64,000 nucleotides of DNA from Candidatus Bathyarchaeota archaeon. Its GTDB lineage: Archaea > Thermoproteota > Bathyarchaeia > Bathyarchaeales > Bathycorpusculaceae. The translations under genes were made by a program, and so were the position numbers. Of this stretch, positions 1-64,000 are shown piece after piece; within the stretch, counting starts at the first letter, position 1, and every line of letters begins with the position of its first letter. The stretch covers positions 273,808-337,807 of the forward strand of contig JAOZIH010000001.1 in assembly GCA_026014545.1 (NCBI GenBank), read 5' to 3'. Under the pieces are notes generated by a model. That model ran no database searches and was not told the origin of the DNA. It worked only from the letters and a program-made list of their open reading frames with translations.

Positions 1-670
1 GCGTTTCCTCAACAAAAACAGCAGTCACCAACTTAGCACTGTCCACAGTGATAGTCGCTGGATTCGCAGAGCCAGACAAGTCTCCTACCCAATGATCAAA
101 AACCCAGCCGTCAGCAGCAACAGCCGTCAAAGTAACCTCAGTGCCAGCCGAATAAGCGGGTTTATCAGGAGACTTAGTCACTGAACCACTACCCTCCACA
201 CTAACCGACAAAACATACTCAACAGGCGTTTCCTCAACAAAGTTGGCGGTAACTCTTTTGTTGCCGTTTATTATTATCGTTGCAGGGTTTTGGTTGCCAG
301 TTAAATCTCTCGTCCAATTGAAGAATGACCACCCAGTGTTTGGAACCGCAGTCAACTCAACTGCATCGCCATAATAGTATGGTCCAGTACTATTAAGAGT
401 AACAGAACCAGAGCCAGTGGGCGATATGGATATGCTTAATGTGTATTGTATTTTGGTGAATTCGGCAGTAACACTTTTGTCTCCATCCATTATTATTGTG
501 GCTGGGTTGTTGCTTCCCATCCACGCTAAATCATCACCCCATTTTGAAAGTTTATAAACAAGGGGATCTGTTGCAACCGCGGTTAATTGGACACGTTCTC
601 CGTAGGCATAAGTTGCCTTGTCAGGATTTTTAATGACCGAGCCTGTGCCAACAGGTGTTGTGGATATGGT
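1..670 (-). repeat. Tandem InlB-type repeat units inside the surface protein gene
   Basis: Three successive units (about 1-228, 229-450, 451-670) encode copies of the same ~75-residue beta-rich repeat. Bases 1-16 and 229-244 are identical, so the array probably continues past the left edge. The outermost unit uses more G/C-ending codons than the two inner ones. Confidence 0.7.
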
Positions 671-2338
671 TAAGGACGCTGTGCCTTCCGTGTAAAATAT
701 GAAGGTTCTTTTTGTTGTGGATTTGCCGTCTGCAGCTGTTACAGTACAAGTATAAGTTGTTGAGGGAGCTAAGCCCCTAACTGGAACAATTATTTTTCCG
801 TTGGGCACATTTATGCCACTAGCTGAGCCAATATCTGGATTAGTGGTAACAGTATAGCTCATCAATTCATTTTGGTAGTCTATCAGTTTGAAGCTTAACT
901 CCGAAAGGGAAAATAGAACATTTGTCGCGCCATCAGCAGGCGAAAATTCCACGATCCTTGGTGATTGATCAGGCGGAGGCAAATAAACTGGCACTCTTGT
1001 TCGGTATTCGCTGTAGAAGTAACGCTCAGACCGCGGTAATGGTGTGGGCGCAAGGGTATTCGTATCGTAAATCGAAATCCAACTGTTATACTGATTAAAA
1101 ACTAATTCGAGATATCCGTCACCATCGATATCTTGAGCGATGAAAAAAGGATGCGCCCTAGGTAGGGATATGGCATAAATGGAATCATAATTTTTTGTAT
1201 TTTGGTTGTATTTGAATATTGTTATATTTTTCTCGTTAGGTGCTACAATTTCTAATTTCCCATCACCATCTATATCAACAACACCTGGGGGTTCCATGGA
1301 AGTAAACGGTAGTGTGGCATCTAGTGTCCAGTCTACTAAATCCCAAATTTTAGGAGGGTACCAATTACCATGAGCATCTCCGCATGATATCAGTTCAAGG
1401 TTCCCATCGGCGTCTACATCAGCTACTGGTCCGTTTGAATGGCATTGATAACCAATATTGATGCTTTTGCGATATTTCCCATTGTAAGTGTTAACGCTTC
1501 CATCAGTATTAAAAACACCAATACCGCCTCCGCCGCGCTGATACTGTATGATTATTTCAAGATCTCCATCTTTGTCTACGTCAGCAAGCACAGGTACCTG
1601 ACTACTGCAAAGAATCTCGGGGTAACTCCACCTTTCAGTTAAGTTATCCGCCCAAAATGCCCTAAGCCCTCTTCCACCAGAAGGATACGAGGGATACGAC
1701 TCACTTCTCTCGCCCAAATAAACTTCAAACACACCGTCAAAGTCTGTATCACCTATTGACATTCCACCGGAACATGTATAGTAGGTATAGGTTTTGGCAA
1801 ATATGCGTCCATCATAAGTTAGGGCTGTAACTAGCCCCGGAAAAGCAGAAAAAATCTCAAGATAATCGTCATCATTTATGTCAGCAACAGCGACATATGT
1901 TCCTTTTCCAGCAGCTTGTGTATTATACCACCAGATAGAACCATTACAGCCATGTAGAACCATTACACCTTTAGAAACTACACCATTGACATACTGGGGA
2001 CACATGACTATCTCAAGAAAACCATCGTTGTTTAGGTCGACTATTTCCATAGGAACGTGATCACCGCCATAAGGTACTGACCAAATAACGCCGCCAGTTT
2101 CGGGATCTAGTGCTGCAGTTTGCCCGGTTAACCCTGAGATAACTATTTCCATTTTGCCGTCATTGTTTAAATCAGCGGCTAGTGGACCAAGCCATGTACT
2201 ACCAGTACCAGCACTTGCTCGCCATTTCAAGGTTATCATAAGTTGCCCAGACACTTGTGCAATATTTACAAGGCTCAAAAGACTTTGAGCGAGAAGAAAA
2301 ATTATTAGCACACTTAAAAATTTTTTACGATTATTGAT
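1..2338 (-). CDS. Large secreted FG-GAP propeller / InlB-type repeat protein (3' end outside window)
   Basis: The frame is open from the left edge to about 2338, so the C terminus is missing. Residues ~35-440 contain repeated calcium-binding-like blocks (DLNNDGFLEI, DVDKDGDLEI, DIDGDGKLEI, DIDGDGYLEL), the FG-GAP/VCBS beta-propeller signature. An Ig/FN3-like domain follows (~450-550), then at least three ~75-residue InlB B-repeat-type units with GSGSVT, LTAVP and GW.F..W motifs. The protein is probably exported and surface-bound. Start: no ATG, GTG or TTG lies in frame upstream of GTG 2311. A strong GGGAGAGG (2353-2346) sits 7 nt before an in-frame ATC (2338), and starting there gives an ideal signal peptide (NNRKK, hydrophobic core, QVSGQ). 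GTG 2311 would remove the basic n-region. The family is clear; the start and function are not. Confidence 0.8.
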   Translation of the reverse strand, partial: MNNRKKFLSVLIIFLLAQSLLSLVNIAQVSGQLMITLKWRASAGTGSTWLGPLAADLNNDGKMEIVISGLTGQTAALDPETGGVIWSVPYGGDHVPMEIVDLNNDGFLEIVMCPQYVNGVVSKGVMVLHGCNGSIWWYNTQAAGKGTYVAVADINDDDYLEIFSAFPGLVTALTYDGRIFAKTYTYYTCSGGMSIGDTDFDGVFEVYLGERSESYPSYPSGGRGLRAFWADNLTERWSYPEILCSSQVPVLADVDKDGDLEIIIQYQRGGGGIGVFNTDGSVNTYNGKYRKSINIGYQCHSNGPVADVDADGNLELISCGDAHGNWYPPKIWDLVDWTLDATLPFTSMEPPGVVDIDGDGKLEIVAPNEKNITIFKYNQNTKNYDSIYAISLPRAHPFFIAQDIDGDGYLELVFNQYNSWISIYDTNTLAPTPLPRSERYFYSEYRTRVPVYLPPPDQSPRIVEFSPADGATNVLFSLSELSFKLIDYQNELMSYTVTTNPDIGSASGINVPNGKIIVPVRGLAPSTTYTCTVTAADGKSTTKRTFIFYTEGTASLTISTTPVGTGSVIKNPDKATYAYGERVQLTAVATDPLVYKLSKWGDDLAWMGSNNPATIIMDGDKSVTAEFTKIQYTLSISISPTGSGSVTLNSTGPYYYGDAVELTAVPNTGWSFFNWTRDLTGNQNPATIIINGNKRVTANFVEETPVEYVLSVSVEGSGSVTKSPDKPAYSAGTEVTLTAVAADGWVFDHWVGDLSGSANPATITVDSAKLVTAVFVEET

Positions 2339-2403
2339 TTTCGTTCCTCTCCCAAAACTATCTGTTAATACGAAGAATAAGAACTTAAATCTTTCTGAGT
2401 TAG

Positions 2404-2411
2404 TTTTATAG
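2404..2411 (-). promoter_or_regulatory. TATA box for the surface protein gene
   Basis: On the minus strand CTATAAAA lies about 66 nt upstream of the proposed start and about 50 nt upstream of the GGGAGAGG ribosome-binding site. That is a normal archaeal promoter layout with a short leader. It is predicted from sequence only. Confidence 0.4.
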
Positions 2412-2470
2412 AAAAAATTTGAAATGTTATAGAAATTTTTACGCATTACGGAAAATAGCATAAATTCTTA

Positions 2471-3595
2471 TTAAAGCAATTCATTCAGTTGGCTATAAAT
2501 TGAGCGTAGTTTTTTGCAAACAACATCTATTGAATATTGTTCTTTTACCAGTTTTTGCCCTTCAGAAGCCATTCTAAATCTAATTGTTTCGTTTTCAAGC
2601 AAATAGGCTAATGCTTCTGCCAAACGTTTGGGATCACCTGGAGGAATTAAAATACCAGTTTTATTATTTTCTATTATCTCTGGAATACCACCAACTGGAG
2701 TTGCTATTACAGGAGTCTCGCATGATAGCGCTTCTAAGATCGTTACAGGAAAGCCCTCTGCGTATGATGGTAGAACCAACAGGGAAGCTTTTTGATACCA
2801 TTTTACTATTTCGCTTTGTTCCATGGCACCCAAGTAGTCAATTTTGTGCAGTCCTTTACTGTTTTCTTTTTCAATTAAATATAGTAGGTTTTGGTAATAA
2901 TTGGTATTCCAGTCAGGTGGTCCAATTATGACCAAATGTACATTTTCTTTTAAATATCTCAAAGTTTTTATCAATATGTGCAATCCTTTAAGTTCGGAGA
3001 TTCTTCCAACGTACAGAAGCAAGTTTTCTTCCTTAGGTTTTTCTGGTTTAAAGAAGTTTGTGTCTATACCATTTGGCACGTAACTAATTCTACTTTCTTG
3101 AAGCCCAAGGGCTATTAACTCTCTTGTCATTTGTTTTGAAATAGAAATATACATTTGGGCAACATGTTTTAATAAGAGTCTGCTGATGTGATGCCTTTTT
3201 AGGAAGTTAGGGTTAATTCCGTGTAAATGGAGTAACTTGGGTTTTTTTCTGAATAAGGAAAAGAATGGGAAGCTCAGTTCAAATTCATGGAAATGCAGAA
3301 TATCATAGTTTTTTAATATATTGGTGAATCGGCCGGGTACAAAGTTGACCCCTGCGGTAATTCTAATTGAATGCAATTTCCACAACCAATTTAACGCGGG
3401 AATTCTGAATACGGTGATTCCGTCAATTTTTTCTGTTTCTCCGCGCCATTTTGGCTTTCTATTTTGATTGACATTGAAGGTCATCACATCTGTTTGTATA
3501 ACGTTTTTATTAAGGGTTATAGCAAGATTCCGCACTATTGTTTCTGTACCACCCCTAACAGGATAATAACAAGGAGAAATCATTAAAACTCGCAT
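2471..3595 (-). CDS. Family 4 (GT-B) glycosyltransferase
   Basis: A 374-residue retaining GT-B glycosyltransferase that transfers a sugar from a nucleotide sugar to a growing glycan at the cytoplasmic face. The N-terminal domain has the typical PVRGGTETIVRNLA glycine-rich loop. The C-terminal Glycos_transf_1 domain has LLYVGRISELKG (~190) and the EGFPVTILEALSCETPVIAT donor-site signature with the E-x7-E pattern (~280). Full length for the family. GGGAGG sits 4 nt before the ATG. The neighbours form a minus-strand run of glycan genes. Donor and acceptor cannot be read from the sequence. Confidence 0.9.
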   Translation of the reverse strand: MRVLMISPCYYPVRGGTETIVRNLAITLNKNVIQTDVMTFNVNQNRKPKWRGETEKIDGITVFRIPALNWLWKLHSIRITAGVNFVPGRFTNILKNYDILHFHEFELSFPFFSLFRKKPKLLHLHGINPNFLKRHHISRLLLKHVAQMYISISKQMTRELIALGLQESRISYVPNGIDTNFFKPEKPKEENLLLYVGRISELKGLHILIKTLRYLKENVHLVIIGPPDWNTNYYQNLLYLIEKENSKGLHKIDYLGAMEQSEIVKWYQKASLLVLPSYAEGFPVTILEALSCETPVIATPVGGIPEIIENNKTGILIPPGDPKRLAEALAYLLENETIRFRMASEGQKLVKEQYSIDVVCKKLRSIYSQLNELL

Positions 3596-3613
3596 AGTTC
3601 CTCCCTAAATCGG

Positions 3614-4567
3614 TCATAGATAAGTCTCGCAGAAAAATTCGTGAAAATGGTCTTTTATGAATTTGGGATAATAGTTGAAGCGGTTTATGGCCCAACGCAT
3701 GCTTGTTTGGTAACAGTTATCAATTTTTTCTTTGGTTATTGTTGTTTTTTTGTCTGAGGCATTGAGGTTAATACGAGTGTCTATAATTTTGGCTCTCTCT
3801 AAAGCTTTTATTTGTTTCATTAGGACTTCGAGCTTTTGGAGTATGCGGGCTATTTCCTTTGCTGGTCTTTGTGGAACTGTTCTAAGCATTTTTGGGTTTC
3901 CTCTATAATAGATAGAGTCCCATTCTATTTGGTTTACAAGTAAGGTAGGGTGCAGATCAAAGACTGTTATGGTGTGTCTCCTGATCGAGTTTAACAAGCA
4001 GGTATAATCGTATAATGTGCCGTTCCATCGTTGTGTTGCTGTGAATGGATAAAAAGTCGTTCTTTTATAGGAGACTGGTTCTGAAAGTGATAGATTTGAA
4101 GAAAAATCATATTTTATTCCTAAACTATTTAATGCCTCAAGAAGTGGCGGTGTCCAGCACATGCCCGGCGCTCTAAAAGCTTGAATTTTTTTAGGGTGAA
4201 ATACATCTTGGAGAGTGCATATACCACCTTCACCTTCTATGCGGCCAGTGAGAGGATTTATGTGGGAAGTCTCCCTTTCTAAGGCAATTCTGTAAGCTTT
4301 TTCGTAATTTTTCATGTCGGTGTATTCGGGAATTGTTGGATGTACGGAGTGACTAGAGGAGTGATAGCCAATTTCGTGCTTTTTGAGAGCAGCAACAATT
4401 TTGGGATAGTTTCTTATTTTTTCAGCCATATGTCCTGTTATAAAAAAGATGGCAGTTAGCTCATGCTTTTGTAGCATTATTAGTATCTTTTGAAGCGCGT
4501 AGATAGCGTTTTGATTTATGAAATCCTCTACATCAAACGTAAACAAGAATTTATGTAGTTTGGCCAC
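3614..4567 (-). CDS. Polysaccharide deacetylase (NodB-like) family protein
   Basis: A 317-residue protein of the NodB/CE4 fold that would remove N- or O-acetyl groups from a saccharide. The N terminus has FTFDVEDF (catalytic and metal Asp pair). The metal-binding H-(S)xxx-H segment is YHSSSHSVHP (~95). ImRAPG is represented by FRAPGMCWTP. No signal peptide is seen, so it probably acts in the cytoplasm on a lipid-linked intermediate. Start is GTG with GAGG upstream. It sits 19 nt from the GT4 gene and 30 nt from the next gene, so it is probably co-transcribed. Confidence 0.8.
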   Translation of the reverse strand: MAKLHKFLFTFDVEDFINQNAIYALQKILIMLQKHELTAIFFITGHMAEKIRNYPKIVAALKKHEIGYHSSSHSVHPTIPEYTDMKNYEKAYRIALERETSHINPLTGRIEGEGGICTLQDVFHPKKIQAFRAPGMCWTPPLLEALNSLGIKYDFSSNLSLSEPVSYKRTTFYPFTATQRWNGTLYDYTCLLNSIRRHTITVFDLHPTLLVNQIEWDSIYYRGNPKMLRTVPQRPAKEIARILQKLEVLMKQIKALERAKIIDTRINLNASDKKTTITKEKIDNCYQTSMRWAINRFNYYPKFIKDHFHEFFCETYL

Positions 4568-4596
4568 TAATGTCTAGCCTCTTGAAAAATTATTTT

Positions 4597-5643
4597 TCAG
4601 ATGTCGTTACATACTTTTATTGGTTCGTTTTTATTAAGAGATTCTTCAATGTATTCTAACAGTCTTACTGTTTTTCGACCTTCCTCTGGAGTTACTGGAG
4701 GCGTTATATCGTTTTTGATTGATTCAATGAATTTTGTGAGAAGGATATACTGAGGCAAGTAGTTTATTAGTTTGCGGTTACGGATATTAGCCACAAAAAA
4801 CTTCATCCATTTTTTTATTATTTGTTTTTGGTCTCGATAAAATCCTTCTAAAAGGTTTTTTTCCGGTCGTTCTGAATGTTGCAAGAGGAAGTTGTAGTTT
4901 TGAATTTCAATTTTTCTGCCGGTTGAATCGATAAATTCAAACAATTCCTCTTCTTTTTTAGCAAGCCATGAAATTTCTATTGTGCCTATTGTTTTGTTTG
5001 AGCTTGTTAACATTATTATGAAGTGATCCGGGACGGAGTGCTTGATTTTTTCACCTATTGCCCAAACTTTTTCTATACTTTTTAGGAAGTGCAGTTGGAG
5101 GTAAGCAGCGTGGGCTCCTGTTTCCCATAAAGCTCCACCTTGTTCGGGCGTCATTATCCAGCTTGGCGCCCCTATAAGTTCTGCGCTTTCTCTGACAGAT
5201 ACTTTTAAGTAGGCTAAGTGGAAGTTGCTTGAATCAATTATTTCTTTAGCTTGCAAAACTGTTGGCAAAAACAATTGATTATGACAGATACATAGTTTAA
5301 CTCTATTTTTGGAAATTTCTTTAATCATTTGGTCACATTCTTTGCTACTCCGCGCCATAGGCTTTTCTAAGAAAATATTATTCCCAGATTTCGCCGCTTC
5401 GCAAACTAATTTTGCATGAGTAGAAATTGGTGTACAGATATCTACAAAGTTTAAGTCTTTAAGTTCAAAAAGTTTTAATGGATCGCCATAGACTCCCTTA
5501 ATACCATGTTTTTGGGCGAAAACTTTAGCACGGTCTATGTTTATATCTGACACTGCCACAACTTTTACTTCAGGGATATTTCTGTAGGCATTCATATGAA
5601 AATCAGAAACTCTGCCACAACCAACCAAACCAACATTCAACAT
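4597..5643 (-). CDS. Gfo/Idh/MocA-family NAD(P)-dependent sugar oxidoreductase
   Basis: A 348-residue dehydrogenase of the Gfo/Idh/MocA family. The Rossmann loop GLVGCGRVSDFH is at the N terminus, then FVDICTPISTH and the catalytic-Lys motif LEKPMARS (~95-102). The C-terminal beta-sheet substrate domain is complete. Members oxidise or isomerise nucleotide sugars such as UDP-HexNAc derivatives. A close paralogue lies at 12452-13510 (shared IHMNAYR-like, VVAVSD, FVDICTP and EKPM blocks), so the cluster has an internal duplication. Substrate unknown. Confidence 0.88.
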   Translation of the reverse strand: MLNVGLVGCGRVSDFHMNAYRNIPEVKVVAVSDINIDRAKVFAQKHGIKGVYGDPLKLFELKDLNFVDICTPISTHAKLVCEAAKSGNNIFLEKPMARSSKECDQMIKEISKNRVKLCICHNQLFLPTVLQAKEIIDSSNFHLAYLKVSVRESAELIGAPSWIMTPEQGGALWETGAHAAYLQLHFLKSIEKVWAIGEKIKHSVPDHFIIMLTSSNKTIGTIEISWLAKKEEELFEFIDSTGRKIEIQNYNFLLQHSERPEKNLLEGFYRDQKQIIKKWMKFFVANIRNRKLINYLPQYILLTKFIESIKNDITPPVTPEEGRKTVRLLEYIEESLNKNEPIKVCNDI

Positions 5644-5651
5644 TTAAGCAC

Positions 5652-6251
5652 CTACCACCGTAAATTTTTAATTGCTACAATTAACTCGGAAAATTTGCAG
5701 AGGACCCCAAAAAGAATTAGGCGTTTCAAAAAGTAACCTAAAAAAGGTATATTACTAAAAAACAATTTCTCTTTGATTTGAACCCCAATTCCATATATTG
5801 TATACTCCTTAAAAAAATCTAAATATTTCCAAAATGAAATGTGCTTTTCGAATGGATTTTTTCTTAATTCATTCTGTAAGTATCTAAAATTTGGTGTAGA
5901 AACAATTATTTTGTCTGTAGAAATTTTCTCCAAGGCCTCAAGAAAAATCTTGCCATTATATTTAGGAAGATGTTCTATTATTTCGCAGGCCAAAATGATA
6001 TTTATTGATTTTACTTTAAAAGGTAAATTTATAGCGTCAGCTAAAATAAGATCATCATATATTTTCTTATACTTTATTTTTAATAAATAAGGTTTCCATA
6101 CATCAATACCTACCAAATAAGAAGGATTAGAATAAGCTCGAATTTGATGCCCCCACAAGCCAAAACCACAGCCAATATCAAGAAAACTTTTCCTTTTCGC
6201 AGATTTTAATTTAGGGATAATAATATATTGAAGTCTACGGTCGCTTGACAA
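5652..6251 (-). CDS. Class I SAM-dependent methyltransferase, short
   Basis: A 199-residue Rossmann methyltransferase. Motif I is FLDIGCGFGLWG (~23), motif II acid VGIDVWKPY, then DAINLPFK and the post-motif CEIIEHLPKY typical of Methyltransf_11/23. It would methylate a small molecule, probably a sugar or lipid intermediate of the cluster. The start is a TTG just after an in-frame stop, so the N-terminal region is short for the family. The gene lies 8 nt from the downstream oxidoreductase. Very AT-rich. Confidence 0.75.
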   Translation of the reverse strand: MSSDRRLQYIIIPKLKSAKRKSFLDIGCGFGLWGHQIRAYSNPSYLVGIDVWKPYLLKIKYKKIYDDLILADAINLPFKVKSINIILACEIIEHLPKYNGKIFLEALEKISTDKIIVSTPNFRYLQNELRKNPFEKHISFWKYLDFFKEYTIYGIGVQIKEKLFFSNIPFLGYFLKRLILFGVLCKFSELIVAIKNLRW

Positions 6252-6286
6252 AATACATGCAACCTTTTAAACTATATTTCAGGGCA

Positions 6287-7243
6287 TTAAACACTTTCCT
6301 TAAATATAAATGAATAATCCTCTTCCTTCACATTTTTAATGTACCTTACGAGGACAACATATGAAGTTAGAATGTGCTTAATGCTCGTAGCATTAGGAAG
6401 CGCCCAAAGCAGCCTCAATGCTATGCGGCCTAATTCACTCCAAACAAATACTATTTTATTTTTCAGTGTTTGTTCAATATTATTGTAAAAAAAGCTAATA
6501 GGATAAGCTGTGATAATACAGGCTCGCCATTTATTTAAGTTTTTGGTTGGAAAATTATCGTGATACACTTTAGCATATGGAGTTTGGAATAGACTGTTCG
6601 GGTATACCTTATGAATTTTGAAAGAAAATTCTTTATCTTCGCCCAAAGAATAACCAAGCAATTTTTCATTAAAGTAAAATTTATCGAAAATTTCCTTTCT
6701 ATACGCAACATTCAAACCAAAAAGCCACTCACATGAAATTATTTTATTGAGATTACAAGCATAAGTTGTTTTACCTGAAGGAAGCATTCGACATCTATTA
6801 ATTTCTGCGTGCCAATAATAAAATGCTTTCTTAAGAGAATTCTCTAAGTGGGAATATGGAAAATTTACTACTGTGCCTTGAACACCTAAAGCGGTGGGAT
6901 ATAGCTCAAAAACTTCCAATATCTTTTTAACATAGTTTTTGTCCAATATTACATCGTCATCAAGAAAAAGCAAAATGTCGCCTTTTGCCTTTTTTGCGCC
7001 AAGATTTCGAGCCCTAGAAATGCTTTTAACCTCATTTTTTGAGGACACAAAATGTCTAATTATTATACCTTTTTCTAAAAAGTAACTTCGCAATCGCTCG
7101 ATTAATTCTGTCGTTCTAAAATCGTCACTGTCATCTACAACAATAACCTCATTTACATGTATTGATTGTGTCAAAATTGAGTACAATAACCTCTCTAATT
7201 TTTCACTTCTGTTTCTTGTCGGGATAATTATGGAAACTTCCAT
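6287..7243 (-). CDS. Family 2 glycosyltransferase
   Basis: Inverting GT-A glycosyltransferase. The fold starts with MEVSIIIPTRNRSEKL, so I start it at ATG 7243; the frame stays open to 7309. The nucleotide-binding segment is VIVVDDSDDFR, the metal-binding DxD is LLFLDDDVILD (~100), and the ED motif is GEDKEFSFK. The C terminus is amphipathic and may associate with membrane. It is a plausible rhamnosyl- or hexosyltransferase of the surface glycan pathway; the substrate is unknown. Confidence 0.85.
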   Translation of the reverse strand: MEVSIIIPTRNRSEKLERLLYSILTQSIHVNEVIVVDDSDDFRTTELIERLRSYFLEKGIIIRHFVSSKNEVKSISRARNLGAKKAKGDILLFLDDDVILDKNYVKKILEVFELYPTALGVQGTVVNFPYSHLENSLKKAFYYWHAEINRCRMLPSGKTTYACNLNKIISCEWLFGLNVAYRKEIFDKFYFNEKLLGYSLGEDKEFSFKIHKVYPNSLFQTPYAKVYHDNFPTKNLNKWRACIITAYPISFFYNNIEQTLKNKIVFVWSELGRIALRLLWALPNATSIKHILTSYVVLVRYIKNVKEEDYSFIFKESV

Positions 7244-7347
7244 TCTAAAGTACCTCATATATTTCTCTTGAGTCATTTGTTCATAATTTAAGAGAAAAAT
7301 ATTGAGCACAGCTCAGCATCATATACATTAATAGCAATCTTGTTAAG

Positions 7348-8673
7348 TTATTGAATTATTTTTGAAATGAAGAGTTTTCTCTTACCAGTTCTTCCCATCG
7401 GAATTTTGTCAACAACTTCTATGGTTATCTCTACATGCGCGTCTAATTTACTAAACTCCTCTTTCAAACTTTTTTTTACTTGTTCTAGTATTTTTGGGGC
7501 AAATTCTCTTCCCTTTACAATTTTTAAGATGATATGATCTTTTCGATCCTGTATTATTTGGTATTGTGAAAAAGCAAATATGTTATATCTTAATATTTTA
7601 TGAAATACTGCACGTTTAATGTAAAAATGAGAAAATTTTCTGCCATTTGGTAATACTAAATAATCGTCAGTTCTGCCTTGAATGTTTTTTATTAGTGGCC
7701 ATGACCGTCCACACGAGCATTTTTCATCTGTTGGAATCCCTATATCACCGATTCTATATCGGATAAGAGGCATAACGTAATTCGAAAAACTTGTAATTAC
7801 TATTTCTCCTTGTTCAGTTGGAGACACTGATTCTCCAGCATCATCAACAAATTCAACAAAAGCAGTATTAGTTATCATATGTAACCCACAATGTTCATTA
7901 CATTCAAAAGCCAAATTACCAAACTCAACACACCCATAAACTTCGAATGGTTCCAACCCAAACGTTTTTCGACATAGTTCTCTGCAATGTTCGGTAACCA
8001 CTTCTCCTCCGGTAAATACAACCCTAGGGCTTACTCCAAAAAAGCCATAATTTACTAGGGTAATTAGAACTGAAGGGAAAATACTTAAAACGTCAGGTTT
8101 TATTAGTCGCAAAATACGTATGAGTCTCGCAGGAGTAAACAAAGGCACAACTGTTTCACTTACCCCTCCCCATAAACGCACATATTTCTTGCCCCATCGA
8201 ATAGACTTAGAGTCTCGACCCCAAACAGTAACAAAATTATCATCTGGCCTCACACCACATTCGGAATATATATAGCGTGCTACAGCATTATAATAACCGA
8301 AGTTTCTAAATGAGAAATCACGGTAAATTTTTAATGGAATACCAGTTGAACCAGAAGTAACTCCAAAAGGCAACCTTGATACATCAACACCATTCACCAC
8401 CATATCGGCAAAATTCTGCTGAACAGCATTCTTGGATAACAGAGGAATTTTTTTCACATCGTCCAAATTTCTAATATCATTAGGTCTAATATTTACGGAT
8501 TTAAACAGTTTATGATAATATGGAATATAATAATAAGCATGTTTGAGAACGGTCTTTAACTTTTTAAATTGAATCACTTTAAGGTATCGCAAATCTTTCC
8601 ATTGATCCTTTTTGAGCTGACACATATAATAATTTGCTATTGATTCAGCCATTAATTTTCTAAGCTTATCCAT
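7348..8673 (-). CDS. PaaK/CapK-like adenylate-forming enzyme
   Basis: A 441-residue ANL-superfamily protein resembling phenylacetate-CoA ligase and CapK proteins of capsule clusters. The phosphate-binding loop is GVTSGSTGIPLKIY (~105). The zinc-finger-like cysteines and A5 motif are in YGCVEFGNLAFECNEHC. A7 is YRIGDIG, followed by CSCGRSWP, A8 GRTDDYLVLPNG and a late Lys region GRTGKRKLF. Such proteins activate an acid with ATP, in glycan clusters probably to acylate or amidate a sugar. A TATA box and AAGG precede the ATG. The substrate is not predictable. Confidence 0.82.
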   Translation of the reverse strand: MDKLRKLMAESIANYYMCQLKKDQWKDLRYLKVIQFKKLKTVLKHAYYYIPYYHKLFKSVNIRPNDIRNLDDVKKIPLLSKNAVQQNFADMVVNGVDVSRLPFGVTSGSTGIPLKIYRDFSFRNFGYYNAVARYIYSECGVRPDDNFVTVWGRDSKSIRWGKKYVRLWGGVSETVVPLFTPARLIRILRLIKPDVLSIFPSVLITLVNYGFFGVSPRVVFTGGEVVTEHCRELCRKTFGLEPFEVYGCVEFGNLAFECNEHCGLHMITNTAFVEFVDDAGESVSPTEQGEIVITSFSNYVMPLIRYRIGDIGIPTDEKCSCGRSWPLIKNIQGRTDDYLVLPNGRKFSHFYIKRAVFHKILRYNIFAFSQYQIIQDRKDHIILKIVKGREFAPKILEQVKKSLKEEFSKLDAHVEITIEVVDKIPMGRTGKRKLFISKIIQ

Positions 8674-8700
8674 GGCACAAAACCTTCTTAAATGTGCATA

Positions 8701-8710
8701 TTATATATAA
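8701..8710 (-). promoter_or_regulatory. TATA box upstream of the PaaK-like gene
   Basis: TTATATATAA on the minus strand lies 28 nt upstream of the ATG at 8673, the normal archaeal distance for a leaderless or nearly leaderless transcript. It may drive the minus-strand run from the PaaK-like gene toward the surface protein. Confidence 0.5.
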
Positions 8711-8761
8711 ATGCGCGAAGACAATGAGCGACAGTTGTATTTTAGTTTTTTTAATGTAAGG

Positions 8762-10891
8762 TCATGATGCATGGGTGTAAAAAACTTCACTTTCACCACT
8801 AGTATATACCTTACTCATATTATTTAAAAATTGAAAATCTGTTATATTCCAAATATATCTTCCAACAATAATAGTTCCTTCAATAACATTTGATGGATTC
8901 AAGTATACAACGCTTCGCGTTTTAAATTGTGTCACATTTGACAGCGTACCTACATAACGTGTGTATATGCCACCATAAGCTTTTAACTCATGTGCCCGCG
9001 AGGAAGGTTCCGCGTAAATTGTTATATTTCTTGCAGTTACCTCATTGGATAACCATATTGCCGCACAGATATGGTGCTCATTCGCATAACCAAAAGTATG
9101 GTACACCTCGGATTGGCTCATTCTATGTTTACTTAAAGAAAGCGACAAACTCGGACTATTTGTTAATTCATATACAAAACCTGTTTGAAACAGAAAATAA
9201 GGTATAAGCACCATGATCAGCAAAACAGAGGTTTTTAATACATCCCTACGTTTTGCTATGAATATTATAATGCTTTCTGAGCCTATCACACACAAAGGTG
9301 CTATGAAAAATAATAAGACATGATAAAATCTTGTCATATTCATTGTATCCGCTAAGCCAGGTACTACAATAAGAGCACCGAGAAATAGCATAGATACACA
9401 AACCAAAAAAAAGTATTCTTTTTCCAGATAGATTTTAGTTCGTTTCAAGATGATATAGATGAACCCCACAACGATTAGAGCTTCAGTCATATACGCGAAT
9501 ATTCTACTGATCAGATTCCATATGGTAGGTGGTAGTTCAAGCCCCAATCCGCGCAATACTTCTGGTTCCCTATGATTTATATTGAAAAAATCGCCTAATT
9601 CATTGTAAACACGCTCCCCAAATGTTAGAAAAGCATCAAAAACTGATGAACTTGACATATAAATGTACCAAACAAACATCATAGCAAAGAAGCACAAAAC
9701 GAAAGTTAAAGTTACTTTTCTACTAGGCTTTCTTGTTAGTATTGCAATTATTAAAATAAAAGAAACGAGAAAAAGGAATATTTCTGCTAATGCATAGTGG
9801 GATACTATAAGGGCGAAACTAAAGAGAAATGAAAGCACAATTCTTTTGATTCCACTTTCTTTTTCTCTAAGTACGACCGTCAACAGCAAAACTAAGAACA
9901 TTTCTCCCAAAATCTGTTTATTTAATCCTAAGATTTCACCATAGAAAGATTGAAATGACATAAAAAAGAAAGCTGAAACGAAAGCAGTCCTTTCGCCTAC
10001 AAAATTTTTCCATAAGTTATAAAGTCCAAGCGGAACCAAAGCTAAAAACAACGAATAGAAAAGCTTGAAAACAAGTATGGATTCAAAATTTAGTAAGATG
10101 GAGTATATTGTTGGAAGCAATGTAACACTAAGCATGGCATAGGTTCTGCCAACGCTTTGGTCTCCATGATAAGGATTTGCCGAGTCCCAATAGGCGTTTT
10201 TCTCAACAATTTTTTGGGCAAAAACTTCGCCACCTACATCGGACCCAAAACTAAGGAGTTTATCAGAGACCATTTGAGAATGATAAATTAATGAAATGGC
10301 GATAATTAGTATAATCATCGGGTACAGTTTTGTGAGCACAATTTTTTCAAAAAATAGTGATACTGTAAAAAGTATAGCGATAGTTAGTATAATTAATAGC
10401 AAAATTTTGTTGTCTCCGTAGGCTCCTGAGGCTATAGCGCCTATAATGCTTAATATTGGAATGCAAAGTAGAATAAGTAAAATTGAAGACTTTGGGAAGT
10501 TTAAATTAAAACACTCACTATTCATGTTTCTTAAGTATGCAATCATGGTGCAAGGAAACATGAAAATGTTTATGGTAACTAATATAGACATCAGCGAAAT
10601 CGGTGTTGGAATGTCGAAAAGCAAATAGAGACTATTTACAAGCAGCCCTAATAGCATTAGGAATGCTGTGCTTAGACCCACAGAGAAAAGAATATGTTCT
10701 GTCAAGCTTTTCGTTTGCATTTTTAAAAGTCTAATAAAAACATAGCCTGGAACAAATGTTAGATAAATAAATCCTATGATTTGTTTGGCGACAAAAATAT
10801 CTAAAAGTATAGTTAAGTTTACTATAAATTGAATAAAAAAAACGGAAAGCAGAAAACCCTTATGTCTCTGATTAAGCGCTGGATTACTCAT
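8762..10891 (-). CDS. Polytopic membrane protein, DUF2206/GT-C-like
   Basis: A 709-residue integral membrane protein. About 15 hydrophobic segments span residues ~15-570, and a soluble, probably extracytoplasmic domain forms the C-terminal ~130 residues. A large loop after TM5 or 6 contains WDSANPYHGDQSVGR, and another has FFNINHREPEVLRG. The layout fits archaeal DUF2206 proteins, thought to be GT-C-like glycosyltransferases using lipid-phosphate sugars; that function is inferred. GGGAG lies 8 nt before the ATG. It is divergently arranged with the beta-helix gene over a 54-bp promoter region. Confidence 0.7.
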   Translation of the reverse strand: MSNPALNQRHKGFLLSVFFIQFIVNLTILLDIFVAKQIIGFIYLTFVPGYVFIRLLKMQTKSLTEHILFSVGLSTAFLMLLGLLVNSLYLLFDIPTPISLMSILVTINIFMFPCTMIAYLRNMNSECFNLNFPKSSILLILLCIPILSIIGAIASGAYGDNKILLLIILTIAILFTVSLFFEKIVLTKLYPMIILIIAISLIYHSQMVSDKLLSFGSDVGGEVFAQKIVEKNAYWDSANPYHGDQSVGRTYAMLSVTLLPTIYSILLNFESILVFKLFYSLFLALVPLGLYNLWKNFVGERTAFVSAFFFMSFQSFYGEILGLNKQILGEMFLVLLLTVVLREKESGIKRIVLSFLFSFALIVSHYALAEIFLFLVSFILIIAILTRKPSRKVTLTFVLCFFAMMFVWYIYMSSSSVFDAFLTFGERVYNELGDFFNINHREPEVLRGLGLELPPTIWNLISRIFAYMTEALIVVGFIYIILKRTKIYLEKEYFFLVCVSMLFLGALIVVPGLADTMNMTRFYHVLLFFIAPLCVIGSESIIIFIAKRRDVLKTSVLLIMVLIPYFLFQTGFVYELTNSPSLSLSLSKHRMSQSEVYHTFGYANEHHICAAIWLSNEVTARNITIYAEPSSRAHELKAYGGIYTRYVGTLSNVTQFKTRSVVYLNPSNVIEGTIIVGRYIWNITDFQFLNNMSKVYTSGESEVFYTHAS

Positions 10892-11026
10892 GGCAATAAC
10901 TCCCGCATATTAAAACGTAAGACTTATTATATTGTTTGACAGAATGTGTTAATGCAGTATACACATACAATTGGTGAAACCATAAGAACCACTAAATGTC
11001 AAGAAAAATTCAAAAAGCGGGTAAGC

Positions 11027-12394
11027 ATGAAAAATAAAATACCGCAAACACGTTTTATTGCGCTCTTAGTGTTGATTCTAATCGTTGCTGTATATATTGG
11101 TAATGCTCAACTAATAAGCAAAATAACAATTCCAAATATAGGTCAAATATCGTCGAAAGAAATTTTGGCAAAAAGCGGTTCAGCAGAGGACATACAAGCA
11201 GCTGTAGATGCCGTCGCAATGGCTGGTGGAGGTACTGTATACATACCAGAAGGTAACTTTGCGTTTAACGTTTCAAGAACAAAGTATAACGGGAGAAATG
11301 TGGGTGTTATCATTCCTGGCGGCGTAAGTCTTTTGGGTGCTGGAAAAGATAAAACAAACATTGCAAGTATAACTTATGCGGGTGAGGGCAGCGCTATGTT
11401 TTACTGCGACGGTTCCAACGAGAGACCCATTAGAATTTCAGGTATAACATTTAAAGGCTACGTTTATGGAGACAAAGATTCTGATACAGGAACCTATGTT
11501 GGATATGGTATTTACATGTACAACGGCAAAAAATTCCGAATTGATCATTGCCGTTTCATCGATTTTCCAAGTGCAGGAATCAAAGCTACCTGTTATACTT
11601 CGCCTTCAAAGTTAGAAAATGGGGAATATCAATATTACTGGAATTGGGGAGTAATAGATCACTGTGACTTTGACAATCCATACAAACTTAATTCAGGAAG
11701 TTGGAGTTGGGGTTATGGCGTGGATGTACATGGAGGCGGAGGCGGAACAACCTCTCAAGCGTGGTTGTATAATCTCTCGGACATACTTGGTAAATGGGAT
11801 ATAGAAACAAATCCCTTACGTTGTGCTTCATATCAATGGAATAGCGCTACGCAGAGTTACAATTTAGTCAACCCTTATGGTGGGAAATACTTTAGATGGC
11901 TTGTTTACATTGAGGATTGCAACTTTAGAAGATGTCGGCATGGTATTGCATCAAATGGTGGAGTATTCTATGTTGCACGGCATAATTATTTTGAAGATAA
12001 TTATCCAATAGGCTGGCCTAATGTGGATGTTCATGGAGCGCAGGGTAATGAAGGATTTTTTGGCGGAAGAGGCGCGGAGGTCTATGAGAATATTATTAAC
12101 GAAACAAAGAAGGCTGATGGATGGGGAATTGATTTTCGTGGCGGCGGCGGCGTTGTTTTCAATAACATGGTAATTAGCTGTAAATACGGAGTTTCAATGA
12201 GATATGAGGGGGAAAACACAAATACTGTTTGCTGGGTTAACGATTTATGGATTTGGAATAACACATTCATAGATGTTATAACTCAGATAGTTGACCCATA
12301 TAGTCTATATGACGAAGAAGTTCAGTACTTCCTTAGGCAACGGCCAAATTACGCACCTTACCCATATCCACATCCACTAGCTATGTCACCTTAG
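11027..12394 (+). CDS. Secreted right-handed beta-helix protein (pectate-lyase-like)
   Basis: A 455-residue protein. I start it at ATG 11027 because this gives a signal peptide or anchor (KNKIPQTR, then a long hydrophobic run); the frame is open from 10946. The mature N terminus SAEDIQAAVDAVAMAGGGTV followed by YIPEGNF is the classic start of Pectate_lyase_3 beta helices, and later segments show repeating short strands (FRIDHCRFIDF, VIDHCDFDNP, WLVYIEDCNFRRCRHGI). It probably binds or cleaves an extracellular polysaccharide. It is the only plus-strand gene of the glycan locus. Confidence 0.75.
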   Translation: MKNKIPQTRFIALLVLILIVAVYIGNAQLISKITIPNIGQISSKEILAKSGSAEDIQAAVDAVAMAGGGTVYIPEGNFAFNVSRTKYNGRNVGVIIPGGVSLLGAGKDKTNIASITYAGEGSAMFYCDGSNERPIRISGITFKGYVYGDKDSDTGTYVGYGIYMYNGKKFRIDHCRFIDFPSAGIKATCYTSPSKLENGEYQYYWNWGVIDHCDFDNPYKLNSGSWSWGYGVDVHGGGGGTTSQAWLYNLSDILGKWDIETNPLRCASYQWNSATQSYNLVNPYGGKYFRWLVYIEDCNFRRCRHGIASNGGVFYVARHNYFEDNYPIGWPNVDVHGAQGNEGFFGGRGAEVYENIINETKKADGWGIDFRGGGGVVFNNMVISCKYGVSMRYEGENTNTVCWVNDLWIWNNTFIDVITQIVDPYSLYDEEVQYFLRQRPNYAPYPYPHPLAMSP

Positions 12395-12451
12395 AAAGTG
12401 AATTATTAATTATCCTTAATTTCAAAGAACAAGCGCTAATTTAAGATTCAG

Positions 12452-13510
12452 TCAATCTTTCAATAAATTTACATTAACGGGTTCTGCTTTATCTAGAGAA
12501 TCTTGTATACACTCTAGAAGCCTAATAGCATTTCTGCCATCCTCGCCGGTTACAGGAGGAGGCAGACCTTTCTTAAGGCAGTCAATATAGCGGCTAATCA
12601 ATTCAAAATGACCAGAAGTCGGTCGCTTAACCTGATCTACAGTAAACTTTGCCCACTTTCGAGAAAGTCTTTTTAAATCGGTTAAGAAATTTTGTGCAAC
12701 CTCAACAACATTGGCAGGAGATGACTGGACCCTTTCTACAATATGACCATGAGGTAGAAATGCTTGCACTCTTCGTCCATCTGCGCTAATAATTTCGTAG
12801 AATATTTCTGATTCCTGTGCAATCCACGAAATTTCCATTATTCCGAAACGACCAGAGGAAGTTCTAAGTAATACTGCAAAATCATCCCAAACAGCGTATT
12901 TCGCTTTGGTACCTATGGCATAAACCTCTCTGATGTCGGTTAAAAAATTCAACTGAAGATATGCAAGATGGGTACCAACTTCCCAAAGAATCCCACCATG
13001 TTCTGATAGTACATTCCAGGGTTGTGCCAAACCATGAGCTTTTAACCATTCAAAATTTTCTCTATGGAATGTTCTGAAAGCAAATAAGTTAAAGTCTTTA
13101 GAGTTTGCTATAGACTTTAAACGCGTTACATAAGGATAAAAAAGCTGATTGTGAGAAACACAGATCTGGGTTCCATGTTTTTTAGCTTCAGTTATCATCC
13201 TTTCACATTCTGCACTGTTTCGCCCCATAGGTTTTTCCACTAAAACGTTTATTCCTGCTTTTGCCGCCTCACAAACAATTGACTCATGTGTCGCTGTAGG
13301 AGTGCAAATGTCTACAAAGTCCAAATCTTTAATATCAAAAAGTTCTCGATAATCTGAGGTAAACTTTTCGATTTTGCAAAGATTCGCAAAAGCTTTTGCT
13401 CTATTAACGTCGACATCAGATACTGCAACAACCTTTACGTTGGACAGTTTCCTATAAGCGTTCATGTGAATTCTGGAAATTCTTCCACAACCTATTAATC
13501 CTACATTCAT
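12452..13510 (-). CDS. Gfo/Idh/MocA-family oxidoreductase, second copy
   Basis: A 352-residue paralogue of the oxidoreductase at 4597-5643. It has GLIGCGRISRIHMNAYR, FVDICTPTATH and LVEKPMGRN (catalytic Lys), then LWEVGTHLAYLQLNFL in the substrate domain. Full length. It lies 1 nt from the downstream end of the upstream glycosyltransferase gene, so it is certainly in that operon. The two copies may act at different oxidation states or on different sugars of one pathway. Confidence 0.88.
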   Translation of the reverse strand: MNVGLIGCGRISRIHMNAYRKLSNVKVVAVSDVDVNRAKAFANLCKIEKFTSDYRELFDIKDLDFVDICTPTATHESIVCEAAKAGINVLVEKPMGRNSAECERMITEAKKHGTQICVSHNQLFYPYVTRLKSIANSKDFNLFAFRTFHRENFEWLKAHGLAQPWNVLSEHGGILWEVGTHLAYLQLNFLTDIREVYAIGTKAKYAVWDDFAVLLRTSSGRFGIMEISWIAQESEIFYEIISADGRRVQAFLPHGHIVERVQSSPANVVEVAQNFLTDLKRLSRKWAKFTVDQVKRPTSGHFELISRYIDCLKKGLPPPVTGEDGRNAIRLLECIQDSLDKAEPVNVNLLKD

Positions 13511-13511
13511 G

Positions 13512-14423
13512 TCATATTCCCCTCGTATTTTTTATGAATAAATGACCATAACCTTTTATATGTGCTTTAGTAAACCCATAGCAGAAAGCGATCCTTTTAA
13601 AAAAATAATGAAAAGGCAATAAACACAGGATTTTTCGTTTAGTTAGTTGGAAAGCAAAAGGAACACGGGAGATTCCAGCTATAAATCCCCCTATAGGAGA
13701 CATTTTGAAAGGAAAAGCAAATGCTTTATTCTTATGGAATACATAATGTCCTCCATAGCCCCACCAAACATATTGATTCCAAATACCAATCCATGATTCT
13801 TGACATATTTCATAGAAAAAAGTATCAGTTACTCGCGCTTCCCATCCTAAGGTTAAGATTCGCCGTGCAAGATCGATGTCTTCGCCGGCGCCTTTTATAT
13901 TTACATCAAATCCTCCAGCGCTTTTTATAGCCTTAACTCTATAAATAGCACCCTCAGTACCACAAATGCCTAATGGTGCTTCTTTTGTAACTCTTAAACT
14001 TTCTACAACAAATGGGATATTTTCTAAGAAAGCAACATAATTAAGTCCATTTAATATTCCATATTTAGCTCGGCCAATACCAACTCGCAAGTTTTTATCC
14101 ATAAATTCCACCTGTTTCCTGACAAAATCTTTGGGAAAAATCGTATCACCATCAACCCAAATTATATAATCGCTTGAAGCATTATCAACAACCGTTTGCC
14201 TAGCAAATCCTAACCCAACATTTTCAGAAAAGAACTTAACAAGAAAATTACTCTTTGACAAGAGATGGCCAATTATTTTTAAAGTATTGTCTTTGCTACT
14301 ACCATCAACGACGATCAACTCTATATTTCTATGAGGGTATTCCTGGCTCAACAAACTTTTTATGACATAGCGAATTGTTTCCTCATTATTTCGGGTACAA
14401 AGCCCTATAGTGACTTCAACCAC
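13512..14423 (-). CDS. Family 2 glycosyltransferase
   Basis: A 303-residue GT-A protein: VTIGLCTRNNEETI at the N terminus, LIVVDGSSKDNT, the DxD segment YIIWVDGDTIF (~95), and GAGEDIDLARR as the ED motif. The C terminus has one or two short hydrophobic segments and a basic end, suggesting peripheral membrane attachment. The GTG start overlaps the end of the next gene by 8 nt and has GAGGG upstream. Paralogous to the following gene. Confidence 0.85.
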   Translation of the reverse strand: MVEVTIGLCTRNNEETIRYVIKSLLSQEYPHRNIELIVVDGSSKDNTLKIIGHLLSKSNFLVKFFSENVGLGFARQTVVDNASSDYIIWVDGDTIFPKDFVRKQVEFMDKNLRVGIGRAKYGILNGLNYVAFLENIPFVVESLRVTKEAPLGICGTEGAIYRVKAIKSAGGFDVNIKGAGEDIDLARRILTLGWEARVTDTFFYEICQESWIGIWNQYVWWGYGGHYVFHKNKAFAFPFKMSPIGGFIAGISRVPFAFQLTKRKILCLLPFHYFFKRIAFCYGFTKAHIKGYGHLFIKNTRGI

Positions 14424-15342
14424 TCATATCCCTCGAGTTTGGTTCATAATTTATCAAATGACTGGCTAAAAAACCCATGTTCCAAGCGACGGCTTTGAAG
14501 AAAAAGAGCAAAGGCAACGAAAAAACAATTTTTTTACCAATTAAAGAGTAAATCTTAACTGCATCTAAAAGCCCAGCTACAACAGCTATTAGTGGAAACA
14601 TCTTGTATATTTTAACTGCACCCTCATTTTTATGTGAGAAATAATGAGCAAAATATCCTCTACGCCAATATCTTTCCCAAATAACTTTAATATCCACTTT
14701 TTTTCTTTCGTAGTCGCTAAATTCAACATTAACAGTATCTAACGACCAGCCAAAAGCTCTTACTCTCAATTCCAAGTCGAAGTCTTCATAATAACCTCGC
14801 ATACTCTCGTCGAATATGCCTGTATCCGAGAATATTTTTGCTCGGTATATTGCACCGCCTGTTCCAAGTGATTTAAATTTTGCCTTCTCGTGCCTATAGT
14901 CCACCATTCTGCTGGCTGCTCGAGAATACGCTTCAAGAGCACCTAAAATAGTAACACTATCGTTTAGAGACTGCTGCCCTTTTGCGATGCCTACTTTCGG
15001 ATTATTTTCCATAAACTCAACAAGTTTTCTTATATATTCTGAAGAGATTATAATATCGCCATCCACCCAAACAATAAAATCGCCAACAGCGTTTTTTACT
15101 ACAACATTTCGCGAATATCCAATACCCTTCCATTTATGGTGGAAAATTTTCACTTTCAAGTCAAGTGATGAAGCATACTCTTTTATTAATAAGAGCGTTT
15201 TATCGGTACTCCCGTCATCAACAAAAATAACTTCTATAAGTTCATGTGGATAATCTTGATTCCTAATACTTTCAATAGCTTCTCTAATAGTATTTTCACA
15301 ATTTCTCACACAAACGCCTACAGTAACTTTAGGTTTTCGCAA
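14416..15342 (-). CDS. Family 2 glycosyltransferase
   Basis: GT-A glycosyltransferase with KVTVGVCVRNCENTI, VIFVDDGSTDKT, FIVWVDGDIIIS (DxD) and YYEDFDLELR. The frame is open to 15372, but TTG at 15342 follows GAGGT at ideal spacing and gives the standard N terminus, so I start there. It is paralogous to the gene at 13512-14423 (same C-terminal RYWRRGYFAHYFSHK-like region), a tandem duplication followed by divergence. Confidence 0.85.
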   Translation of the reverse strand: MRKPKVTVGVCVRNCENTIREAIESIRNQDYPHELIEVIFVDDGSTDKTLLLIKEYASSLDLKVKIFHHKWKGIGYSRNVVVKNAVGDFIVWVDGDIIISSEYIRKLVEFMENNPKVGIAKGQQSLNDSVTILGALEAYSRAASRMVDYRHEKAKFKSLGTGGAIYRAKIFSDTGIFDESMRGYYEDFDLELRVRAFGWSLDTVNVEFSDYERKKVDIKVIWERYWRRGYFAHYFSHKNEGAVKIYKMFPLIAVVAGLLDAVKIYSLIGKKIVFSLPLLFFFKAVAWNMGFLASHLINYEPNSRDMSG

Positions 15343-15387
15343 TTTATCTACCTCATGACTACAGAATAACAAAAATTTTTGTTTGAT

Positions 15388-16500
15388 TCATCTCTTCCAA
15401 AAAATGTAACGCCGACCAAACAAAAAAGTCATTAAACTACTCACCAAAATAAGATTATCAATAAAAAGTTCAACAAAGATTCGCCTTTTCAGAAGCAACA
15501 AAGCAGAAATCAAAAAAATAATCGCCAAACTGAGTGGAAAAAATGGCTGAAAAATTATTAACGCTATGCTGCTAGCATTCAATATTAAGAAAGCAACAGG
15601 GTTAATAAGGAACAAGAAGATTTCAGGTATTGCTATTCGCTTAGGAAGAGAAAGATGCTTGCCGAACATAAGCTTCAAACATTTGACCCACAAACCAACC
15701 AATTGATTCGCGCGTCTAACTTTGATTTTAAACTTGGGCAATAAAGATGGCGGAAAACTTGTATAGAACACAATTTCAGGAAGCATTATGCTTCGATAGC
15801 CATTTAAGACAACTTTTAAAGCTGTGCCGGAATCATCGGAACCCGTTTCACAGTCAAACAGGTCAAAGGCGTTTCGCTTATAGGCGCAAAATCCGCCTTC
15901 AAATCGGATGGTTGAATGAATCTTTGATTCTGCGAATCTGACGAAATTGGCAAGTTGCAGATAGGATTCCTCAGCCTCAGTAACCCATGATTCACCCGCG
16001 TTTACGTTTACGCCTCTTCCAGTTACAGCTCCTACACGTGCATCAGCCAAGTAGGGCATGGCTTTTTTCAAAATATCTTGAGGCCATCTGGTATCAGCGT
16101 CGGAAACAATTACAATTGGTTTAGTGGACAACTGTAAAGCTTTATTTAAAGCGGTAGCCTTTCCAGCGCGTGGATTCTGCTTTAACAATTTAATATTTAA
16201 ATCAGGATGCCTAAGCCTAAAACGCTCGACGTTATTAACAGTATTATCTTCTGAAGCATCGTCAACGACGATGATTTCCATTTTTTCCATTGGATAATAA
16301 ACATTCCGTATATTCTCCAGCTTCGGCTCAATGTTTGCTTCTTCATTATGAGCTGGAATCAAAATCGATACTTCAGGCTCAAAATCCTCAGTCACCTCAA
16401 TATCCCAAGGCCTGCCAACATTTCTCTTCAAGTAAAGAAAATAAGCTAAGTAAGTTCCTAAGAAAACAAAGGCGGAAAGCAAAAAAATAGCGTGCAACAT
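15388..16500 (-). CDS. Membrane-anchored family 2 glycosyltransferase
   Basis: A 370-residue protein. One N-terminal TM (~3-22) is followed by a GT2 domain (VSILIPAHNEEANI, IIVVDDASEDNT, PIVIVSDADTRWP, and the TGSDDSGTALKVV region), then R/Q-rich RRANQLVGLW like the QxxRW motif of processive synthases, and three C-terminal TMs. The layout resembles polyprenyl-phosphate glycosyltransferases and small synthases, so it may start or extend a lipid-linked chain. First gene of the AT-rich block. Confidence 0.85.
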   Translation of the reverse strand: MLHAIFLLSAFVFLGTYLAYFLYLKRNVGRPWDIEVTEDFEPEVSILIPAHNEEANIEPKLENIRNVYYPMEKMEIIVVDDASEDNTVNNVERFRLRHPDLNIKLLKQNPRAGKATALNKALQLSTKPIVIVSDADTRWPQDILKKAMPYLADARVGAVTGRGVNVNAGESWVTEAEESYLQLANFVRFAESKIHSTIRFEGGFCAYKRNAFDLFDCETGSDDSGTALKVVLNGYRSIMLPEIVFYTSFPPSLLPKFKIKVRRANQLVGLWVKCLKLMFGKHLSLPKRIAIPEIFLFLINPVAFLILNASSIALIIFQPFFPLSLAIIFLISALLLLKRRIFVELFIDNLILVSSLMTFLFGRRYIFWKR

Positions 16501-16523
16501 CAGAAAACACTACTATCACAAAA

Positions 16524-17432
16524 TTATGCTATGGAACCGTTTTGCCTAAGTAACCAAAAGGTTTCTTTAGCATGCTTTTCTTTTGAAACGCCAACTGCAA
16601 CACCCTTAATGTTCGGTAAACCAGCTAAATAGTCTATGGCTTCTGAAGGCTTAAGGTAGCCCGCTGCTAGGATGCTTATAGCCAAAACAGCGGGATTAGG
16701 CAGATTCAGCAAAGCCTTTTCGCACTCAGTTCTTGAGGGAACCATCTGAAAACCTACTTTATTGAATGGCGCCGCGATAACAACATCGTCCATGTTTATG
16801 CGCCATTCCCGAAACTTATTAACCATCAAAGCGAAGTTGCCAGTGTTAAAGCCAGCGGCTAACCCAAGCTTATGCGCATATTTCACATAAAATTTGAAAA
16901 CCCAGTCTAGACCCAATCCCAAACAAAGATCTGTTACAACTTGATGAAGCAGAACCGCCTCTAACACGGCACCTTTCCCTACAGAACGCTTAATCCTCGA
17001 GAGTTCATACAGCAGATATGTCTTGACAAGCGAGCGCAAATCAGATTTGAAAACACCATTTAACCCAGAGGCTGCAGCATTAAGGTTTCCAGAAAAAACA
17101 ATCTCTTTTATCACTTGCTTAGCTAAGCCCGGCACACCACCTGCAGCGCTAGCGAGTCTCACATAATCGTAGGCGCAGGGCACAATAGCATAAAGCCTTA
17201 AACCATCGATGCCGCCGTTCTCACGCAGGTGCTCCAGTATCTTCAGCGTTTTCTCGCTTACGGAGAACATGAAGCCGTCAGCGCCGTTTTCAACCGAAAG
17301 CGCCACAAGTTTAGCTGCGTATGCTGGGTCAGTAGGCGATTCGCCTCTTACGCGGCTGCGCTCTTGAGACAAGTGGCTAATCCCGTGGAAAGGGTTATCG
17401 CCAACAAGCAAAACTTTTCCGCTACTGCCCAT
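16524..17432 (-). CDS. Unrecognised TIM-barrel-like protein linked to an oxidoreductase
   Basis: A 302-residue protein that I do not recognise confidently. It starts KVLLVGDNPFHGISHLSQ and alternates hydrophobic strands with helices (ENGADGFMFSVSEKTLKIL, LRLYAIVPCAYDY, AAGFNTGNFALMV, DVVIAAPFNKVGFQM, GVAVGVSKEKHAKET), which suggests an eight-stranded barrel. No signal peptide or membrane segment. Its first 11 bases overlap the end of the Gfo/Idh gene, so the pair is tightly coupled and it may act on that enzyme's product. Composition is less AT-rich than the glycan genes downstream. Confidence 0.6.
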   Translation of the reverse strand: MGSSGKVLLVGDNPFHGISHLSQERSRVRGESPTDPAYAAKLVALSVENGADGFMFSVSEKTLKILEHLRENGGIDGLRLYAIVPCAYDYVRLASAAGGVPGLAKQVIKEIVFSGNLNAAASGLNGVFKSDLRSLVKTYLLYELSRIKRSVGKGAVLEAVLLHQVVTDLCLGLGLDWVFKFYVKYAHKLGLAAGFNTGNFALMVNKFREWRINMDDVVIAAPFNKVGFQMVPSRTECEKALLNLPNPAVLAISILAAGYLKPSEAIDYLAGLPNIKGVAVGVSKEKHAKETFWLLRQNGSIA

Positions 17433-18420
17433 GACTCATCGCCTTAGCTGAAACTTCATCAATTAAGCGATCAACCTCAGCTGCAGCCTCAAAGCTGGGC
17501 GCGGGTTTTACGCCGCGGATAAGCGACTGGACAAAGTGCTCGTTTTCGCGGTAATACTCTGGTATTCCAAGCCAGAAGCCGACCGTGTCATTAAGATCAT
17601 GCCGGAACCACTTGCGTGATTCACCGTTGTTAAGCTTCAGTTCTACTGCATCATCATTGACGCATAAGCAGCCCTTAGAGCCTTCTACAGAAAAGCCAAC
17701 CTCAGGCAGATGATAACCATCTACACACCAAGAGACAGCAAATTCGCCAGAAACCCCGTCGCTTGTTTTCACTGCAAAATGGGCTGAGTCGGCAACGCTG
17801 CCATTAATCAAGGCTTCCACACGTGCATTCTCAACTTTGAGAGCGCCGAAGAGCCAGAAAGCCAAATCCAGCGCGTGGCAACCTAATTCCCTGACTACAC
17901 CAACGCTTGGCACCTTAATCTTCGCATCAGCATCTACGCCATAAAAATCAGAGGAAAACGCGTACGCCTTAAAAGCAGAAAACTCGCCTAACGCACCGCT
18001 TTCAAGTAAAGCTTTAGCCTTCATGAATGTGACACAAAACCGTCGCAGATAACCAACCATCGTGGCGCCGCCATGCTTCTCCGCCAAGCGGCAAAGTTCC
18101 TCTGCCTCGCCGAAGTTTGAGGCCAAAGTCTTCTCAACAAAAACGTTCCGTGCAATTCCTTTCTCGTAGAGGCTTTTCACGATTGGAAAATGCACCGCTA
18201 TGGGCGTAGTAACATACACGGCATCCAAGCCATAGCCCGAAAGCTCAGAAACATCGTCAACAACCGCAATGTTACTGAGCGCTTTCCGGAGGAACTTGCG
18301 AACCAAACTGCTCTTCTCACATATCGCCACAAGCTCAACATCAGGCAGAACATTTAGGATGCCCGCATGCACCATGCCCATTTTTCCGAAACCAACAACC
18401 GCAACGCGCAGCTTATCCAA
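17422..18420 (-). CDS. Gfo/Idh/MocA-family oxidoreductase, third copy
   Basis: A ~332-residue Rossmann dehydrogenase with VAVVGFGKMGMVHAG, AVYVTTPIAVHFP and VFVEKTLASN (catalytic Lys), plus a complete C-terminal domain with GCHALDLAFWLF. I start at TTG 18420, which follows GGGG at 9 nt; the frame is open to 18447. It is clearly more distant from the other two copies and less AT-rich. It overlaps the TIM-barrel-like gene, with which it probably forms a two-gene unit. Confidence 0.85.
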   Translation of the reverse strand: MDKLRVAVVGFGKMGMVHAGILNVLPDVELVAICEKSSLVRKFLRKALSNIAVVDDVSELSGYGLDAVYVTTPIAVHFPIVKSLYEKGIARNVFVEKTLASNFGEAEELCRLAEKHGGATMVGYLRRFCVTFMKAKALLESGALGEFSAFKAYAFSSDFYGVDADAKIKVPSVGVVRELGCHALDLAFWLFGALKVENARVEALINGSVADSAHFAVKTSDGVSGEFAVSWCVDGYHLPEVGFSVEGSKGCLCVNDDAVELKLNNGESRKWFRHDLNDTVGFWLGIPEYYRENEHFVQSLIRGVKPAPSFEAAAEVDRLIDEVSAKAMSHGQ

Positions 18421-18549
18421 GTATAACTTCCCCGCAGAACAAAACAAATTTAGTTGTTTTACAATTTGATGTAAAATCAGAAAAGCATCATGTTAAGCCA
18501 TAAAATAACAAAACACAAACACATCTGCTACGCTTGAATAGCCAAGAGG

Positions 18550-18957
18550 TTATGGCTCAATACGCTTTAACCCTTCAACTTTCTCGAAATCCTTGTCATA
18601 ACTAACAATTTCAACCACATTATTCTCCAAGGCAGTCGCAGCGTGAATCGCATCCCTAGGCTTCACCTGATATTTTTCCATAATTTCTTGTGCTCTTAAA
18701 ACAGTGCTTTTCTTAACGCCCACGAGTTTCAAATTTGGAAATGACAGAAACTTTCTACTCTGCTCGGCAGAAAGATTGAAACCAAAAATTTTACGAATAA
18801 CCCAAGCAATCTCATCCCAAGTAATTGTCGAAGTACAAACTTCAACAGCACCTTCGGCAACTTTAAGGAGAAACCCTTTAGACTTCTGTGCCTCAACTAC
18901 AACTTTAGCATCATACACAATGGGATACAGGAACACATTCGAGTCAATGTAAAGCAA
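18550..18957 (-). CDS. PIN-domain ribonuclease toxin (VapC-like)
   Basis: A ~135-residue PIN domain. The first acidic motif is LLYIDSNVFLYPIVYD, the middle acid is TWDEIAWV, and KPRDAIHAATAL and EIVSYDKDFEKV carry the last conserved acids. It should cleave RNA and be held in check by the adjacent AbrB protein. The frame is open to 18999, but the domain starts at TTG 18957, which overlaps the antitoxin 3' end by 14 nt. That coupling is typical of toxin-antitoxin pairs. Confidence 0.82.
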   Translation of the reverse strand: MLYIDSNVFLYPIVYDAKVVVEAQKSKGFLLKVAEGAVEVCTSTITWDEIAWVIRKIFGFNLSAEQSRKFLSFPNLKLVGVKKSTVLRAQEIMEKYQVKPRDAIHAATALENNVVEIVSYDKDFEKVEGLKRIEP

Positions 18958-19198
18958 ACCTGTCTTCAGCCTCTTGCTCAAGCAACACTTCCAAATCAAT
19001 TTTCTTAGTCAACTTCTGCCCAACCACTCGAGAGAAATCTTCCACGAAATCTTTAGGATCAACTTCTGAACGGATCACCACTTCTTTATCTCTAACCTCC
19101 ATAAGAACCTCGCCGCCCGGCAGAATCCCTACATACTCACGTACATCCTTAGGAATCACTATCTGCCCCTTCTGCCCAACTCGCCGCCTAATTCTCAA
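18944..19198 (-). CDS. AbrB/SpoVT-family antitoxin
   Basis: An 84-residue protein with the swapped-hairpin AbrB DNA-binding domain (RRVGQKGQIVIPKDVREYVGI, then GEVLMEVRDKEVVIR) and an acidic C-terminal tail (VEDFSRVVG, LEVLLEQEAEDR) suited to toxin binding. TTG start. It probably autoregulates the two-gene operon with the PIN toxin. Confidence 0.85.
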   Translation of the reverse strand: MRIRRRVGQKGQIVIPKDVREYVGILPGGEVLMEVRDKEVVIRSEVDPKDFVEDFSRVVGQKLTKKIDLEVLLEQEAEDRFALH

Positions 19199-19329
19199 AA
19201 CAAACCACCAAGAATGAAATAGTAAAACTTGGCTTTAAAACTTTTTCATACACTCATTTCCCACATATAAGCACGCATTTAACATTCGCAAATCACAGCC
19301 ACATTAAAAAGCGTAAATGCTAAACATAA

Positions 19330-19926
19330 CTAGTCAGAAACTGTCATGTTAAACCCTAAACTAACGAATCTCCCATGATACTGAAACCTACTCACGCCTT
19401 CATCATAAAGCCATAACTCAAAGAATAAGTAGCCCTTGAATGCATCTGTCTCAGCATCCCAAACTATAGTGCAATCACTTATATTCAATGCAACACCGTT
19501 CAGCCGCAAACCAGAGACCACAACCTGCTCCAATGATTCGTCATATTGATAGTCGAAAGAGAACGTTAACGGTATTTCCAAAATCTGCTCGTCAGCAACG
19601 AAAGCGGTAATGTTAAAGAGTGAGGGTAGGCTGCTTGGCGTGCGATTTTCAATAGGTCCGAAGCTTGCCGGCGCTGTTTGCGTCTGATTCCTAAACTTCA
19701 CCTGAACCACGTAATAGGCGCAGTGGCCTAAATGGTTGCTAATGCCCAAGTAAACAGTGTAATTCTCGCCGCGTGTAACATTGTAGGGATAATCTTCAGC
19801 CATGTGGTTCGCGTCTAGAAGCCAAAGCTCCGTGAAAAACTCTGTCCGCGGATAAACAAGCACCCTGCTGAGGGCTGGAGAAGCGATAAGCAAGGCTAAA
19901 ATGCCGACGACTATCCAGTAAAGCAC
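19330..19926 (-). CDS. DUF1616-like membrane-anchored extracellular protein
   Basis: A 198-residue protein with one N-terminal TM segment (LYWIVVGILALLIASPAL) and an extracytoplasmic beta-sandwich. EFFTELWLLDANHMAEDYPYN, TRGENYTVYLGISNH and YYVVQVKFRN match the C-terminal domain of archaeal DUF1616 proteins; the N-terminal multi-TM half of that family is absent here. Several N-x-S/T sequons. GTG start, 17 nt after hemL, so probably in its operon. Role unknown. Confidence 0.65.
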   Translation of the reverse strand: MLYWIVVGILALLIASPALSRVLVYPRTEFFTELWLLDANHMAEDYPYNVTRGENYTVYLGISNHLGHCAYYVVQVKFRNQTQTAPASFGPIENRTPSSLPSLFNITAFVADEQILEIPLTFSFDYQYDESLEQVVVSGLRLNGVALNISDCTIVWDAETDAFKGYLFFELWLYDEGVSRFQYHGRFVSLGFNMTVSD

Positions 19927-19943
19927 ACCGTATTCGCTTATTC

Positions 19944-21245
19944 TCAGTTGACAACGCCTCTCTCAAGTATGCTGAAAATGTACTCAACTGTTTTATCCAA
20001 GTCTGCGCTTGAATGTGCCGCCGAGATAAAGCACGTTTCAAACTGTGAGGGCGGAAGGAACACGCCTTCCCGTAGTAGCGAGTTGTGAAAACGCATATAT
20101 CTTGCGGCATCAGCCGTTTTTACACTTGCATAATCATAAACAGGCTTTTCAGTAAAGAATAATTGGAACATGGAAGCTACATGACTAACTTGAAGATTCA
20201 AACCAGCGTCCGCAACAGCCACCTTCAACGGTTCCACAATTGCTTGGCATTTAGCAGATAACTCCGCATAAAGGTCCCTTCCACTCTGCCGCAAATACTT
20301 CAACGTGGCCAAGCCTGCTGTGACGCTTATTGGATTTCCGCTGTAAGTTCCTGCCTGATACACTTTGCCTTCAGGCGCAATTATCCGCATAATCTCTTCT
20401 CTTCCCGCAAAAGCCGCAATCGGAAAACCGCCGCCAAGCACTTTACCAAGCGTCGTCATATCAGGCGTAACACCATAATATTCCTGCGCGCCGCCAAGCG
20501 CCATCCTAAAACCCGTAATAACCTCATCAAAAATCAAAACTACACCGTAAGCCTCAGTAACTTCCCGTAGCGTTTCCAGAAAGCCCTCCTGCGGCAGAAC
20601 CAAGCCAATATTGCCGATGACAGGCTCCACAATCACCGCGGCCAAATCCGCCCTATGCGCTTTTACGGCCGCCTCAAACGCCCCAGCATCGTTAAAGGGC
20701 ACAACAATCGTGTTCCTCCCAACCTCTTCGGGAACCCCAAGCGAGTTAGGCACACCGAAAGTCGTGGCGCCTGAACCAGCCTTCACCAGCACACTATCAT
20801 GCGCGCCGTGATAGCAGCCCTCAAACTTCAAAATCTTCCGCTTACCCGTATAGCCCCTCGCCGCCCTTAACGCGCTCATCGTGGCTTCCCCGCCAGTAGT
20901 CACCAAACGAACCATCTCAGCCGAAGGCACCACTTCGCAGATAAGCTCCGCCAACTCCACCTCCTGCTCCGAGGGAGTACCATACAACGAGCCATTCTCC
21001 AACTGTGCCCTAACTGCTTCAACAACACGAGGATGCGCATGCCCCAAAAGCAACGCACCATACGCCATGCAATAATCAATGTACTCATTACCATCCACAT
21101 CAAGCAAGCGCGAACCATAAGCTCGCTTAGTGAAAAAGGGATAAGGCTGAAACGCCCGAACAGGACTGTTAACGCCGCCAGGCATCAGCCGCTTAGCCCG
21201 CTCAAACAACTCCTCAGAACGCACCAAACGGCCCCAAACTCCCAT
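19944..21245 (-). CDS. hemL: Glutamate-1-semialdehyde 2,1-aminomutase
   Basis: PLP-dependent enzyme converting glutamate-1-semialdehyde to 5-aminolevulinate, the C5 route to tetrapyrroles. Signature SEELFERAKRLMPGGVNSPV at the N terminus, FEGCYHGAHD, LIFDEVITGFRM, and the PLP lysine in TTLGKVLGGGFPIAAFAG. Length ~433 residues, as expected. I start at ATG 21245, with GAGGG 8 nt upstream overlapping the preceding stop; the frame opens at 21260. No other heme gene is nearby. Cytoplasmic. Confidence 0.96.
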   Translation of the reverse strand: MGVWGRLVRSEELFERAKRLMPGGVNSPVRAFQPYPFFTKRAYGSRLLDVDGNEYIDYCMAYGALLLGHAHPRVVEAVRAQLENGSLYGTPSEQEVELAELICEVVPSAEMVRLVTTGGEATMSALRAARGYTGKRKILKFEGCYHGAHDSVLVKAGSGATTFGVPNSLGVPEEVGRNTIVVPFNDAGAFEAAVKAHRADLAAVIVEPVIGNIGLVLPQEGFLETLREVTEAYGVVLIFDEVITGFRMALGGAQEYYGVTPDMTTLGKVLGGGFPIAAFAGREEIMRIIAPEGKVYQAGTYSGNPISVTAGLATLKYLRQSGRDLYAELSAKCQAIVEPLKVAVADAGLNLQVSHVASMFQLFFTEKPVYDYASVKTADAARYMRFHNSLLREGVFLPPSQFETCFISAAHSSADLDKTVEYIFSILERGVVN

Positions 21246-21256
21246 TTTGTTATCCC

Positions 21257-21745
21257 TCAAGCTTTATTGGCTTGCGCTTCAGCCGCACGCTCTCTACGGC
21301 GCAAGAGAACCCAAATAGCGCTGCCAACGCCTAAAACAGCAAAAGTACCAGCAGACGAGCCGACAATATTAATCATAAAGTCCCGATTACGTTGCTCTGC
21401 AGCGGTCTCTTTTAAAGCATTAGCCTCAGCGACAAAATCGCTTAAGAGACGCTGACTCTGCACTGCAAGATCCTGCGCCGCATCGAAGTCACCAATGGAA
21501 TAGGTATATTCTGCACGCGAAATAAGCTCACCTGCATCGTTAAGAATCGCAGTTAACGCGGTTATGTTGGCTCCCGCGCTCTCCGCCTCTTTAGCCGCAC
21601 TATAGCAAGTGGCAATCTGCTCTTTAGCTGAAGCAATGGCTGCTGCAGCAGCAGTTTGATCTGCACGAGCCAGAGGAAAAAAGGGGCTTACCACAAGCAG
21701 CAGTATGCCTAAAGTAATAATTTTTTTACGCGCATCAATTGCCAA
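21257..21745 (-). CDS. Secreted, C-terminally membrane-anchored helical protein
   Basis: A 162-residue protein with a signal peptide (RKKIITLGILLLVVSPFFPLARA), an alanine-rich helical region (~30-115) likely to form a coiled coil, one C-terminal TM (~128-148) and a basic cytoplasmic end (RRRERAAEAQANKA). The arrangement resembles archaeal surface helper proteins with short anchors. No enzyme motif. Its stop codon touches the hemL ribosome-binding site, so it is likely co-transcribed with hemL. Confidence 0.6.
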   Translation of the reverse strand: MAIDARKKIITLGILLLVVSPFFPLARADQTAAAAAIASAKEQIATCYSAAKEAESAGANITALTAILNDAGELISRAEYTYSIGDFDAAQDLAVQSQRLLSDFVAEANALKETAAEQRNRDFMINIVGSSAGTFAVLGVGSAIWVLLRRRERAAEAQANKA

Positions 21746-21771
21746 TGCTCTCTACCCGCGAAAATAAGAGG

Positions 21772-22086
21772 TTATTTTCTTGAACATAAGGCTTCTAGAA
21801 CTTTTCTTTTGTCTTGAATTTCGTTCATTCGCTTCTCTAGGTATATGTAATCGCGTGAATACTCTTTGTAAGCCTCTAAAAACGCTTTCCCCTTATCAGT
21901 AAGCACGTAACACTGATCTTGACAATTAAACTCAATAAGCAATGCCTCACTAACTTCATTCAAATACTTCTGTAGAACTTGATAGCTTAAGTTTGCTTGA
22001 TACATAATTTGCGTCTTTTTGGCGTTCTGGCTGACCGCACGCAGAATATCAGCAATTATGTCTAGCCGACCTCTATAGCTACCCAA
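21772..22086 (-). CDS. Winged-helix DNA-binding protein (HTH_45-like)
   Basis: A 104-residue winged helix. LDIIADILRAVSQNAKKTQI, MYQANLSYQVLQKYLNEVSE (recognition helix) and YVLTDKGKAFLEAYKEY (wing) match the archaeal HTH_45/ArnR-like family, followed by a C-terminal coiled coil that may mediate dimerisation. TTG start with GGTGA. It heads the run of minus-strand genes ending in hemL and could regulate it. Confidence 0.8.
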   Translation of the reverse strand: MGSYRGRLDIIADILRAVSQNAKKTQIMYQANLSYQVLQKYLNEVSEALLIEFNCQDQCYVLTDKGKAFLEAYKEYSRDYIYLEKRMNEIQDKRKVLEALCSRK

Positions 22087-22149
22087 TTGGAATCACCGAA
22101 AAAACAGTGCAAAACAATAAAAAGCCAGAATAATAGAAAAACGGGAAGT

Positions 22150-22539
22150 CTACAGGTGCAGCCAGCCTCTTCCGCCCTTCTTCAGCTGCTGCTTCGGCTT
22201 TTGCTCTTCTTCACGGTAAAGCTGCGCACGCTTTCCTCGGCTGCGCTGCTGTTGACTTGTGATGTTTGTTTTTATGAATTTGGTCCATCCGCCAATTTGA
22301 GGCGGCGGAGGAATATAGCGATCAGCATTAGCGATTTGGTACTGCTCCAAAATTTCTCTGAAACTCAAGGCCTTATAATCTTTCGTGGCGTGAATTATGA
22401 GGCCTCTTTCAACAAAAAGATAGCGGTAATCAGCTGTGGCGATGCCCTCAGCGCGCACCTTATCGTCTAAGCGTTCGCTCCAGAGCCGTTTCCATTCAAT
22501 CTTGAGGGTTTCAACCAGCTCCTTATCATTAAGACTCAA
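22150..22539 (-). CDS. Hypothetical protein with basic low-complexity tail
   Basis: A 129-residue protein with no family I recognise. Residues ~1-75 are well ordered (KELVETLKIEWKRLWSERLD, YRYLFVERGLIIHATKDY) and the last ~40 are rich in Gln, Lys and Arg (QQQRSRGKRAQ, KPKQQLKKGGRG), suggesting nucleic acid binding. TTG start with GGGAGGG 10 nt upstream. Divergent from the CBS gene over a 293-bp AT-rich intergenic region. Confidence 0.5.
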   Translation of the reverse strand: MSLNDKELVETLKIEWKRLWSERLDDKVRAEGIATADYRYLFVERGLIIHATKDYKALSFREILEQYQIANADRYIPPPPQIGGWTKFIKTNITSQQQRSRGKRAQLYREEEQKPKQQLKKGGRGWLHL

Positions 22540-22832
22540 CTGTATTCAATCCCTCCCTGATAGGAGCGGATAAGAACAATAGCATCCTCAGCACTCTTCT
22601 TACCGCGCTGCTCCTCCTTTCTCTCAGTCTCCTTTCCTAAGACCCATTATATAAACAATACAGAATGAAACATCTATACAATTTATCTAGAACATTCATA
22701 TATTTTTCTATCCTAAGCATTTGAATCATCTAGAAAACCCAAACAAATTTTAATGAAAACCCGGGCACGGCAGCGGCATCCTTGAATGTTTAAATTACAC
22801 TACGCCAATAACCAATTGAGAGGAAGAAAAAT
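22540..22832. promoter_or_regulatory. Divergent promoter region
   Basis: 293 bp without a gene. It must hold promoters for the minus-strand hypothetical gene and the plus-strand CBS gene. TTTAAATT near 22790 is a TATA candidate for the CBS gene, and GAGAGG sits 8 nt before its ATG. TCTAGAA/TCTAGAAA occurs twice (near 22687 and 22729). Nothing else was recognised. Confidence 0.35.
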
Positions 22833-24002
22833 ATGAACCCGATTTCTGTAAAAGATGTCTTCTCAAAAGTCTACGCCACAGTCCATGAAAATGACCCGCT
22901 TTCCCGATGTTTGGAGCTGTTCAAAAAAGAGATGCCGCCGGTCCTCGCGGTTCTAGACGACAAAAGCAAGTATGTAGGCGTAATCACGCGAAGATGGATT
23001 ATAAGGTCAAGGCTGGATCCAGCAGCGAAAGTGAAAAGCCTAATGCGGACAGCACCCAAAGTCTCGCCTGAAACGTCTCTCAGCAAAGCAGCTGGGCTAA
23101 TGATTGAAAGTGGCATCAGGCAGCTACCGGTCTTCGAGAAAAATAAGCTGTTAGGTTTCGTGACCGATGAACATATCATCCACGGCGCTGTAACCCAAGA
23201 ATGGGGCAATACCCCAATAGAGAGAATAATGACTCGAGCGCCACACACCATTGAGGCACATCGCTCCGTAGGCGCCGTGCTTAGTCTGATGAGGGAACAG
23301 GGAATTTCGCATGTCCCAGTAATCGACGATGGAAAACTCGCGGGAATCATAAGCATCCAAGACATAATAGAGCATATTTTCATGCCGCAGCGCCGCCAGA
23401 CACTCGGCGAAATCATAGGTGAGAAAGTGCCAATAATACGCGTGCCAGCAAAGGGCATAATGCGCAAGCCAGTAATCACTGTTTCGCCGTCAACAACGCT
23501 GAGAGAAGCTGAAAAGAAAATGCACGACTTCGACATCGCATGCCTTGTCGTAACAGAAAATGAAAAAATAGTGGGCATAGTAACCAAACTTGACTTCCTC
23601 GAGCCCATATCCCAAATGGAGGCGGAGGAGAAGAAGCTTACAATGCAGTTCGGAGTAAAAGGCATAGCCATAAACCCCGACCAGCAGGGCTTCATAATGG
23701 CGGAGTTCGACTCCTTCGCACGCAAATACCAAGAGGCACTCGAAGCGGGAACACTATTCGTCTACATGAAAACCCATGGCACAAGCCACAAGGGAATACC
23801 GCTTATTCACTGCCGCATGCATCTGAAAACGGTGAAGGGCGCCTTTGTAAGCTCCAGCGAAGGCTATGGAGTAGAGTCATCATTCCGCGTAGCATTAGAC
23901 CGACTTGACAGGAGACTTTTAAGAAGCAAAGAGCTAGCCACCAACCCAAAGTATGTCAGCGCTTATCTACAGAAAATGGGTATCCCAGAAGAAGAGCTAT
24001 AA
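22833..24002 (+). CDS. Four-CBS protein with HPF/RaiA-like C-terminal domain
   Basis: A 389-residue cytoplasmic protein. Four CBS motifs cover residues ~1-275 (VKSLMRTAPKVSPETSLS, IERIMTRAPHTIEAH, ISHVPVIDDGKLAGIISIQD, AKGIMRKPVITVSPSTTL) and should bind adenine nucleotides. Residues ~290-375 (FIMAEFDSFARKY, IHCRMHLKT, VESSFRVALDRLDRRLL) have the beta-alpha pattern and basic surface of HPF/RaiA ribosome hibernation factors. The combination suggests an energy-sensing ribosome-binding protein. The CBS part is certain; the HPF part is inferred from pattern. Monocistronic, with GAGAGG before the ATG. Confidence 0.8.
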   Translation: MNPISVKDVFSKVYATVHENDPLSRCLELFKKEMPPVLAVLDDKSKYVGVITRRWIIRSRLDPAAKVKSLMRTAPKVSPETSLSKAAGLMIESGIRQLPVFEKNKLLGFVTDEHIIHGAVTQEWGNTPIERIMTRAPHTIEAHRSVGAVLSLMREQGISHVPVIDDGKLAGIISIQDIIEHIFMPQRRQTLGEIIGEKVPIIRVPAKGIMRKPVITVSPSTTLREAEKKMHDFDIACLVVTENEKIVGIVTKLDFLEPISQMEAEEKKLTMQFGVKGIAINPDQQGFIMAEFDSFARKYQEALEAGTLFVYMKTHGTSHKGIPLIHCRMHLKTVKGAFVSSSEGYGVESSFRVALDRLDRRLLRSKELATNPKYVSAYLQKMGIPEEEL

Positions 24003-24086
24003 GCACAAGCACCCTTTTCCATTTTTAAATTAACCAAAAATGAAAACGCAAGCAATCTCAAACGCTCTTCACAAGAAAACGTAAGC

Positions 24087-24905
24087 TTAAAAGCGGATTC
24101 TTTTGCCGTCGAAATCAAGTTTTGAAACGCCAAGCTCATCTTTAACCTCGCGCAGCTGCGTAGCGTTGAAAACTGGCCCGTCCTTGCAGACGCGATATTT
24201 GCCTATCATGCAGCTTCCGCATAAGCCTAAGCCGCAGCGCATCAGCCGCTCAAGGCTGGCTTCTATTGGGATTACATACTTTTCTGCTATGAGGAAAATT
24301 TGGCGTACCATGGGCTCTGGCCCGCAAGCATAAATCATGTCAAAATTTTCCTTTTTGAGCAATGTTTCCACAGGCTCGGTTGCCAAGCATTTGAGGCCAT
24401 AGCTACCATCTTCCGTTGCCGCTATCATGCTCTTCGCTGTGCATAAGGCCGTGAACTGGTCAAGAAATAGCAGTTCGCTTTTTGTTTTTGCACCCATAAC
24501 AAGCGCTAAACGTTTAGCTCTTGCAGACAGTCTCTTGGCTAAGAATAACAACGGTGCGACACCGGTTCCGCCGCCGACCAATAAAACGCGTCCAGGGGTT
24601 TCTGTGAAGTAGCTACCGAATGGCCCTCGCACGCCAACTTTATCTCCAACTTTCATGCCATGCAACGCACATGTTGCCTCGCCGACTGCTTTGACGGCAA
24701 CGGAAACTTCGCCTTTTTCAACATTCATGATGCTCAGCGGAATCTCGTCTACGCCTGGTATCCAGATCATTATGAACTGACCTGGCCTAGCTTTTGCACA
24801 TAATTTATCCTTGAAGGTGAAAGTTTTAACGGTGGGACTTTCAACGCGGACGCTGGAAACGCGTGTAACGCGTAGAGTGTTAGCTGCGGTGAGCAAGACC
24901 GACAA
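24087..24905 (-). CDS. pyrK: Dihydroorotate dehydrogenase electron-transfer subunit
   Basis: A 272-residue FAD and [2Fe-2S] protein that passes electrons from PyrD to NAD. The FAD site is ARPGQFIMIWIPG (~40), the NAD-binding loop is VLLVGGGTGVAPLL, and the iron-sulfur cysteines are in RCGLGLCGSCMIGKYRVC (~225-242). Full length. It overlaps pyrD by 26 nt, and with it forms class 1B dihydroorotate dehydrogenase of pyrimidine synthesis. Confidence 0.95.
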   Translation of the reverse strand: MSVLLTAANTLRVTRVSSVRVESPTVKTFTFKDKLCAKARPGQFIMIWIPGVDEIPLSIMNVEKGEVSVAVKAVGEATCALHGMKVGDKVGVRGPFGSYFTETPGRVLLVGGGTGVAPLLFLAKRLSARAKRLALVMGAKTKSELLFLDQFTALCTAKSMIAATEDGSYGLKCLATEPVETLLKKENFDMIYACGPEPMVRQIFLIAEKYVIPIEASLERLMRCGLGLCGSCMIGKYRVCKDGPVFNATQLREVKDELGVSKLDFDGKRIRF

Positions 24906-25800
24906 GATCCTTCACACTCTCAAGTTTCTTCTTTCTTAAATAGGCGCTTACGCCGCGATTAATAGCCTTAAACACGGCTGGGCTTTTTAGCGCAACAGCG
25001 GTGCCTACTTGAACGGCGGATGCACCTGCAAGCAGGAATTCAACAGCGTCGCGCCAGTCGGTTATGCCGCCACAGCCGATCAATGGAATTTTTACCTTCT
25101 CGTAGAGATCATAAACGCATCGTAAAGCTATGGGTTTTATTGCTGGACCTGAAAGCCCACCACGCTTATTGCTCAGAATCGGCCGGGCAGTCTCAATGTC
25201 TATGGCCATGGCGCGAAGAGTATTTATTGCCGTCAAGGCGTCTGCGCCTGCATCTGCTGCAGCCTCAGCCAATTCGGCAATGTCAGTTACATTTGGCGAA
25301 AGTTTGACAATAACTGGCTTGCCCACTACAGCCTTGACTTTTCTGACAACTTCAACAAGAACTTCAGGGTTTTGCCCGATTTCTACCCCTGTTTCTTTAA
25401 CATGCGGACAGGAAACATTAAGCTCCACAGCATCGGCACCAGCCTCAACGGCTCTGCGGGCTGTTTCCGCGTATTCCTCAGCCGAAAAACCATAAACGCT
25501 CACGATAAGAGGCACGGTTAAAAGGGCCTTGGCTTGTCGGATTTCGCTGGCGTAAGCGTCTATTCCAGGATTTGGCAGGCCCATGGCATTTATGAGCCCA
25601 CATTTCGTTTGGACCACCGTCGGATTTGAGTATCCACTACGCGGCTTCAGCCCAATAGATTTTGTTACAACGGCGCCAACGCCATTTTCAGCGATGCTCT
25701 GTAGAGAGGCAGAAGTATAACCGAGAATGCCAGACGCCAAAATAACAGGGTTTTTGAGTTGTAGACCAGCGATGTTTATGCTTAGTGAGTTACCACGCAA
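24880..25800 (-). CDS. pyrD: Dihydroorotate dehydrogenase, catalytic subunit (class 1B)
   Basis: A 306-residue FMN TIM-barrel enzyme that oxidises dihydroorotate to orotate. LKNPVILASGILGY at the N terminus, the class 1 catalytic cysteine in ELNVSCPH (~130), VKLSPNVTDI, and the FMN phosphate site GCGGITDWRDAVEFLLAGA. TTG start with AAGGAGA at ideal spacing. The TnpB element upstream leaves 156 bp between its right end and this start. Confidence 0.96.
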   Translation of the reverse strand: MRGNSLSINIAGLQLKNPVILASGILGYTSASLQSIAENGVGAVVTKSIGLKPRSGYSNPTVVQTKCGLINAMGLPNPGIDAYASEIRQAKALLTVPLIVSVYGFSAEEYAETARRAVEAGADAVELNVSCPHVKETGVEIGQNPEVLVEVVRKVKAVVGKPVIVKLSPNVTDIAELAEAAADAGADALTAINTLRAMAIDIETARPILSNKRGGLSGPAIKPIALRCVYDLYEKVKIPLIGCGGITDWRDAVEFLLAGASAVQVGTAVALKSPAVFKAINRGVSAYLRKKKLESVKDLVGLAHRS

Positions 25801-25956
25801 TTGCTTGTCTCCTTTTCGCTTGAATACAATCCTTTTTTAACTTCAACGAGAAGGATCAGTGTACTGGTTAATTTAAGAGTTAATGGCTGCCGTAAATTTA
25901 GCTTTTTCCTAATCAATCAAAAGAGCATAGAATTCCAACTAAGCGTTTAAGAGTGT

Positions 25957-26140
25957 GTGAACTACCCCACCCTTACGGATGGGGCTTCCAGCTTAGGCTG
26001 GTTATGGGCTGGTTCACACGTTCAGCCCCGTGGATGGGCATATAGCTCATCCACCTCTCAAATTTTTTAGCAACATTGATGGCTCCGTTTAGGTCAGCGC
26101 TATATTCTCCGCAGTGAGCGCAGACAAACAAGCCCTGAGT
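25957..26140 (-). ncRNA. Predicted omega RNA at the 3' end of TnpB copy 1
   Basis: TnpB proteins use an RNA made from the 3' end of their own gene plus the element right end, with a guide taken from flanking DNA. Here the right end forms a hairpin (CCCCA / TGGGG, 25965-25983) and ends in GTAGTTCAC at 25957. The guide would be 25956 down to about 25937, on the pyrD side. The 5' limit is a guess. Confidence 0.4.
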
Positions 26141-27016
26141 TTCGCGTTTCCCCTCACACCCGCAGACATGACACGTTATTGAAGTATAGGCTTCGCTTGT
26201 GGTTATGACTGGAATCCCCACAAGCATAGCTTTATACTCTATCATTTTCGTTAGGCGATAATACGGCATATTGCTGACTATTCTGTTTAGGCGTTTACCT
26301 TTGCCGTTAACTCGCTGCCTTATTCCCTTGAGGTCTCCCAAAACTATGTAAGAGTTGGTTGCAAGGGCGAGGTTGACTATCCTTTTACTGACTCGGTGGA
26401 GGATGACGTTAACCATCCTTCTTTCCTTGCCTCCAACTCTCTTCACGACTTGAGTTAGACCTCTCTCTTGAAGCCTTCTACGGAGCCATGCATAATGGCG
26501 CCTTACTCCCCTAATTTCCTTACCGTAGAATAGGGCTTTCATCACGCTTCCATTCTGCCAAAGCACCGCAGTGGCAACGAAGCGCTCGCCCAAATCCACG
26601 CTTAGAATAGAGAAGCATTCTCGCACGGGCGGAGCTGGAAACTCGAAGGTTAACATGGCAATGTAGCGGTCTTTTCTCTTAACTATTTTGCTTTCGCATA
26701 GTTTAGCGTTTTCTGGAAACTCTCTGTGAGGTTTGACTGGAACCTTAATTCCTCCCCTTACGCCATAGACTGGAATCTTCAAAAACCAAAATGCCTTAGC
26801 CCTCCTAAGGTTAATTAAGTCGTTTCTCAAGCTAAGAGGATACTCTTTATGCTTAACTCTTCGATAGTATCTAAGAGCTTGGTGCTTATTCGCCGAATAC
26901 AACGGAACAGTCTTGTCTCCCCTAAGAAACTTCTGAAGGTTAGAGTATTCCCTATCCAACAACTCTTTTTTCCTTCGAGTCAGCCCAACAACGCCCGCTT
27001 GGATAGTCAACCTCAT
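25973..27016 (-). CDS. tnpB: TnpB RNA-guided nuclease homologue, copy 1
   Basis: A 347-residue TnpB. RuvC-I Asp is in SVDLGERFVATAV. The RuvC-II position reads YIVLGDLKGIR, with Gly where Glu is usual and an Asp next to it. RuvC-III Asp is in YSADLNGAINVAKK, after the zinc ribbon CHVC...CAHC. The N-terminal wedge region is short and Arg/Lys-rich. It lies directly upstream of pyrD on the same strand. Very similar to the copy at 41691-42782, differing mainly at the C terminus. Confidence 0.9.
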   Translation of the reverse strand: MRLTIQAGVVGLTRRKKELLDREYSNLQKFLRGDKTVPLYSANKHQALRYYRRVKHKEYPLSLRNDLINLRRAKAFWFLKIPVYGVRGGIKVPVKPHREFPENAKLCESKIVKRKDRYIAMLTFEFPAPPVRECFSILSVDLGERFVATAVLWQNGSVMKALFYGKEIRGVRRHYAWLRRRLQERGLTQVVKRVGGKERRMVNVILHRVSKRIVNLALATNSYIVLGDLKGIRQRVNGKGKRLNRIVSNMPYYRLTKMIEYKAMLVGIPVITTSEAYTSITCHVCGCEGKRETQGLFVCAHCGEYSADLNGAINVAKKFERWMSYMPIHGAERVNQPITSLSWKPHP

Positions 27017-27207
27017 AGCAAACTTTGACTAATGGTTTGAAAAATTTAAGTCTTACAACAATTCATCCCCGCCCCTTCGGACGGGGTCTTCTTGCGAGGT
27101 AAAGATAAAATGCAGGCTCTGTTCTATTGTGGTATTTTGTGGGAATATGACTTAGAAGCCAGGGGGATAGCTTTTCTACAAGTTTTAATATGCGGCAAGG
27201 TTTAAAT

Positions 27208-27234
27208 GTGTAAACATCGTTTTATATTGTATAC
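27208..27234 (+). promoter_or_regulatory. TATA box and GTATAC operator of the DUF3368 toxin-antitoxin operon
   Basis: TTTTATATT (27220-27228) is 22-30 nt upstream of the ATG, implying a leaderless transcript. It is overlapped by GTATAC (27229-27234), with a degenerate GTAAAC at 27210. The same GTATAC and a following TTAGTTGA occur upstream of the paralogous antitoxin at 31909, which suggests autoregulation by the antitoxin. Confidence 0.5.
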
Positions 27235-27249
27235 GGCGGTTTAGTTGAA

Positions 27250-27555
27250 ATGACTGAAGTTGTGTCTGCAAGGTTACCAAAAGAAAAAGCTAGACTTGTA
27301 GAGGAAATAGCTAAGGAAGAAAAAGTAGATAAGTCAACTATTCTTGAGAAGGCTGTAGAGCACTACGCGCGTGAATGGAAACTCAAGAAAGCTTTGGAAA
27401 TGTATAGAGATGGCCAGATAACCCTTTCAAGGGCGGCTGAAATCGCTGAAATATCAATCTGGGAAATTATTGACTTGCTAGCGCAAAAGAAAGTTAACCT
27501 TCAGTACAGCGCTGATGATTTAGAAGAAGATTTGAAGGCGCTTGAGCAAAAATAA
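27250..27555 (+). CDS. RHH / UPF0175 antitoxin
   Basis: A 101-residue antitoxin. The N terminus MTEVVSARLPKEKARLVEEI with KVDKSTILEKAVEHYAREW is a ribbon-helix-helix DNA-binding fold. The C terminus (LKKALEMYRDGQITLSRAAE, ISIWEIIDLLAQKKV) is UPF0175-like. It should neutralise the adjacent PIN-like toxin, whose gene overlaps this one by 14 nt, and repress the operon. Confidence 0.85.
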   Translation: MTEVVSARLPKEKARLVEEIAKEEKVDKSTILEKAVEHYAREWKLKKALEMYRDGQITLSRAAEIAEISIWEIIDLLAQKKVNLQYSADDLEEDLKALEQK

Positions 27556-28078
27556 ACAGTACATCGTCGTTTCAAACTCAACACCCCTCATTTATTTAGC
27601 GAAAATAGGAAGGTTAAACATCCTCAGAGAAGTCTTCGGGGAAGTTTATATTCCTAACGCGGTTTTTGAAGAAACGGTAAGCCGAGGCAAAGCGCTCAAT
27701 ATAAGTGACGCTTACATCATTGAAAAAGCCGTTGGAAACTGGCTTATTAAGGAACAGATAAAACCGGAGATAAACAGGGAATATCACTTCTTAGACACAA
27801 ACACGAAACTTGGTTTAGGAGAAAGAGAAGCCCTCAAATTATGCAAACAGCTCAAAGCAAAATACTTTATAGTCGACGATAAAGCAGCAAGACAAGCATC
27901 AAAAATGCTTAACGTAACGCCAACTGGAACATGCAGCGTCGTAATCCAAGCCTGCAAACAAAGAGTAATAACAAAAAACGAGGCAACCAAGATCATTGAG
28001 GATCTTTTGAAAGCAGGATTTAGAATCGACCTAGAAGTATATGGCAAGACACTTCATGAGTTAGGGTCAAAGAATTAA
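27542..28078 (+). CDS. DUF3368-type PIN-like toxin
   Basis: A 178-residue PIN-superfamily protein. YIVVSNSTPLIYLAKIGRLN (first motif, with Asn where many PIN proteins have Asp), YIPNAVFEETVSRG, LGLGEREALKLCKQLKAKYF and IVDDKAARQASKML are the DUF3368 blocks. Predicted RNase toxin. It is translationally coupled to the UPF0175 antitoxin. Full length. Confidence 0.85.
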   Translation: MSKNKQYIVVSNSTPLIYLAKIGRLNILREVFGEVYIPNAVFEETVSRGKALNISDAYIIEKAVGNWLIKEQIKPEINREYHFLDTNTKLGLGEREALKLCKQLKAKYFIVDDKAARQASKMLNVTPTGTCSVVIQACKQRVITKNEATKIIEDLLKAGFRIDLEVYGKTLHELGSKN

Positions 28079-28135
28079 AAATTGAAAACGAAATATTTGG
28101 AAGAGAGAATGTGGCATTTTACGTTTAAAAATGAG

Positions 28136-28148
28136 CGAAACTTATATT
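28136..28148 (+). promoter_or_regulatory. BRE-TATA promoter of the grpE-dnaK-dnaJ operon
   Basis: CGAAA followed by CTTATATT resembles an archaeal BRE plus TATA box. It lies ~60 nt before the grpE ATG, giving a leader of about 35 nt. No bacterial CIRCE element was seen. Confidence 0.5.
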
Positions 28149-28203
28149 TCTGTCTGTAAAAAGCTAATCTTTTCTAGGAAATTTAACAGCGGGGGCGGCT
28201 TTG

Positions 28204-28716
28204 ATGGCGGATGAATCTAAAGAGCAGACAGCGGATCTTCAAAAACTCTTGGAGACGGAGAAGAAGCGTTCAGAGGAGTATTTAACACGGCTCAAGTATT
28301 TGCAAGCAGACTTTGAAAATCTTAAGAAGCGTGTTGACCGACAAATCGAGGAGGTTAAAAATTACTGCACAGAACGCCTTGTTGTTCAGTTATTAGATGT
28401 TCAGGACGAGCTGGAAATGGCGCTTAAAACAGCGCAGTCGGCCAATTCAGCGAAGCCGCTTATTGAGGGCGTGCAGATGACGCTTAAGAAGTTGAGAAAA
28501 GTTCTTGAGCAAGAAGGCGTTTCCCCTATAGAGTGCGAGAAGGGCAAAGCTTTCGATCCCTCTTGCCATCAAGTTGTTGCCACGGTAGAGCAAGATGATG
28601 TTGAAGAGAATGTTGTGATTGAAGAGGTAAGAAGAGGCTATAGAATGAAGGGAAAAGTGATCAGACCCAGCATCGTTAAAGTTTCAAAGTCACCTAAATC
28701 ACAAAAAGGAGGCTGA
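28204..28716 (+). CDS. grpE: Nucleotide exchange factor GrpE
   Basis: A 170-residue GrpE. A long N-terminal coiled coil ([20 protein letters not shown]) leads to a C-terminal beta-wing ([38 protein letters not shown]). It drives ADP release from DnaK. I use ATG 28204; a TTG is adjacent at 28201. First gene of grpE-dnaK-dnaJ, 5 nt before dnaK. The family in archaea is thought to come from bacteria. Confidence 0.95.
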
Positions 28717-28721
28717 TAAAC

Positions 28722-30605
28722 ATGAGCAGCACCAAATCAACTGAAAAAGTATTAGGTATTGACTTAGGCACTACAAACTCAGCGGCCGCTATTTTCGAAG
28801 GCGGCCGAGCAATCGTTATTCCAAGCGCTGAAGGCCCAACCATGGCGGGGAAAATGTTTCCGTCAGTGGTTGCCTTCACAAAAGATGGGCAGTTGCTTGT
28901 CGGTGAACCAGCAAAGCGGCAAGCAGCTGCTAATCCAGAAGGAACAATTTTTGAAATAAAGCGGAAGATGGGAACCAATTATAAAGTGAATGTTTTCGGA
29001 AAGGAGTATACGCCGCAGCAGATTTCCGCGTTTATATTGCAGAAGATCAAACGGGACGCGGAAACATATCTGGGCACGCCGATACGCAAGGCAGTCATCA
29101 CTGTTCCAGCGCACTTCGACGATAACCAGCGGCAAGCCACAAAAGACGCGGGCGAAATCGCGGGCTTCGAGGTTATGCGCATTCTTAATGAGCCTACTGC
29201 GGCATGCCTCGCCTATGGCGTGGACAAGCTGGATAAGGAAATGAAGATTTTGGTTTTCAGCTTCGGCGGCGGAACACATGATGTTACCGTAATGGATTTC
29301 GGCAAAGGCGTTTTCCAAGTGCTCAGCACAAGCGGAGACACGCAAATCGGCGGCATGGACGTGGACAGAGCCATCATGGACTACATCATCGAGGAATTCA
29401 AGCGGCAAACAAGCATTGACTTAGCTGGCGATAAGATGGCTATGACGAGGCTGAAGGAAGCCGCAGAAAAGGCGAAGATTGAATTATCCACGCTTATGAG
29501 CACGGATATTGATTTGCCATTCATCGCCTCAGACAGCACAGGACCCAAGCACTTGCATCTGACGCTTACTCGCGCCAAACTGGAAGCCTTAGCACAGCCC
29601 GTAATCGAGAAGACGGGCAGAACAATTATGAAGGCACTGGAGGACGCCAAGCTAACGCCAAAAGACATCGACAAAATAATTCTTATCGGCGGCATGACGC
29701 GGATGCCCCTTGTGCAGCGGTTTGTGGAGCAGATAATGGGCAAGCCTGTGGAGCGCGGTGTTGACCCAATGGAATGTGTCGCCGTCGGCGCAGCAATACA
29801 AGGTGCAGTAATCACCGGCGAAGTAACCGATCTGCTCTTGCTGGATGTTACGCCGCTTTCGTTGGGTGTGGAGACGCTGGGCGGCGTGTTCACGAAAATA
29901 ATTGAACGAAACACGACCATACCAACAAGGCGCAGCCAAATTTTCACTACCGCAGCGGACTTCCAAACCGCGGTTACAATTCATGTGCTGCAGGGCGAGC
30001 GGGCGATGGCGGCGGACAACGTATCACTTGGAATGTTCCATTTGACAGGTATCCCGCCGGCGCCCAGAGGTGTACCACAGATAGAAGTTACCTTCGACAT
30101 TGACGCGAACGGCATACTTAACGTAACTGCAAAGGACTTGGGAACTGGAAAAGAAGCCAAAATCACAATTACAGCGTCCACGAAGCTGTCTAAAGAGGAG
30201 AAGGAACGCCTCATCAAAGAGGCAGAGCAGTTCGCTGAGCAGGACCGGAAGAAGCGTGAAGAAGCTGAATTGCGGAACAACGCTGACAGCCTCCTTTACA
30301 CGGCGGAGAAAACCAAGAAAGACTTAGCAGACAAACTGACGCAGGAGCAGATAGGCAGAATAGACGCGGCCGTAACAGCGTTGAAAGACGCCTTAGCCAG
30401 CAATGACATGGCAAAGGTAAAAGCCAAGACAGAGGAGCTGCAGAAGGTGCTTCAAGAAGTTGGCACAGTTATTTATCAGCAGGCAGCAGCCGAATACGCC
30501 AAGCAGAAAGGCCAGCCGGGACAAGCGGGCGCGGGCGCTGAAGGCGCAGCAGGCTCAGCGGACAAGAGCAAAGTTGTGGACTCCAAGGATTACAAGGTGA
30601 AGTAG
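28722..30605 (+). CDS. dnaK: Hsp70 chaperone DnaK with altered phosphate-2 motif
   Basis: A 627-residue Hsp70. Phosphate-1 is [14 protein letters not shown]; the ATPase Lys region [18 protein letters not shown] and [11 protein letters not shown] are present. The linker is [19 protein letters not shown], then the substrate-binding domain and a Gly/Ala-rich tail. Unusual: the phosphate-2 motif reads [11 protein letters not shown] instead of the usual DLGGGTFDV, so the Asp matching E. coli D194 is Ser. It works with the flanking grpE and dnaJ. GGAGG precedes the ATG. Confidence 0.96.
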
Positions 30606-30660
30606 CCGCCGAAACAGTTTTCGGCAACATGCTACATTTCGAATTTAGCGGTAAAGCGCG

Positions 30661-31785
30661 ATGCCGGAAAAAAGAGATTACTACGAGATTCTCGGCGTTT
30701 CCAGAAACGCTACTAAAGAGGAGATTAAGGATGCCTACAGGAAACTGGCGATGCAATATCATCCAGACAGGAACAAGTCGCCTGATGCCGAGGAAAAGTT
30801 CAAGGAAATCTCCGAGGCTTATGCGGTTTTGTCCGACGACGAGAAAAGACGGCAGTATGACCTTCTTGGCCACGCGGGATTTGACCAGCGCTACACAACA
30901 GAAGACATCTTCCGCGGCGTAGACTTCGAGTCCATATTCCGCGACTTAGGCTTCGGCTTCGGCGACTTCTTCCGCACCTTCTTCGGCGGATTTGGCGAAG
31001 GCGGCTTTGGAGAGAGAATCAATCGCGGAGAAGACCTTGTCTACGAGCTGGAGATAACGCTGGAAGAAGCGGCGAAAGGCACAGAGAAGGAAATTTTGGT
31101 GCCAAGAACCGAGAAATGCGATGTCTGCGGCGGTTCAGGCGCAAGCCCAGGCACGACGCCACGCACATGCCCAACCTGCAATGGCACCGGAAAAGTGCAG
31201 CACACACGAAGAAGCAGCTTTGCCATGTACGTGCAAGTTACGCCATGCAACACATGCCATGGAAAAGGCATGATAATAGATTCACCTTGCAAGAACTGCC
31301 ACGGCACAGGGCTTGTTAAGAAGCGTCGAAAGATAAGCGTGAGAATCCCAGCGGGCATAGACGAAGGCTATCAGCTTAGGCTTCGAGGCGAAGGTGAAAT
31401 GGCGCCTAACGGCGGAGAACCAGGCGACCTCTACGTGCTCGTCCACATTGCACCGCACAAGCTGTTCATGCGGGAAGGAGACGACTTGTGGTATGTGCTG
31501 ACTATTGGTTATCCGCAGGCAGCTCTCGGCGCAGAAGTCACAGTCCCCACCTTAGATGGGCCGACCACGGTGCACATACGGCCTGGCACGCAGCCTGGCG
31601 AGATTATTCGCTTGAAAGGCAAGGGGATGCCGCGCTTTAGGGGCTACGGTAGAGGCGACCTTATAGTGCGTGTTGGAATCACCGTTCCAGAAAGGCTAAC
31701 GCCGAGGCAACGCGCGTTGCTAGAGCAGTTGGCAGAAGAATTCAACGAAGAAGTTAAGCACAAGAAAGGCAGATTCGGCTTTTGA
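30661..31785 (+). CDS. dnaJ: DnaJ co-chaperone (type I Hsp40)
   Basis: A 374-residue full-length DnaJ. The J-domain has the HPD tripeptide in [19 protein letters not shown] Gly/Phe-rich region ([19 protein letters not shown]) follows, then four zinc repeats ([32 protein letters not shown], ~135-210) and two C-terminal beta domains. It delivers substrates to DnaK and stimulates its ATPase. 55 nt after dnaK, same operon. Confidence 0.96.
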
Positions 31786-31853
31786 TCTGAGGGCATGGTC
31801 TGGGCTAACTAATTATTGCATTTTTCTAGATAGACACATAGATAACCATACAT

Positions 31854-31895
31854 CTTATATTATGCGTTTGTATACATTTTAGTTGATGTGTATAC
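31854..31895 (+). promoter_or_regulatory. TATA box and paired GTATAC operator of the VapBC-type operon
   Basis: CTTATATTA (31854-31862) is followed by two GTATAC palindromes at 31870-31875 and 31890-31895. They start exactly 20 bp apart, about two helical turns, with TTAGTTGA between them. This would suit cooperative binding of RHH antitoxin dimers over the transcription start. Confidence 0.5.
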
Positions 31896-31908
31896 TGAGG
31901 ACAGAATT

Positions 31909-32127
31909 ATGACTGAAGTGTTATCAGTAAGAATAAAAAAAAGTCTGAAGCAAGAAGCTGAAAAATTAGGCATCGACCTAAAGTCAGCGGTGGAAAAAAC
32001 TCTTGAAGAACTTGTTTCTGAAAGGAAAGCAAAAGCACAGAAAATCGCGGAAGAACTCAAGGAGTTAATGGATATTACTCCTAAAGAGTGGGCAGAGGAT
32101 GTCAAAGCAACGAGAAGTGAAATGTAA
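31909..32127 (+). CDS. RHH antitoxin (VapB-type)
   Basis: A 72-residue antitoxin starting MTEVLSVRIKKSLKQEAEKL. It has the same N-terminal ribbon-helix-helix type as the protein at 27250, but its C terminus (KIAEELKELMDITPKEWAED) belongs to a different toxin partner group. I use ATG 31909, preceded by GAGGA; the frame is open from 31888. Overlaps the toxin gene by 29 nt. Confidence 0.8.
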   Translation: MTEVLSVRIKKSLKQEAEKLGIDLKSAVEKTLEELVSERKAKAQKIAEELKELMDITPKEWAEDVKATRSEM

Positions 32128-32505
32128 ATATCTGATAGATACATCAGCACTTTATCCTTTACTTATCTCCGGCAAACCTTTTAACATAGATGAGTGCTCC
32201 ATAAGCGTTCTCACCGAATATGAGATTGGAAATGTTTTATATAGAGAAGCTCTACGGAGGAAACTCAAGAATCCCATAAGGGTAGCAACTATTTTCTCTG
32301 AAGTAATACAACCTCTTCGAAAAATGGGGTTCGATTCCATCGCCGATGTGCTGGCGATAGCTTTGGAAAGAAAACTTTCTATGATGCCTCATATGCATAC
32401 ATCGCAGAAAAACATGTGCTAAAACTCGTAACACAAGATACAGATTTGCTACAGAAATGTAAAGTAGCCATTTCAATAGATGAAATGGAAAAAGGTAACG
32501 AGTAG
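32099..32505 (+). pseudogene. VapC-type PIN toxin with a frameshift
   Basis: The PIN domain begins KYLIDTSALYPLLISG and continues through LTEYEIGNVLYREALRRK to about 32370. The frame then ends early at 32422. One base shifted, the sequence continues as TFYDASYAYIAEKH, LKLVTQDTDLLQKC and stops at 32505. That is exactly the expected last half of a PIN domain (YDAsY, vTxD). The shift lies near the A-rich run at 32369-32374. It may be a real mutation, a base-call error, or less likely programmed frameshifting. Confidence 0.75.
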
Positions 32506-32611
32506 CATTGAAACGTCTTTGATGCATCGAACTCATAACTATTCAGTAGTGCATTGCAGATTTCAAAAGATTTTAAATAGAATGGCAGATAACTGATGTA
32601 AAGGGATAGAA

Positions 32612-32971
32612 ATGGCAGTTAATTTGGATGCGCTGTTGATACATTTGATAGTTAACATAATTATTCTGTCGCCGGTGCTGTGGATTTCAGGGCGACTCTT
32701 AGCGGGGAAAGATAAGGCAAAGTTTACTGATGCCATCTGGATTGTAGTTCTTGGAACAGTAATCGGCGGTGTCTTCCAGTATTTCTTTTCAGGGTTACTT
32801 GCATCCTTGATTGTGCTGTTTATTTGGCTGGCGCTTGTGAAGCATTTCTTTGACACGGGCTGGTTGCGGGCGCTTGCGATAGCAATAGTGGCGATACTAA
32901 TCTGGATAGTAATAGCGGTGATAATAGGGATAATCTTGGGCATAGCCATAATCGGCGCTACCCTAATCTAA
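32612..32971 (+). CDS. Small four-TM membrane protein
   Basis: A 119-residue very hydrophobic protein with about four TM helices (HLIVNIIILSPVLWISG, AIWIVVLGTVIGGVFQYF, LLASLIVLFIWLALV, and a long Ile-rich C-terminal helix). No motif points to a function. ATG with GGGAT nearby. It stands alone between the toxin operon and the convergent guaAb gene. Confidence 0.6.
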   Translation: MAVNLDALLIHLIVNIIILSPVLWISGRLLAGKDKAKFTDAIWIVVLGTVIGGVFQYFFSGLLASLIVLFIWLALVKHFFDTGWLRALAIAIVAILIWIVIAVIIGIILGIAIIGATLI

Positions 32972-33047
32972 AGCCAAAACAGAATTCCCCCTTTTTATTT
33001 CAACTTCAAGCACTGCAAAAATGAAAGGAAAATGTTTTGATATGAGA

Positions 33048-33980
33048 TTACTCGAATTCTATAGTTGCAGGCGGCTTGTCCGTTATGTCGTAGAGGCATC
33101 TGGCAACGCTGGGAATTTCACTTGTTATCCGCTGGGCAATGCGCTTAAGCACGGTGTAGGGCGCTTCATGAGCTTTGGCGGTTACGGCATCCGTTGACTC
33201 GACAATTCTGACGGTGATTATGTCTCCGTAGACTCTTTTACCACCCTTTATCCCAGTCGCCTTGTCACTGTGAAGCACAGCGAAGTTCTGGAAGGTGTTC
33301 AGCTTTCGGGTTTCCTCTTCCACAATTTGGGTGGCTTTGCGGATGACGGCGACTCTTTCTGGAGTTACTTCGCCGAGAACTCGCAGCGACAAGGCTGGAC
33401 CTGGAAAGGGCATTCTCTCGGAGATTTCCGGTGGCAGACCTAGCTCGCGAGCTACTTGGCGGACTTCAGGCTTGAAAAGCTCTTTTAGCGGCTCAAGGAT
33501 TTTGTAGCCGTAAATCTCGGGGTTTATGCCTATCTGCTCCAGCACGTTATGCTGAGATTTTATTCCCTGAACAGTTTCCACAACATCAGCTTTGATGGTG
33601 CCCTGCGCGATGAATTCAACTTTTTCTTCCTTAGCGGCTTTGCCTAGGGTTTTGTAGAATGTATCGCGGAAGGCTTTCCGCTTTTCTTCAGCGTCCGTTT
33701 TCCCTTTCAATGCGGCGAAAAATTCGGCTTTAGCATCGATGTATCGGGTTTTGATGCCCAAACCCTTGAGTGTTTTCACGACAAATTCTGGTTCGCCTTC
33801 GCGTCTTAAGCCGTCATCTATAAAGACGGCCAGCAGTTTGTCTCCAACTGCCCTATGCACCAAAACCGTGGTCACAGTGCTGTCAACACCGCCTGAACAG
33901 GCGGAAATCACCTTGCGGTCTCCGACCATTTTCCGAATTTCCTTTAATGAGTTTTCAATGAATTTTTTGGCGTCAAGCAA
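33048..33980 (-). CDS. guaAb: GMP synthase, ATP-pyrophosphatase subunit B
   Basis: A 310-residue enzyme that adenylates XMP and uses ammonia from a separate glutaminase subunit to make GMP. The PP-loop is SACSGGVDSTVTTVLV, and VFIDDGLRREGE, KILEPLKELFKPEVR and RMPFPGPALSLRVLGE are family signatures; the C-terminal dimerisation domain is intact. I start at TTG 33980, preceded by GGAGGG. The frame is open to 34106, but that extension runs into the TnpB element. The glutaminase subunit is not in the window. Confidence 0.95.
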   Translation of the reverse strand: MLDAKKFIENSLKEIRKMVGDRKVISACSGGVDSTVTTVLVHRAVGDKLLAVFIDDGLRREGEPEFVVKTLKGLGIKTRYIDAKAEFFAALKGKTDAEEKRKAFRDTFYKTLGKAAKEEKVEFIAQGTIKADVVETVQGIKSQHNVLEQIGINPEIYGYKILEPLKELFKPEVRQVARELGLPPEISERMPFPGPALSLRVLGEVTPERVAVIRKATQIVEEETRKLNTFQNFAVLHSDKATGIKGGKRVYGDIITVRIVESTDAVTAKAHEAPYTVLKRIAQRITSEIPSVARCLYDITDKPPATIEFE

Positions 33981-34086
33981 ACACGCTTCCCTCCAAACTA
34001 TAGTTTTTTCGTAGCGTGGTAGGTATGCTTGCCTTTTTAGCTTTGCCGTGATACTCCCACGGTTGATGCTTGCGGGATTCTCCCAT

Positions 34087-35274
34087 TCAGCTAAGGCTTT
34101 TCGCATTTAGCCTCACTTGAGAGTTCAGGGGTATCACACTCCCCCATCCCATACCTCTCATTAAGGCATGGGCTATGTTCACACATGCATTTAAATCCCT
34201 GTTGTAGAGCATTCCACACTTCTGGCATTTGAAGGCTCTTCCTTTGACTTGGGCAACATGCCCACATCTATGGCAGGTTCTTGAAGTATCTTTAGCTTCT
34301 ACATATCTAACTGCTATTCCTTTGAGATTAGCTTTGTATTCAAGGTAGGTTTGAAGTTTTCTGAAGGGAAGACTATGAAATCTTCTATTAAGGTTCTTAG
34401 ATTTGTTAAAGTTTCTTCTAATTTCATTTAACTTTTCCATCACTATGATTGGCTTTGGAAATTGCATAGCATAGGATACTATCTGATTTGCTATTATGTG
34501 AAGTTGTTGATTGACTTTTCGTTTCTCCTTGCCCTTAAGGGCCTTAATTTTCTTTAGAAGCTTCTTTTCTCCAAGCCTTCTTCTAATGTGGTTATATAAA
34601 CCTCTAATCTTTTTTATTTCTGAGCCTCTCCAAAACTGTCCTTTCACGGGTTTGTTCTGGTCGCTTTTTAATATTGCAACTGCCACTGCTAGACTTCTTT
34701 CGCCTCGATCTATCGCTATTACCGTTTCTGGACTATCTTCAACTTTAATCGTTCTCTTAAGAACTAAATGCGTATACCAAACGCCTTCGCGCTTAACCAT
34801 TTCAACAGTTGTAAATTGCCACTCGCTTCTGAAAGCCTCCTCTATTCTCAGCCTCTGCTTTTCTCCAAACATTATCGGCAAAGATACCTTTTCTCTTTTG
34901 TTTAGGCTTAACGTCAACCAATATGGTGTTAAAGCATTGGTTGTTTTAGAGAAGCTGTAGGATCTTCTATCGAATCTAATGGAAATTTGTTTAAGCCATA
35001 AAACGCTTTTCTCCTTCCTATTTTCTTTAAAAGACTTTAATGTTTCAATGGCTTTGTCCCTTGCTGTCTGGATTAACGCTGTGTTAAGTTTAAACTTCCT
35101 TTTTGCTTCCTTGTATCTGTTGCTATGCAAAAATATCTTTGATGTAGAGTTAAAATCCAAATACCATCGAACAGGCTTAAAGTATTCGTTAAGACACCTG
35201 TTTAAGGCTAAAACTTTCTGTTTGTTTGGTTTGAAAACTTTTCCCACAACCGTCAGTTGAACATCCTTCTGCAT
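34087..35274 (-). CDS. tnpB: TnpB RNA-guided nuclease homologue, copy 3
   Basis: A 395-residue TnpB with all RuvC acids: Asp in VIAIDRGERSLAVAV, Glu in IIVMEKLNEIRRN and Asp in NRDLNACVNIA, plus zinc ribbon CHRC...CQKC. It is only distantly related to copies 1 and 2. It sits immediately upstream of guaAb on the same strand. The right end probably finishes at the GTATCAC whose last base is at 34048, so the guide would be 34047 down to about 34028, in the guaAb leader. No tnpA. Confidence 0.9.
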   Translation of the reverse strand: MQKDVQLTVVGKVFKPNKQKVLALNRCLNEYFKPVRWYLDFNSTSKIFLHSNRYKEAKRKFKLNTALIQTARDKAIETLKSFKENRKEKSVLWLKQISIRFDRRSYSFSKTTNALTPYWLTLSLNKREKVSLPIMFGEKQRLRIEEAFRSEWQFTTVEMVKREGVWYTHLVLKRTIKVEDSPETVIAIDRGERSLAVAVAILKSDQNKPVKGQFWRGSEIKKIRGLYNHIRRRLGEKKLLKKIKALKGKEKRKVNQQLHIIANQIVSYAMQFPKPIIVMEKLNEIRRNFNKSKNLNRRFHSLPFRKLQTYLEYKANLKGIAVRYVEAKDTSRTCHRCGHVAQVKGRAFKCQKCGMLYNRDLNACVNIAHALMRGMGWGSVIPLNSQVRLNAKSLS

Positions 35275-35330
35275 GGGACATCTAACTTTCAGTTGACTTT
35301 CAATCTAATTAAAAGGTTATGCCATTCATC

Positions 35331-35398
35331 CAACGATTAAAACACGCAAGTTTCTTAGCTAAAATTAATAAAATATGCTTTCTCTAACAATCGTTGTT
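35331..35398. repeat. Inverted repeat upstream of TnpB copy 3
   Basis: CAACGATT at 35331-35338 is inverted as AATCGTTG at about 35390-35397, with an AT-rich loop. It lies between the TnpB start and the presenilin-like gene end and may mark the element left end or a transcription signal. Confidence 0.35.
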
Positions 35399-35420
35399 TA
35401 CAGGGCTTGTTTGGATATGG

Positions 35421-36242
35421 CTACAACAAAAGTGATGCAAGCAAGCCGCCGATGAGTCCGAAAAGTATCGGGAAGGGGAGGCCTGGAAACATTCCTTTTT
35501 TCTCGAGCATTACGAGCGTTAGGTAGGCTCCGGCCAAGATGCCGGCCAGCGAGCTTATGCTGGAGAGTAAGCCGAAATTGAAGAGCATGCTTGCCGAGAG
35601 CATGGAGTAAAAGACGAGGTCGCCTAGGCCCATCTGCATGTCCTTGAAGGAGTAGCTTAAGCCGTGAAGCTTTTCAAGGCCTAAGTGAGCTATTTTGCCA
35701 ACTGGGCCATAGTAAACCGCGAAGATGTCGTAAACTGCTAAGAAGAGGAGAATCAGTGTTGCGCTTAAGAAGGGAACGTAGTTTCCGAAGAATGCTCCTA
35801 GCGCTCCGCCTAGGCAGATGACTGCGATGTTACGTGCCTTGTCGCCTAAGCGGAAAACGGCTAGGTCGAAGATGACGGCTATGGCTATGGAAAGCGGCAA
35901 AACCAGAAACTCTAAGCTTGGAACTAAGGCGAAAAGCAATGACAAGTAGATGACGGATAGCAGCAGGGCTGCGGCTGTTAAGGCTAAGGCTATGATAAAC
36001 GTGATTAGTTTCAGATTTCTCCTTTTAAGCAGGACGTAGAAGATGGTGGCGCTTATGGCGACGAGGACAACGAAGTAGGCAGCATTGCCGAAGAGCCCTG
36101 CCGGTGTTTCCTCGGGGAACGGCGTAACCGTGATGGGCGGCACTGGGCGCGTGAGAAAGAGAGCAGCGCAGCTAAGGCTGAATAGTAAGCTTGCCAGTAC
36201 CGGCAACAAATATATGGTTTGTGCCTTAAATCGTTCAGTCAA
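35421..36242 (-). CDS. Presenilin / signal-peptide-peptidase-like A22 membrane protease
   Basis: A 273-residue intramembrane aspartyl protease with about nine TM helices. The two catalytic Asp motifs are in LAVYDIFAVYYG (~165) and MGLGDLVFYSML (~205), and the PFPILFGLIGG segment resembles the conserved PAL region of the family. It would cleave TM segments, including remnant signal peptides. It lies 6 nt after archaemetzincin and probably in its operon. Confidence 0.85.
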   Translation of the reverse strand: MTERFKAQTIYLLPVLASLLFSLSCAALFLTRPVPPITVTPFPEETPAGLFGNAAYFVVLVAISATIFYVLLKRRNLKLITFIIALALTAAALLLSVIYLSLLFALVPSLEFLVLPLSIAIAVIFDLAVFRLGDKARNIAVICLGGALGAFFGNYVPFLSATLILLFLAVYDIFAVYYGPVGKIAHLGLEKLHGLSYSFKDMQMGLGDLVFYSMLSASMLFNFGLLSSISSLAGILAGAYLTLVMLEKKGMFPGLPFPILFGLIGGLLASLLL

Positions 36243-36248
36243 CGCGTT

Positions 36249-36797
36249 TCACTCCAATTGTGAGATACCTATTGTAACATGCAAGTAGCATTGCTCACAG
36301 AATAAGCTTTGCTTCCGGTCAGTATCGAGGATAGAATTGGAGAAGTACATAACACATGATGCGCGGGAGCAGTGTCTCAAACCAAGAGTGTGCCCAAGCT
36401 CATGCACCGCTTCTTTCAGTGCCCGCGCGGAAAAAAGCGTCATGTCAGACGCGCCGCCGTAAAATTCAGGCCTTAGACGCCACAGCGAGATTACCGCGGC
36501 TTTTCCCGGGCAGAGGGCTTCTCCGAAAACAAAATTTAACTCTGGAACGAAAAGATCTGCGTCTACAACGCCTAACACGCGGTGCAAATCAGGCTTTTTA
36601 GCGGCGAATTTTTGAATTGCTGTTAAAATGGCGTGGGAAGTGTATTGTTGGCGTTTTCTGTTGAAATATTCAGCTTTCAGAGGAACCTCATTCAATATCA
36701 CGCACGCAGTGTTGGGGAAAATGAGCGGTAGCTTCTCTTTGATTTCCGCCAGTATAGCCGAGTCTACATTTGCTATGGGCAAGATGCCAATTTTCAT
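36249..36797 (-). CDS. amzA: Archaemetzincin metalloprotease
   Basis: A 182-residue zinc protease. The zinc site HELGHTLGLRHC (~135-146) is followed by the family signature C-x-M (SCVMYF) and CEQC, which together fit the archaemetzincin pattern. Full length, no signal peptide, so cytoplasmic. It sits between aCPSF2 and the presenilin-like protease, with 6-8 nt gaps on both sides. Confidence 0.93.
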   Translation of the reverse strand: MKIGILPIANVDSAILAEIKEKLPLIFPNTACVILNEVPLKAEYFNRKRQQYTSHAILTAIQKFAAKKPDLHRVLGVVDADLFVPELNFVFGEALCPGKAAVISLWRLRPEFYGGASDMTLFSARALKEAVHELGHTLGLRHCSRASCVMYFSNSILDTDRKQSLFCEQCYLHVTIGISQLE

Positions 36798-36805
36798 GGC
36801 ACAGC

Positions 36806-38071
36806 TTAAACCTCGAAGATGTCGCCTGTCCGTGGTGCTACGGCGTCTAAGCCAAGCTCGGATTTAGCCCAATTCGCCAAAAGCTCACAATTGCCCTCCT
36901 CGCCGTGAACGACGAAAACTTTAGGTTTGCCGCCCAGCCGCCGCAACGCTTCGCGAAGCTGACTGGCGCCGCAGTGGGAGGAGAAGTCGAAGTGCTCGTA
37001 ATGCGCTTTGACTTTACGCACCTTACCGTCAATTGTGCATACACCTTTTTCTAGAAGCTCCCTACCTGGCGTCCCAGGAAGCTGATAGCTGACTAGAAAG
37101 ATGGCGTTGCTGGCTTTCTTCCCAATTTTTGATATGTAAAAGGTCGCAGGCCCGCCCTTAAGCATACCAGCAGTTGAGATAATTACGCCGGGGGTTTTAA
37201 CGGCTTTTCGGCGGTCGCGCCAGCCATCCACCCACTCAACCGAGTGCATAGCATTCATAAACAGCTTAGGGTCTCTTAGGAACTCTTTATGATCCATTAT
37301 TATTCTGCTTGCCTCCCGGGCCATGCCATCCAGGAAGACGGGGTACTCAAAATGGTGCGCAGTCAAAACGCAAGCGATTTCTTGCGATCTTCCAACACCG
37401 AATGCAGGAACAAAAACGGTGCCACCACGCTCCACCACGTCTATGGCTGATTCCACAAAACGCTTCTCCAGCGCCGCACGGTCCTCATGATCCTCGTTTG
37501 CGTAGGTGCTTTCAATAATTACAGCGTCCAAATCGCCGTAGTCCATGGTGGCGCCGGCCAAGAGCTTGCTGTCAACAATGTTGAAGTCGCCAGTATAAAG
37601 CAGCCTTTTGCCTTCCGCATTAATCAGCACTTGGGCGCTTCCCGGCGTGTGCCCAGCGTTAAAAAGCTGAAAGTGAATATCACCTACTTTTTCCTCAACA
37701 CCAAAATCCAAATGCCTATTACATTGCATCATGGCTTTTAATTCCAAGTATTCAAAGGGAAGATAGTAGCCAGAGAGCTTGATGAAATCTTGAATTAGGA
37801 TCTGCGTTAAGTCTAAGTTAAGCCTATTTGTGTATAAGGGGATTTTATTTTGAATGTAAAAGAGTGGAAGTGCGCCTGAGTGATCAAGGTGGCTATGCGT
37901 AAGAATCAGCGCGTCCACCTCTTTAGGAGGCACATGCATGGGGAAGCCTGGCTCGTGGTCAAGCATTACACCGTAGTCTAGTAGAACCTGAGTTTTCTTA
38001 GACTTAACAGCAATACCTATTCTTCCAACTTCGCGGGTTCCGCCGAGAAATCCAATCTGCAACCAAACCAA
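36806..38071 (-). CDS. Beta-CASP ribonuclease, aCPSF2-type
   Basis: A 421-residue metallo-beta-lactamase/beta-CASP nuclease with motif 2 LTHSHLDHSGALPLF, motif 3 FNAGHTPGSAQVL, motif 4 TGDFN, then beta-CASP motifs and a final HCGASQLREALRR / VHGEEGNCE. It lacks the N-terminal KH domains of aCPSF1, so it is aCPSF2/RNase J-like and would process or degrade RNA. TTG start; the exact start is uncertain among nearby TTGs. Confidence 0.9.
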   Translation of the reverse strand: MVWLQIGFLGGTREVGRIGIAVKSKKTQVLLDYGVMLDHEPGFPMHVPPKEVDALILTHSHLDHSGALPLFYIQNKIPLYTNRLNLDLTQILIQDFIKLSGYYLPFEYLELKAMMQCNRHLDFGVEEKVGDIHFQLFNAGHTPGSAQVLINAEGKRLLYTGDFNIVDSKLLAGATMDYGDLDAVIIESTYANEDHEDRAALEKRFVESAIDVVERGGTVFVPAFGVGRSQEIACVLTAHHFEYPVFLDGMAREASRIIMDHKEFLRDPKLFMNAMHSVEWVDGWRDRRKAVKTPGVIISTAGMLKGGPATFYISKIGKKASNAIFLVSYQLPGTPGRELLEKGVCTIDGKVRKVKAHYEHFDFSSHCGASQLREALRRLGGKPKVFVVHGEEGNCELLANWAKSELGLDAVAPRTGDIFEV

Positions 38072-38158
38072 TCCTTTTTCGTTTAAAGTTTTTCAAGTAA
38101 TCATGAAACTGTCGTGCTATTTTAAAAATGTATTGACCGTTGTGGGATTCATAGATTT

Positions 38159-39331
38159 TCATCCCTTTCCTCTCACCTCTATTACTTGAGGTTCATTGAA
38201 GACTTTCGCCGCCAACGGTAAAGGACGGCACATCGGAAGTTTCATGGCTATGTTCCAAGCAGCAACTAAGTGCCTATCCGCGTAGAACCTACATTTCTTG
38301 CATTTGAAAACGTGTCCATTCGGCTTATTAAATTCACCACATATCGGGCACGTTCTAGACGTGTTGTTAGCTTTAACATGTTCTGGTTTTAGGCCTTGTT
38401 CCATCGATTTGTATGAAACGCAGAACTGAATCCTCCTGAAAGGCAAGCTATGTAGCCTTCTATTTAAGCTCCGGTTACATCGTATCCTTTCTCTGATGTT
38501 GGTAAGCACCTCCATTACAGGTGTAACGTTCTCCTCCGCGATTACGTTGGCTATAAACCTTGAAGCTTTCTGGAGCACCTCGTTTACTCGCCTCTTCTCC
38601 CTTCCAGAATATTTTGCTAAAAGCTCAGCTTTCTTTTGCCCAGATGTCTTACGTTGGATGCGTCTTCTTTTCTTGAAGTATCGGTCTCTGATGTATTTTG
38701 CCTCGCTTACGTCTATCTTGATGAACCTTACCTTGTCAGGCCTAACTACTGCCAAGTCTATGCTCTTTTCATTGATGTCAATGCCTACCACGCCTTCAGA
38801 CTTGCGCTCCTCAACCGCCTTCTTGAAGGTTGCATGCAGGAAGAAGTCACTGCCTTTCCGCACAAGTCTTGAGCCCTTAACCTGCCAATCCCTAAACTTC
38901 TTTGAGTGTACATGAACATCGAAAGGTAACACAACATTACCTCTATGCGTAGCTAGCTTTAGGCGCCCCCAGTTAAACCAGAATAAATGTGTATCATCTA
39001 GGAGAATGCTGTTTAGGTTCTCAACTCTTGGAAGGCTAACGCTCTTTTTCTTTCTATAAAGCCGCCTATAAGACTTGAATATTGCCAGAGTCTGTGTTAT
39101 AGCCGTATAAATATAATGTGAGGGATAAGCTGAATACTTTACTCTTAATTCTTTGTATATTACTTCGTGAAGTCTCTTTCTTGAAGAAATGCCTAAAGAG
39201 ATGACACGTTTTAAACATTCTTTAACCATTTCAGTGTAGCTATTGAACAGTTCCTCAAGTATGATTACCTGTTTCGCGTCAGGTTTAACTCTGAACTTGC
39301 AGGTTTCACGCAACAATAATATGCTTGGCAA
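38159..39331 (-). CDS. tnpB: TnpB RNA-guided nuclease homologue, copy 4
   Basis: A 390-residue TnpB of a third subtype. RuvC acids are present: GIDINEKSIDLAV, VTPVMEVLTNIRE and YADRHLVAAWNIA. Zinc ribbon CPIC...CKKC. TTG start. Directly upstream of aCPSF2, same strand, 87 nt from its start. The element ends could not be placed. No tnpA nearby. Confidence 0.88.
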   Translation of the reverse strand: MPSILLLRETCKFRVKPDAKQVIILEELFNSYTEMVKECLKRVISLGISSRKRLHEVIYKELRVKYSAYPSHYIYTAITQTLAIFKSYRRLYRKKKSVSLPRVENLNSILLDDTHLFWFNWGRLKLATHRGNVVLPFDVHVHSKKFRDWQVKGSRLVRKGSDFFLHATFKKAVEERKSEGVVGIDINEKSIDLAVVRPDKVRFIKIDVSEAKYIRDRYFKKRRRIQRKTSGQKKAELLAKYSGREKRRVNEVLQKASRFIANVIAEENVTPVMEVLTNIRERIRCNRSLNRRLHSLPFRRIQFCVSYKSMEQGLKPEHVKANNTSRTCPICGEFNKPNGHVFKCKKCRFYADRHLVAAWNIAMKLPMCRPLPLAAKVFNEPQVIEVRGKG

Positions 39332-39460
39332 ATTCTCACTATATTATCATATTGTACCTTCTTAAACATTACAATTTCGTTGCACACTGCAGTTTTCCTG
39401 CCAAAGCTTGCATAATCTGTAATCTCAAGAAAGGCCTCGATAAGAAGTTTATAAGTTTAT

Positions 39461-40066
39461 TCAGAAACTTGAATAACCTAATTTTGGATACGTGGCTACC
39501 AAACCCTTCTTTATCGCTTTCAGAACGTCGTCAACATCCAAGCTTGCCTGGATCTCCGTGTACACATTGCATAATTCGGCTGGTTGATGCGAGTCGGTGC
39601 CTGCTACACCAGGCACACCCATTAGCTTAGCTAATTCATGAGCTCGCCTGTTAGCCAGCGGAGACGATGCGCCGTTAAGCACTTCCACAGCGTCAAACTT
39701 GTAATTTCGTGCCAAGTCGCCCATGCCGTATTCGCGGTAAGGATGTGCAGCTATGGAGACGCAACCTCTTTCACGGGCAAAGTCAATGATGCTCTCCACG
39801 GTCCAAGGCTTGGGCGGCAGCTCTGTTGTGCCTAAAATTAGCGTGTCGCCTTCGCTGGTGCTAATTTCCACGCCTGGGATAATTAGTATGTCTGGATAAG
39901 CCGCTGCAAGCTTCAGCGTTATGCTTAGGCCTTCAACGCTGTCATGATCAGTTACGGCTGCGACTTTCACGGAGTTGTGTGCCACAAGCGTTTCTACGAG
40001 AGCCTTAGGCGTGATTGACGAGTCATATGAATAGGTGGTGTGGATGTGCAGATCGGCGCGTATCAA
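39461..40066 (-). CDS. PHP-domain metal-dependent phosphoesterase
   Basis: A 201-residue PHP protein. The N-terminal DLHIHTTYSYDSSI has the HxH motif; AAVTDHDSVEGL, IPGVEISTSEGDTL, IAAHPYREYGMG and GTDSHQPAEL complete the metal site. Stand-alone PHP proteins hydrolyse phosphate esters, and some act on RNA or nucleotides. It starts 3 nt after the tgtA stop, so is co-transcribed with it. Specific substrate unknown. Confidence 0.88.
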   Translation of the reverse strand: MIRADLHIHTTYSYDSSITPKALVETLVAHNSVKVAAVTDHDSVEGLSITLKLAAAYPDILIIPGVEISTSEGDTLILGTTELPPKPWTVESIIDFARERGCVSIAAHPYREYGMGDLARNYKFDAVEVLNGASSPLANRRAHELAKLMGVPGVAGTDSHQPAELCNVYTEIQASLDVDDVLKAIKKGLVATYPKLGYSSF

Positions 40067-40068
40067 GG

Positions 40069-41694
40069 TTATTCGCTCAAATGTTTGCGCAGAATCATCT
40101 CTAAACGAGTTAAAATGTTTTTGCTTCCTTCAGCGCGGATGTTTACATGCTCAAACTTGATGCCTTTCTTTAGACATGAGCGACCGCAGTACTTCTTAAC
40201 TTTGCTGTCCCATTGCTGCGGGTCATCAAGAAGCACTACTGACTCATAGCTGGTCTTCGTAATGTACTCTGATAGTTGTTTTGCCACGTATTCAATTGTC
40301 TCTTTGTCGAGTGGCAGGGCTACTTCATGCTGGGACAGCGGGTAAACCTCGTCTAGCTCCAGCGGAACCACTCCGAAAGGCGCCGCGTAGAAGCAAACAT
40401 GCACCCTGCTGGAGAGGGCTTTGCCTATATTCTGAAGCGCTTTTCTTATCTTGGCGTATTCTGGTGTTTTGTGAAATGGTTTCTTGCGGGTTTGAGGCGA
40501 AAGCAGAAGCACTCGTGCAGTTTCAGGTGGAGAATAGCGTTCGAAAAGGCGATTTCGATAATTAGTAACTTCTGGCCTTATGATGCTGAGGGAGCTGAAA
40601 AAGAAGAGGCCGCTGCGCTTCACAGAGGGACTATGTGCCGCGATAAAGTCCGTGTAGTTCTTCAGCTTCTTCAGCGCAGTGAGAAGCGCTGGATGCGTGT
40701 GTGCGCGCATTTCCAGATGCTCCCAGAGGCGGCCATCTCTTATAGCTTGTTTTATGCGTTTTAATTCGGCTTGGCAGACGTAGAGATTATGCTCTGCCAA
40801 GAAAGCAGCCCTATCCGCTTCGGGCATTTCGAGAACTGCCTTAGGCGTTGCACTTGTGCATTTTGGGCACTGGCAAGGGAAAAAATCGAGTTCGTCAAGT
40901 CGCCATGTGCCGTTTTCGGTCATGTAGCGGTTTTCTCTGGCGTAGAGGGCGTAGGCGGCGGAGTCGAAAAGGTCGCAGCCTAAGGCTACGGCTAAAGCGA
41001 ACATCATCGGGTGCCCGGCGCCGAAGAGATGGAGAGGGCGCTCAAGGGGCAAATGCTGCTTTGCCGTCAGGATCATGTCGACTAGCACGTCAAAACGGTA
41101 GTTTTCCATGACCTCAGTGGGGCTTCCAAGCGCATGCACATGGAATGGCAGCTTGCCCATTTCAATAGCGGATTTTGCGACCAAGTCTAGATGGCGGCCG
41201 CCTTGAACCGGCCCGACCCAGAGTATGTCCTCGCGTGTTTTTGTTTGGAAAAAGATTTTGGCGCGCTGCAGCGTCTCCTCCACTGTTTTTTCGGCTTGGT
41301 TCTTTGTTATTCGCCATCCAGTGGGAATATCCAGTATCGTGGCTATGTCGCTGCCTATGCGCTCCTGATACTCCACAATTTCCGCTTGGCTTACTTCCAC
41401 ATTACCATAAACGAGGATTTGGTAGGCACCTGAATCCGTCATGACGGAGCCGTTGAAATCCAAAAATTTGTGTAGGCCCAGCTCAATTGGCTTGTTCTGA
41501 AAGCGTTTTTTGAGGATATACGCGTTTGTTATAACGGCTTCGAAGCCGAAGGTTTCCTTAAGCTTCCTCGGCGAAACAAGCTGGATGTTAGGGTTTATCA
41601 CGGGAAAAAGAAGCGGAGTCTCCACCGTGCCGCTTTTAGTCTTCAACCTACCGATTCTCGCAAGCAAGTCCTTGTCTTTAACTTCGAAGCTCAT
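40069..41694 (-). CDS. tgtA: Archaeosine tRNA-guanine transglycosylase
   Basis: A 541-residue enzyme that swaps guanine-15 of tRNA for preQ0, the first tRNA step to archaeosine. The catalytic domain has FPVINPNIQLV, VMTDSGAYQILVYG, TILDIPTGWRI and HLFGAGHPMMFAL. The zinc motif is CQCPKC near residue 275. The C-terminal part ends without an obvious PUA domain, a layout known in some archaea. ATG 41694 overlaps the stop region of TnpB copy 2, so its original promoter is displaced. Confidence 0.93.
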   Translation of the reverse strand: MSFEVKDKDLLARIGRLKTKSGTVETPLLFPVINPNIQLVSPRKLKETFGFEAVITNAYILKKRFQNKPIELGLHKFLDFNGSVMTDSGAYQILVYGNVEVSQAEIVEYQERIGSDIATILDIPTGWRITKNQAEKTVEETLQRAKIFFQTKTREDILWVGPVQGGRHLDLVAKSAIEMGKLPFHVHALGSPTEVMENYRFDVLVDMILTAKQHLPLERPLHLFGAGHPMMFALAVALGCDLFDSAAYALYARENRYMTENGTWRLDELDFFPCQCPKCTSATPKAVLEMPEADRAAFLAEHNLYVCQAELKRIKQAIRDGRLWEHLEMRAHTHPALLTALKKLKNYTDFIAAHSPSVKRSGLFFFSSLSIIRPEVTNYRNRLFERYSPPETARVLLLSPQTRKKPFHKTPEYAKIRKALQNIGKALSSRVHVCFYAAPFGVVPLELDEVYPLSQHEVALPLDKETIEYVAKQLSEYITKTSYESVVLLDDPQQWDSKVKKYCGRSCLKKGIKFEHVNIRAEGSKNILTRLEMILRKHLSE

Positions 41695-42782
41695 TGTGAA
41701 CCTACACAATCACTATTGCAGGCTTGTGAACTACCCTTCGCTGTCGCAAAGGGCTTCCAGCTTGGGCTGGTTATGGGCTGGTTCACAGCAGCCCCGTGGA
41801 TGGGCATATAGCCCGTCCACCTCTCAAATTTTTTAGCTATATTGATGGCTCCGTTTAGGTCAGCGTTGTATTCTCCACAGTGAGGACAAAGGAATAGCCC
41901 CTGAGTTTTACGTTTTCCCTCACATCCACAGACGTGGCATGTTTGGCTTGTATAGGCTTCGCTTGTAGTTACTACTGGAACACCTGCCAACATAGCCTTA
42001 TACTCAATCATTTTTGTTAGGCAATAGAAGGGCATATTGCTTACTATGCGATTGAAACGTTTGCCTTTACCGTTCGCTCGCCGTCTAATCCCCGTGAGGT
42101 CTCCCAAGACTATGTAAGAGTTGGTTGCAAAGGCGAGGCTGACTATCCTTTTGCTGGCTCGATGAAGGATGGCGCCAACCACCCTTCTCTCCTTGCTTCC
42201 AACTCTTTTTACAACTTGGGTTAGACCTCTCTCCTGAAGTCTTCTGCGGAGCCACGCGTAATGGCGTCTCACTCCTCTAATTTCCCTGCCAAGGAAAAGG
42301 GTTTTCATTACCGTTCCATTCTGCCAATGCACCGCAGTGTCAGCAAAACGCTCACCCAAATCCACGGCAAGAATAGAGGAGCAGTCACGAATGAGTGGGG
42401 CTGAAAACTCGAAGGTCAACATTGCAATGTAGCGGTCTTTTCTCTTAACTATTTTGCTCTCGCAAAGTTCCGCCTTCTCTGGAAACTCCCTGTGAGGCTT
42501 AACAGGAACTTTGATTCCGCCTCTTACGCCATATACTGGAACCTTCAAGAACCAAAATGCCTTAGCCCTCTTGAGGTTTATTAAATCTTTTCTCAGACTA
42601 AGAGGATATTCTCTTTGCTTTATTTTCCTGTAGTATCTTAAGGCTTGCTGTTTATTCGCTGAATACAGTGGAGCAGTCTTAGCTTCCCTGAGAAAACGCT
42701 GAAGGTTAGAGTATTCCCTATCCAACAGCCATTTTTTTCTTCGAGTCAGTTCCACGATACCTGCTTGGATAGTCAGCTTCAT
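41691..42782 (-). CDS. tnpB: TnpB RNA-guided nuclease homologue, copy 2
   Basis: Close relative of copy 1, starting MKLTIQAGIVELTRRKKWLL at ATG 42782. RuvC-I Asp is in AVDLGERFADTAV, the RuvC-II position again reads YIVLGDLTGIR (Gly for Glu), and RuvC-III Asp is in YNADLNGAINIAKK. After PITSPSWKP the copy 1 stop is lost, so about 17 extra residues are read through the element right end into the tgtA start. No tnpA. Confidence 0.9.
   Translation of the reverse strand: MKLTIQAGIVELTRRKKWLLDREYSNLQRFLREAKTAPLYSANKQQALRYYRKIKQREYPLSLRKDLINLKRAKAFWFLKVPVYGVRGGIKVPVKPHREFPEKAELCESKIVKRKDRYIAMLTFEFSAPLIRDCSSILAVDLGERFADTAVHWQNGTVMKTLFLGREIRGVRRHYAWLRRRLQERGLTQVVKRVGSKERRVVGAILHRASKRIVSLAFATNSYIVLGDLTGIRRRANGKGKRFNRIVSNMPFYCLTKMIEYKAMLAGVPVVTTSEAYTSQTCHVCGCEGKRKTQGLFLCPHCGEYNADLNGAINIAKKFERWTGYMPIHGAAVNQPITSPSWKPFATAKGSSQACNSDCVGSQ
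41726..41900 (-). ncRNA. Predicted omega RNA at the 3' end of TnpB copy 2
   Basis: Same right-end structure as copy 1: hairpin CCCTT / AAGGG near 41733-41752, then GTAGTTCAC ending at 41726. The guide would be 41725 down to about 41706, which lies 12-31 nt upstream of the tgtA ATG. The 5' limit is a guess. Confidence 0.4.
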
Positions 42783-42871
42783 AGCAAACTTGAAACAGCA
42801 TTTTAATATATTTAAGCTTAATCGCAATTTATCCTCATGTTTTCGCGTGGAGGTCTTCTTGCGACTTTCAG
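41726..42871 (-). mobile_element. TnpB-only IS200/IS605-type element, copy 2
   Basis: 1146 bp, with the same ends as the copy at 25957-27104. The left end follows TTTAT (plus-strand ATAAA 42872-42876), with conserved TCGCAAGAAGACC seven bases inside, and carries a CCTC / GAGG hairpin (~42834-42854). The right end finishes in TTCAC. It is inserted between tgtA and the divergent PAC2 gene. Confidence 0.75.
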
Positions 42872-42980
42872 ATAAAAAAGGTTAGGCTCAGCGTGCCAAC
42901 AAGTGCGCCATCAGTTTAGATGAGGCATCCTTATATTCGCTTGTTTTCTCTAATACACAGCCAAGTGAAGGCGCTAGATC

Positions 42981-43733
42981 ATGGTTTGCACTATTGAATT
43001 CAGCGAAATGCCGAAACTCAACGATCCCATACTGATCGAGGGGTTGCCAGGAATTGGCTTCGTTGCTAATATTGCCTGCCTGCACCTTATTAATGAACTG
43101 AAGGCTAAACGGTTCGCTCAAGTGGTTTCCGCATCTTTTCAAGACCTTGCGGTGACAACCGAAGCAGGTGGTGTCCGCTCACCCATAAGCGAGCTTTATT
43201 ATTATAAGCGTGAAGATGGCGGGCGCGACTTAATCATATGGTATGGTAACACGCAGGCGCTGACTACGTTTGGGCAATACGAGTTATGCGGCAAAATACT
43301 GGATATAGCACAGGAACTGGGCTGCCGCTTCGTCATTTCCATCGGCGGCTATAAGAAAGATGAAGTTCAGTCTGTTCCAGGACTTTATACTGCAGCCACG
43401 GACGGTGAAACGCTTAAGGAGGCGTTGGATTTGGGAACTAAGATAATGGTTGGCCACATATTCGGCATTGCTGGTTTGCTCATAGGCTTGGGTAGGATTA
43501 GAAATTTGAGAGGTTTTGCGCTTCTGGTGGATACGCCTGGTTTGTATCCAGATGTGAACGCCACGCGGTATGCGTTAACCGCCTTAAGCAAGTATCTGAA
43601 CTTGAATCTTGACTTATCAAGGTTGGATTCTGCATTGGAGCAGACGAAGAAAATGCTGGAGCCCTTTGGTTTGATTAGAAATATTGTTGAAGAAAAGAAG
43701 AAAGAGGAGCAGCAGATGCGCTGGTTTATTTAG
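42981..43733 (+). CDS. PAC2-family proteasome assembly chaperone
   Basis: A 250-residue PAC2 protein. LIEGLPGIGFVANIACLHLI and FISIGGYK-like ISIGGYKKDE blocks, then GIAGLLIGLGRIRNL and LLVDTPGLYPD, are family signatures. The C terminus RWFI resembles the HbYX tail with Phe for Tyr that docks in 20S proteasome pockets. It ends in an 8-bp convergent overlap with the Sm-like gene. Confidence 0.88.
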   Translation: MVCTIEFSEMPKLNDPILIEGLPGIGFVANIACLHLINELKAKRFAQVVSASFQDLAVTTEAGGVRSPISELYYYKREDGGRDLIIWYGNTQALTTFGQYELCGKILDIAQELGCRFVISIGGYKKDEVQSVPGLYTAATDGETLKEALDLGTKIMVGHIFGIAGLLIGLGRIRNLRGFALLVDTPGLYPDVNATRYALTALSKYLNLNLDLSRLDSALEQTKKMLEPFGLIRNIVEEKKKEEQQMRWFI

Positions 43734-44151
43734 CCTTTGTTTCGCTGATAAATTGGTCGTAAACTCTTTGCACTCGTTCAGCCGCTGGTCCTGAGCCTTC
43801 TACAACGCCTTTTTCGGTTAGCTTGATTTTGTCCATGACCCAGATGAAACCTTTATCCTCATAAAGCTTAACCATTGTCGGAAAAACCTTTTCAAGGCGG
43901 GCGGCTAGGGCTTTTAAGTCGAAGGGTTTCTCGGTGCTTGATAGTTGGGCAACGACGTTACCGTTTAGGAAAACGCGGTGATAGGTTTGTCCAGTTTCAT
44001 CCTTCGCTTCAGCGATGCAAAGGCTCAGAGTGTCCGGGTTAATGCCAATAAGCGTGCCCGTAAACGTTTTCCCTGTAGTGGTTACTACACTTACCGTTTT
44101 ATCCGCCAGCGCAGCAACTTCGGCGAAAAATTTTCTTTGCGCTACAGACAC
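43726..44151 (-). CDS. Sm-like RNA-binding protein, SmAP3-type
   Basis: A 141-residue protein: an Lsm domain (FFAEVAALADKTVSVVTTTG, FTGTLIGINPDTLSLCIAEA, HRVFLNGNVVAQLS, ~5-75) and a C-terminal ~65-residue extension (LAARLEKVFPTMVKLYEDKG), as in SmAP3. It should form a ring that binds RNA. I start at GTG 44151 because GGAGGT lies 6 nt upstream; the frame opens at ATG 44169. Confidence 0.85.
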   Translation of the reverse strand: MSVAQRKFFAEVAALADKTVSVVTTTGKTFTGTLIGINPDTLSLCIAEAKDETGQTYHRVFLNGNVVAQLSSTEKPFDLKALAARLEKVFPTMVKLYEDKGFIWVMDKIKLTEKGVVEGSGPAAERVQRVYDQFISETKAK

Positions 44152-44189
44152 ATTTAAACCTCCATTCAAACTAACGAATCTGCACTACA

Positions 44190-44201
44190 AATATATATCT
44201 T
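44190..44201 (-). promoter_or_regulatory. TATA box of the Sm-like gene
   Basis: GATATATATTTG on the minus strand, about 40-50 nt upstream of the GTG start, followed by GGAGGT before the start codon. Confidence 0.45.
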
Positions 44202-44548
44202 TGAGGCTTAAACAGCAACCTTCTTGCTGTAGCAGTTAACTGTTTGCAGCGTTTTAAGGAAATAGGTGAATGCTGCATGCCTTTATAGGCTTTGAATACC
44301 GAGGTAGGCTTTGCTTTCCTCTGGTTTATAATATATGGCAAGTGTCAGCTGGTTTTCGCTGCTCGGAAGAGACCCCTCTACTGTTTTCTGCATTGATTGG
44401 CTAATATGCGCCAAATATGAAGGCGCGCGCGGTCGGCTGGCTCAAGCATATTTTATACCCTATTTTATTCCATAACAAATGAGGGTTATCAAGATAAGCT
44501 TAAATAAGCAAAATCTGCATTATCCATTTCGCGCTTAGGCATTGGATA
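44202..44548. other. Gene-free region upstream of tRNA-Asp
   Basis: About 350 bp without a protein gene. It contains a strong TATA-like TTTATAATATATGG (44324-44337) with no reading frame downstream, a GC-rich stretch GGCGCGCGCGGTCGGC (~44421), and the tRNA promoter TATA at 44498-44507. An unannotated RNA gene is possible. Confidence 0.3.
44498..44507 (+). promoter_or_regulatory. TATA box of tRNA-Asp
   Basis: GCTTAAATAA lies 42-51 nt upstream of the mature tRNA 5' end, consistent with transcription starting around 44530 and a short leader removed by RNase P. Confidence 0.45.
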
Positions 44549-44623
44549 GCCCAGGTAGTATAGTCCGGTCTAGTATAAGCGGCTGTCGCCCGCTAGACCC
44601 GGGTTCAAATCCCGGCCTGGGCG
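44549..44623 (+). tRNA. tRNA-Asp (anticodon GTC)
   Basis: The cloverleaf folds fully. Acceptor stem GCCCAGG pairs with CCTGGGC, with discriminator G. The D stem is GTAT/GTAT using G-T pairs. The anticodon stem is AGCGG/CCGCT with loop CTGTCGC (GTC). The T arm is CCGGG TTCAAAT CCCGG. No intron, and CCA is not encoded. It lies at the start of a decayed accessory region. Confidence 0.95.
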
Positions 44624-44842
44624 CTTACCTCAAAGGTCTAGTGCCCTTTTCTCCGCCTTTTAACATCCACAACCCTTCCCCTATAGGGGAAAACTTGAAC
44701 GAGATATACGACTACCCACAGAGAATAACGCGTTACCGACGGGCAATAGCCAAGTCTTTTATAATTCTGTTTGTTTTTAGAGGATCTTTGCCAAAATATT
44801 TTTAAGTTAACTTGCTATTGGGGTAGGCGGGGGAGAAATATT

Positions 44843-45880
44843 ATGTCGGAAGATTTGAGTAAACTTGAAAACATGAAAAACCAGACAGAGGAAGGACGTT
44901 ACACTTTAGAAGGGAGCGCTCGGCCGGAGCACCATTCTTGGGAATAAAACCGCGACACAGCCAAAATTGTGGCCTACAACCTTCAGAAGCTTGCTAGACA
45001 ACAAGGCAAGGCGGTTTTAGCAACAACAACCCACACCGACTTAGCAGAAGACCTCGCACCTTCAGTGCACATCCACAAACGCTTCGGAAAAGAAATAGCC
45101 GTCAATTACTACCCAAACAAGCCAGCCAAAGAATGCACTCTCATGAAAGAAATGCGAATAGTTGAAGGCACAACCGAAGATTGGCATAGGCTCGCATGCT
45201 TCCATTACCGCAGCCATAAGATAGCTGCGCCTCGCAAAATCTTCTGCCTAAGAAGAGGCGAAGAGCTCTGCGGAGTAATCGTTTACAGTTATCCGCCGCC
45301 AACATGTTTTGGAAGAAGGCTTGTCCTCCCGAAAATGAGTATGAAAGAGCTTAACGAGAAATTGAGCACGATAACCCGTGTGGTGGTGCATGCGAAGTAC
45401 CGTAGCATAGGCTTAGGCGCCAAGCTAATACGCGAAACGCTACCATTGGCTGGAACGCCTTATGTGGAGATGATCGCGGTCATGGCGAAGTATTCGCTTT
45501 TTGCTGAAAAAGCGGGGATGCGGAAAATTACTGAGCAGCAAGCAGTCAAAAGCGTTTCCGCAGTCGCTGACAAGCTTTCAGAGTTGGGTTTCAATTTGCA
45601 TCTTTTAGGCAGTAAACGTTACGTCAAAATTAAGCTTGCAAGCCTGATGCCTTCTCAGTTTGTGCTATTGAAAGAGGCTTTTGCTAAATGCGCGCATCCT
45701 CGGTTTAAGCGGGAGTTTGCGTATACTCGTCGCTGCCCTTTTGGGAGCACGGTTGAGTATGCTCGGTGTGTTCAGACTGCGGATTTTGCAAAGATTGCGA
45801 GGTTGGTGAAGCTTGTTGGTTTGCTTTCGCAAACTAAAGTTTACTTGTTTTGGAGTTGTCCTGGGTTATCGAGTTTTTAA
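44843..45880 (+). pseudogene. Remnant of a COG2401-type ABC ATPase fused to acetyltransferase
   Basis: ATG 44843 with GGCGGGGGAG upstream opens a 34-codon frame ending in TAA at 44945. The same frame then continues as RDTAKIVAYNLQKLARQQ, ATTTHTDLAEDL and a GNAT-like domain (VVVHAKYRSIGLGAKLIRET, AVMAKYSLFAEKAGM) to 45880. In intact COG2401-type proteins this follows the Walker B region, so Walker A, the signature motif and most of the ATPase are missing. The C-terminal piece could still be made from GTG 44969. It looks like a large internal deletion plus a stop. Confidence 0.7.
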
Positions 45881-45995
45881 GGAAAATCTTGAATGCGGAT
45901 GGTTCAAAATGGTGGCATAAGGGATTAGAATGGGCGCGTAACTTGGCTTCCAAAACTTTTATAGTTGACATTATATATTTTATTAACTGACCCGT

Positions 45996-46445
45996 ATGGT
46001 TGAGAAAACAGTTGAGATTCTCCGGGCAATAGGGAATCTGAACAAAGCACGGATAATCGCGCATCTAGCAAAACACAGAGGCGAAACCGCCGAGAGCATC
46101 GGAAAACACTTAGGTTACCCGCTGCCAACTGTTTACAAGTATCTGCGGGAGCTTGAAGCAGTAAACGCTGTAGAGAGCGAAGCTAGAGGCAACACAAGGG
46201 TGTATTTTGCTGGAGAGTTCAAGCTTGAAGTTTCGCCCCAAAAGTTAATGGAAGCATTCGAGGAACAGACGATGATGGAGCTTTACAAAGCCAGATTTGG
46301 AGCTGAAGGAGTGGAGAAGCTTAGGAAGGTTGCGGCTAAGGCTAAGGCGGGAAAGATGACTTTTAGGCAGGCAGCCGCCTCACTGGGCATAACCTACTTT
46401 GAGTTTGTCTCGCTTCTAGATGAAGTTGGCGCGCTTGATGCGTAG
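45996..46445 (+). CDS. Winged-helix / UPF0175-type antitoxin
   Basis: A 149-residue protein. Residues 1-75 form an ArsR-like winged helix (LNKARIIAHLAKHRGETAES, PLPTVYKYLRELEAV). The C-terminal part (GKMTFRQAAASLGITYFEF, VSLLDEV) matches the UPF0175 helix-turn motif. It is followed with an 8-nt overlap by a PIN protein, so it is most likely its antitoxin and autoregulator. TATATATTTTA (~45973) forms the TATA box just upstream of the ATG. Confidence 0.78.
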   Translation: MVEKTVEILRAIGNLNKARIIAHLAKHRGETAESIGKHLGYPLPTVYKYLRELEAVNAVESEARGNTRVYFAGEFKLEVSPQKLMEAFEEQTMMELYKARFGAEGVEKLRKVAAKAKAGKMTFRQAAASLGITYFEFVSLLDEVGALDA

Positions 46446-46986
46446 GTATCTTGTCGTAGATTCTTCGGTTCTCATATTTTATGATAGGAGAGGGGCGTTA
46501 GAGGATTTTCTAAGGCAGAAAAAGAAAGAAAACTATACTGTGGTAATTCCTAAGGCAATCGCTTTGGAAGTGGTCGATGAGGCCAAAGAGTTTGCAGAAG
46601 AAATCAAACAGGTAGCTCCAGCTGCAGCAAACCGAATTCTTGCTTCAGTGGAAAGAATCAGTGCTGCAGTAGCGCAAGGTCTTATCCAAGTGGTAACTGT
46701 GAATTATGGAAAATACTCGAAAGTTATGGATAACGTTAGAAAGCATTTAAGCAGACTTGATGCGGCGTCGGAGTATGCTGTAAAGAAAGGCGATCCAGAA
46801 CTCGTAGCGCTTGTTATTCAGCTCTATGATGAGGTTAAGGAAAAGGTCTTTGTTGCGACGTTAGATAAAGGATTACTAAAAGCGCTTAAACCATTCATCA
46901 AAGACGTTGAATATGAAATCATGAAAACATGGGCATTAATAGCCATAAACCTGGATGTAACACTCAAGATTGGAATCCTTGATTAA
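46438..46986 (+). CDS. PIN-domain toxin
   Basis: A 182-residue PIN protein, started at ATG 46438 (MRRYLVVDSSVLIFYDRRG), overlapping the antitoxin stop by 8 nt. IPKAIALEVVDEAKEF, KGDPELVALVIQLYDE and VFVATLDKGLLKAL carry the conserved acids. The middle region (~65-115) is longer than in compact VapC proteins. Predicted RNase. Confidence 0.8.
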   Translation: MRRYLVVDSSVLIFYDRRGALEDFLRQKKKENYTVVIPKAIALEVVDEAKEFAEEIKQVAPAAANRILASVERISAAVAQGLIQVVTVNYGKYSKVMDNVRKHLSRLDAASEYAVKKGDPELVALVIQLYDEVKEKVFVATLDKGLLKALKPFIKDVEYEIMKTWALIAINLDVTLKIGILD

Positions 46987-47187
46987 GTTTGGCTGGATGC
47001 TGCTGGATTTTGCTGTGGAGTTTTTCTGCAGCAGGCCCATACTATAAAGGCAGCTTGAACGCGGCCATCCAAGACCTGATACACAAGGCCATAGCGGAAC
47101 AGGACTTCGTTCATTTGCACATAACACGCATCCGCACCGCTAAAGCCGCCGCCAACCCATAAACCGCACCAAAAACATTAAACCTGC

Positions 47188-47445
47188 ATGGCTTCAGCCT
47201 CAGCAAACCACATATGGGAGGCGCAGTCTGGATTGGTGAAAATCCAAACCAAAACCATAACCAAACGCTACGGCAGAAGCAAAAACACCTACCACTACAA
47301 GCAGCACTTGCTGCCCTTCCCAACACAAGAAAACGAAACCCTCAAACCCTTCCTAAAAAAAGAGCTAAAATTCTCCATGGTTGCAAAAGGCGAAACACTC
47401 CACATAGAACTAAAAAAAGAAAAACCAGAAGGGCAAACCAAATGA
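47188..47445 (+). CDS. Small hypothetical protein paired with a short RHH-like protein
   Basis: Up to 85 residues. GGGAGG at ~47216-47221 suggests the real start is TTG 47233 or GTG 47236, giving ~70 residues (VKIQTKTITKRYGRSKNTYH, FLKKELKFSMVAKGETLHIE). No family recognised. Its end overlaps the next start by 4 nt (ATGA), typical of a two-gene unit. Confidence 0.5.
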   Translation: MASASANHIWEAQSGLVKIQTKTITKRYGRSKNTYHYKQHLLPFPTQENETLKPFLKKELKFSMVAKGETLHIELKKEKPEGQTK

Positions 47446-47591
47446 AAACCCTTAAAATCTCAGACGAAACCCACGCCAAACTCACAAGAATAGTGGGGCA
47501 ACTAACTGCCACGTCAGGCAAAAAGAAAACCTACGAAGACGCCATAAACGCGTTACTGGACCAATACGAGAAAAAAGCAACCGTATCTTAA
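47442..47591 (+). CDS. Small RHH / antitoxin-like protein
   Basis: A 49-residue protein, MKTLKISDETHAKLTRIVGQ followed by KKKTYEDAINALLDQYEKK. This is the standard pattern of short ribbon-helix-helix antitoxin-type regulators. Coupled by ATGA to the upstream small gene. No PIN or other toxin follows, so it may be an orphan or pair with the upstream protein. Confidence 0.6.
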   Translation: MKTLKISDETHAKLTRIVGQLTATSGKKKTYEDAINALLDQYEKKATVS

Positions 47592-47667
47592 TTCGCCCTT
47601 TAACGGCTGGAATCACCTTTAGGCTATTCGCTTGATTAGCCCAATGGCGAGTTTGCACGATAAAAGC

Positions 47668-48021
47668 TTATTTCAAATAATTCTGAAGATTCGTTTCCGC
47701 CACCGAGAGTTCAGGAAACCTTGCAGTCACCTGCTTCGCTAACTCAGCCAATAGCATTTTCACTCCCTCTGTTTTTTCAACTTCCACCTTTGGAAAAAGC
47801 CTTACAACAACACCGTCATCTCGACCTGATATCATTGCGAGAAAAACAACTTTCCTGCTACCCTCAATAGCAAGCGAATCAATGAGAATAGAATTCTTAT
47901 CACGCTCCAAATACAACTCTGATGTCTTCAAAATCATTTTTTCATCTCTAACAAAAATAGGCTTCAGCTCTTTGAAAATATCCTCAACCGACGCTTTTCC
48001 CAATAGAACCACATGAGGCAA
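47668..48021 (-). CDS. Hypothetical protein, 117 residues
   Basis: An alpha/beta protein I do not recognise (VVLLGKASVEDIFKELKPIF, ILIDSLAIEGSRKVVFLAMI, VVVRLFPKVEVEKTEG). No signal peptide or membrane helix. TTG start with GGAGA upstream. Stands alone. Confidence 0.5.
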   Translation of the reverse strand: MPHVVLLGKASVEDIFKELKPIFVRDEKMILKTSELYLERDKNSILIDSLAIEGSRKVVFLAMISGRDDGVVVRLFPKVEVEKTEGVKMLLAELAKQVTARFPELSVAETNLQNYLK

Positions 48022-48146
48022 AACGAAAATCTCCAGTTAGAAAAACGCATTGATAAATATTAGAGTTGCGCGCAAATCGCCCGCCGCAATTTCAACATCA
48101 CCCTTTTCCCAGCGCCTGAAACTGTGAAAATGTGCTCGGCAAAACG

Positions 48147-48162
48147 TTTCTAGCCCTAGAAA
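48147..48162. repeat. Palindrome TTTCTAGCCCTAGAAA, copy 1
   Basis: Seven-base arms TTTCTAG/CTAGAAA around CC. An identical copy starts 121 bp away at 48268. Could be a binding site or the ends of a small element. Confidence 0.5.
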
Positions 48163-48267
48163 AACCCCCGACAAAACACAGCAAAAACACCCGCTTAACT
48201 GCGGAACGCTCCATGAAACCCCGAATTTTGTTTAAATAGGGTCTTCAGAAAAATTTTGCCCCAGACA

Positions 48268-48283
48268 TTTCTAGCCCTAGAAA
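48268..48283. repeat. Palindrome TTTCTAGCCCTAGAAA, copy 2
   Basis: Identical to 48147-48162, including the following A-rich bases. Confidence 0.5.
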
Positions 48284-48495
48284 AATTTTACCTCGAACCA
48301 AACCGCCCTTTCGGGCCTCAAAAAATGTAATAAGCAGGTTCCAGCGCCTCTGTTTTCCCCTCACCCAGACAAACCAGCTTAGCGGAGCTAAAGAAACTTT
48401 GGCGAAAACCAAAAAGAAACGCGCCGAACTCGCGGTGTCCAAGGACAGAGCAGCCTCCGCCCAAGCAAGCGCTGAGAATCGCTGCGGTTCTGGAG

Positions 48496-48795
48496 TAGCT
48501 TGGCTTTAATCTTCAGCTACTTGGCAACGAAAAATACGTGTTGGGCAGGCTGCAAGCCCTGACAGATGCGGAGTTGGAGAAGATTAGGCAAGCTTTTATC
48601 CAGCAGAATCATCCGCGTTTTATGAAACACTTTTCTTGGAATAATGTTTACGGCAGCAAAAAAGATTATGCTGAGGCAGTTAAGGCCGCAAGCCCTGAAA
48701 GGCTGGCGCATCTAATCAAAGTCTGCGGGTTTCTGCTGCAAACGAAAGTTTACCTTTTCTGGTCTGCAAGCAACGTTCATGTAGATAACTGCTAA
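48496..48795 (+). pseudogene. C-terminal fragment of a second COG2401-type gene
   Basis: After an in-frame TAG, the sequence reads LGFNLQLLGNEKYVLGRLQ, LTDAELEKIRQAF, HPRFMKHFSW, ASPERLAHLIKVCGFLLQT, KVYLFWSAS. It aligns with the last ~100 residues of the remnant at 44843-45880 (LGFNLHLLGSKRYVKIKL, HPRFKREFAY, LVGLLSQTKVYLFWSC). The ATPase and most of the GNAT domain are gone. It is a decayed paralogue, not a second complete gene. Confidence 0.75.
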
Positions 48796-48900
48796 GCGTC
48801 AGTTCATGCTTTGAAGACAGTGTATGTGTTGGCGGCGAGTAGGCGGGTTTGGTGGGGCTCTGGTTTCGCAAACTATAGGAGAATAGAGAATGAAAAAAGG

Positions 48901-48933
48901 CACGATGCAGCTATAGCCATCGTGATTTTTTTC
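48901..48933 (+). terminator. Stem-loop followed by T-run
   Basis: CACGATG (48901-48907) pairs with CATCGTG (48918-48924), followed by ATTTTTTTT. The hairpin is nested in a longer imperfect inverted repeat (GTGGGGCTCTGG near 48851 and CCAGAGCCCAC near 48936). It looks like an intrinsic terminator or the core of a small element. Confidence 0.45.
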
Positions 48934-49040
48934 TCCAGAGCCCACTCAGCCCCCGATTCCATCATTCTTCGCCATTGCCTTAATTCTTTGATTGGTGCCC
49001 ACTAAAAAAGGGGGAAGTTGAGTTTTGCGCTTTTAGGCGC

Positions 49041-49592
49041 TTATGGTCGTTTTCTCAGCATCATTAGCGCGAGCAAAGCTATGACAACCACGATTGCTAT
49101 GATCATGCCGACTGACAGGGGTATGAAGTACTGTTCAGCCATCGAGATGGGAGTAGGACTAGGAGTAGCTTCGGGTGCAGGGTCAACGTTGAACGCGGTT
49201 ACTGCATGCGAGGGCCAGTAGGACTTGGAGCCATCGAACGAAGCGTAAACTGTGAATTTACCTGGAATGTCCGGTTTCCAGACGAAGCTAAAGAAGCCAT
49301 CTGCATCACTAGTGACTGCGCCGATTTTCCTATAATTGTTGTTTGAATCTAAGACACTTATTGTTACTGGCACTCCTGTGACGTTGGTTGGACGTGGCTG
49401 TTGTAGGTAAACATATTCCATCCATTGGTCCATATTTGCATCCGAGACCGCGGGGAGACCGTTGGGGAAACGTTCAACGACTCCTGCTTGTTTCGTTCCT
49501 GGTGATATGTCGGTTACTGTTCCGCTGATCACTATAGAATTTCCGTATTTAACGCTTGTTTTGGGTGCATCAACTGTCAATGCGCTTGGCAA
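49041..49592 (-). pseudogene. C-terminal part of an Ig-like, membrane-anchored surface protein
   Basis: 183 residues: an archaeal Ig-like domain (VDAPKTSVKYGNSIVISGTV, GVPVTISVLDSNNNY, GFFSFVWKPDIPGKFTVYA), a Pro/Thr spacer and one C-terminal TM with KRP end. There is no signal peptide, and a TAA directly precedes the TTG. Intact relatives are long secreted proteins with this unit at their C terminus, so the 5' part has been lost. Confidence 0.65.
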
Positions 49593-50001
49593 TTAGGGAA
49601 TTCAATAGTTATGCGCAGGGTACTACTTATTAACCGAATAGCACAAGCGACATTCATGCTGCATCCGAAGCCAAGGCTCGCCTCAAGCTAAAATTAAAGA
49701 GCCAAACCAAAAAAACGATTCAACAACCGAGTTTCAATCCTTGTTTTAATGGATTAGTCTTTTCGACGCGTGTGACTTTAAACCACTCACAGTTCGAAGC
49801 ATTTCAAATGAGCGCCCGCAGAGAGGCGTCGATGAATCCACCAAGCAGTCGTAAACTCACACTTAATATGCTAATCGTATTCTCAAGCATCCTACAGCGC
49901 AGCAGTAAGGTATATCTTGCAGGCTGCTGAGCACGTAGGGGCTTGCCGCCAAAGGCAAAAGTACAATGGAGTATAATTGAAAGTAAGTGTTGCAAGAAAT
50001 C
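49593..50001. other. Gene-free region with an orphan CRISPR-type repeat
   Basis: About 400 bp with no supported gene. It holds the solitary repeat at 49731-49767 and AT-rich flanks. No cas genes or further repeats were seen. Confidence 0.5.
49731..49767 (-). CRISPR. Single CRISPR-repeat-like sequence
   Basis: 37 bp. On the minus strand it begins GTCGAAAAGAC and ends ACAAGGATTGAAAC, including the 8-nt ATTGAAAC typical of type I-B/III crRNA handles; the central CCATTAAAACAAGG is common in known repeats. No second copy follows at 60-80 bp on either side, so it is an orphan or decayed array remnant. Identified from memory of repeat families. Confidence 0.5.
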
Positions 50002-51531
50002 TTAGGATTTGCGTGTAACTACTGCGTCCTTAGGCATTAAACCTCGCCATTTTATTTGATAGCCACAGTAAATTAAAACTGCCACTGGATCAGGAAAATG
50101 ATAAGCCTCCAGAAGCTTAAGCGCCACGGGCAACGGCGCATTCTCTGATAACTTTTGCAGAGCACGCTGCGCCTCTTCAAGCAGCTCCTTCGCCACTAAC
50201 GCTTCGCCAACAAGCACGTGACTATCAACAGCAGCTGCCGCTTGCCTGACAGCCTCAACCGCAACATTATGCTGCGCAGCTAACTCCTCAAGCGACAAAA
50301 TGGGCTTTTCAACCTTAAGCCTTAACTCGGCAACCTGCTCTTTCACGGTTTCCTCAGCGTAGGGCTTCAGCACCCGCAAAACTTCATGCATCGGGATACT
50401 GCCCTTGAACCAGATCAAATGCACATTTGGATTCGTGGTTTTCAACTCAGCGATTTTGTCACATGCAAGCGCTTGATCCGCGGCTACAATCAATATTTTG
50501 TCTTTAACTTCGCTGAGTTTCTCAAGCTTACGTTTAAGGTACTCACGTGTCCAGAAGCCAACAATTTCCATATATACGCGCGCGGCGCCCAGAGAAAACA
50601 CAAAATCGGGAATAATCACGGAAGCGCCTGCTTGCAGCGGCTCCGGCTCACGCTTAAGCGTCCACGCTGAGGCCATGCTCTTGAATTTAACTGCGAAATC
50701 CATCTCAACCTTACTATCAAAGCTTTCGTCTGCAACAGCCTGGGGGAAAAGCCAGCCATGCCTGTCACTGTCCAAGCTTAAATTGAGCAGGCGATTATTT
50801 CGGAGAATTTTAGCCTCTAATCTCCATGAGGGGACGCGCAGGATTTCGGGCAGAACCTTGGCAATGCACGTGCCATACCGCTTACTCAGCTTAAACAATG
50901 AAGCGGCACCATCAACCTTAACAGTAAACACGCCATACTGCCCTGTAACCGAGTACATTAGCCCATAATATTTTATGGCGCGGAAGATCCGCTGCCAATT
51001 ACCCGCTCCAGAGAACGAGAGCTCCGTGGCTTGGAAGAGAAGCGTCTGCGTCAAACTCAAATTATACATCTTCAACAAATCCGAAGGCTTCAAGGCAACC
51101 GCAGACTTCAACATTGCCTCCACGTCTAGATCCGCGTAAAGCGCCTCTTCAAGTTGTAGAGGCGAAACATTAAGCTGCTGCGCAGCAGACGCGAGGATGC
51201 GAGCCCGTGCTTCATCAGTTACTGGCAATCCTGCCTTCGCGGCTTCAGCGAAAACAGCATGACGTGCCTCAACAGGGTTAATGGGCGCATCAGAGGCAAA
51301 TATGCATCTACGCTCCACCAGCAACGCCAAGCCGCGCACAAGCTTAAAGCCATACGCATCTTCAAGCTCCAAAACGCGCTCACGAATCCACCCGCGCTTT
51401 TTGCCGATGTTTGCCACGTAAGTCTTAATCACTTCTTCAGCAGCTTGCAACTCTGAACTGCTAAAGCTTGAGTATTTCGGCCGTACATTGCCGCGCCAAA
51501 CGTTAACGCGTAAAAGTTCAGAAGGCAACAT
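50002..51531 (-). CDS. Bax1 nuclease, partner of XPB (DUF790)
   Basis: A 509-residue DUF790 protein. N-terminal LPSELLRVNVWRGNVRPKY matches the family. The C-terminal half has a PD-(D/E)xK nuclease core: VIIPDFVF, VYMEIVGFWTREYLKRKLEKL and KILIVAADQAL. Bax1 binds archaeal XPB and cuts DNA beside repair bubbles. It lies 12 nt after the XPB gene, as in other archaea. Confidence 0.9.
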   Translation of the reverse strand: MLPSELLRVNVWRGNVRPKYSSFSSSELQAAEEVIKTYVANIGKKRGWIRERVLELEDAYGFKLVRGLALLVERRCIFASDAPINPVEARHAVFAEAAKAGLPVTDEARARILASAAQQLNVSPLQLEEALYADLDVEAMLKSAVALKPSDLLKMYNLSLTQTLLFQATELSFSGAGNWQRIFRAIKYYGLMYSVTGQYGVFTVKVDGAASLFKLSKRYGTCIAKVLPEILRVPSWRLEAKILRNNRLLNLSLDSDRHGWLFPQAVADESFDSKVEMDFAVKFKSMASAWTLKREPEPLQAGASVIIPDFVFSLGAARVYMEIVGFWTREYLKRKLEKLSEVKDKILIVAADQALACDKIAELKTTNPNVHLIWFKGSIPMHEVLRVLKPYAEETVKEQVAELRLKVEKPILSLEELAAQHNVAVEAVRQAAAAVDSHVLVGEALVAKELLEEAQRALQKLSENAPLPVALKLLEAYHFPDPVAVLIYCGYQIKWRGLMPKDAVVTRKS

Positions 51532-51543
51532 TCCGCGTCAACC

Positions 51544-52920
51544 TCATGCATCCTTATTTTCAGGTTTTCTTTTTCGGCGTCTACTAATCTCCATCTCCTT
51601 CGTTTCCTTCGAGACCACCTCGATTAGGAGGGCGACTTTGCCGCTGCTGCTTTTGCGCAGTAGCCGCCCTAAACGTTGAATGTGCTGGCGCATGCTGCTT
51701 GTGCCGCTGAGCACTATGCCTCGGCTTGCGTCAGGCACGTCCAAGCCTTCATCAAGCACTTGGCTCGTGACTATAGTGGTGTATTCGCCACTCCTGAACC
51801 TTGACAGGATTAGTCTCCGTTCCGCTTCAGGCGTTTTATGCGTTATTGCAGGGACTAGAAAGCGCTTGCTTATGGCGTAGACCAGACTGTTAAACTGCGT
51901 GAAGATAAGCGTCTTCTCACGCGAGTTTTTCAGTTGCTCCGCTAGAAACTGCATTTTTGCCTCGGAGTTTAGGGCTATCTTAAGCGCTCTGTTTCTGGCT
52001 AAAAGTGCCTCCCGCGCCTTAGAGTCAAAAACTGAAAGCCTTATAAGCCGCTGAAAATCCATTTCACTCTTCATTTCCAAACCGCGCTGTGAAAGATAGG
52101 AGGTATAGATGTTCCAGTGCTTTTCATACGCCGCCTTTTCCTGCGGCGTTAGCTCCACAAAGATTTTCTGATGCTCATAGGGCGCGATGTAAGTGCCTGT
52201 CAGCTCTTCGTGAGTTGCCTCGTAGACTACGCTACCTATTAGCCGCGGTGCATCCAAGTGGCGCATGTCCGCGCGGTGTAATGTGCTAGTTAAGCCAAGC
52301 CTATAGGGTACTGCGAACATTTCCGCGGCTTGGCTATAGCCTGGCGCGAAAAGATGATGCACCTCATCGGCGATTAACAATGCAAACTTGTCGCCAAGTT
52401 CCTCAGCATGTATGTATGCGGAGTCGTAGGTGCTTACGGTGACCCAGCTTAGCTCGCGTTTGCCGCCGCCGTAGACGCCTGCCTCCACGCCAAGCATTTC
52501 ACGGATACGTTGTGTCCACTGGTCTACGAGCGCCAGCGTGGGCACCAGCACAAGCGTGGACTGCCTCAGGGTTTCAATGGCTTTTAGGCCGATGAAGGTT
52601 TTTCCGCCTGCTGTTGCAATGCAAACTATGCCGCGGCAACCGTTCTCAACCCAACGCTGAAATGCCTCCTCCTGATAGGGATAAAGCTTGACGCTTCTGG
52701 TTATTGCTGGAGCAGGCGGCGGCTTCAGCACATTATCCTCAAACTTGATTTGGCTATTCTTGAGATAACGCACTATATCGCTGTAGTAGCATGCTGGCGC
52801 CCTATAAGCGCGGACGCGTAAATCCCACTGGCCGTAAGGCGTGGGCACGTCACCTTCGATTAGAATCGTGCCTTTTTTGTAGGATAAGCGAGCAAACACC
52901 GCTAAACCCAACATCAACAT
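51544..52920 (-). CDS. XPB/Rad25-family DNA helicase
   Basis: A 458-residue superfamily 2 helicase: damage-recognition-like N terminus, Walker A IATAGGKTFIGLKA (~105), LVLVPTLALVDQW, DEVH box LLIADEVHHLF (~190), TSTLHR, LIFTQF and motif VI QRLGRLLRK. It opens DNA in nucleotide-excision-type repair together with Bax1. Length fits archaeal XPB. Confidence 0.94.
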   Translation of the reverse strand: MLMLGLAVFARLSYKKGTILIEGDVPTPYGQWDLRVRAYRAPACYYSDIVRYLKNSQIKFEDNVLKPPPAPAITRSVKLYPYQEEAFQRWVENGCRGIVCIATAGGKTFIGLKAIETLRQSTLVLVPTLALVDQWTQRIREMLGVEAGVYGGGKRELSWVTVSTYDSAYIHAEELGDKFALLIADEVHHLFAPGYSQAAEMFAVPYRLGLTSTLHRADMRHLDAPRLIGSVVYEATHEELTGTYIAPYEHQKIFVELTPQEKAAYEKHWNIYTSYLSQRGLEMKSEMDFQRLIRLSVFDSKAREALLARNRALKIALNSEAKMQFLAEQLKNSREKTLIFTQFNSLVYAISKRFLVPAITHKTPEAERRLILSRFRSGEYTTIVTSQVLDEGLDVPDASRGIVLSGTSSMRQHIQRLGRLLRKSSSGKVALLIEVVSKETKEMEISRRRKRKPENKDA

Positions 52921-53317
52921 GTACTAACAGTTTAAAAGAATATCTAAAATTAGGCGGTCAAAGTTAAAAAAATTAGCGGCAGGCAATTCACTATAATCCA
53001 AGATTCACCACATTATCTGGCTGTAAGCGATATTTTTTCAAACAAAAACTTGCTTCACACAGCAAGAGTGGGAGTCTATTGCACGCAGTTTTTTCTTAAA
53101 AAAAGTGTGCATGGCTGTGCAGCATTTTTTTAAAAAAACGTAGATTTTTGACAAGGGCTCAACAACCTATTCTGAATGTTTTTCTTGAAGCTTGGTTAAA
53201 ACCCTGACATGGTGTTATAACATTTTTTCTTTAGTTGTGTTATAGGAAAGCTTTTGTTAAAGCATTATAGAATAATGTGAAGGCATCTGCATATCGAGTT
53301 TGCAGTTTGGTGTAAAA
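52921..53317. promoter_or_regulatory. AT-rich regulatory region before the MFS gene
   Basis: About 400 bp without a gene, divergent between XPB and the MFS transporter. It contains TTTTTTTAAAAAAA (53125-53138) and a similar block ~36 bp upstream (53088-53104), plus TGTTATAACA (53213-53222) and a TGTTATAG half-site 25 bp later, candidates for a regulator site. Confidence 0.4.
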
Positions 53318-54508
53318 ATGGAAACAGAAAACCGTGGTGAAAGCGGCAATAGTTCCAGTCGTAACATCTTCGCCTTGGGCTTCGTGAGCTTTTTCACTGA
53401 CATATCCAGCGAAATGGTCTTCAGCCTACTGCCCGCGTTCCTACTTGGATTGCCTGGCTCAAGCAGGGCGATATTAGGCTTTGTTGAAGGTATTGCTGAA
53501 GCGTTGAGTTATGCTTTGCGCTCGGTTTCGGGAATTTTCTCTGACAAGATAAGAAAAAGGAAACTGCTTGTGCTATTTGGCTACGGCTTGTCAAACATCG
53601 TTAAGCCCTTCTTCGCAGTGGCCCGCGTGCCGATCGATGTCTTGGTAATCCGTGTTTCTGACAGGGTCGGCAAGGCTGTTCGCACTTCGCCTCGTGATGC
53701 GCTTCTAAGCGAGTCGGTTTCTGATAAGCACCGCGGCGCCGCTTTCGGCTTGCATAGAGCTTTTGATCAGACAGGCGCCATTGTGGGGCCCGTGTTTGCC
53801 TCCGCTGCCATGCTATTGCTGGGGCTTACCATACGGGATGTTTTTTGGCTTTCGCTAATACCTGGCACGATTGCGCTCTTGATTCTCTTATTCTTCGTTA
53901 AGGAGCGCACCGGCAAATCCGCTGGAGAATTCAAATTGCTTGCCAGCATAAAATCTGTTTTGAAAGGCAACTTTTCTCGACTGCTCATAATTGTGGGCAT
54001 CTTTTCTCTGGGCGCCTTCAACTTTTCCTTTATTCTACTCCATGCGCAAGAAGCAGGGATTGCCGAACCGCTTATCCCGCTGGTTTATGCGGCTGTTAAC
54101 GTGGCACATGTAACGATAGCAATACCAGCCGGTGTATTATCTGACAGGATAGGACGGGAAAAAGTGATGATTTTGGGCTACGGCGTCTTTCTCGCAAGTG
54201 TTATGCTGATGCTGCTTCCTGTCAACGGCTTCAATGCCTTCTTGGTTGCCATATTCTTCGGCGCCTATGTTGGAGTAGTTGAAACCGTCCAGCGGGCGAT
54301 GGTTCCCGCGTACGTGGACAAGAGCGTATTGGGCACCGCCTATGGCCTTTACTACCTCGTTGTCGGCTCTGCCTTCTTCGTGTCAAACGCGGTGGTTGGA
54401 AGTCTATGGGAATACTTCGGCTCGTCAATGGCGGTTACTTACAGCGCAATAACCTCCGCCGTAGCTATCGTCTCTATGATGTTGTTTCTCGCCAGAAAAA
54501 ATCGTTAA
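53318..54508 (+). CDS. Major facilitator superfamily transporter
   Basis: A 396-residue transporter with 11-12 TM helices. Family signatures are the loop SDKIRKRKLLVLFGYGLSN between TM2 and TM3, the repeat PAGVLSDRIGREKVMILGYG in the second half, and VSDRVGKAVRTSPRDALL. I start at ATG 53318; the frame opens at TTG 53300. Substrate unknown. It faces an arsenate reductase gene, so metalloid or drug export is possible. Confidence 0.88.
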   Translation: METENRGESGNSSSRNIFALGFVSFFTDISSEMVFSLLPAFLLGLPGSSRAILGFVEGIAEALSYALRSVSGIFSDKIRKRKLLVLFGYGLSNIVKPFFAVARVPIDVLVIRVSDRVGKAVRTSPRDALLSESVSDKHRGAAFGLHRAFDQTGAIVGPVFASAAMLLLGLTIRDVFWLSLIPGTIALLILLFFVKERTGKSAGEFKLLASIKSVLKGNFSRLLIIVGIFSLGAFNFSFILLHAQEAGIAEPLIPLVYAAVNVAHVTIAIPAGVLSDRIGREKVMILGYGVFLASVMLMLLPVNGFNAFLVAIFFGAYVGVVETVQRAMVPAYVDKSVLGTAYGLYYLVVGSAFFVSNAVVGSLWEYFGSSMAVTYSAITSAVAIVSMMLFLARKNR

Positions 54509-54542
54509 TTAACTCTACTTCCCAAGATACACCGCGCTTTCC

Positions 54543-54959
54543 TCAGGGTTCTGTTTCTAGACAAAAAGTTTGTTCCACCCATCTGCGTATGGCGTCCCTT
54601 ACCTCTCTGACCTTCTGCATAACCTCCTCTTCTGTGCCATTTAATGCCGACGGATCAGGGAAACTCTTGTGAATCACTTTTTTCCCGGGAAAATATGGGC
54701 ACTCTTCGCGTGCTGAATCGCAGACTGTAACAACGTAATCAAAAGTTCTTCCCTTAAATTCTTGTATGCTCTTGGATCTATGCGTTGAGAGGTCAATGCC
54801 GACCTCCGCCATGGCTTTAACAACATAAGGATTAAGCCCTTTGGGCGATACACCCGCGCTTTTGGCTTCGTATCTGTCTCCGCAAAGCTTATTCAAGAAA
54901 GCCTCAGCCATCTGCGAACGAGCAGAATTATGCGTGCAAATAAACAAAACAGACTTCAC
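54543..54959 (-). CDS. arsC: ArsC-type arsenate reductase (LMW phosphatase fold)
   Basis: A ~138-residue protein: P-loop [20 protein letters not shown], then [17 protein letters not shown] with the two redox cysteines of the thioredoxin-coupled ArsC group, and SFPDPSAL with the general-acid Asp. It reduces arsenate to arsenite. I start at GTG 54959 (MKSVLFIC); the frame opens at 54980. Convergent with the MFS gene. Confidence 0.88.
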
Positions 54960-55125
54960 AGTGGACACCAAAAGTTTCATGCGCTAAGTAAACTTTTAGC
55001 TTTTTGCTATATAAACTTTTTATCATTTATTTGTGCAGATTTTCCATTGCTTTTGCCTTTGGCATTTGGATTTTTGCTATTTTCAACGGCGGAAAAAATA
55101 AGAAGCCGCTATAGCTCTTTTAACG

Positions 55126-56478
55126 ATGACTATGCCAATGCCACAGACACTTCACAATGCATCAAGCAACTGGCTGATGGACATGATAAAGCGGAGTAGC
55201 AATTCTGCCGTTGAAGAAAGCATAGTTGCGCGTGCTTCGAGAAACAGTCCATGCGTACTCTGCAAGGGCGCTAGGTTTCTCTGTGGAAAAACACGTTGCC
55301 CAATAATGGTGAAAGTCAACTATTACCTGAAAAGCGTGCCGCTTATGGCAAGCGAAGACATCTCAGGCGTTTCGCCGCCAAGCGTATTCATCGGGCGCAT
55401 TGGTTATCCCTACGTGTACGTGGGCCCTCTTGTGCCGCCGGTTCACGAGGACACCAGCCTCTACGACTTGCCAGAGCAGTGGTTTGGGCGGTCGATTGAT
55501 GAAATCGTGGGCTTCCGCTCGCTGCTTATCCGAGGCAAACATCGCGTTCACGTTGAAAAGTTTGAGCAAGCCGGCAAAATAGCTGAGAAGACGCGGGAGT
55601 TAGCTCTTGCAGAAAACAGCGTTGACCTTGAATTAAACCTCACAAAAAAGCCTAGAGGCTTCCTTTTCATGGACGATGATGTCCAGCCTTTCGGGCCGTC
55701 TGCGCCCATAAGAGACATGCGCGTTGGCAACACCAGGTTTGATAGCAGAATCGAGAAAGCCTACTATGACACGGACCTACGAGCCACCGAAGCCGTGTTG
55801 GAGCTTTACAGCCGCGGCGTCATGGTTACAAAGATTCAACGTGCTTTCAGCGTCGGCGCCTTCGGCATCGAGAAGAACAGGCGTCTGGTGCCGACCCGCT
55901 GGAGCATTACTGCCGTGGATGACATCATCTCGAAGGCCTTAATGGAGCAGGTGAAAACTTTCCCGGAGATAAGTGAATACCGCGTTTATGAATCGGTTTA
56001 CCTGGACAATATTTTTGAGGTTTTGATGATTCCTGACGCTTGGAGCTACGAGTCCATGGAGGCATGGTACCCGGGCACAGTGTGGAATCCTCATGGGAAT
56101 AGCACGCTGATTTTTTCAGACTGGGAAGGCAACGAGGGAAGGACAACATATGCGCAGGTTGGCGGCTGCTACTATGCTGCGCGTTTAGCTGTCTGCGAGC
56201 AGCTTGTTAAAGAGCGCCGGCAAGCTACCGTCATAGTTCTGCGTGAGGCGCGGCCGGGCTACATAATGCCAGTTGGCGTCTGGCAAGTGCGCGAGAATGT
56301 GCGGAACGCCATGCGGCAGAAACCACGGCTTTTCAAAAGCTTAAACGAGGCGTTGCAGTTCATAAGCGCCAGATTTGAGATTCCCCTGCGTCGGTGGATA
56401 CTACAAAGTGAGCTTTTAAAAAAGGCGCTTTTCCAAAAGAAAATTTCAGACTTCTTTGGCAAAACATCTGTTTCATGA
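55126..56478 (+). CDS. nreA: NreA-type DNA repair protein with PCNA-binding tail
   Basis: A protein of up to 450 residues of the archaeal Nre family. The N-terminal zinc-like motif is CVLCKGARFLCGKTRCP (~43-59). Family blocks are PSVFIGRIGYPYVYVGPLVP, DLRATEAVLELYSRGV and TRWSITAVDD. The C terminus QKKISDFFGK is a clear PIP box for the PCNA clamp. Upstream Met choices (55126, 55177, 55183) leave the start uncertain. Confidence 0.88.
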   Translation: MTMPMPQTLHNASSNWLMDMIKRSSNSAVEESIVARASRNSPCVLCKGARFLCGKTRCPIMVKVNYYLKSVPLMASEDISGVSPPSVFIGRIGYPYVYVGPLVPPVHEDTSLYDLPEQWFGRSIDEIVGFRSLLIRGKHRVHVEKFEQAGKIAEKTRELALAENSVDLELNLTKKPRGFLFMDDDVQPFGPSAPIRDMRVGNTRFDSRIEKAYYDTDLRATEAVLELYSRGVMVTKIQRAFSVGAFGIEKNRRLVPTRWSITAVDDIISKALMEQVKTFPEISEYRVYESVYLDNIFEVLMIPDAWSYESMEAWYPGTVWNPHGNSTLIFSDWEGNEGRTTYAQVGGCYYAARLAVCEQLVKERRQATVIVLREARPGYIMPVGVWQVRENVRNAMRQKPRLFKSLNEALQFISARFEIPLRRWILQSELLKKALFQKKISDFFGKTSVS

Positions 56479-56524
56479 CAAATTTTTAAAGGGCACATGA
56501 ACCATTTACTCTCGAGGGAAACAA

Positions 56525-58165
56525 GTGTCAGGAACGGATTCGGCGCTCAAGGAGTTTATTTTGCCATTTTCTGCTCTATCAGAAAACCGTAAAGAACCGT
56601 TCACCGCCGAGTTGGAGGCAGCCGCCGTTTTCGCGCTTGCAGAGGAGGAACGGGCAAAAGGTGGCGGTCTCATCTCAGCCCGGCCTGAAGAGAAAATTGC
56701 TTTTATCGCCAAAATAGGCTATCCTCTTTGGCTTTTTCCATGGCAGGAAACCACGCTGATTTTTGATGGCTTAAATAGGGCTAATGCTACTTTGTCGTAT
56801 GCGGCGATTCCAGATGTAGGCATTTTCATGGAGAACCTTAAAAGAGGGGCGAAGACACGCGAGACATATCTGGCTTTTCTCTCCGACTACCTTAACTATT
56901 TTCAAGCACCAGCGACGGAGAAGAGCACACAAATAAACGGTTTAATCAGCAGTTCGGAGTTTTTGAAGGAGTTTGATGTTTACCGTCGTGAAGCCGCAGA
57001 AATAAGCGAGCAACACAGTAGCGTGGCGTTGCTTTCACCTCTTCTGGAGGAAGCATCAATTACAGCGGCGCTGGATGAACTTAAAACCTTGCATTCATCG
57101 CTCAAGGCTGATCATGACAGGCTTTATTGGTGCATGAAGTTTCTAAACAAAGCAACTCGCCATTACGTTAAGCTACTACACGACAAAGCCAAGGCCGTCA
57201 GAGACGAGTTTGCCGTGAAAATTAAGGCGCAGGAGGAGCTTATCGAGCCGAAGATTACTCAGCTCAAAGAGGATTATGACCACAAAATCATCGAGGCAAC
57301 AAAGAATTTTGAGAAGCAGGAGCATTCTCTCCAGAAAGAGAAGGTGAAGCTTGAGAAGTCTCGTGAGGCTGCGCTTGCAAAAATTGAGCATTACAAGTTG
57401 GAAGCTAAGACCCGCGCGGAAAAAGATGATCGTGTTGGCGAGCAGAAATGGAAGGAGAAGGCTAATGAGATGAAGAAGGAGCTTTCTGAAATTGAAGAGC
57501 ACTTGAAGGGCGCAGAAAAATCGCTTAAGGATTTAGAGGAGCGTAAGTCTCTTGAAATATTTAATTTACGTAACGAGTTGGAGGCTAAAGTTAAAGAAGC
57601 GCGGCAGCCGCTATTGGAGCTTGAGTCTTCACGCGACGCGAAACTTGTTCTTCTGAAGCAAGAATCTGAGACGCTGGAGCAGCAGACCAAGCTGATAACC
57701 GAGCAGCTTGGCAGAACCGCCAAATTAACTGAAACATTCATAGAGAATTTTGCAAGACTTGGCCTCAAACAGGAGTTGCCCATGAAAGACGGCGCCTTGT
57801 TCTACGTTCCCTTTTATGTGGCATGCTATCAGGTGGACTCTACGAAGCGCTACCTGTTCTTTCCGCCTTCAGTGGCAAACGCCTTTGGCTTCTCCACCAG
57901 AATTAAGGGCGCATTGGGTAAGACGAAAATTAAGCAGCTGCTAACGCCGCGCTTTGAGGTTGTAACTTCGCTGATGGATACGCTTCAGGTGCTTGCGTAT
58001 CAGAATGCCGCCTTCGAAGCGGAACTACGGGAGCTCTGCGAAAGCTTAAACATGCTAAAGCAGGATGCCACACGCGAGAGCATAAAGCGAGGAGTAGACG
58101 CCTTGCAGAAAGAGGGCTGGCTATCCGAGAAGGAGCAGCAAGCTCTAAGCCAAAAAATTGCCTAA
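56525..58165 (+). CDS. Large coiled-coil protein of unknown function
   Basis: A 546-residue protein I do not recognise. The N-terminal ~150 residues are mixed alpha/beta (IAKIGYPLWLFPWQETTLIF). Residues ~225-400 are a continuous charged coiled coil (EEHLKGAEKSLKDLEERKS, KVKEARQPLLELESSRDAK). The C-terminal ~110 residues form another globular part (YVPFYVACYQVDSTKRYLFF). GTG start after GAGGG, 46 nt behind nreA on the same strand, suggesting a shared role. No signal peptide or TM. Confidence 0.6.
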   Translation: MSGTDSALKEFILPFSALSENRKEPFTAELEAAAVFALAEEERAKGGGLISARPEEKIAFIAKIGYPLWLFPWQETTLIFDGLNRANATLSYAAIPDVGIFMENLKRGAKTRETYLAFLSDYLNYFQAPATEKSTQINGLISSSEFLKEFDVYRREAAEISEQHSSVALLSPLLEEASITAALDELKTLHSSLKADHDRLYWCMKFLNKATRHYVKLLHDKAKAVRDEFAVKIKAQEELIEPKITQLKEDYDHKIIEATKNFEKQEHSLQKEKVKLEKSREAALAKIEHYKLEAKTRAEKDDRVGEQKWKEKANEMKKELSEIEEHLKGAEKSLKDLEERKSLEIFNLRNELEAKVKEARQPLLELESSRDAKLVLLKQESETLEQQTKLITEQLGRTAKLTETFIENFARLGLKQELPMKDGALFYVPFYVACYQVDSTKRYLFFPPSVANAFGFSTRIKGALGKTKIKQLLTPRFEVVTSLMDTLQVLAYQNAAFEAELRELCESLNMLKQDATRESIKRGVDALQKEGWLSEKEQQALSQKIA

Positions 58166-58196
58166 GCCCTAAGATGCATAGTGCAGCGCATTATTT

Positions 58197-58724
58197 CTAT
58201 TGCAATTTTTTGTAGTTTTGCATAGCCTGCTCAACGATTTTCATGGCTTCTGCGGCGTTCTTCCACTCTTTCGCCTTAGCCCACTTGTGCGGCTCTAGGC
58301 GCTTGTAGGTTTCAAAGAACTCCTGTATTTCCACAAGCTCATGCTTATGTATGTCCGATATGTCCTTGTATCCTTCAAAGCGTCTGTCGTTTTCAAGCAC
58401 TGAAAGAATTTTCGGGTCTATGCCATTTTCATCTTCGATTATCAAGGCGCCTATTACGCGTACTTTGGCTATGGCGCCAACTTCCAGCGGCTCAAAGCTT
58501 AAAGCCATAATATCCAACGGGTCCTCGTCATCCATCCATGTTTGCGGAACAAACCCGTACTCAACAGGGAAAATTACGGCTGAGGGAATTATTCTGTCCA
58601 ACACGAAGGCTTCCCATTCTGGCCTGTACTCGTACTTGTCGCGGGAGGCGCTTGTCACCTCAATAACCATGTTTAAATGTACTGGAGGCCTGTCTCCTGC
58701 TGGAATGTTTTTCCAAAGATTCAT
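58197..58724 (-). CDS. ppa: Inorganic pyrophosphatase (class A)
   Basis: A 175-residue soluble pyrophosphatase. VIEVTSASRDKYEY, VFPVEYGFVPQTW-type IFPVEYGFVPQTW, and the metal-binding DDEDPLDIMAL (~70) and FETYKRLEPHKW motifs are complete. It hydrolyses PPi to drive biosynthesis. Single gene in its own minus-strand unit. Confidence 0.96.
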   Translation of the reverse strand: MNLWKNIPAGDRPPVHLNMVIEVTSASRDKYEYRPEWEAFVLDRIIPSAVIFPVEYGFVPQTWMDDEDPLDIMALSFEPLEVGAIAKVRVIGALIIEDENGIDPKILSVLENDRRFEGYKDISDIHKHELVEIQEFFETYKRLEPHKWAKAKEWKNAAEAMKIVEQAMQNYKKLQ

Positions 58725-58773
58725 TTTCGCCCTTTCACCCTAGAAGGCAAGAAGCCGCTGGAATGATTTAACG

Positions 58774-59553
58774 TTATTGCTTGAAGAAGTCTTCCAGCTT
58801 TGCGGTCTCTGCTTTCCTTAAAATCTGCGCGCATTTTTTTGGGTCCAGCGCTTTAAACTCTAACCCAAGCGTCGCCAGCATCCTCTGCACATCCTTGCCT
58901 ATGGCTGGCGCTACAAGCACTCCTCGGAGTTCACGGTCTGCTTTGCCTTTTATGGCGTCTATGTATTTGACAAGCTGCAGCACCGCTTCTTTGCTGGCGG
59001 TTCGCCGTTTAACTTCCACCACCACGAGTTTGCCGTTTTTGTCTATGCCGTATACGTCCACGAATCCTGGCTCCACCTTTTTCTCGTAGCTTATGGGCGT
59101 GAAGCCTTCCTCCAGAAGCGACGGCTTCAGCAGAATGGCGCGGTGCATGTCTTCTTCGCTGGCGTAAAGCGCGAACTCGCCGAAGTCCATGAGGCTCAGG
59201 ATGGAAACCATAAAAATCTCAGAGAAGGTTACGATGACGCTTTCACGCGGCTTCTGCCTAACCGCATGCACCTCCACCGCGTCTGCCTTGGTATGTACGT
59301 GGAAAACGCTGCCCGAGGGCTGCCAGTTCACGGGTTCATAGCCGACTGGGCGGTGAACAAGAAGCGAACCGTCTTCCTTGATGATTAGTATGCGCTCGCC
59401 CGGCTCCAGCGTGGAGTTTGCCCTGCCAGCGTAGCGGACGCGGCATTTGCCGGCGACGATAAGCGTTTTCCTCTGCGTGAAAGCCTTCTCAATTGCTGCT
59501 GCTGCCTCCTCCAGCCTCGGATTCGTGAGCACTGTCAACTTTTCTTTCTGCAC
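58774..59553 (-). CDS. nucS: Mismatch endonuclease NucS/EndoMS
   Basis: A 259-residue protein with an N-terminal DNA-binding beta-sandwich (GKCRVRYAGRANSTLEPGER, RPVGYEPVNWQPSGS) and a C-terminal RecB-like nuclease with FVDVYGID and VVVEVKRRTASKEAVLQL. It cuts both strands at mismatches. The tail AKLEDFF resembles a PCNA-binding PIP box, as in other archaeal NucS. GTG start. Confidence 0.94.
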   Translation of the reverse strand: MQKEKLTVLTNPRLEEAAAAIEKAFTQRKTLIVAGKCRVRYAGRANSTLEPGERILIIKEDGSLLVHRPVGYEPVNWQPSGSVFHVHTKADAVEVHAVRQKPRESVIVTFSEIFMVSILSLMDFGEFALYASEEDMHRAILLKPSLLEEGFTPISYEKKVEPGFVDVYGIDKNGKLVVVEVKRRTASKEAVLQLVKYIDAIKGKADRELRGVLVAPAIGKDVQRMLATLGLEFKALDPKKCAQILRKAETAKLEDFFKQ

Positions 59554-59615
59554 TTTTCGTCAGCCAAGTATTTTAGAGAGAGAACTATGTACATAAAATT
59601 TCTGAAGAGCCAGCC

Positions 59616-60209
59616 ATGAACAAGTGGAGCCAAAAACGCAGGACCATGCGACGTTACGATTTGACCGCCCAGCTTTACGATGCACGTTACGCAGAGGAGC
59701 AAACGCTAAAGTACCGCGCTGCACTGGAGCAACTGCGCATAACAGGCGACAGCCGTGTTCTCGATGTGGGATGCGGCACTGGCTTGTTATTTAGCTATGT
59801 GACTGAAGCTGCGATGGTTGTGGGCGTGGATCTTTCTGGTAAGCTGCTGATTCAAGCTAAAGAGCGCGCGAGAAGCCTTCGCAACGTGCATCTGGTGCAA
59901 GCAGACGCTGACTACTTGCCCTTTCGGGACGATTCTTTCAGCGCAGTTTTCGCTTTCACTGTGCTTCAGAACATGCCCGCGCCGCTGGAAACACTGAGGG
60001 AGATTAAACGTGTCGCCGAGTTCACAGCGTCGATCGTGGTGTCTGGTTTGAAAAAGGCTTTCGCGCTGCATGCTTTCAGAGAGTTATTGGAAAATGCTGG
60101 TTTAACAGCTATTTCCCTAAAGGATGATGATATGCTGAAGTGTTACGTCGTGTTAGTGTTCAAACGTAGTTGTCATTATCATAAAAACTTCGCTATTAAC
60201 CAAGCTTAG
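59616..60209 (+). CDS. Class I SAM-dependent methyltransferase
   Basis: A 197-residue Methyltransf_11-type protein: YDLTAQLYDARYAEEQTLKY, motif I VLDVGCGTGLLFSYV, acid loop VGVDLSGKLL, LVQADADYLPF and FAFTVLQNMP. Substrate unknown. Divergent from nucS. Internal ATG 59646 is an alternative start. Confidence 0.85.
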   Translation: MNKWSQKRRTMRRYDLTAQLYDARYAEEQTLKYRAALEQLRITGDSRVLDVGCGTGLLFSYVTEAAMVVGVDLSGKLLIQAKERARSLRNVHLVQADADYLPFRDDSFSAVFAFTVLQNMPAPLETLREIKRVAEFTASIVVSGLKKAFALHAFRELLENAGLTAISLKDDDMLKCYVVLVFKRSCHYHKNFAINQA

Positions 60210-60234
60210 CTGAAAAAGGCAAAATAATCGAAAG

Positions 60235-61521
60235 TTATAATTTCTTTTGAAGCATATCTCTGGCGCCATAGTAAAGTGCTCCCGCGGTTAGGCATATGAT
60301 GCCAATTACCCACGCTTGAGCTGCAGCGAAGAGAGTGAACGCTAGAAGCGCTAGGCAAGTGCTTAATCCAACGGCGGGTATTAGTCTACTGTAGCGCCGC
60401 GGTTCAGTTTTCAGCTTGAATGCAGCTGTGTTTGTTAGGGCGTAGTAGAAGAGGGTTGCGAAGGTGCTTAGCGCCACGACTCTTGTAAGGTCAACAAGTA
60501 AAACAAGCGCCGTCATCAGCGTGCCTACGATGGCGATTGCGTAGTATGGCGTGCAGAATTTGCGGTGCAGCTTGGCGAAGGCTTGCGGCATGTCCCCGCG
60601 CCTAGCCATGGAGTAAGCCATGCGTGAGACGCCTAGGATTGACGTAAGTAGCACGCTTGCCGTGGCTAATAGCCCGCCGAAGGCTACTATTTGCAAGCCG
60701 ACGACGCTGCCTGTGGCGCTTATGGCTTCCGCTAAAGGCGAGTTTGACGCGGCCAGTTTCGCGGCGCCCACTAGCCCAACCGCGACTGCGCCCACTAAAA
60801 CATAGATTAGGGTGGATAAGCCCAGCGACAGGAGCATTGCGCGTGGAACGTTACGTTTTGCGTCTTTGATTTCCTCGGCTATGACGGCGACTCTTGCGAA
60901 GCCTATGTAGGCGAAGAAGATAAAGCATGCGCCGTAGAGCACGCCGGCGTTGAGGGGTTCAAAGGGTGTGAAATTCGCTGGTGACATGTAGCATGCGCCA
61001 AGGATTATGAAGAAAAACAGTATCAGCACTTTAGCTGTAACGAGGATGTTGTTTAGCAGCGCTGATTGCCGAGCGCCGATGAAATTTAACACTGTAAATG
61101 CGATGCACACAACTGCGGCAACTACTTTGCTTGGCAAGGCTGGAATCATCGCTGTGAAGTAGTATGCAAAGCCAAGCGCGACGGCAGCGCCTGTAAAAGT
61201 ATTAGAGAGAAGCCACATCCAGCCCGCCAAGAAGCCGGCGAAGGGTGAAATGAGCTGTCGCGCATACTCGTAAACGCTTCCTTCCACAGGCTGCCATGCA
61301 GTCAACTCCGCAAAACTTAGCGCCGTAAACGTTGCGATCACTGCGGCAAGGACCATGGACACCAGCAAGGCTGAGCCTGCTAAATCCGCTGCTATGCCTA
61401 TTACGACGAAGATGCCGCCGCCGATTATGGCGCCTACGCTTATGGCTGTGGCGTCAAACAAGCCTAAAGAACACTTTAAAGCTGTTTCTGACTCTTTCCT
61501 TACCATCTTTTTCACATTCAA
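60235..61521 (-). CDS. APC-family amino acid permease
   Basis: A 428-residue secondary transporter with about 12 TMs. The first helix holds the unwound substrate site SVGAIIGGGIFVVIG, TM6 has FFAYIGFARVAVIAEEIKD, typical of the APC family, followed by RNVPRAMLLSL. Probably sodium- or proton-driven amino acid uptake. TTG start. Confidence 0.9.
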   Translation of the reverse strand: MNVKKMVRKESETALKCSLGLFDATAISVGAIIGGGIFVVIGIAADLAGSALLVSMVLAAVIATFTALSFAELTAWQPVEGSVYEYARQLISPFAGFLAGWMWLLSNTFTGAAVALGFAYYFTAMIPALPSKVVAAVVCIAFTVLNFIGARQSALLNNILVTAKVLILFFFIILGACYMSPANFTPFEPLNAGVLYGACFIFFAYIGFARVAVIAEEIKDAKRNVPRAMLLSLGLSTLIYVLVGAVAVGLVGAAKLAASNSPLAEAISATGSVVGLQIVAFGGLLATASVLLTSILGVSRMAYSMARRGDMPQAFAKLHRKFCTPYYAIAIVGTLMTALVLLVDLTRVVALSTFATLFYYALTNTAAFKLKTEPRRYSRLIPAVGLSTCLALLAFTLFAAAQAWVIGIICLTAGALYYGARDMLQKKL

Positions 61522-61541
61522 ACTATGCTTTTAGTCAAGGT

Positions 61542-62768
61542 TTATTCTGAAGCCGATGCGAGCAAAAGCTGTATAATGCCTCTTTGCTGTATCAAGCCGA
61601 AGCCGCCTTTCTTCGCTGATTCTTCATCAAACTTTTGCACGTCATCCGGCTCTAAGCTTGGCGATTTAATTGCAAAGGGTACAGGCTCTCTTGTGTGTGT
61701 TCTAATTTTGATTGGTGTTGGATGGTCTGGTAGCACAGCGATTGCATAGGGCTCCTTCAAGCCTTCGATTATTCTCCCAAGCAGGCGGCTATCCAAGTCT
61801 TCTATGGTTTTCACCTTCAGCTTGTAGTCTCCTGCGTGTCCTGCCTCGTCTGGCGCTTCAACATGAACAAAAACCAAGTCGTGCTCCTCAAGGGCTTTTA
61901 GTGCCGCTTCTGCCTTACCTTCATAATTTGTGTCCTCTCTACCCGTAGCGCCTAGAACATCGATAACTTTCATGCCCGAGTAAATTCCTATACCCTTCAC
62001 CAAGTCCACAGCCGAGATAACCGCGGCCTTCAAGCCATATTTCTCTCTGAACAGGGGCAAGCTTGGCTTTTTACCGCCGCCCCAAGGCCAAATCATGTTA
62101 GCCGCGTTTTTTCCTTCTAGCTGGCGCGCTACATTGACTGGGTGCGCTTCCAGTATAGTCTTCGATTTTAGCATCGCCTCGCTCAATAAGGCAGCGGCCT
62201 TTTGCGCAGCTTGCAGCTTGGCTTTAGGCAAAACCTTTGAAACTTCTGTGCCCACAACATCATGCGGTGGCGCGCACTCCACATGAAGAGCATACGGCGA
62301 GTTTCTCAGAATTAGAAAATGCCTGTAATCTAACCCTGGATAAAACTCGATTTCACCCTGTTTTTCGCAGGCGCTCTTAACGGCTTCGATGAGCGGCACA
62401 GCATCCTTGCTTGTTATGTGCCCCGCTGAGTAATCAGCTAGCACACCATCTTTTTCAGTTACTAAATTGCACCTGAACGCTACATCTTCCTCTTCCAGCT
62501 TGATGCCGCGTGCAGCCGCTTCAAGAGCGCCTCTGCCCGTGTAGCACTGCTCAGGGTTGAAACCCAGCGCGGAAAGGATAGCTACATCCGAGCCTGAACT
62601 CAAGCCATCAGGCACTGTTCTGAGAAGACCGCTTCTGCCCTTTGCCGCTATAGCGTCCATGTTTGGTTTACGTGCTACTTGAAGCGGCGTCATGTTCCCC
62701 AATTCAGGAATGGGGTAATCCGCCATTCCGTCCCCTACAACAACCACGTATTTCATGTGTTTACTCAT
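61542..62768 (-). CDS. apgM: 2,3-bisphosphoglycerate-independent phosphoglycerate mutase (archaeal type)
   Basis: A ~408-residue alkaline-phosphatase-superfamily enzyme interconverting 3- and 2-phosphoglycerate. VVVGDGMADYPIPELGN and the nucleophile Ser region GLSSGSDVAIL, then FRCNLVTEKDG, MIWPWGGGKKP and VHVEAPDEAGHAGD with metal ligands, and AVLPDHPTPI. I start at ATG 62768; ATG 62756 is also possible, and the frame is open to 62867. Confidence 0.95.
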   Translation of the reverse strand: MSKHMKYVVVVGDGMADYPIPELGNMTPLQVARKPNMDAIAAKGRSGLLRTVPDGLSSGSDVAILSALGFNPEQCYTGRGALEAAARGIKLEEEDVAFRCNLVTEKDGVLADYSAGHITSKDAVPLIEAVKSACEKQGEIEFYPGLDYRHFLILRNSPYALHVECAPPHDVVGTEVSKVLPKAKLQAAQKAAALLSEAMLKSKTILEAHPVNVARQLEGKNAANMIWPWGGGKKPSLPLFREKYGLKAAVISAVDLVKGIGIYSGMKVIDVLGATGREDTNYEGKAEAALKALEEHDLVFVHVEAPDEAGHAGDYKLKVKTIEDLDSRLLGRIIEGLKEPYAIAVLPDHPTPIKIRTHTREPVPFAIKSPSLEPDDVQKFDEESAKKGGFGLIQQRGIIQLLLASASE

Positions 62769-63007
62769 CTTAAGTGGCTTCCTTGATTGCGTGCAGCAAT
62801 TTAGCTCTGAAATTGCCGCATGCTTTTGTTTCAAGAGGTATCTGTAACACACATATTTAACTTTCATTTGCCCGTTCTTCCCGTTTCTAACGGCAAATGC
62901 ATCAAAAGCAGTGGACTATAAGCAAGCATAAACCCCTTGCCCAAGCTTCATATGAACGTATTTATAAAGGGACTATAAGCATCGCCGTGCACAACAATCC
63001 CAAAGCT

Positions 63008-64000
63008 CTATTCAAGTTTGCCCATAAGATAGGTGGAAAAGGCTTTCACAACCCTAACCCGCAATGTCTTGCCAAGCAGGTTTTCTGGGCTTTTAATAAC
63101 CACAGGTTTATAGGCGAAGTTTCTGCCAATCCAAGAGCCAGGAATCTTTCCACGTTCATCCACGAGAACCTCGCCAGTCCAGCCAATCCAACGCTTATTC
63201 CTCTCCAAAGCAACGCGTTTAGCCAGCTTAGCCGCTTCAGCGCTTCGCCGCTTAACCTCCGCGGCATCCACAAAGGCATCTTGCATCGCAGCCGCTGCCG
63301 TTTGCGGTCTAGGGAAAAACTTCGAAACATTAACAATGTCAGGCTTCACGGCTTCAATCAGCTTAAGCGTGTTTTCAAAAGCCTCACGTGTTTCGCCAGG
63401 AAAACCGCATATAACATCCGTAGCCAAGTTAATCTCTGGAATCGCAGCCCTAAACGCAGCCACTATCTCTTTAAAATCTTTGGCAGTGTAAAATCGCCGC
63501 ATCCGCCTCAGAACATCATCATCACCGCTCTGCACCGGCAGATGCACAAACTTGAATACTTTTGGATTTTTGAAAGCCTCAATTAACTCGCTTAAGATGT
63601 CAGTAACCATATTCGGCGTCATCATGCCGACACGCACTCGAAAATCTCCGTCCACCTCACATAGCGCTTTAAGCAACGCTGCAAGATTCGCGCCAACATC
63701 CCTTCCATAACAAGCCGCATCCTGAGATGTAACCCAAAACTCCTTCATACCAGCAGCCACATCCCGCCGCACTCTCGCGACAAGCTCATCAACAGGGTAG
63801 CTTCTCAAACGGCCCCGCGCAAAAACAACACAGCAATAAGTGCACGCGCCCAAGCAGCCATAATTAATAGGCAAGATGCTTATCACATTGCTCGACTTCA
63901 CCCGTGGTAGATCCAGCGCTGGCATAGCCTCTGAAGCATCGATTAACACGACGCCTTTTTCACCTCTCAAAACACGCTCCACCGCCTCAACAATCTTCTT
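63008..64000 (-). CDS. CDKAL1-type tRNA t6A methylthiotransferase (5' end outside window)
   Basis: The C-terminal 330 residues of a radical-SAM MiaB-family enzyme that adds a methylthio group to t6A37 of tRNA. The radical SAM cluster is GCLGACTYCC (CxxxCxxC, ~50 residues from the edge). NLATDVICGFPGETREAF, VSKFFPRPQTAAAAM and a C-terminal TRAM-like domain (GKTLRVRVVKAFSTYLMG) fit the archaeal/eukaryotic e-MtaB group. The N-terminal UPF0004 domain lies beyond 64000. Confidence 0.92.
   Translation of the reverse strand, partial: KKIVEAVERVLRGEKGVVLIDASEAMPALDLPRVKSSNVISILPINYGCLGACTYCCVVFARGRLRSYPVDELVARVRRDVAAGMKEFWVTSQDAACYGRDVGANLAALLKALCEVDGDFRVRVGMMTPNMVTDILSELIEAFKNPKVFKFVHLPVQSGDDDVLRRMRRFYTAKDFKEIVAAFRAAIPEINLATDVICGFPGETREAFENTLKLIEAVKPDIVNVSKFFPRPQTAAAAMQDAFVDAAEVKRRSAEAAKLAKRVALERNKRWIGWTGEVLVDERGKIPGSWIGRNFAYKPVVIKSPENLLGKTLRVRVVKAFSTYLMGKLE

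Follow-up and report, generated by a model that had tools for sequence, protein, structure and literature searches.

An AT-rich gene block as the probable variable middle of an exosortase-linked archaeal polysaccharide locus

The genes described here, from a window of 64,000 nucleotides (the whole stretch of Bathyarchaeota DNA analysed; positions count from its first letter and negative ones lie upstream), quite likely form the AT-rich, variable central part of a longer archaeal surface-polysaccharide locus of about 36 kb. The locus is of an archaeal polysaccharide type, exchangeable and linked to an exosortase, and its product is probably a cell-surface sugar polymer. Our evidence is comparative, i.e. 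drawn from gene order, from module exchange between families, from the GT-C fold predicted for DUF2206 and from the intact exosortase triad and deacetylase motifs. Taken one by one the components are mostly ordinary; the point of interest is their conserved architecture.

Extent and gene content of the locus

Pfam confirms the gene list of the initial annotation, including five glycosyltransferases (one GT4, four GT2), and Pfam or profile matches likewise identify the NodB-type deacetylase, the methyltransferase, the PaaK/CapK-like enzyme, DUF2206 and the beta-helix protein (Table 1). The two Gfo/Idh enzymes listed there, GfoA and GfoB, are indeed paralogues by Pfam and by their 44% mutual identity; both score far below the cut-off of the UDP-GlcNAc 3-dehydrogenase equivalog NF040723 (120 and 129 bits, cut-off 450), so that the oxidised sugar of the initial annotation is at most a candidate feature. 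The locus holds four Gfo/Idh genes rather than two, the extra pair being GfoC and a gene upstream of the window. No complete set for sugar-nucleotide synthesis was found in the locus, where a GalE-like epimerase on the upstream side is the sole candidate. The surface-glycan pathway proposed earlier gains a firmer basis from a flippase, a predicted GT-C fold, the exosortase and conserved gene order.

Table 1. Features of the locus discussed in the text
Feature	Position	Strand	Evidence or remark
Gfo/Idh oxidoreductase, additional	-6839..-5853		
PaaK2, second PaaK-like gene	-2969..-1650		38% identical to PaaK1
FG-GAP / InlB-type B-repeat protein, large, secreted	1..2461	-	Pfam; candidate surface protein
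GT4 glycosyltransferase	2471..3595	-	Pfam E 8e-43
NodB/CE4-type polysaccharide deacetylase	3614..4567	-	Pfam E 2.6e-8
GfoA, Gfo/Idh oxidoreductase	4597..5643	-	Pfam; accessory GfoB paralogue
SAM methyltransferase	5652..6251	-	Pfam E 2.9e-7; accessory cassette
GT2a glycosyltransferase	6287..7309	-	Pfam; accessory cassette
PaaK1, PaaK/CapK-like adenylate-forming enzyme	7348..8673	-	Pfam, PaaK 4r1l; accessory cassette
DUF2206 membrane protein, predicted GT-C fold	8762..10891	-	Pfam E 3e-46
Right-handed beta-helix protein, secreted or N-terminally anchored	10946..12394	+	Pfam E 1e-6
GfoB, Gfo/Idh oxidoreductase	12452..13510	-	strict neighbour of beta-helix and DUF2206 genes
GT2b glycosyltransferase	13512..14423	-	Pfam, synteny; framework
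GT2c glycosyltransferase	14416..15372	-	Pfam, synteny; framework
GT2d membrane glycosyltransferase	15388..16500	-	Pfam, synteny, tree; framework
TIMx, conserved protein	16524..17432	-	GC normal yet part of locus
GfoC, Gfo/Idh oxidoreductase	17422..18447	-	adjoins TIMx; right end of framework

The AT-rich island noted previously was borne out by GC and codon analysis. The 16 block genes with 150 or more amino acids have a GC3 of 0.31, while 90 background genes stand at 0.50. At most 16 low-GC3 genes follow one another without a break, a run length attained by 0 of 10,000 permutations, and the codon usage of the block genes also deviates (Mann-Whitney p = 5e-6). The block starts at a DUF362 gene about 5.8 kb before the window and is about 22 kb long, so that it also takes in PaaK2 and the FG-GAP repeat protein, whose gene extends upstream across a 100-N assembly gap (L003:19901-20000) into a Laminin_G_3/DUF2341 region.

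The locus runs beyond both compositional edges of this block. Past the upstream edge lie a flippase, a DPM-like glycosyltransferase and the exosortase, whose triad is intact; past the downstream edge lie TIMx and GfoC, which are cluster members in relatives. The cluster does not stop at the GC step at 16.5 kb, through which the gene order of relatives carries on. While the annotated gene list and AT-richness stand, positions 2471-16500 were discarded as the boundaries of the locus, since the AT-rich block and the synteny both reach further. The framework order is GfoC-TIMx-GT2d-GT2c-GT2b-GfoB/beta-helix-DUF2206 on the right side and GfoD-DUF362-flippase-DPM-exosortase on the other, and interchangeable cassettes sit between the two. 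Relatives retain the framework and exchange the decorating enzymes, comparable to the switching of capsule genes in bacteria. TIMx matches no family in Pfam or NCBIfam and has no credible match among solved structures (best E = 0.024).

Deacetylation and acyl transfer

The deacetylase occurs in 9 of the 120 genomes, including our own. Residues D12, E14, D15, H69, H73, R132, P134 and H206 are invariant in eight homologues, and cover the CE4 metal-binding D/H/H, the catalytic base and the RxP motif. PaaK1 scores slightly below the cut-off of the AMP-binding Pfam family (28.3 against 29.9 bits), and aligns over residues 31-344 with the PaaK structure 4r1l (E = 1e-30), including the adenylation-motif stretches TSGSTG and GRTDD. 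Its scores lie well under those set for phenylacetate-CoA ligase equivalogs (TIGR02155, 114 against 646 bits; NF041878, 124 against 700). There is a weak match to NF041596, and 6siw and 6wuq are among the structure matches; we assume that these three represent PaaK-like ligases that need no separate transferase. PaaK1 may be pictured in either of two roles, acyl activation or direct amide ligation.

The initial annotation proposed that an acetyl is swapped for another acyl group. Taken literally, with the deacetylase stripping an N-acetyl group and PaaK1 activating a different acid for the freed amine, this is rather doubtful. Both enzymes look catalytically intact and are encoded 2.8 kb apart, PaaK-like homologues of at least 190 bits are enriched among exosortase-positive genomes (p = 0.006), and the ligase chemistry of some PaaK-like matches would make a separate transferase dispensable. 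However, PaaK-like and NodB genes show no significant co-occurrence (Fisher p = 0.31, 120 genomes), domain scans detected no acyltransferase in the home locus, and no FemAB-like protein was found in the 144 kb examined in our own genome. The other NodB loci compared have no linked PaaK of the same subtype, G013:C9 showing just a 27% match. Among the loci compared, the pairing of PaaK with the deacetylase is confined to the window's own. Sequence comparison lends the literal swap little support.

The general idea of an acyl swap survives, because elsewhere the deacetylase travels with FemAB-like or GNAT acyltransferases. Such a linkage is found in seven of seven other genomes with adequate context, with a FemAB-like protein in six and a GNAT in one. 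TIGR03019, the XrtA-system FemAB, is the best NCBIfam model for four of the six FemAB-like neighbours and second-best for a fifth. Scores for TIGR03006 and TIGR03019 stay below their cut-offs.

Conservation and exchange among relatives

Synteny of the framework spans families f1, f4, f6 and f7 of the order. Of the 9 genomes with NodB, 7 have it no more than 10 kb from DUF2206. TIMx and DUF2206 are at most 20 kb apart in 13 of the 19 genomes holding both (in the other six they are on different contigs), and exosortase and DUF2206 at most 25 kb in 10 of 16 such genomes. Across 120 genomes co-occurrence is significant for NodB and DUF2206 (p = 5e-5), NodB and exosortase (p = 1.5e-4) and DUF2206 and exosortase (p = 7e-4). 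DUF2206 is missing from 18 genomes that have the exosortase, and the exosortase from 14 that have DUF2206.

RpoB of our genome is archaeal. While the home family is monophyletic in the RpoB tree (100/100), its monophyly is rejected for GfoD (p-AU = 1e-7), NodB (0.016), GT4 (0.006), GT2d (1e-7) and DUF2206 (2e-39). The NodB and GT4 trees group our genome with G074, a member of another family (GT4 support 97/94), and the GT4 gene adjoins the deacetylase gene also in G074 and G009. Because the trees rest on best hits, undetected paralogues could give the appearance of exchange, and one branch of the GfoD tree, G061, is extremely long.

A foreign island, recently gained from a donor that is itself AT-rich and does not belong to the lineage, and bounded by the compositional steps, would be suggested by the strong compositional contrast, by degenerate duplicate fragments that form a scar on the left and by the closest sampled relatives: G014 (RpoB 93%, 96% complete) and G001 (RpoB 98%, same genus) have no match for NodB, DUF2206, exosortase, GfoB, TIMx or PaaK. 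The absence from G001 counts little, since this genome, only 85% complete and split into 140 contigs, is without HemL too; HemL is present in 5 of 7 relatives. We consider such an island improbable. Conserved gene order crosses both compositional edges, and the nearest homologues of the searched genes belong to other genera or families of the same order; a scan of a genome collection for outside donors, made with the deacetylase only, returned only three Paenibacillus loci (28-32% identity). In 17 of 19 relatives, moreover, the locus exceeds its genomic background in AT content; this background was a stretch of at most 20 kb around rpoB, or an arbitrary stretch in G038 and G059.

The initial annotation had inferred a transferred locus and held that transfer would be contradicted if the whole lineage shared the synteny and the composition. 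Both were found, and AT-richness is for this reason no evidence of recent import; composition as proof of transfer was dropped, since relatives display the same contrast. What stands is exchange, indicated by five gene trees that conflict with RpoB. As far as these comparisons tell, modules are exchanged between families of one order inside a conserved framework, not brought in as one island from a distant donor.

Surface enzymes and comparison with known systems

The exosortase belongs to its family by PF09721 (E = 1.6e-30) and TIGR04178 (42 bits, cut-off 23), and C210, R255 and H276, the Cys-Arg-His triad, are invariant in nine sequences. The best-scoring specific model is XrtA; the enzyme would work like XrtA but is not filed as such, because TIGR03109 reaches 69.9 bits against a cut-off of 208. 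An EpsI-like C-terminus, suspected by eye, gave no such match in a family search. The gene is 23 kb from DUF2206 and of normal GC, so a functional coupling of the two rests on linkage. Two proteins with P[DE]VP[LF]GT-type tails adjoin the exosortase gene; this motif, narrowed after the hits were seen, occurs in nine genomes, 9/9 of them exosortase-positive. The PxVPLGT-tailed set includes a thioester-domain protein.

DUF2206 is predicted to adopt a GT-C glycosyltransferase fold, which would give this family a function class. The model (pLDDT 80) resembles STT3 with a VIA Z of 16.6 (rmsd 5.2 over 441 residues), compared with Z 7.1 for the first clearly unrelated fold. Across 18 sequences D218 never varies and E222 hardly does; both follow closely on helix 187-212, where local model confidence is low, and we take this region to hold a candidate acidic catalytic residue in the GT-C first external loop. 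While the predicted fold is shared with STT3/AglB and other GT-C transferases, the DUF2206 sequence matches no solved structure, and the true STT3 is encoded elsewhere. That the locus serves N-glycosylation of the S-layer in an Agl-type pathway, DUF2206 being the oligosaccharyltransferase, is quite improbable despite this fold and a best NCBIfam match of GT4 to Agl16 (far under cut-off), since a canonical STT3/AglB lies separately on contig C21 and is found in 19 of 21 genomes searched, including ours, unlike the patchy DUF2206 (30/120), and since the Agl pathway is not known to include a deacetylase, a beta-helix enzyme or an exosortase.

The beta-helix and DUF2206 genes lie near GfoB in 8/8 GfoB-bearing genomes, our own included; in relatives having a beta-helix gene it apparently lies antiparallel to GfoB and DUF2206, with the exception of G013. 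The C-terminal tail PYxYPHPL is invariant. A partial profile match to the alginate C5-epimerase/PL6 lyase group (E = 3e-4) and the best fold matches, AlgE4, AlgE6 and PL6 lyases (Z 29.4-28.8), suggest an alginate epimerase/lyase-like fold, in a model of mean pLDDT 69 where polygalacturonases and an adhesin score nearly equally (Z 27-28) and of a type that also occurs in numerous adhesins and polysaccharide enzymes unrelated to one another. The likeness to AlgE4/AlgE6 and PL6 lyases extends to profile and predicted fold; a polyuronate pathway is hypothetical here.

In the polysaccharide pathway that we propose, GT2 and GT4 enzymes would assemble a lipid-linked oligosaccharide, the MOP flippase would export it, and DUF2206, with dolichyl phosphate as probable donor carrier, would extend or transfer the glycan outside. 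The beta-helix enzyme would epimerise or cleave the product, the deacetylase would expose amines, and these would be acylated by an exchangeable acyl-transfer enzyme, FemAB or GNAT in relatives and perhaps PaaK1/PaaK2 here. By analogy with proposals for bacterial PEP-CTERM/exosortase systems, the probable role of the exosortase is to attach secreted proteins with a PLGT tail to the membrane or to this glycan. Tentatively, the whole may be an archaeal exosortase-linked matrix system, a distant homologue of XrtA systems, with a fixed export and GT-C/beta-helix framework, exchangeable re-acylation cassettes (FemAB/GNAT/PaaK) and attachment of PxVPLGT proteins. If so, amines opened by the deacetylase would be closed with differing acyl or aminoacyl groups, giving lineage-specific surface chemistry; capsule-style switching would become testable in an uncultured archaeal lineage, and the link between exosortase, polysaccharide deacetylation and FemAB-type acyl transfer would span both prokaryotic domains. 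A search of open-licence papers yielded no mention of DUF2206 and nothing on point for Bathyarchaeia surface polysaccharide, PaaK/CapK in polysaccharide loci, FemAB with exosortase and deacetylase, or exosortase in Bathyarchaeota, for which one methanotroph review came up.

Bacterial O-antigen and capsule (Wzx/Wzy) loci are AT-rich, with conserved edges, a swappable middle, a flippase, many glycosyltransferases and discordant trees, and the present locus resembles them in each of these respects. It differs in that scans found no Wzy or Wzz and a GT-C enzyme stands at the expected place of the polymerase; an archaeal lipid carrier is assumed.

Bacterial PEP-CTERM/XrtA loci are similar in their exosortase triad and in the linked PF00534 glycosyltransferase and PF01522 deacetylase types, which the available part of Haft 2006 (PMC1569441) names as neighbours of XrtA/EpsH; that part makes no mention of DUF2206 or the GfoB/beta-helix pair. 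The likeness extends to the FemAB-like neighbours (TIGR03019) of the relatives. In contrast, the system described here is archaeal, with specific XrtA-type models under cut-off, it carries PaaK-like enzymes at the place of the relatives' FemAB, and its tail motif is PxVPLGT instead of PEP.

Extent and conserved order of the locus

All genes that the initial annotation listed between 2471 and 16500 were found, and a check of GC content and codon usage along the window shows that the AT-richness of this stretch is far beyond chance. The 16 block genes have a GC3 of 0.31 and 90 background genes one of 0.50, a run of 16 low-GC3 genes was equalled in none of 10,000 permutations, and codon usage differs between block and background (p = 5e-6). 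The source assembly is 1.86 Mb and 98% complete, with the window at 273808-337807 of contig C33, and an RpoB gene lying 28-31 kb upstream of the window has archaeal polymerases as best matches; the organism is thus an archaeon, perhaps one of the Bathyarchaeia. A TnpB-like and a homing-endonuclease-like ORF, both recognised by eye, lie ~22-25 kb before the window. The AT-rich block itself begins at about -5.8 kb and was therefore only about three quarters covered by the limits first proposed. A 100-N assembly gap just before window base 1 interrupts the B-repeat region of an FG-GAP protein gene, so the apparent length of this protein is provisional.

Features of the locus and its surroundings (negative coordinates, bases before the window, are L003 positions minus 20000; L003 and L004, stretches of the same genome)
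Feature	Coordinates	Placement
Homing-endonuclease-like ORF	L004:15058-15591	upstream of window
TnpB-like ORF	L004:17026-18225	upstream of window
Thioester-domain protein	L003:6383-7276 (-; ~-13.6 kb)	next to exosortase
AbrB-like stretch (by eye)	L003:11541-11636	upstream of window
GfoD (Gfo/Idh oxidoreductase) and DUF362	L003:13161-15061	upstream of window
GalE-like epimerase, MOP-type flippase, DPM-like GT2, exosortase-family protein		upstream of window
Decayed and duplicated sequence	L003:15300-16540	left side
Second PaaK-like gene	-2969..-1650	upstream of window
100-N run	L003:19901-20000	before window base 1
PIN-domain gene	18550-18999	right edge
PIN-domain gene, G009	L068:5394-5731	between TIMx and GT2d
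Tetrapyrrole genes	window 19944-21260; L024:2692-3939; L027:4585-5562	beside locus

The locus extends beyond the compositional edges. Labels such as GfoB, TIMx and GT2d were coined for this analysis. TIMx, a conserved protein outside Pfam and NCBIfam families, and the oxidoreductase GfoC lie downstream of the block and are locus members despite their normal GC; TIMx is counted because, in 13 of the 19 genomes with both, no more than 20 kb separates it from DUF2206, the remaining six having them on separate contigs. The pairing of GfoD with DUF362 is conserved in most of the loci compared, and the best NCBIfam match of the DUF362 protein, the Npun_F2552 family, is far below cut-off. When the proteins of our genome were searched by tblastn against the loci of relatives, two kept orders emerged, GfoC-TIMx-GT2d-GT2c-GT2b-GfoB-beta-helix-DUF2206 on one side and GfoD-DUF362-GT4-deacetylase-flippase-DPM-exosortase on the other; both carry insertions and losses, and some genomes lack certain parts. 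Matches to GfoB (E 1e-60) occur in nine of the 120 genomes; in eight of them, our own included, it lies together with the beta-helix protein and DUF2206; the ninth (G072), on a contig of 8.3 kb, was assigned to GfoA in the tblastn comparison. The deacetylase lies within 10 kb of DUF2206 in 7/9 cases, the exceptions being G105 (deacetylase elsewhere) and G072 (no DUF2206), and in 10 of the 16 genomes with both, exosortase and DUF2206 are no more than 25 kb apart. The PIN-domain gene of G009 is apparently frameshifted. Tetrapyrrole genes (HemL-like aminotransferase, ALAD) adjoin locus parts in our genome, G013 and G072, reflecting either a shared chromosomal address or coincidence.

Composition and exchange between families

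The block had been read as transferred on account of its composition. Locus GC is below background in 17/19 relatives (exceptions G013 and G065), so AT-richness characterises this type of locus and, taken alone, gives no date for a transfer; our genome shows a contrast of about -0.11, larger than the mean of about -0.05 in relatives (DUF2206, NodB, GT4). Exchange between families is instead indicated by the trees. In the RpoB tree, built without G038 and G059, the nine sampled genomes of the home family group together (support 100/100), and AU tests reject this same grouping for five locus genes: GfoD (p-AU 1.3e-7; G061 on a very long branch), NodB (0.016), GT4 (0.006; seven rows only), GT2d (1.2e-7) and DUF2206 (1.9e-39), the last three excluding rows below 33% identity to our protein. 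The NodB (99/97) and GT4 (97/94) trees join our genome to G074, from another family. These trees were built from best hits, and paralogy may contribute to the discordance. The nearest relatives, G001 (RpoB 98%) and G014 (93%), have no match to the deacetylase, DUF2206, GfoB, TIMx or exosortase, the G001 assembly being incomplete and missing HemL too. On the left side, decayed methyltransferase-like sequence is accompanied by duplicated pieces of two other regions, the flippase start (92% over 64 nt) and the AbrB-like stretch (86% over 96 nt), which fits repeated rearrangement.

Enzymes of the locus and the acyl-swap proposal

The predicted DUF2206 model (pLDDT 80, pTM 0.85) has as top structural matches the oligosaccharyltransferases STT3, AglB and PglB together with ALG12, ALG9, AftA, ArnT, Pmt and arabinosyltransferase proteins; the leading matches span Z 16.6 to 7.7, one GPI transamidase entry included (Z 10.2), ahead of the first clearly unrelated one at Z 7.1. 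As STT3 proper is encoded on another contig (C21), DUF2206 is predicted to be an additional GT-C enzyme. The beta-helix model (pLDDT 69) matches an alginate epimerase/lyase and AlgE6/AlgE4 best (Z 29.4-28.8), with polygalacturonases, the RbmB lyase and an adhesin just below, supporting a polysaccharide-active enzyme, among whose possible reactions the fold does not choose. Catalytic-type residues of the deacetylase are kept in eight homologues, in an alignment without the truncated G072 sequence.

PaaK1 is a PaaK-like adenylate-forming enzyme; its equivalog score does not support a phenylacetate-CoA ligase. It had been proposed that this enzyme and the deacetylase exchange an acetyl for another acyl group. 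PaaK-like genes (>=190 bits, 15/120 genomes) do not co-occur with deacetylase genes across the 120 genomes (p = 0.31); they are commoner with exosortase (p = 0.006). Neither family scans of the main genes nor tblastn with the FemAB-like and GNAT proteins of relatives revealed an acyltransferase in the home locus. A FemAB-like protein is linked to the deacetylase in six relatives: it lies 22 bases to 2.3 kb away in G009, G013, G038, G096 and G105, and ~17 kb away in G074. In G107 a GNAT directly adjoins the deacetylase. A scan confirmed PF13480 for two proteins, that of G013 and a second one of G074; the rest were called by similarity to the protein of G013. With G072 left out for its short contig, FemAB-like genes occur in 6/8 deacetylase loci versus 1/11 DUF2206 loci without deacetylase (G034; Fisher p = 0.006), although the stretches compared are unequal (8 to 40 kb) and somewhat favour deacetylase loci. 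G009 carries an Asp/Glu racemase and an ATP-grasp protein at the same place as well. This linkage suggests a variable slot that repeatedly offers enzymes which could acylate an amine. In a general form the acyl swap may hold, with PaaK1 as a less likely partner; overall, the initial observation is confirmed and extended, its interpretation supported in part only.

The exosortase and comparison with known systems

The Cys, Arg, His triad of the exosortase is invariant in nine homologues. Two secreted proteins adjoin it; their tails read PDVPLGT or PELPLGT, then a hydrophobic stretch and basic residues. A pattern search with a broader tail motif gave hits in 33 genomes out of 120, and 17 of these 33 have an exosortase (p = 8e-4). 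The V form of the motif was found in nine genomes, each with an exosortase (p = 5e-6). Because the V restriction was chosen after the hits were seen and many genomes contain matches to the reversed control as well, the association is a lead. One of the two proteins combines Big_1, the PELPLGT tail and a PF08341 thioester domain, which at 21.8 bits falls slightly short of the cut-off of 22; it may be an archaeal covalent adhesin.

According to Haft 2006 (PMC1569441), epsH is nearly always found amid polysaccharide genes, with PF00534 and PF01522 as neighbours. Among the six archaeal FemAB-like proteins, TIGR03019, the FemAB model of the XrtA system, is the best NCBIfam match for four and the second-best for one, all scores being far below cut-off, and one protein has no match. 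From these sequence comparisons we conclude that the locus is probably alike in kind to the XrtA/epsH systems, with distantly homologous parts, and not a member of them.

What the first reader, a model, noticed from the sequence alone, without database searches (positions are those of the whole stretch)
41694..42980. TnpB insertion appears to split the tgtA TATA box
Seen: aligning the ends of copies 1 and 2 gives insertion after TTTAT. Rejoining the flanks of copy 2 gives CTTTTTTAT + AAGCC, a good archaeal TATA element about 35-40 nt upstream of the tgtA ATG. Inference: a TTTAT target motif is nearly an archaeal TATA box, so this family would tend to insert into promoters. That could explain the position pattern, and also require the element to supply transcription of an important tRNA-modification gene.
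Basis: partly seen in the sequence, partly recalled or inferred. Interest (0 to 1): 0.62.

Follow-up and report, generated by a model that had tools for sequence, protein, structure and literature searches.

The report
TnpB transposon inside tgtA's TATA box
A small TnpB-carrying transposon in a Bathyarchaeia-like archaeal genome has landed exactly inside the promoter switch (TATA box) of a tRNA-modification gene, as 27 relatives without it show, but a survey of 122 insertions with this type of right end gives no sign that such elements generally seek out promoters.

Summary
Confirmed: the element (window 41726-42871, minus strand, 1146 bp) is inserted after TTTAT with no target duplication, and the rejoined flanks read CCTTTTTTAT|AAGCC, 31 nt upstream of the tgtA ATG. 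Natural empty sites settle it. Of 29 relatives' tgtA loci, 27 carry the unsplit box (consensus GGCTAACGTTTTTTATAAGCG) 29-38 nt before the start; the rejoined site scores 22.0 bits on their matrix, the occupied one -7.0. tgtA is single-copy and intact, so it presumably now relies on transcription from or through the element; the tnpB frame runs out of the element and its TGA overlaps the tgtA ATG (ATGA). Read-through is inferred, not shown. The generalisation fails: over 122 insertions sharing this right end, a co-directional gene starts 20-60 nt downstream in 9.8%, against 10.1% of background intergenic TTTAT sites; ends of convergent genes are over-represented instead (28.7% v 13.6%). Of the genome's three copies only this one splits a promoter. 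Incidental: when the TTTAT covers an antisense stop codon, the right end turns NNA-TAA into NNG-TGA (guaA, checked in relatives). Solo-TnpB elements with a TTTAT motif are known from Sulfolobus; this is a new member with an unusually well documented promoter-splitting insertion.

The parts
41726..42871 (-). TnpB element copy 2 (1146 bp), from LE first base C (42871) to RE last base C (41726)
   Evidence: end alignment with copies 1 and 3 and 27 empty sites
42872..42879 (-). left part of the split tgtA TATA box, TTTTTTAT (TTTAT = target motif, 42872-42876)
42880..42887 (-). BRE-like GCCTAACC upstream of the split box, matching the relatives' GGCTAACG
   Evidence: consensus
41721..41725 (-). right part of the split box, AAGCC
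40069..41694 (-). tgtA (archaeal TGT, PF01702 plus DUF5591), ATG at 41694; single copy, intact
41691..42782 (-). tnpB (363 aa from ATG 42782); frame leaves the element and its TGA (41691-41693) overlaps the tgtA ATG as ATGA
42807..42815 (-). TATA-like TTAAATATA about 26-34 nt before the tnpB ATG: probable element promoter
   Evidence: similar T/A-rich box at about the same place in copies 1, 3 and relatives
42816..42871 (-). LE hairpin region; central stem eroded in copy 2 (-13.3 v -22.2 and -20.8 kcal/mol in copies 1, 3)
41726..41786 (-). RE / predicted omega-RNA scaffold (61 nt GTGAAC...GTTCAC), hairpin kept by compensatory changes
   Evidence: (z -5.5)
41706..41725 (-). predicted 20-nt guide AAGCCTGCAATAGTGATTGT, which is also the tgtA 5' leader
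   Evidence: position next to RE; inference from TnpB biology
25957..27104 (-). element copy 1 (1148 bp) upstream of pyrD; does not split the conserved pyrD promoter
42981..43733 (+). divergent PAC2-family gene on the other side; same neighbour in many empty-site relatives

Best explanation
A solo-tnpB element of the IS200/IS605 superfamily (IS1341-like) inserted after TTTAT inside the TATA box of tgtA, in the sense orientation, without target duplication (shown). This removed the native BRE/TATA from tgtA (shown by sequence) and left BRE plus TTTTTTAT at the outer edge of the left end. tgtA is intact and single-copy, so it is most likely now transcribed by read-through of a tnpB-tgtA transcript started at the element's own TATA at 42807-42815 and/or at the left half of the old box, with possible translational coupling through the ATGA overlap (inferred). 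The first ~20 nt of the tgtA leader serve as TnpB guide, so the nuclease would cut an empty TTTTTTAT|AAGCC allele and favour keeping the insertion (inferred). Hitting a promoter is a by-product of an AT-rich target motif plus loss of insertions inside genes, not a promoter preference.
For: Junction and empty sites. TTTAT in all LEs read, one of them followed by T instead of C. Same-genus G001 lacks the element and has CGCATTTTAT|AAGCGC at this place. TnpB family absent from 89 of 91 genomes of the GTDB family, close relatives at ~80% in other archaeal phyla: horizontal arrival. tgtA dN/dS about 0.09-0.10 against G001; TnpB dN/dS about 0.12-0.20 between the three copies. RE fold and covariation. 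No T-run at the RE that would end transcription. Background comparison. TTTAT as motif of solo TnpB in Sulfolobus islandicus (PMC10640517); TnpB makes omega-RNA from its own mRNA (PMC10278001).
Against: No transcript data exist: read-through is not shown. Omega-RNA processing could cut the proposed tnpB-tgtA transcript just before tgtA. The ATGA overlap can be chance (right frame 1 in 3, short distance, and the CACAATGAGC context is ancestral). The element is 81-87% identical to its sisters and the copy 2 LE is eroded, so present mobility or nuclease activity is uncertain; the canonical RuvC-II Glu is Gly. The Y1 transposase of the one element in the genome with a matching RE carries a stop codon.
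Confidence: 0.8

Rival explanations
1. The family is a promoter-targeting element: TTTAT equals the archaeal TATA box, so insertion into promoters is its normal habit and it captures host promoters for tnpB.
For: This site and the G075 site; L110 looks alike; four TnpB genes in the window lie upstream of co-directional genes.
Against: 122 insertions: co-directional start 20-60 nt downstream 9.8% v 10.1% background, p=1.0; 17 verified-TTTAT intergenic sites 3/17 v 12%, p=0.36. The left-half box keeps only 7.6 of 22 bits, and tnpB has its own TATA-like box.
Confidence: 0.08
2. tgtA is silenced or strongly reduced; the insertion is a tolerated lesion because archaeosine can be dispensable.
For: Canonical box lost; best generic TATA match between -50 and -20 is 5 of 8. 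That tgtA mutants of some archaea are viable is from memory, not checked here.
Against: tgtA is open over 541 codons with dN/dS about 0.09-0.10 against G001, though that pair mostly measures time before the insertion.
Confidence: 0.2
3. TnpB is nuclease-dead and acts as an RNA-guided repressor (TldR-like).
For: RuvC-II Glu is Gly in this family.
Against: The aligned family has an invariant Glu at 275, just before the zinc-binding cysteines, which the model places at the end of a strand; a TnpB with a RuvC-II rearrangement cleaves DNA (PMC10278001). In its own genome the guide's matching site has been separated from its TTTAT by the element itself.
Confidence: 0.07

Closest known systems
Solo-tnpB IS200/IS605 (IS1341-type) elements of Sulfolobus islandicus (PMC10640517)
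   Same: tnpB only, no tnpA, TTTAT next to LE, conserved RE with omega-RNA, variable guide beyond it
   Different: TnpB here has a RuvC-II rearrangement (IVLGDL plus invariant E275) and a GAAGCC..GGTAGTTCAC right end; insertion splits a promoter. Whether the Sulfolobus solo TnpBs share these features was not checked
IS605-type tnpA+tnpB element of the same genome (G000:C33:250837-252430)
   Same: same RE hairpin type GGAAGCCCC..GGGGTAGTTCAC; could have supplied Y1 transposase in trans
   Different: distantly related TnpB; tnpA interrupted by a stop
TnpB clades with RuvC-II rearrangement (RII-r) / NADXN RuvC-III (PMC10278001)
   Same: Glu missing at the canonical RuvC-II place, NADLN at RuvC-III
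   Different: which RII-r clade it belongs to was not determined

Membership tests
TnpB (OMEGA nuclease) | RuvC-like core with C-terminal zinc-binding TNB domain | tested here: met
   PF07282 E=1.3e-19; PDB TnpB/Cas12f matches down to 3e-14
TnpB (OMEGA nuclease) | RuvC D-E-D triad | tested here: inconclusive
   D141 and D308 invariant; canonical E is G227, invariant E275 may replace it
TnpB (OMEGA nuclease) | omega-RNA at the 3' end overlapping RE | tested here: met
   RE fold z -5.5 and compensatory changes; expression not testable
IS200/IS605 superfamily element | subterminal hairpins at LE and RE, no target duplication, insertion 3' to a fixed short motif | tested here: met
IS200/IS605 superfamily element | Y1 transposase (tnpA) within the element | tested here: not met
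   none in the element; two Y1 matches elsewhere in G000; hence filed as an IS1341-like solo-tnpB element, not as a complete IS605
Promoter-targeting element | excess of insertions at promoters over matched motif sites | tested here: not met

The most novel reading that the evidence does not exclude
The ends of this element family are matched to their target so that insertion is mild for the host: TTTAT|..GTTCAC read backwards turns a hit stop codon NNA-TAA into the nearly always synonymous NNG-TGA (4 of 17 intergenic verified sites v 4.2% background), and in the promoter case it makes a tnpB-tgtA cotranscript whose leader is also the guide, tying host gene expression to the nuclease.
Probability: 0.2. 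Interest if true: 0.55.

Novelty: new member of a known kind. Interest (0 to 1): 0.38.

Why it matters
It is a clean natural case of a TnpB element replacing the promoter of a conserved tRNA-modification gene, with many empty-site relatives as controls, so host-gene expression after such an insertion is testable. It also shows that the resemblance between TnpB target motifs and archaeal TATA boxes does not by itself produce promoter targeting.

Tried and rejected
General promoter preference (rejected by background comparison). Alternative RE boundary one base on, TTCACA|AGCC (rejected: relatives read ATAAG). Chance TATA on rejoining (rejected). A promoter inside the 3' part of the element at the right distance (none found). 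Copy 1 splitting the pyrD promoter (rejected). Papers linking TnpB target motifs with archaeal TATA boxes: none found in the open-access library. Distances between catalytic residues in the AlphaFold model could not be measured with the tools.

Full report
WHAT IS THERE. The window is part of a 508-kb contig of an archaeal genome, G000 (98% complete); genomes of the same family include records named Bathyarchaeia (G075's element is locus L108). Two copies of one tnpB element lie in the window, a third on another contig (G000:C34), and a similar RE 23 kb upstream of the window belongs to a tnpA+tnpB element. Copy 2 spans 41726-42871 on the minus strand. Its outer bases are TTTAT|CTGAAAGTCGCAAGAAGACC and GGGTAGTTCAC|AAGCC.

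EMPTY SITES. tgtA homologues were found in 83 of 91 genomes of the family, and the 29 best loci apart from G000 were read. Twenty-seven show TTTTTTAT (or close) followed mostly by AAG, 29-38 nt before the start codon. One (L023) has no box and one (L020) was mis-anchored by the script although TGTTTTTTATACCC is visible. G001, the only other genome of the genus, has no copy of the element and reads CGCATTTTAT|AAGCGC. Several empty loci have the same PAC2-family neighbour, so they are the orthologous place. The rejoined G000 site scores 22.0 on an 18-nt matrix from these relatives; the occupied site scores -7.0 at the same position; the left remnant 7.6. The junction is therefore TTTAT|AAGCC with no duplication and no loss.

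CONSEQUENCE FOR tgtA. tgtA occurs once in the genome, is intact, and shows dN 0.10, dS 0.94-1.19 against G001; most of that record may predate the insertion. Between -50 and -20 no generic TATA matches better than 5 of 8 positions. Upstream, tnpB has a TATA-like box about 30 nt before its own ATG, and similar boxes are seen in relatives. The tnpB frame of copy 2 lacks the in-element stop of copy 1 and ends in TGA overlapping the tgtA ATG. Read-through with coupling is the simplest supply, but this is inference.

DOES THE FAMILY SEEK PROMOTERS? Close relatives with the same LE were found in other archaeal phyla and by a pattern search (18 listed matches, one of them copy 1, in 8 of 398 genomes); all LEs read show TTTAT. 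Nineteen sites with both ends were classified against all TTTAT sites in the same flanks: promoter-like 3 of 17 intergenic v 20 of 166 (p=0.36), stop codon within the motif 4 of 17 v 7 of 166 (p=0.011, noticed after the fact). A wider pattern for the right end gave matches in 37 of 398 genomes; 122 distinct flanks were classified: co-directional start at 20-60 nt 9.8% v 10.1% (p=1.0), convergent gene end within 60 nt 28.7% v 13.6% (p=0.001). Caveats: the TTTAT motif was verified only for the narrower set, genes were called by simple ORF rules, and copies within one genome are not fully independent.

OTHER EMPTY SITES. Copy 3: relatives' guaA mostly ends GAA-TAA where G000 has GAG-TGA, the TGA being part of the RE. 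G075: relative G073 reads CAAATCTTATAAAGC where G075 has AAATTTTAT|element|AAAGC, 45 nt before an ATG. Copy 1: the conserved pyrD promoter of relatives lies downstream of the RE and appears unsplit.

THE NUCLEASE. TnpB has the zinc-binding TNB domain and D141/D308; the canonical Glu is Gly and an invariant Glu275 precedes the zinc-binding cysteines. The AlphaFold model (mean pLDDT 79.7) puts a strand at 270-274 and leaves the copy-2 tail 327-363 at low confidence; distances could not be measured. A TnpB with a rearranged RuvC-II has been shown active (PMC10278001). The three copies differ with dN/dS of about 0.12-0.20.

VERDICT. Observation confirmed; promoter split shown; element-driven expression of tgtA likely but unproven; promoter preference of the family not supported.

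Noticed in passing
L165 / G000:C34 near 37569 (copy 3), also L163, L063, L094: When TTTAT covers the stop codon of an antisense gene, the RE end (GTTCAC, reverse GTGAAC) changes NNA-TAA to NNG-TGA, leaving the protein unchanged. Frame test over long convergent ORFs is suggestive only (8 of 14, p=0.058).
   Followed up: partly
122 right-end flanks: Insertions with this RE are twice as often next to the end of a convergent gene as background intergenic TTTAT sites.
   Followed up: partly
L158, L161, L163 (genome G278): 251-bp derivatives with the same LE and RE but no tnpB, MITE-like; G278 has 24 RE matches.
   Followed up: no
window 34087-35274 and 38159-39331 (-): Two distantly related TnpB genes also lie directly upstream of co-directional genes (a GuaA-like PPase gene, overlapping its ORF start; a beta-CASP RNase-like gene). 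Their ends were not defined.
   Followed up: no
L068 (Wukongarchaeum) and window copy 1: TnpB elements of this superfamily lie upstream of a pyrD-like gene in two distant archaea; coincidence not excluded.
   Followed up: no
window 42816-42871: The LE hairpin of copy 2 is eroded while its RE hairpin is kept by compensatory changes, as if RNA function outlived mobility.
   Followed up: partly
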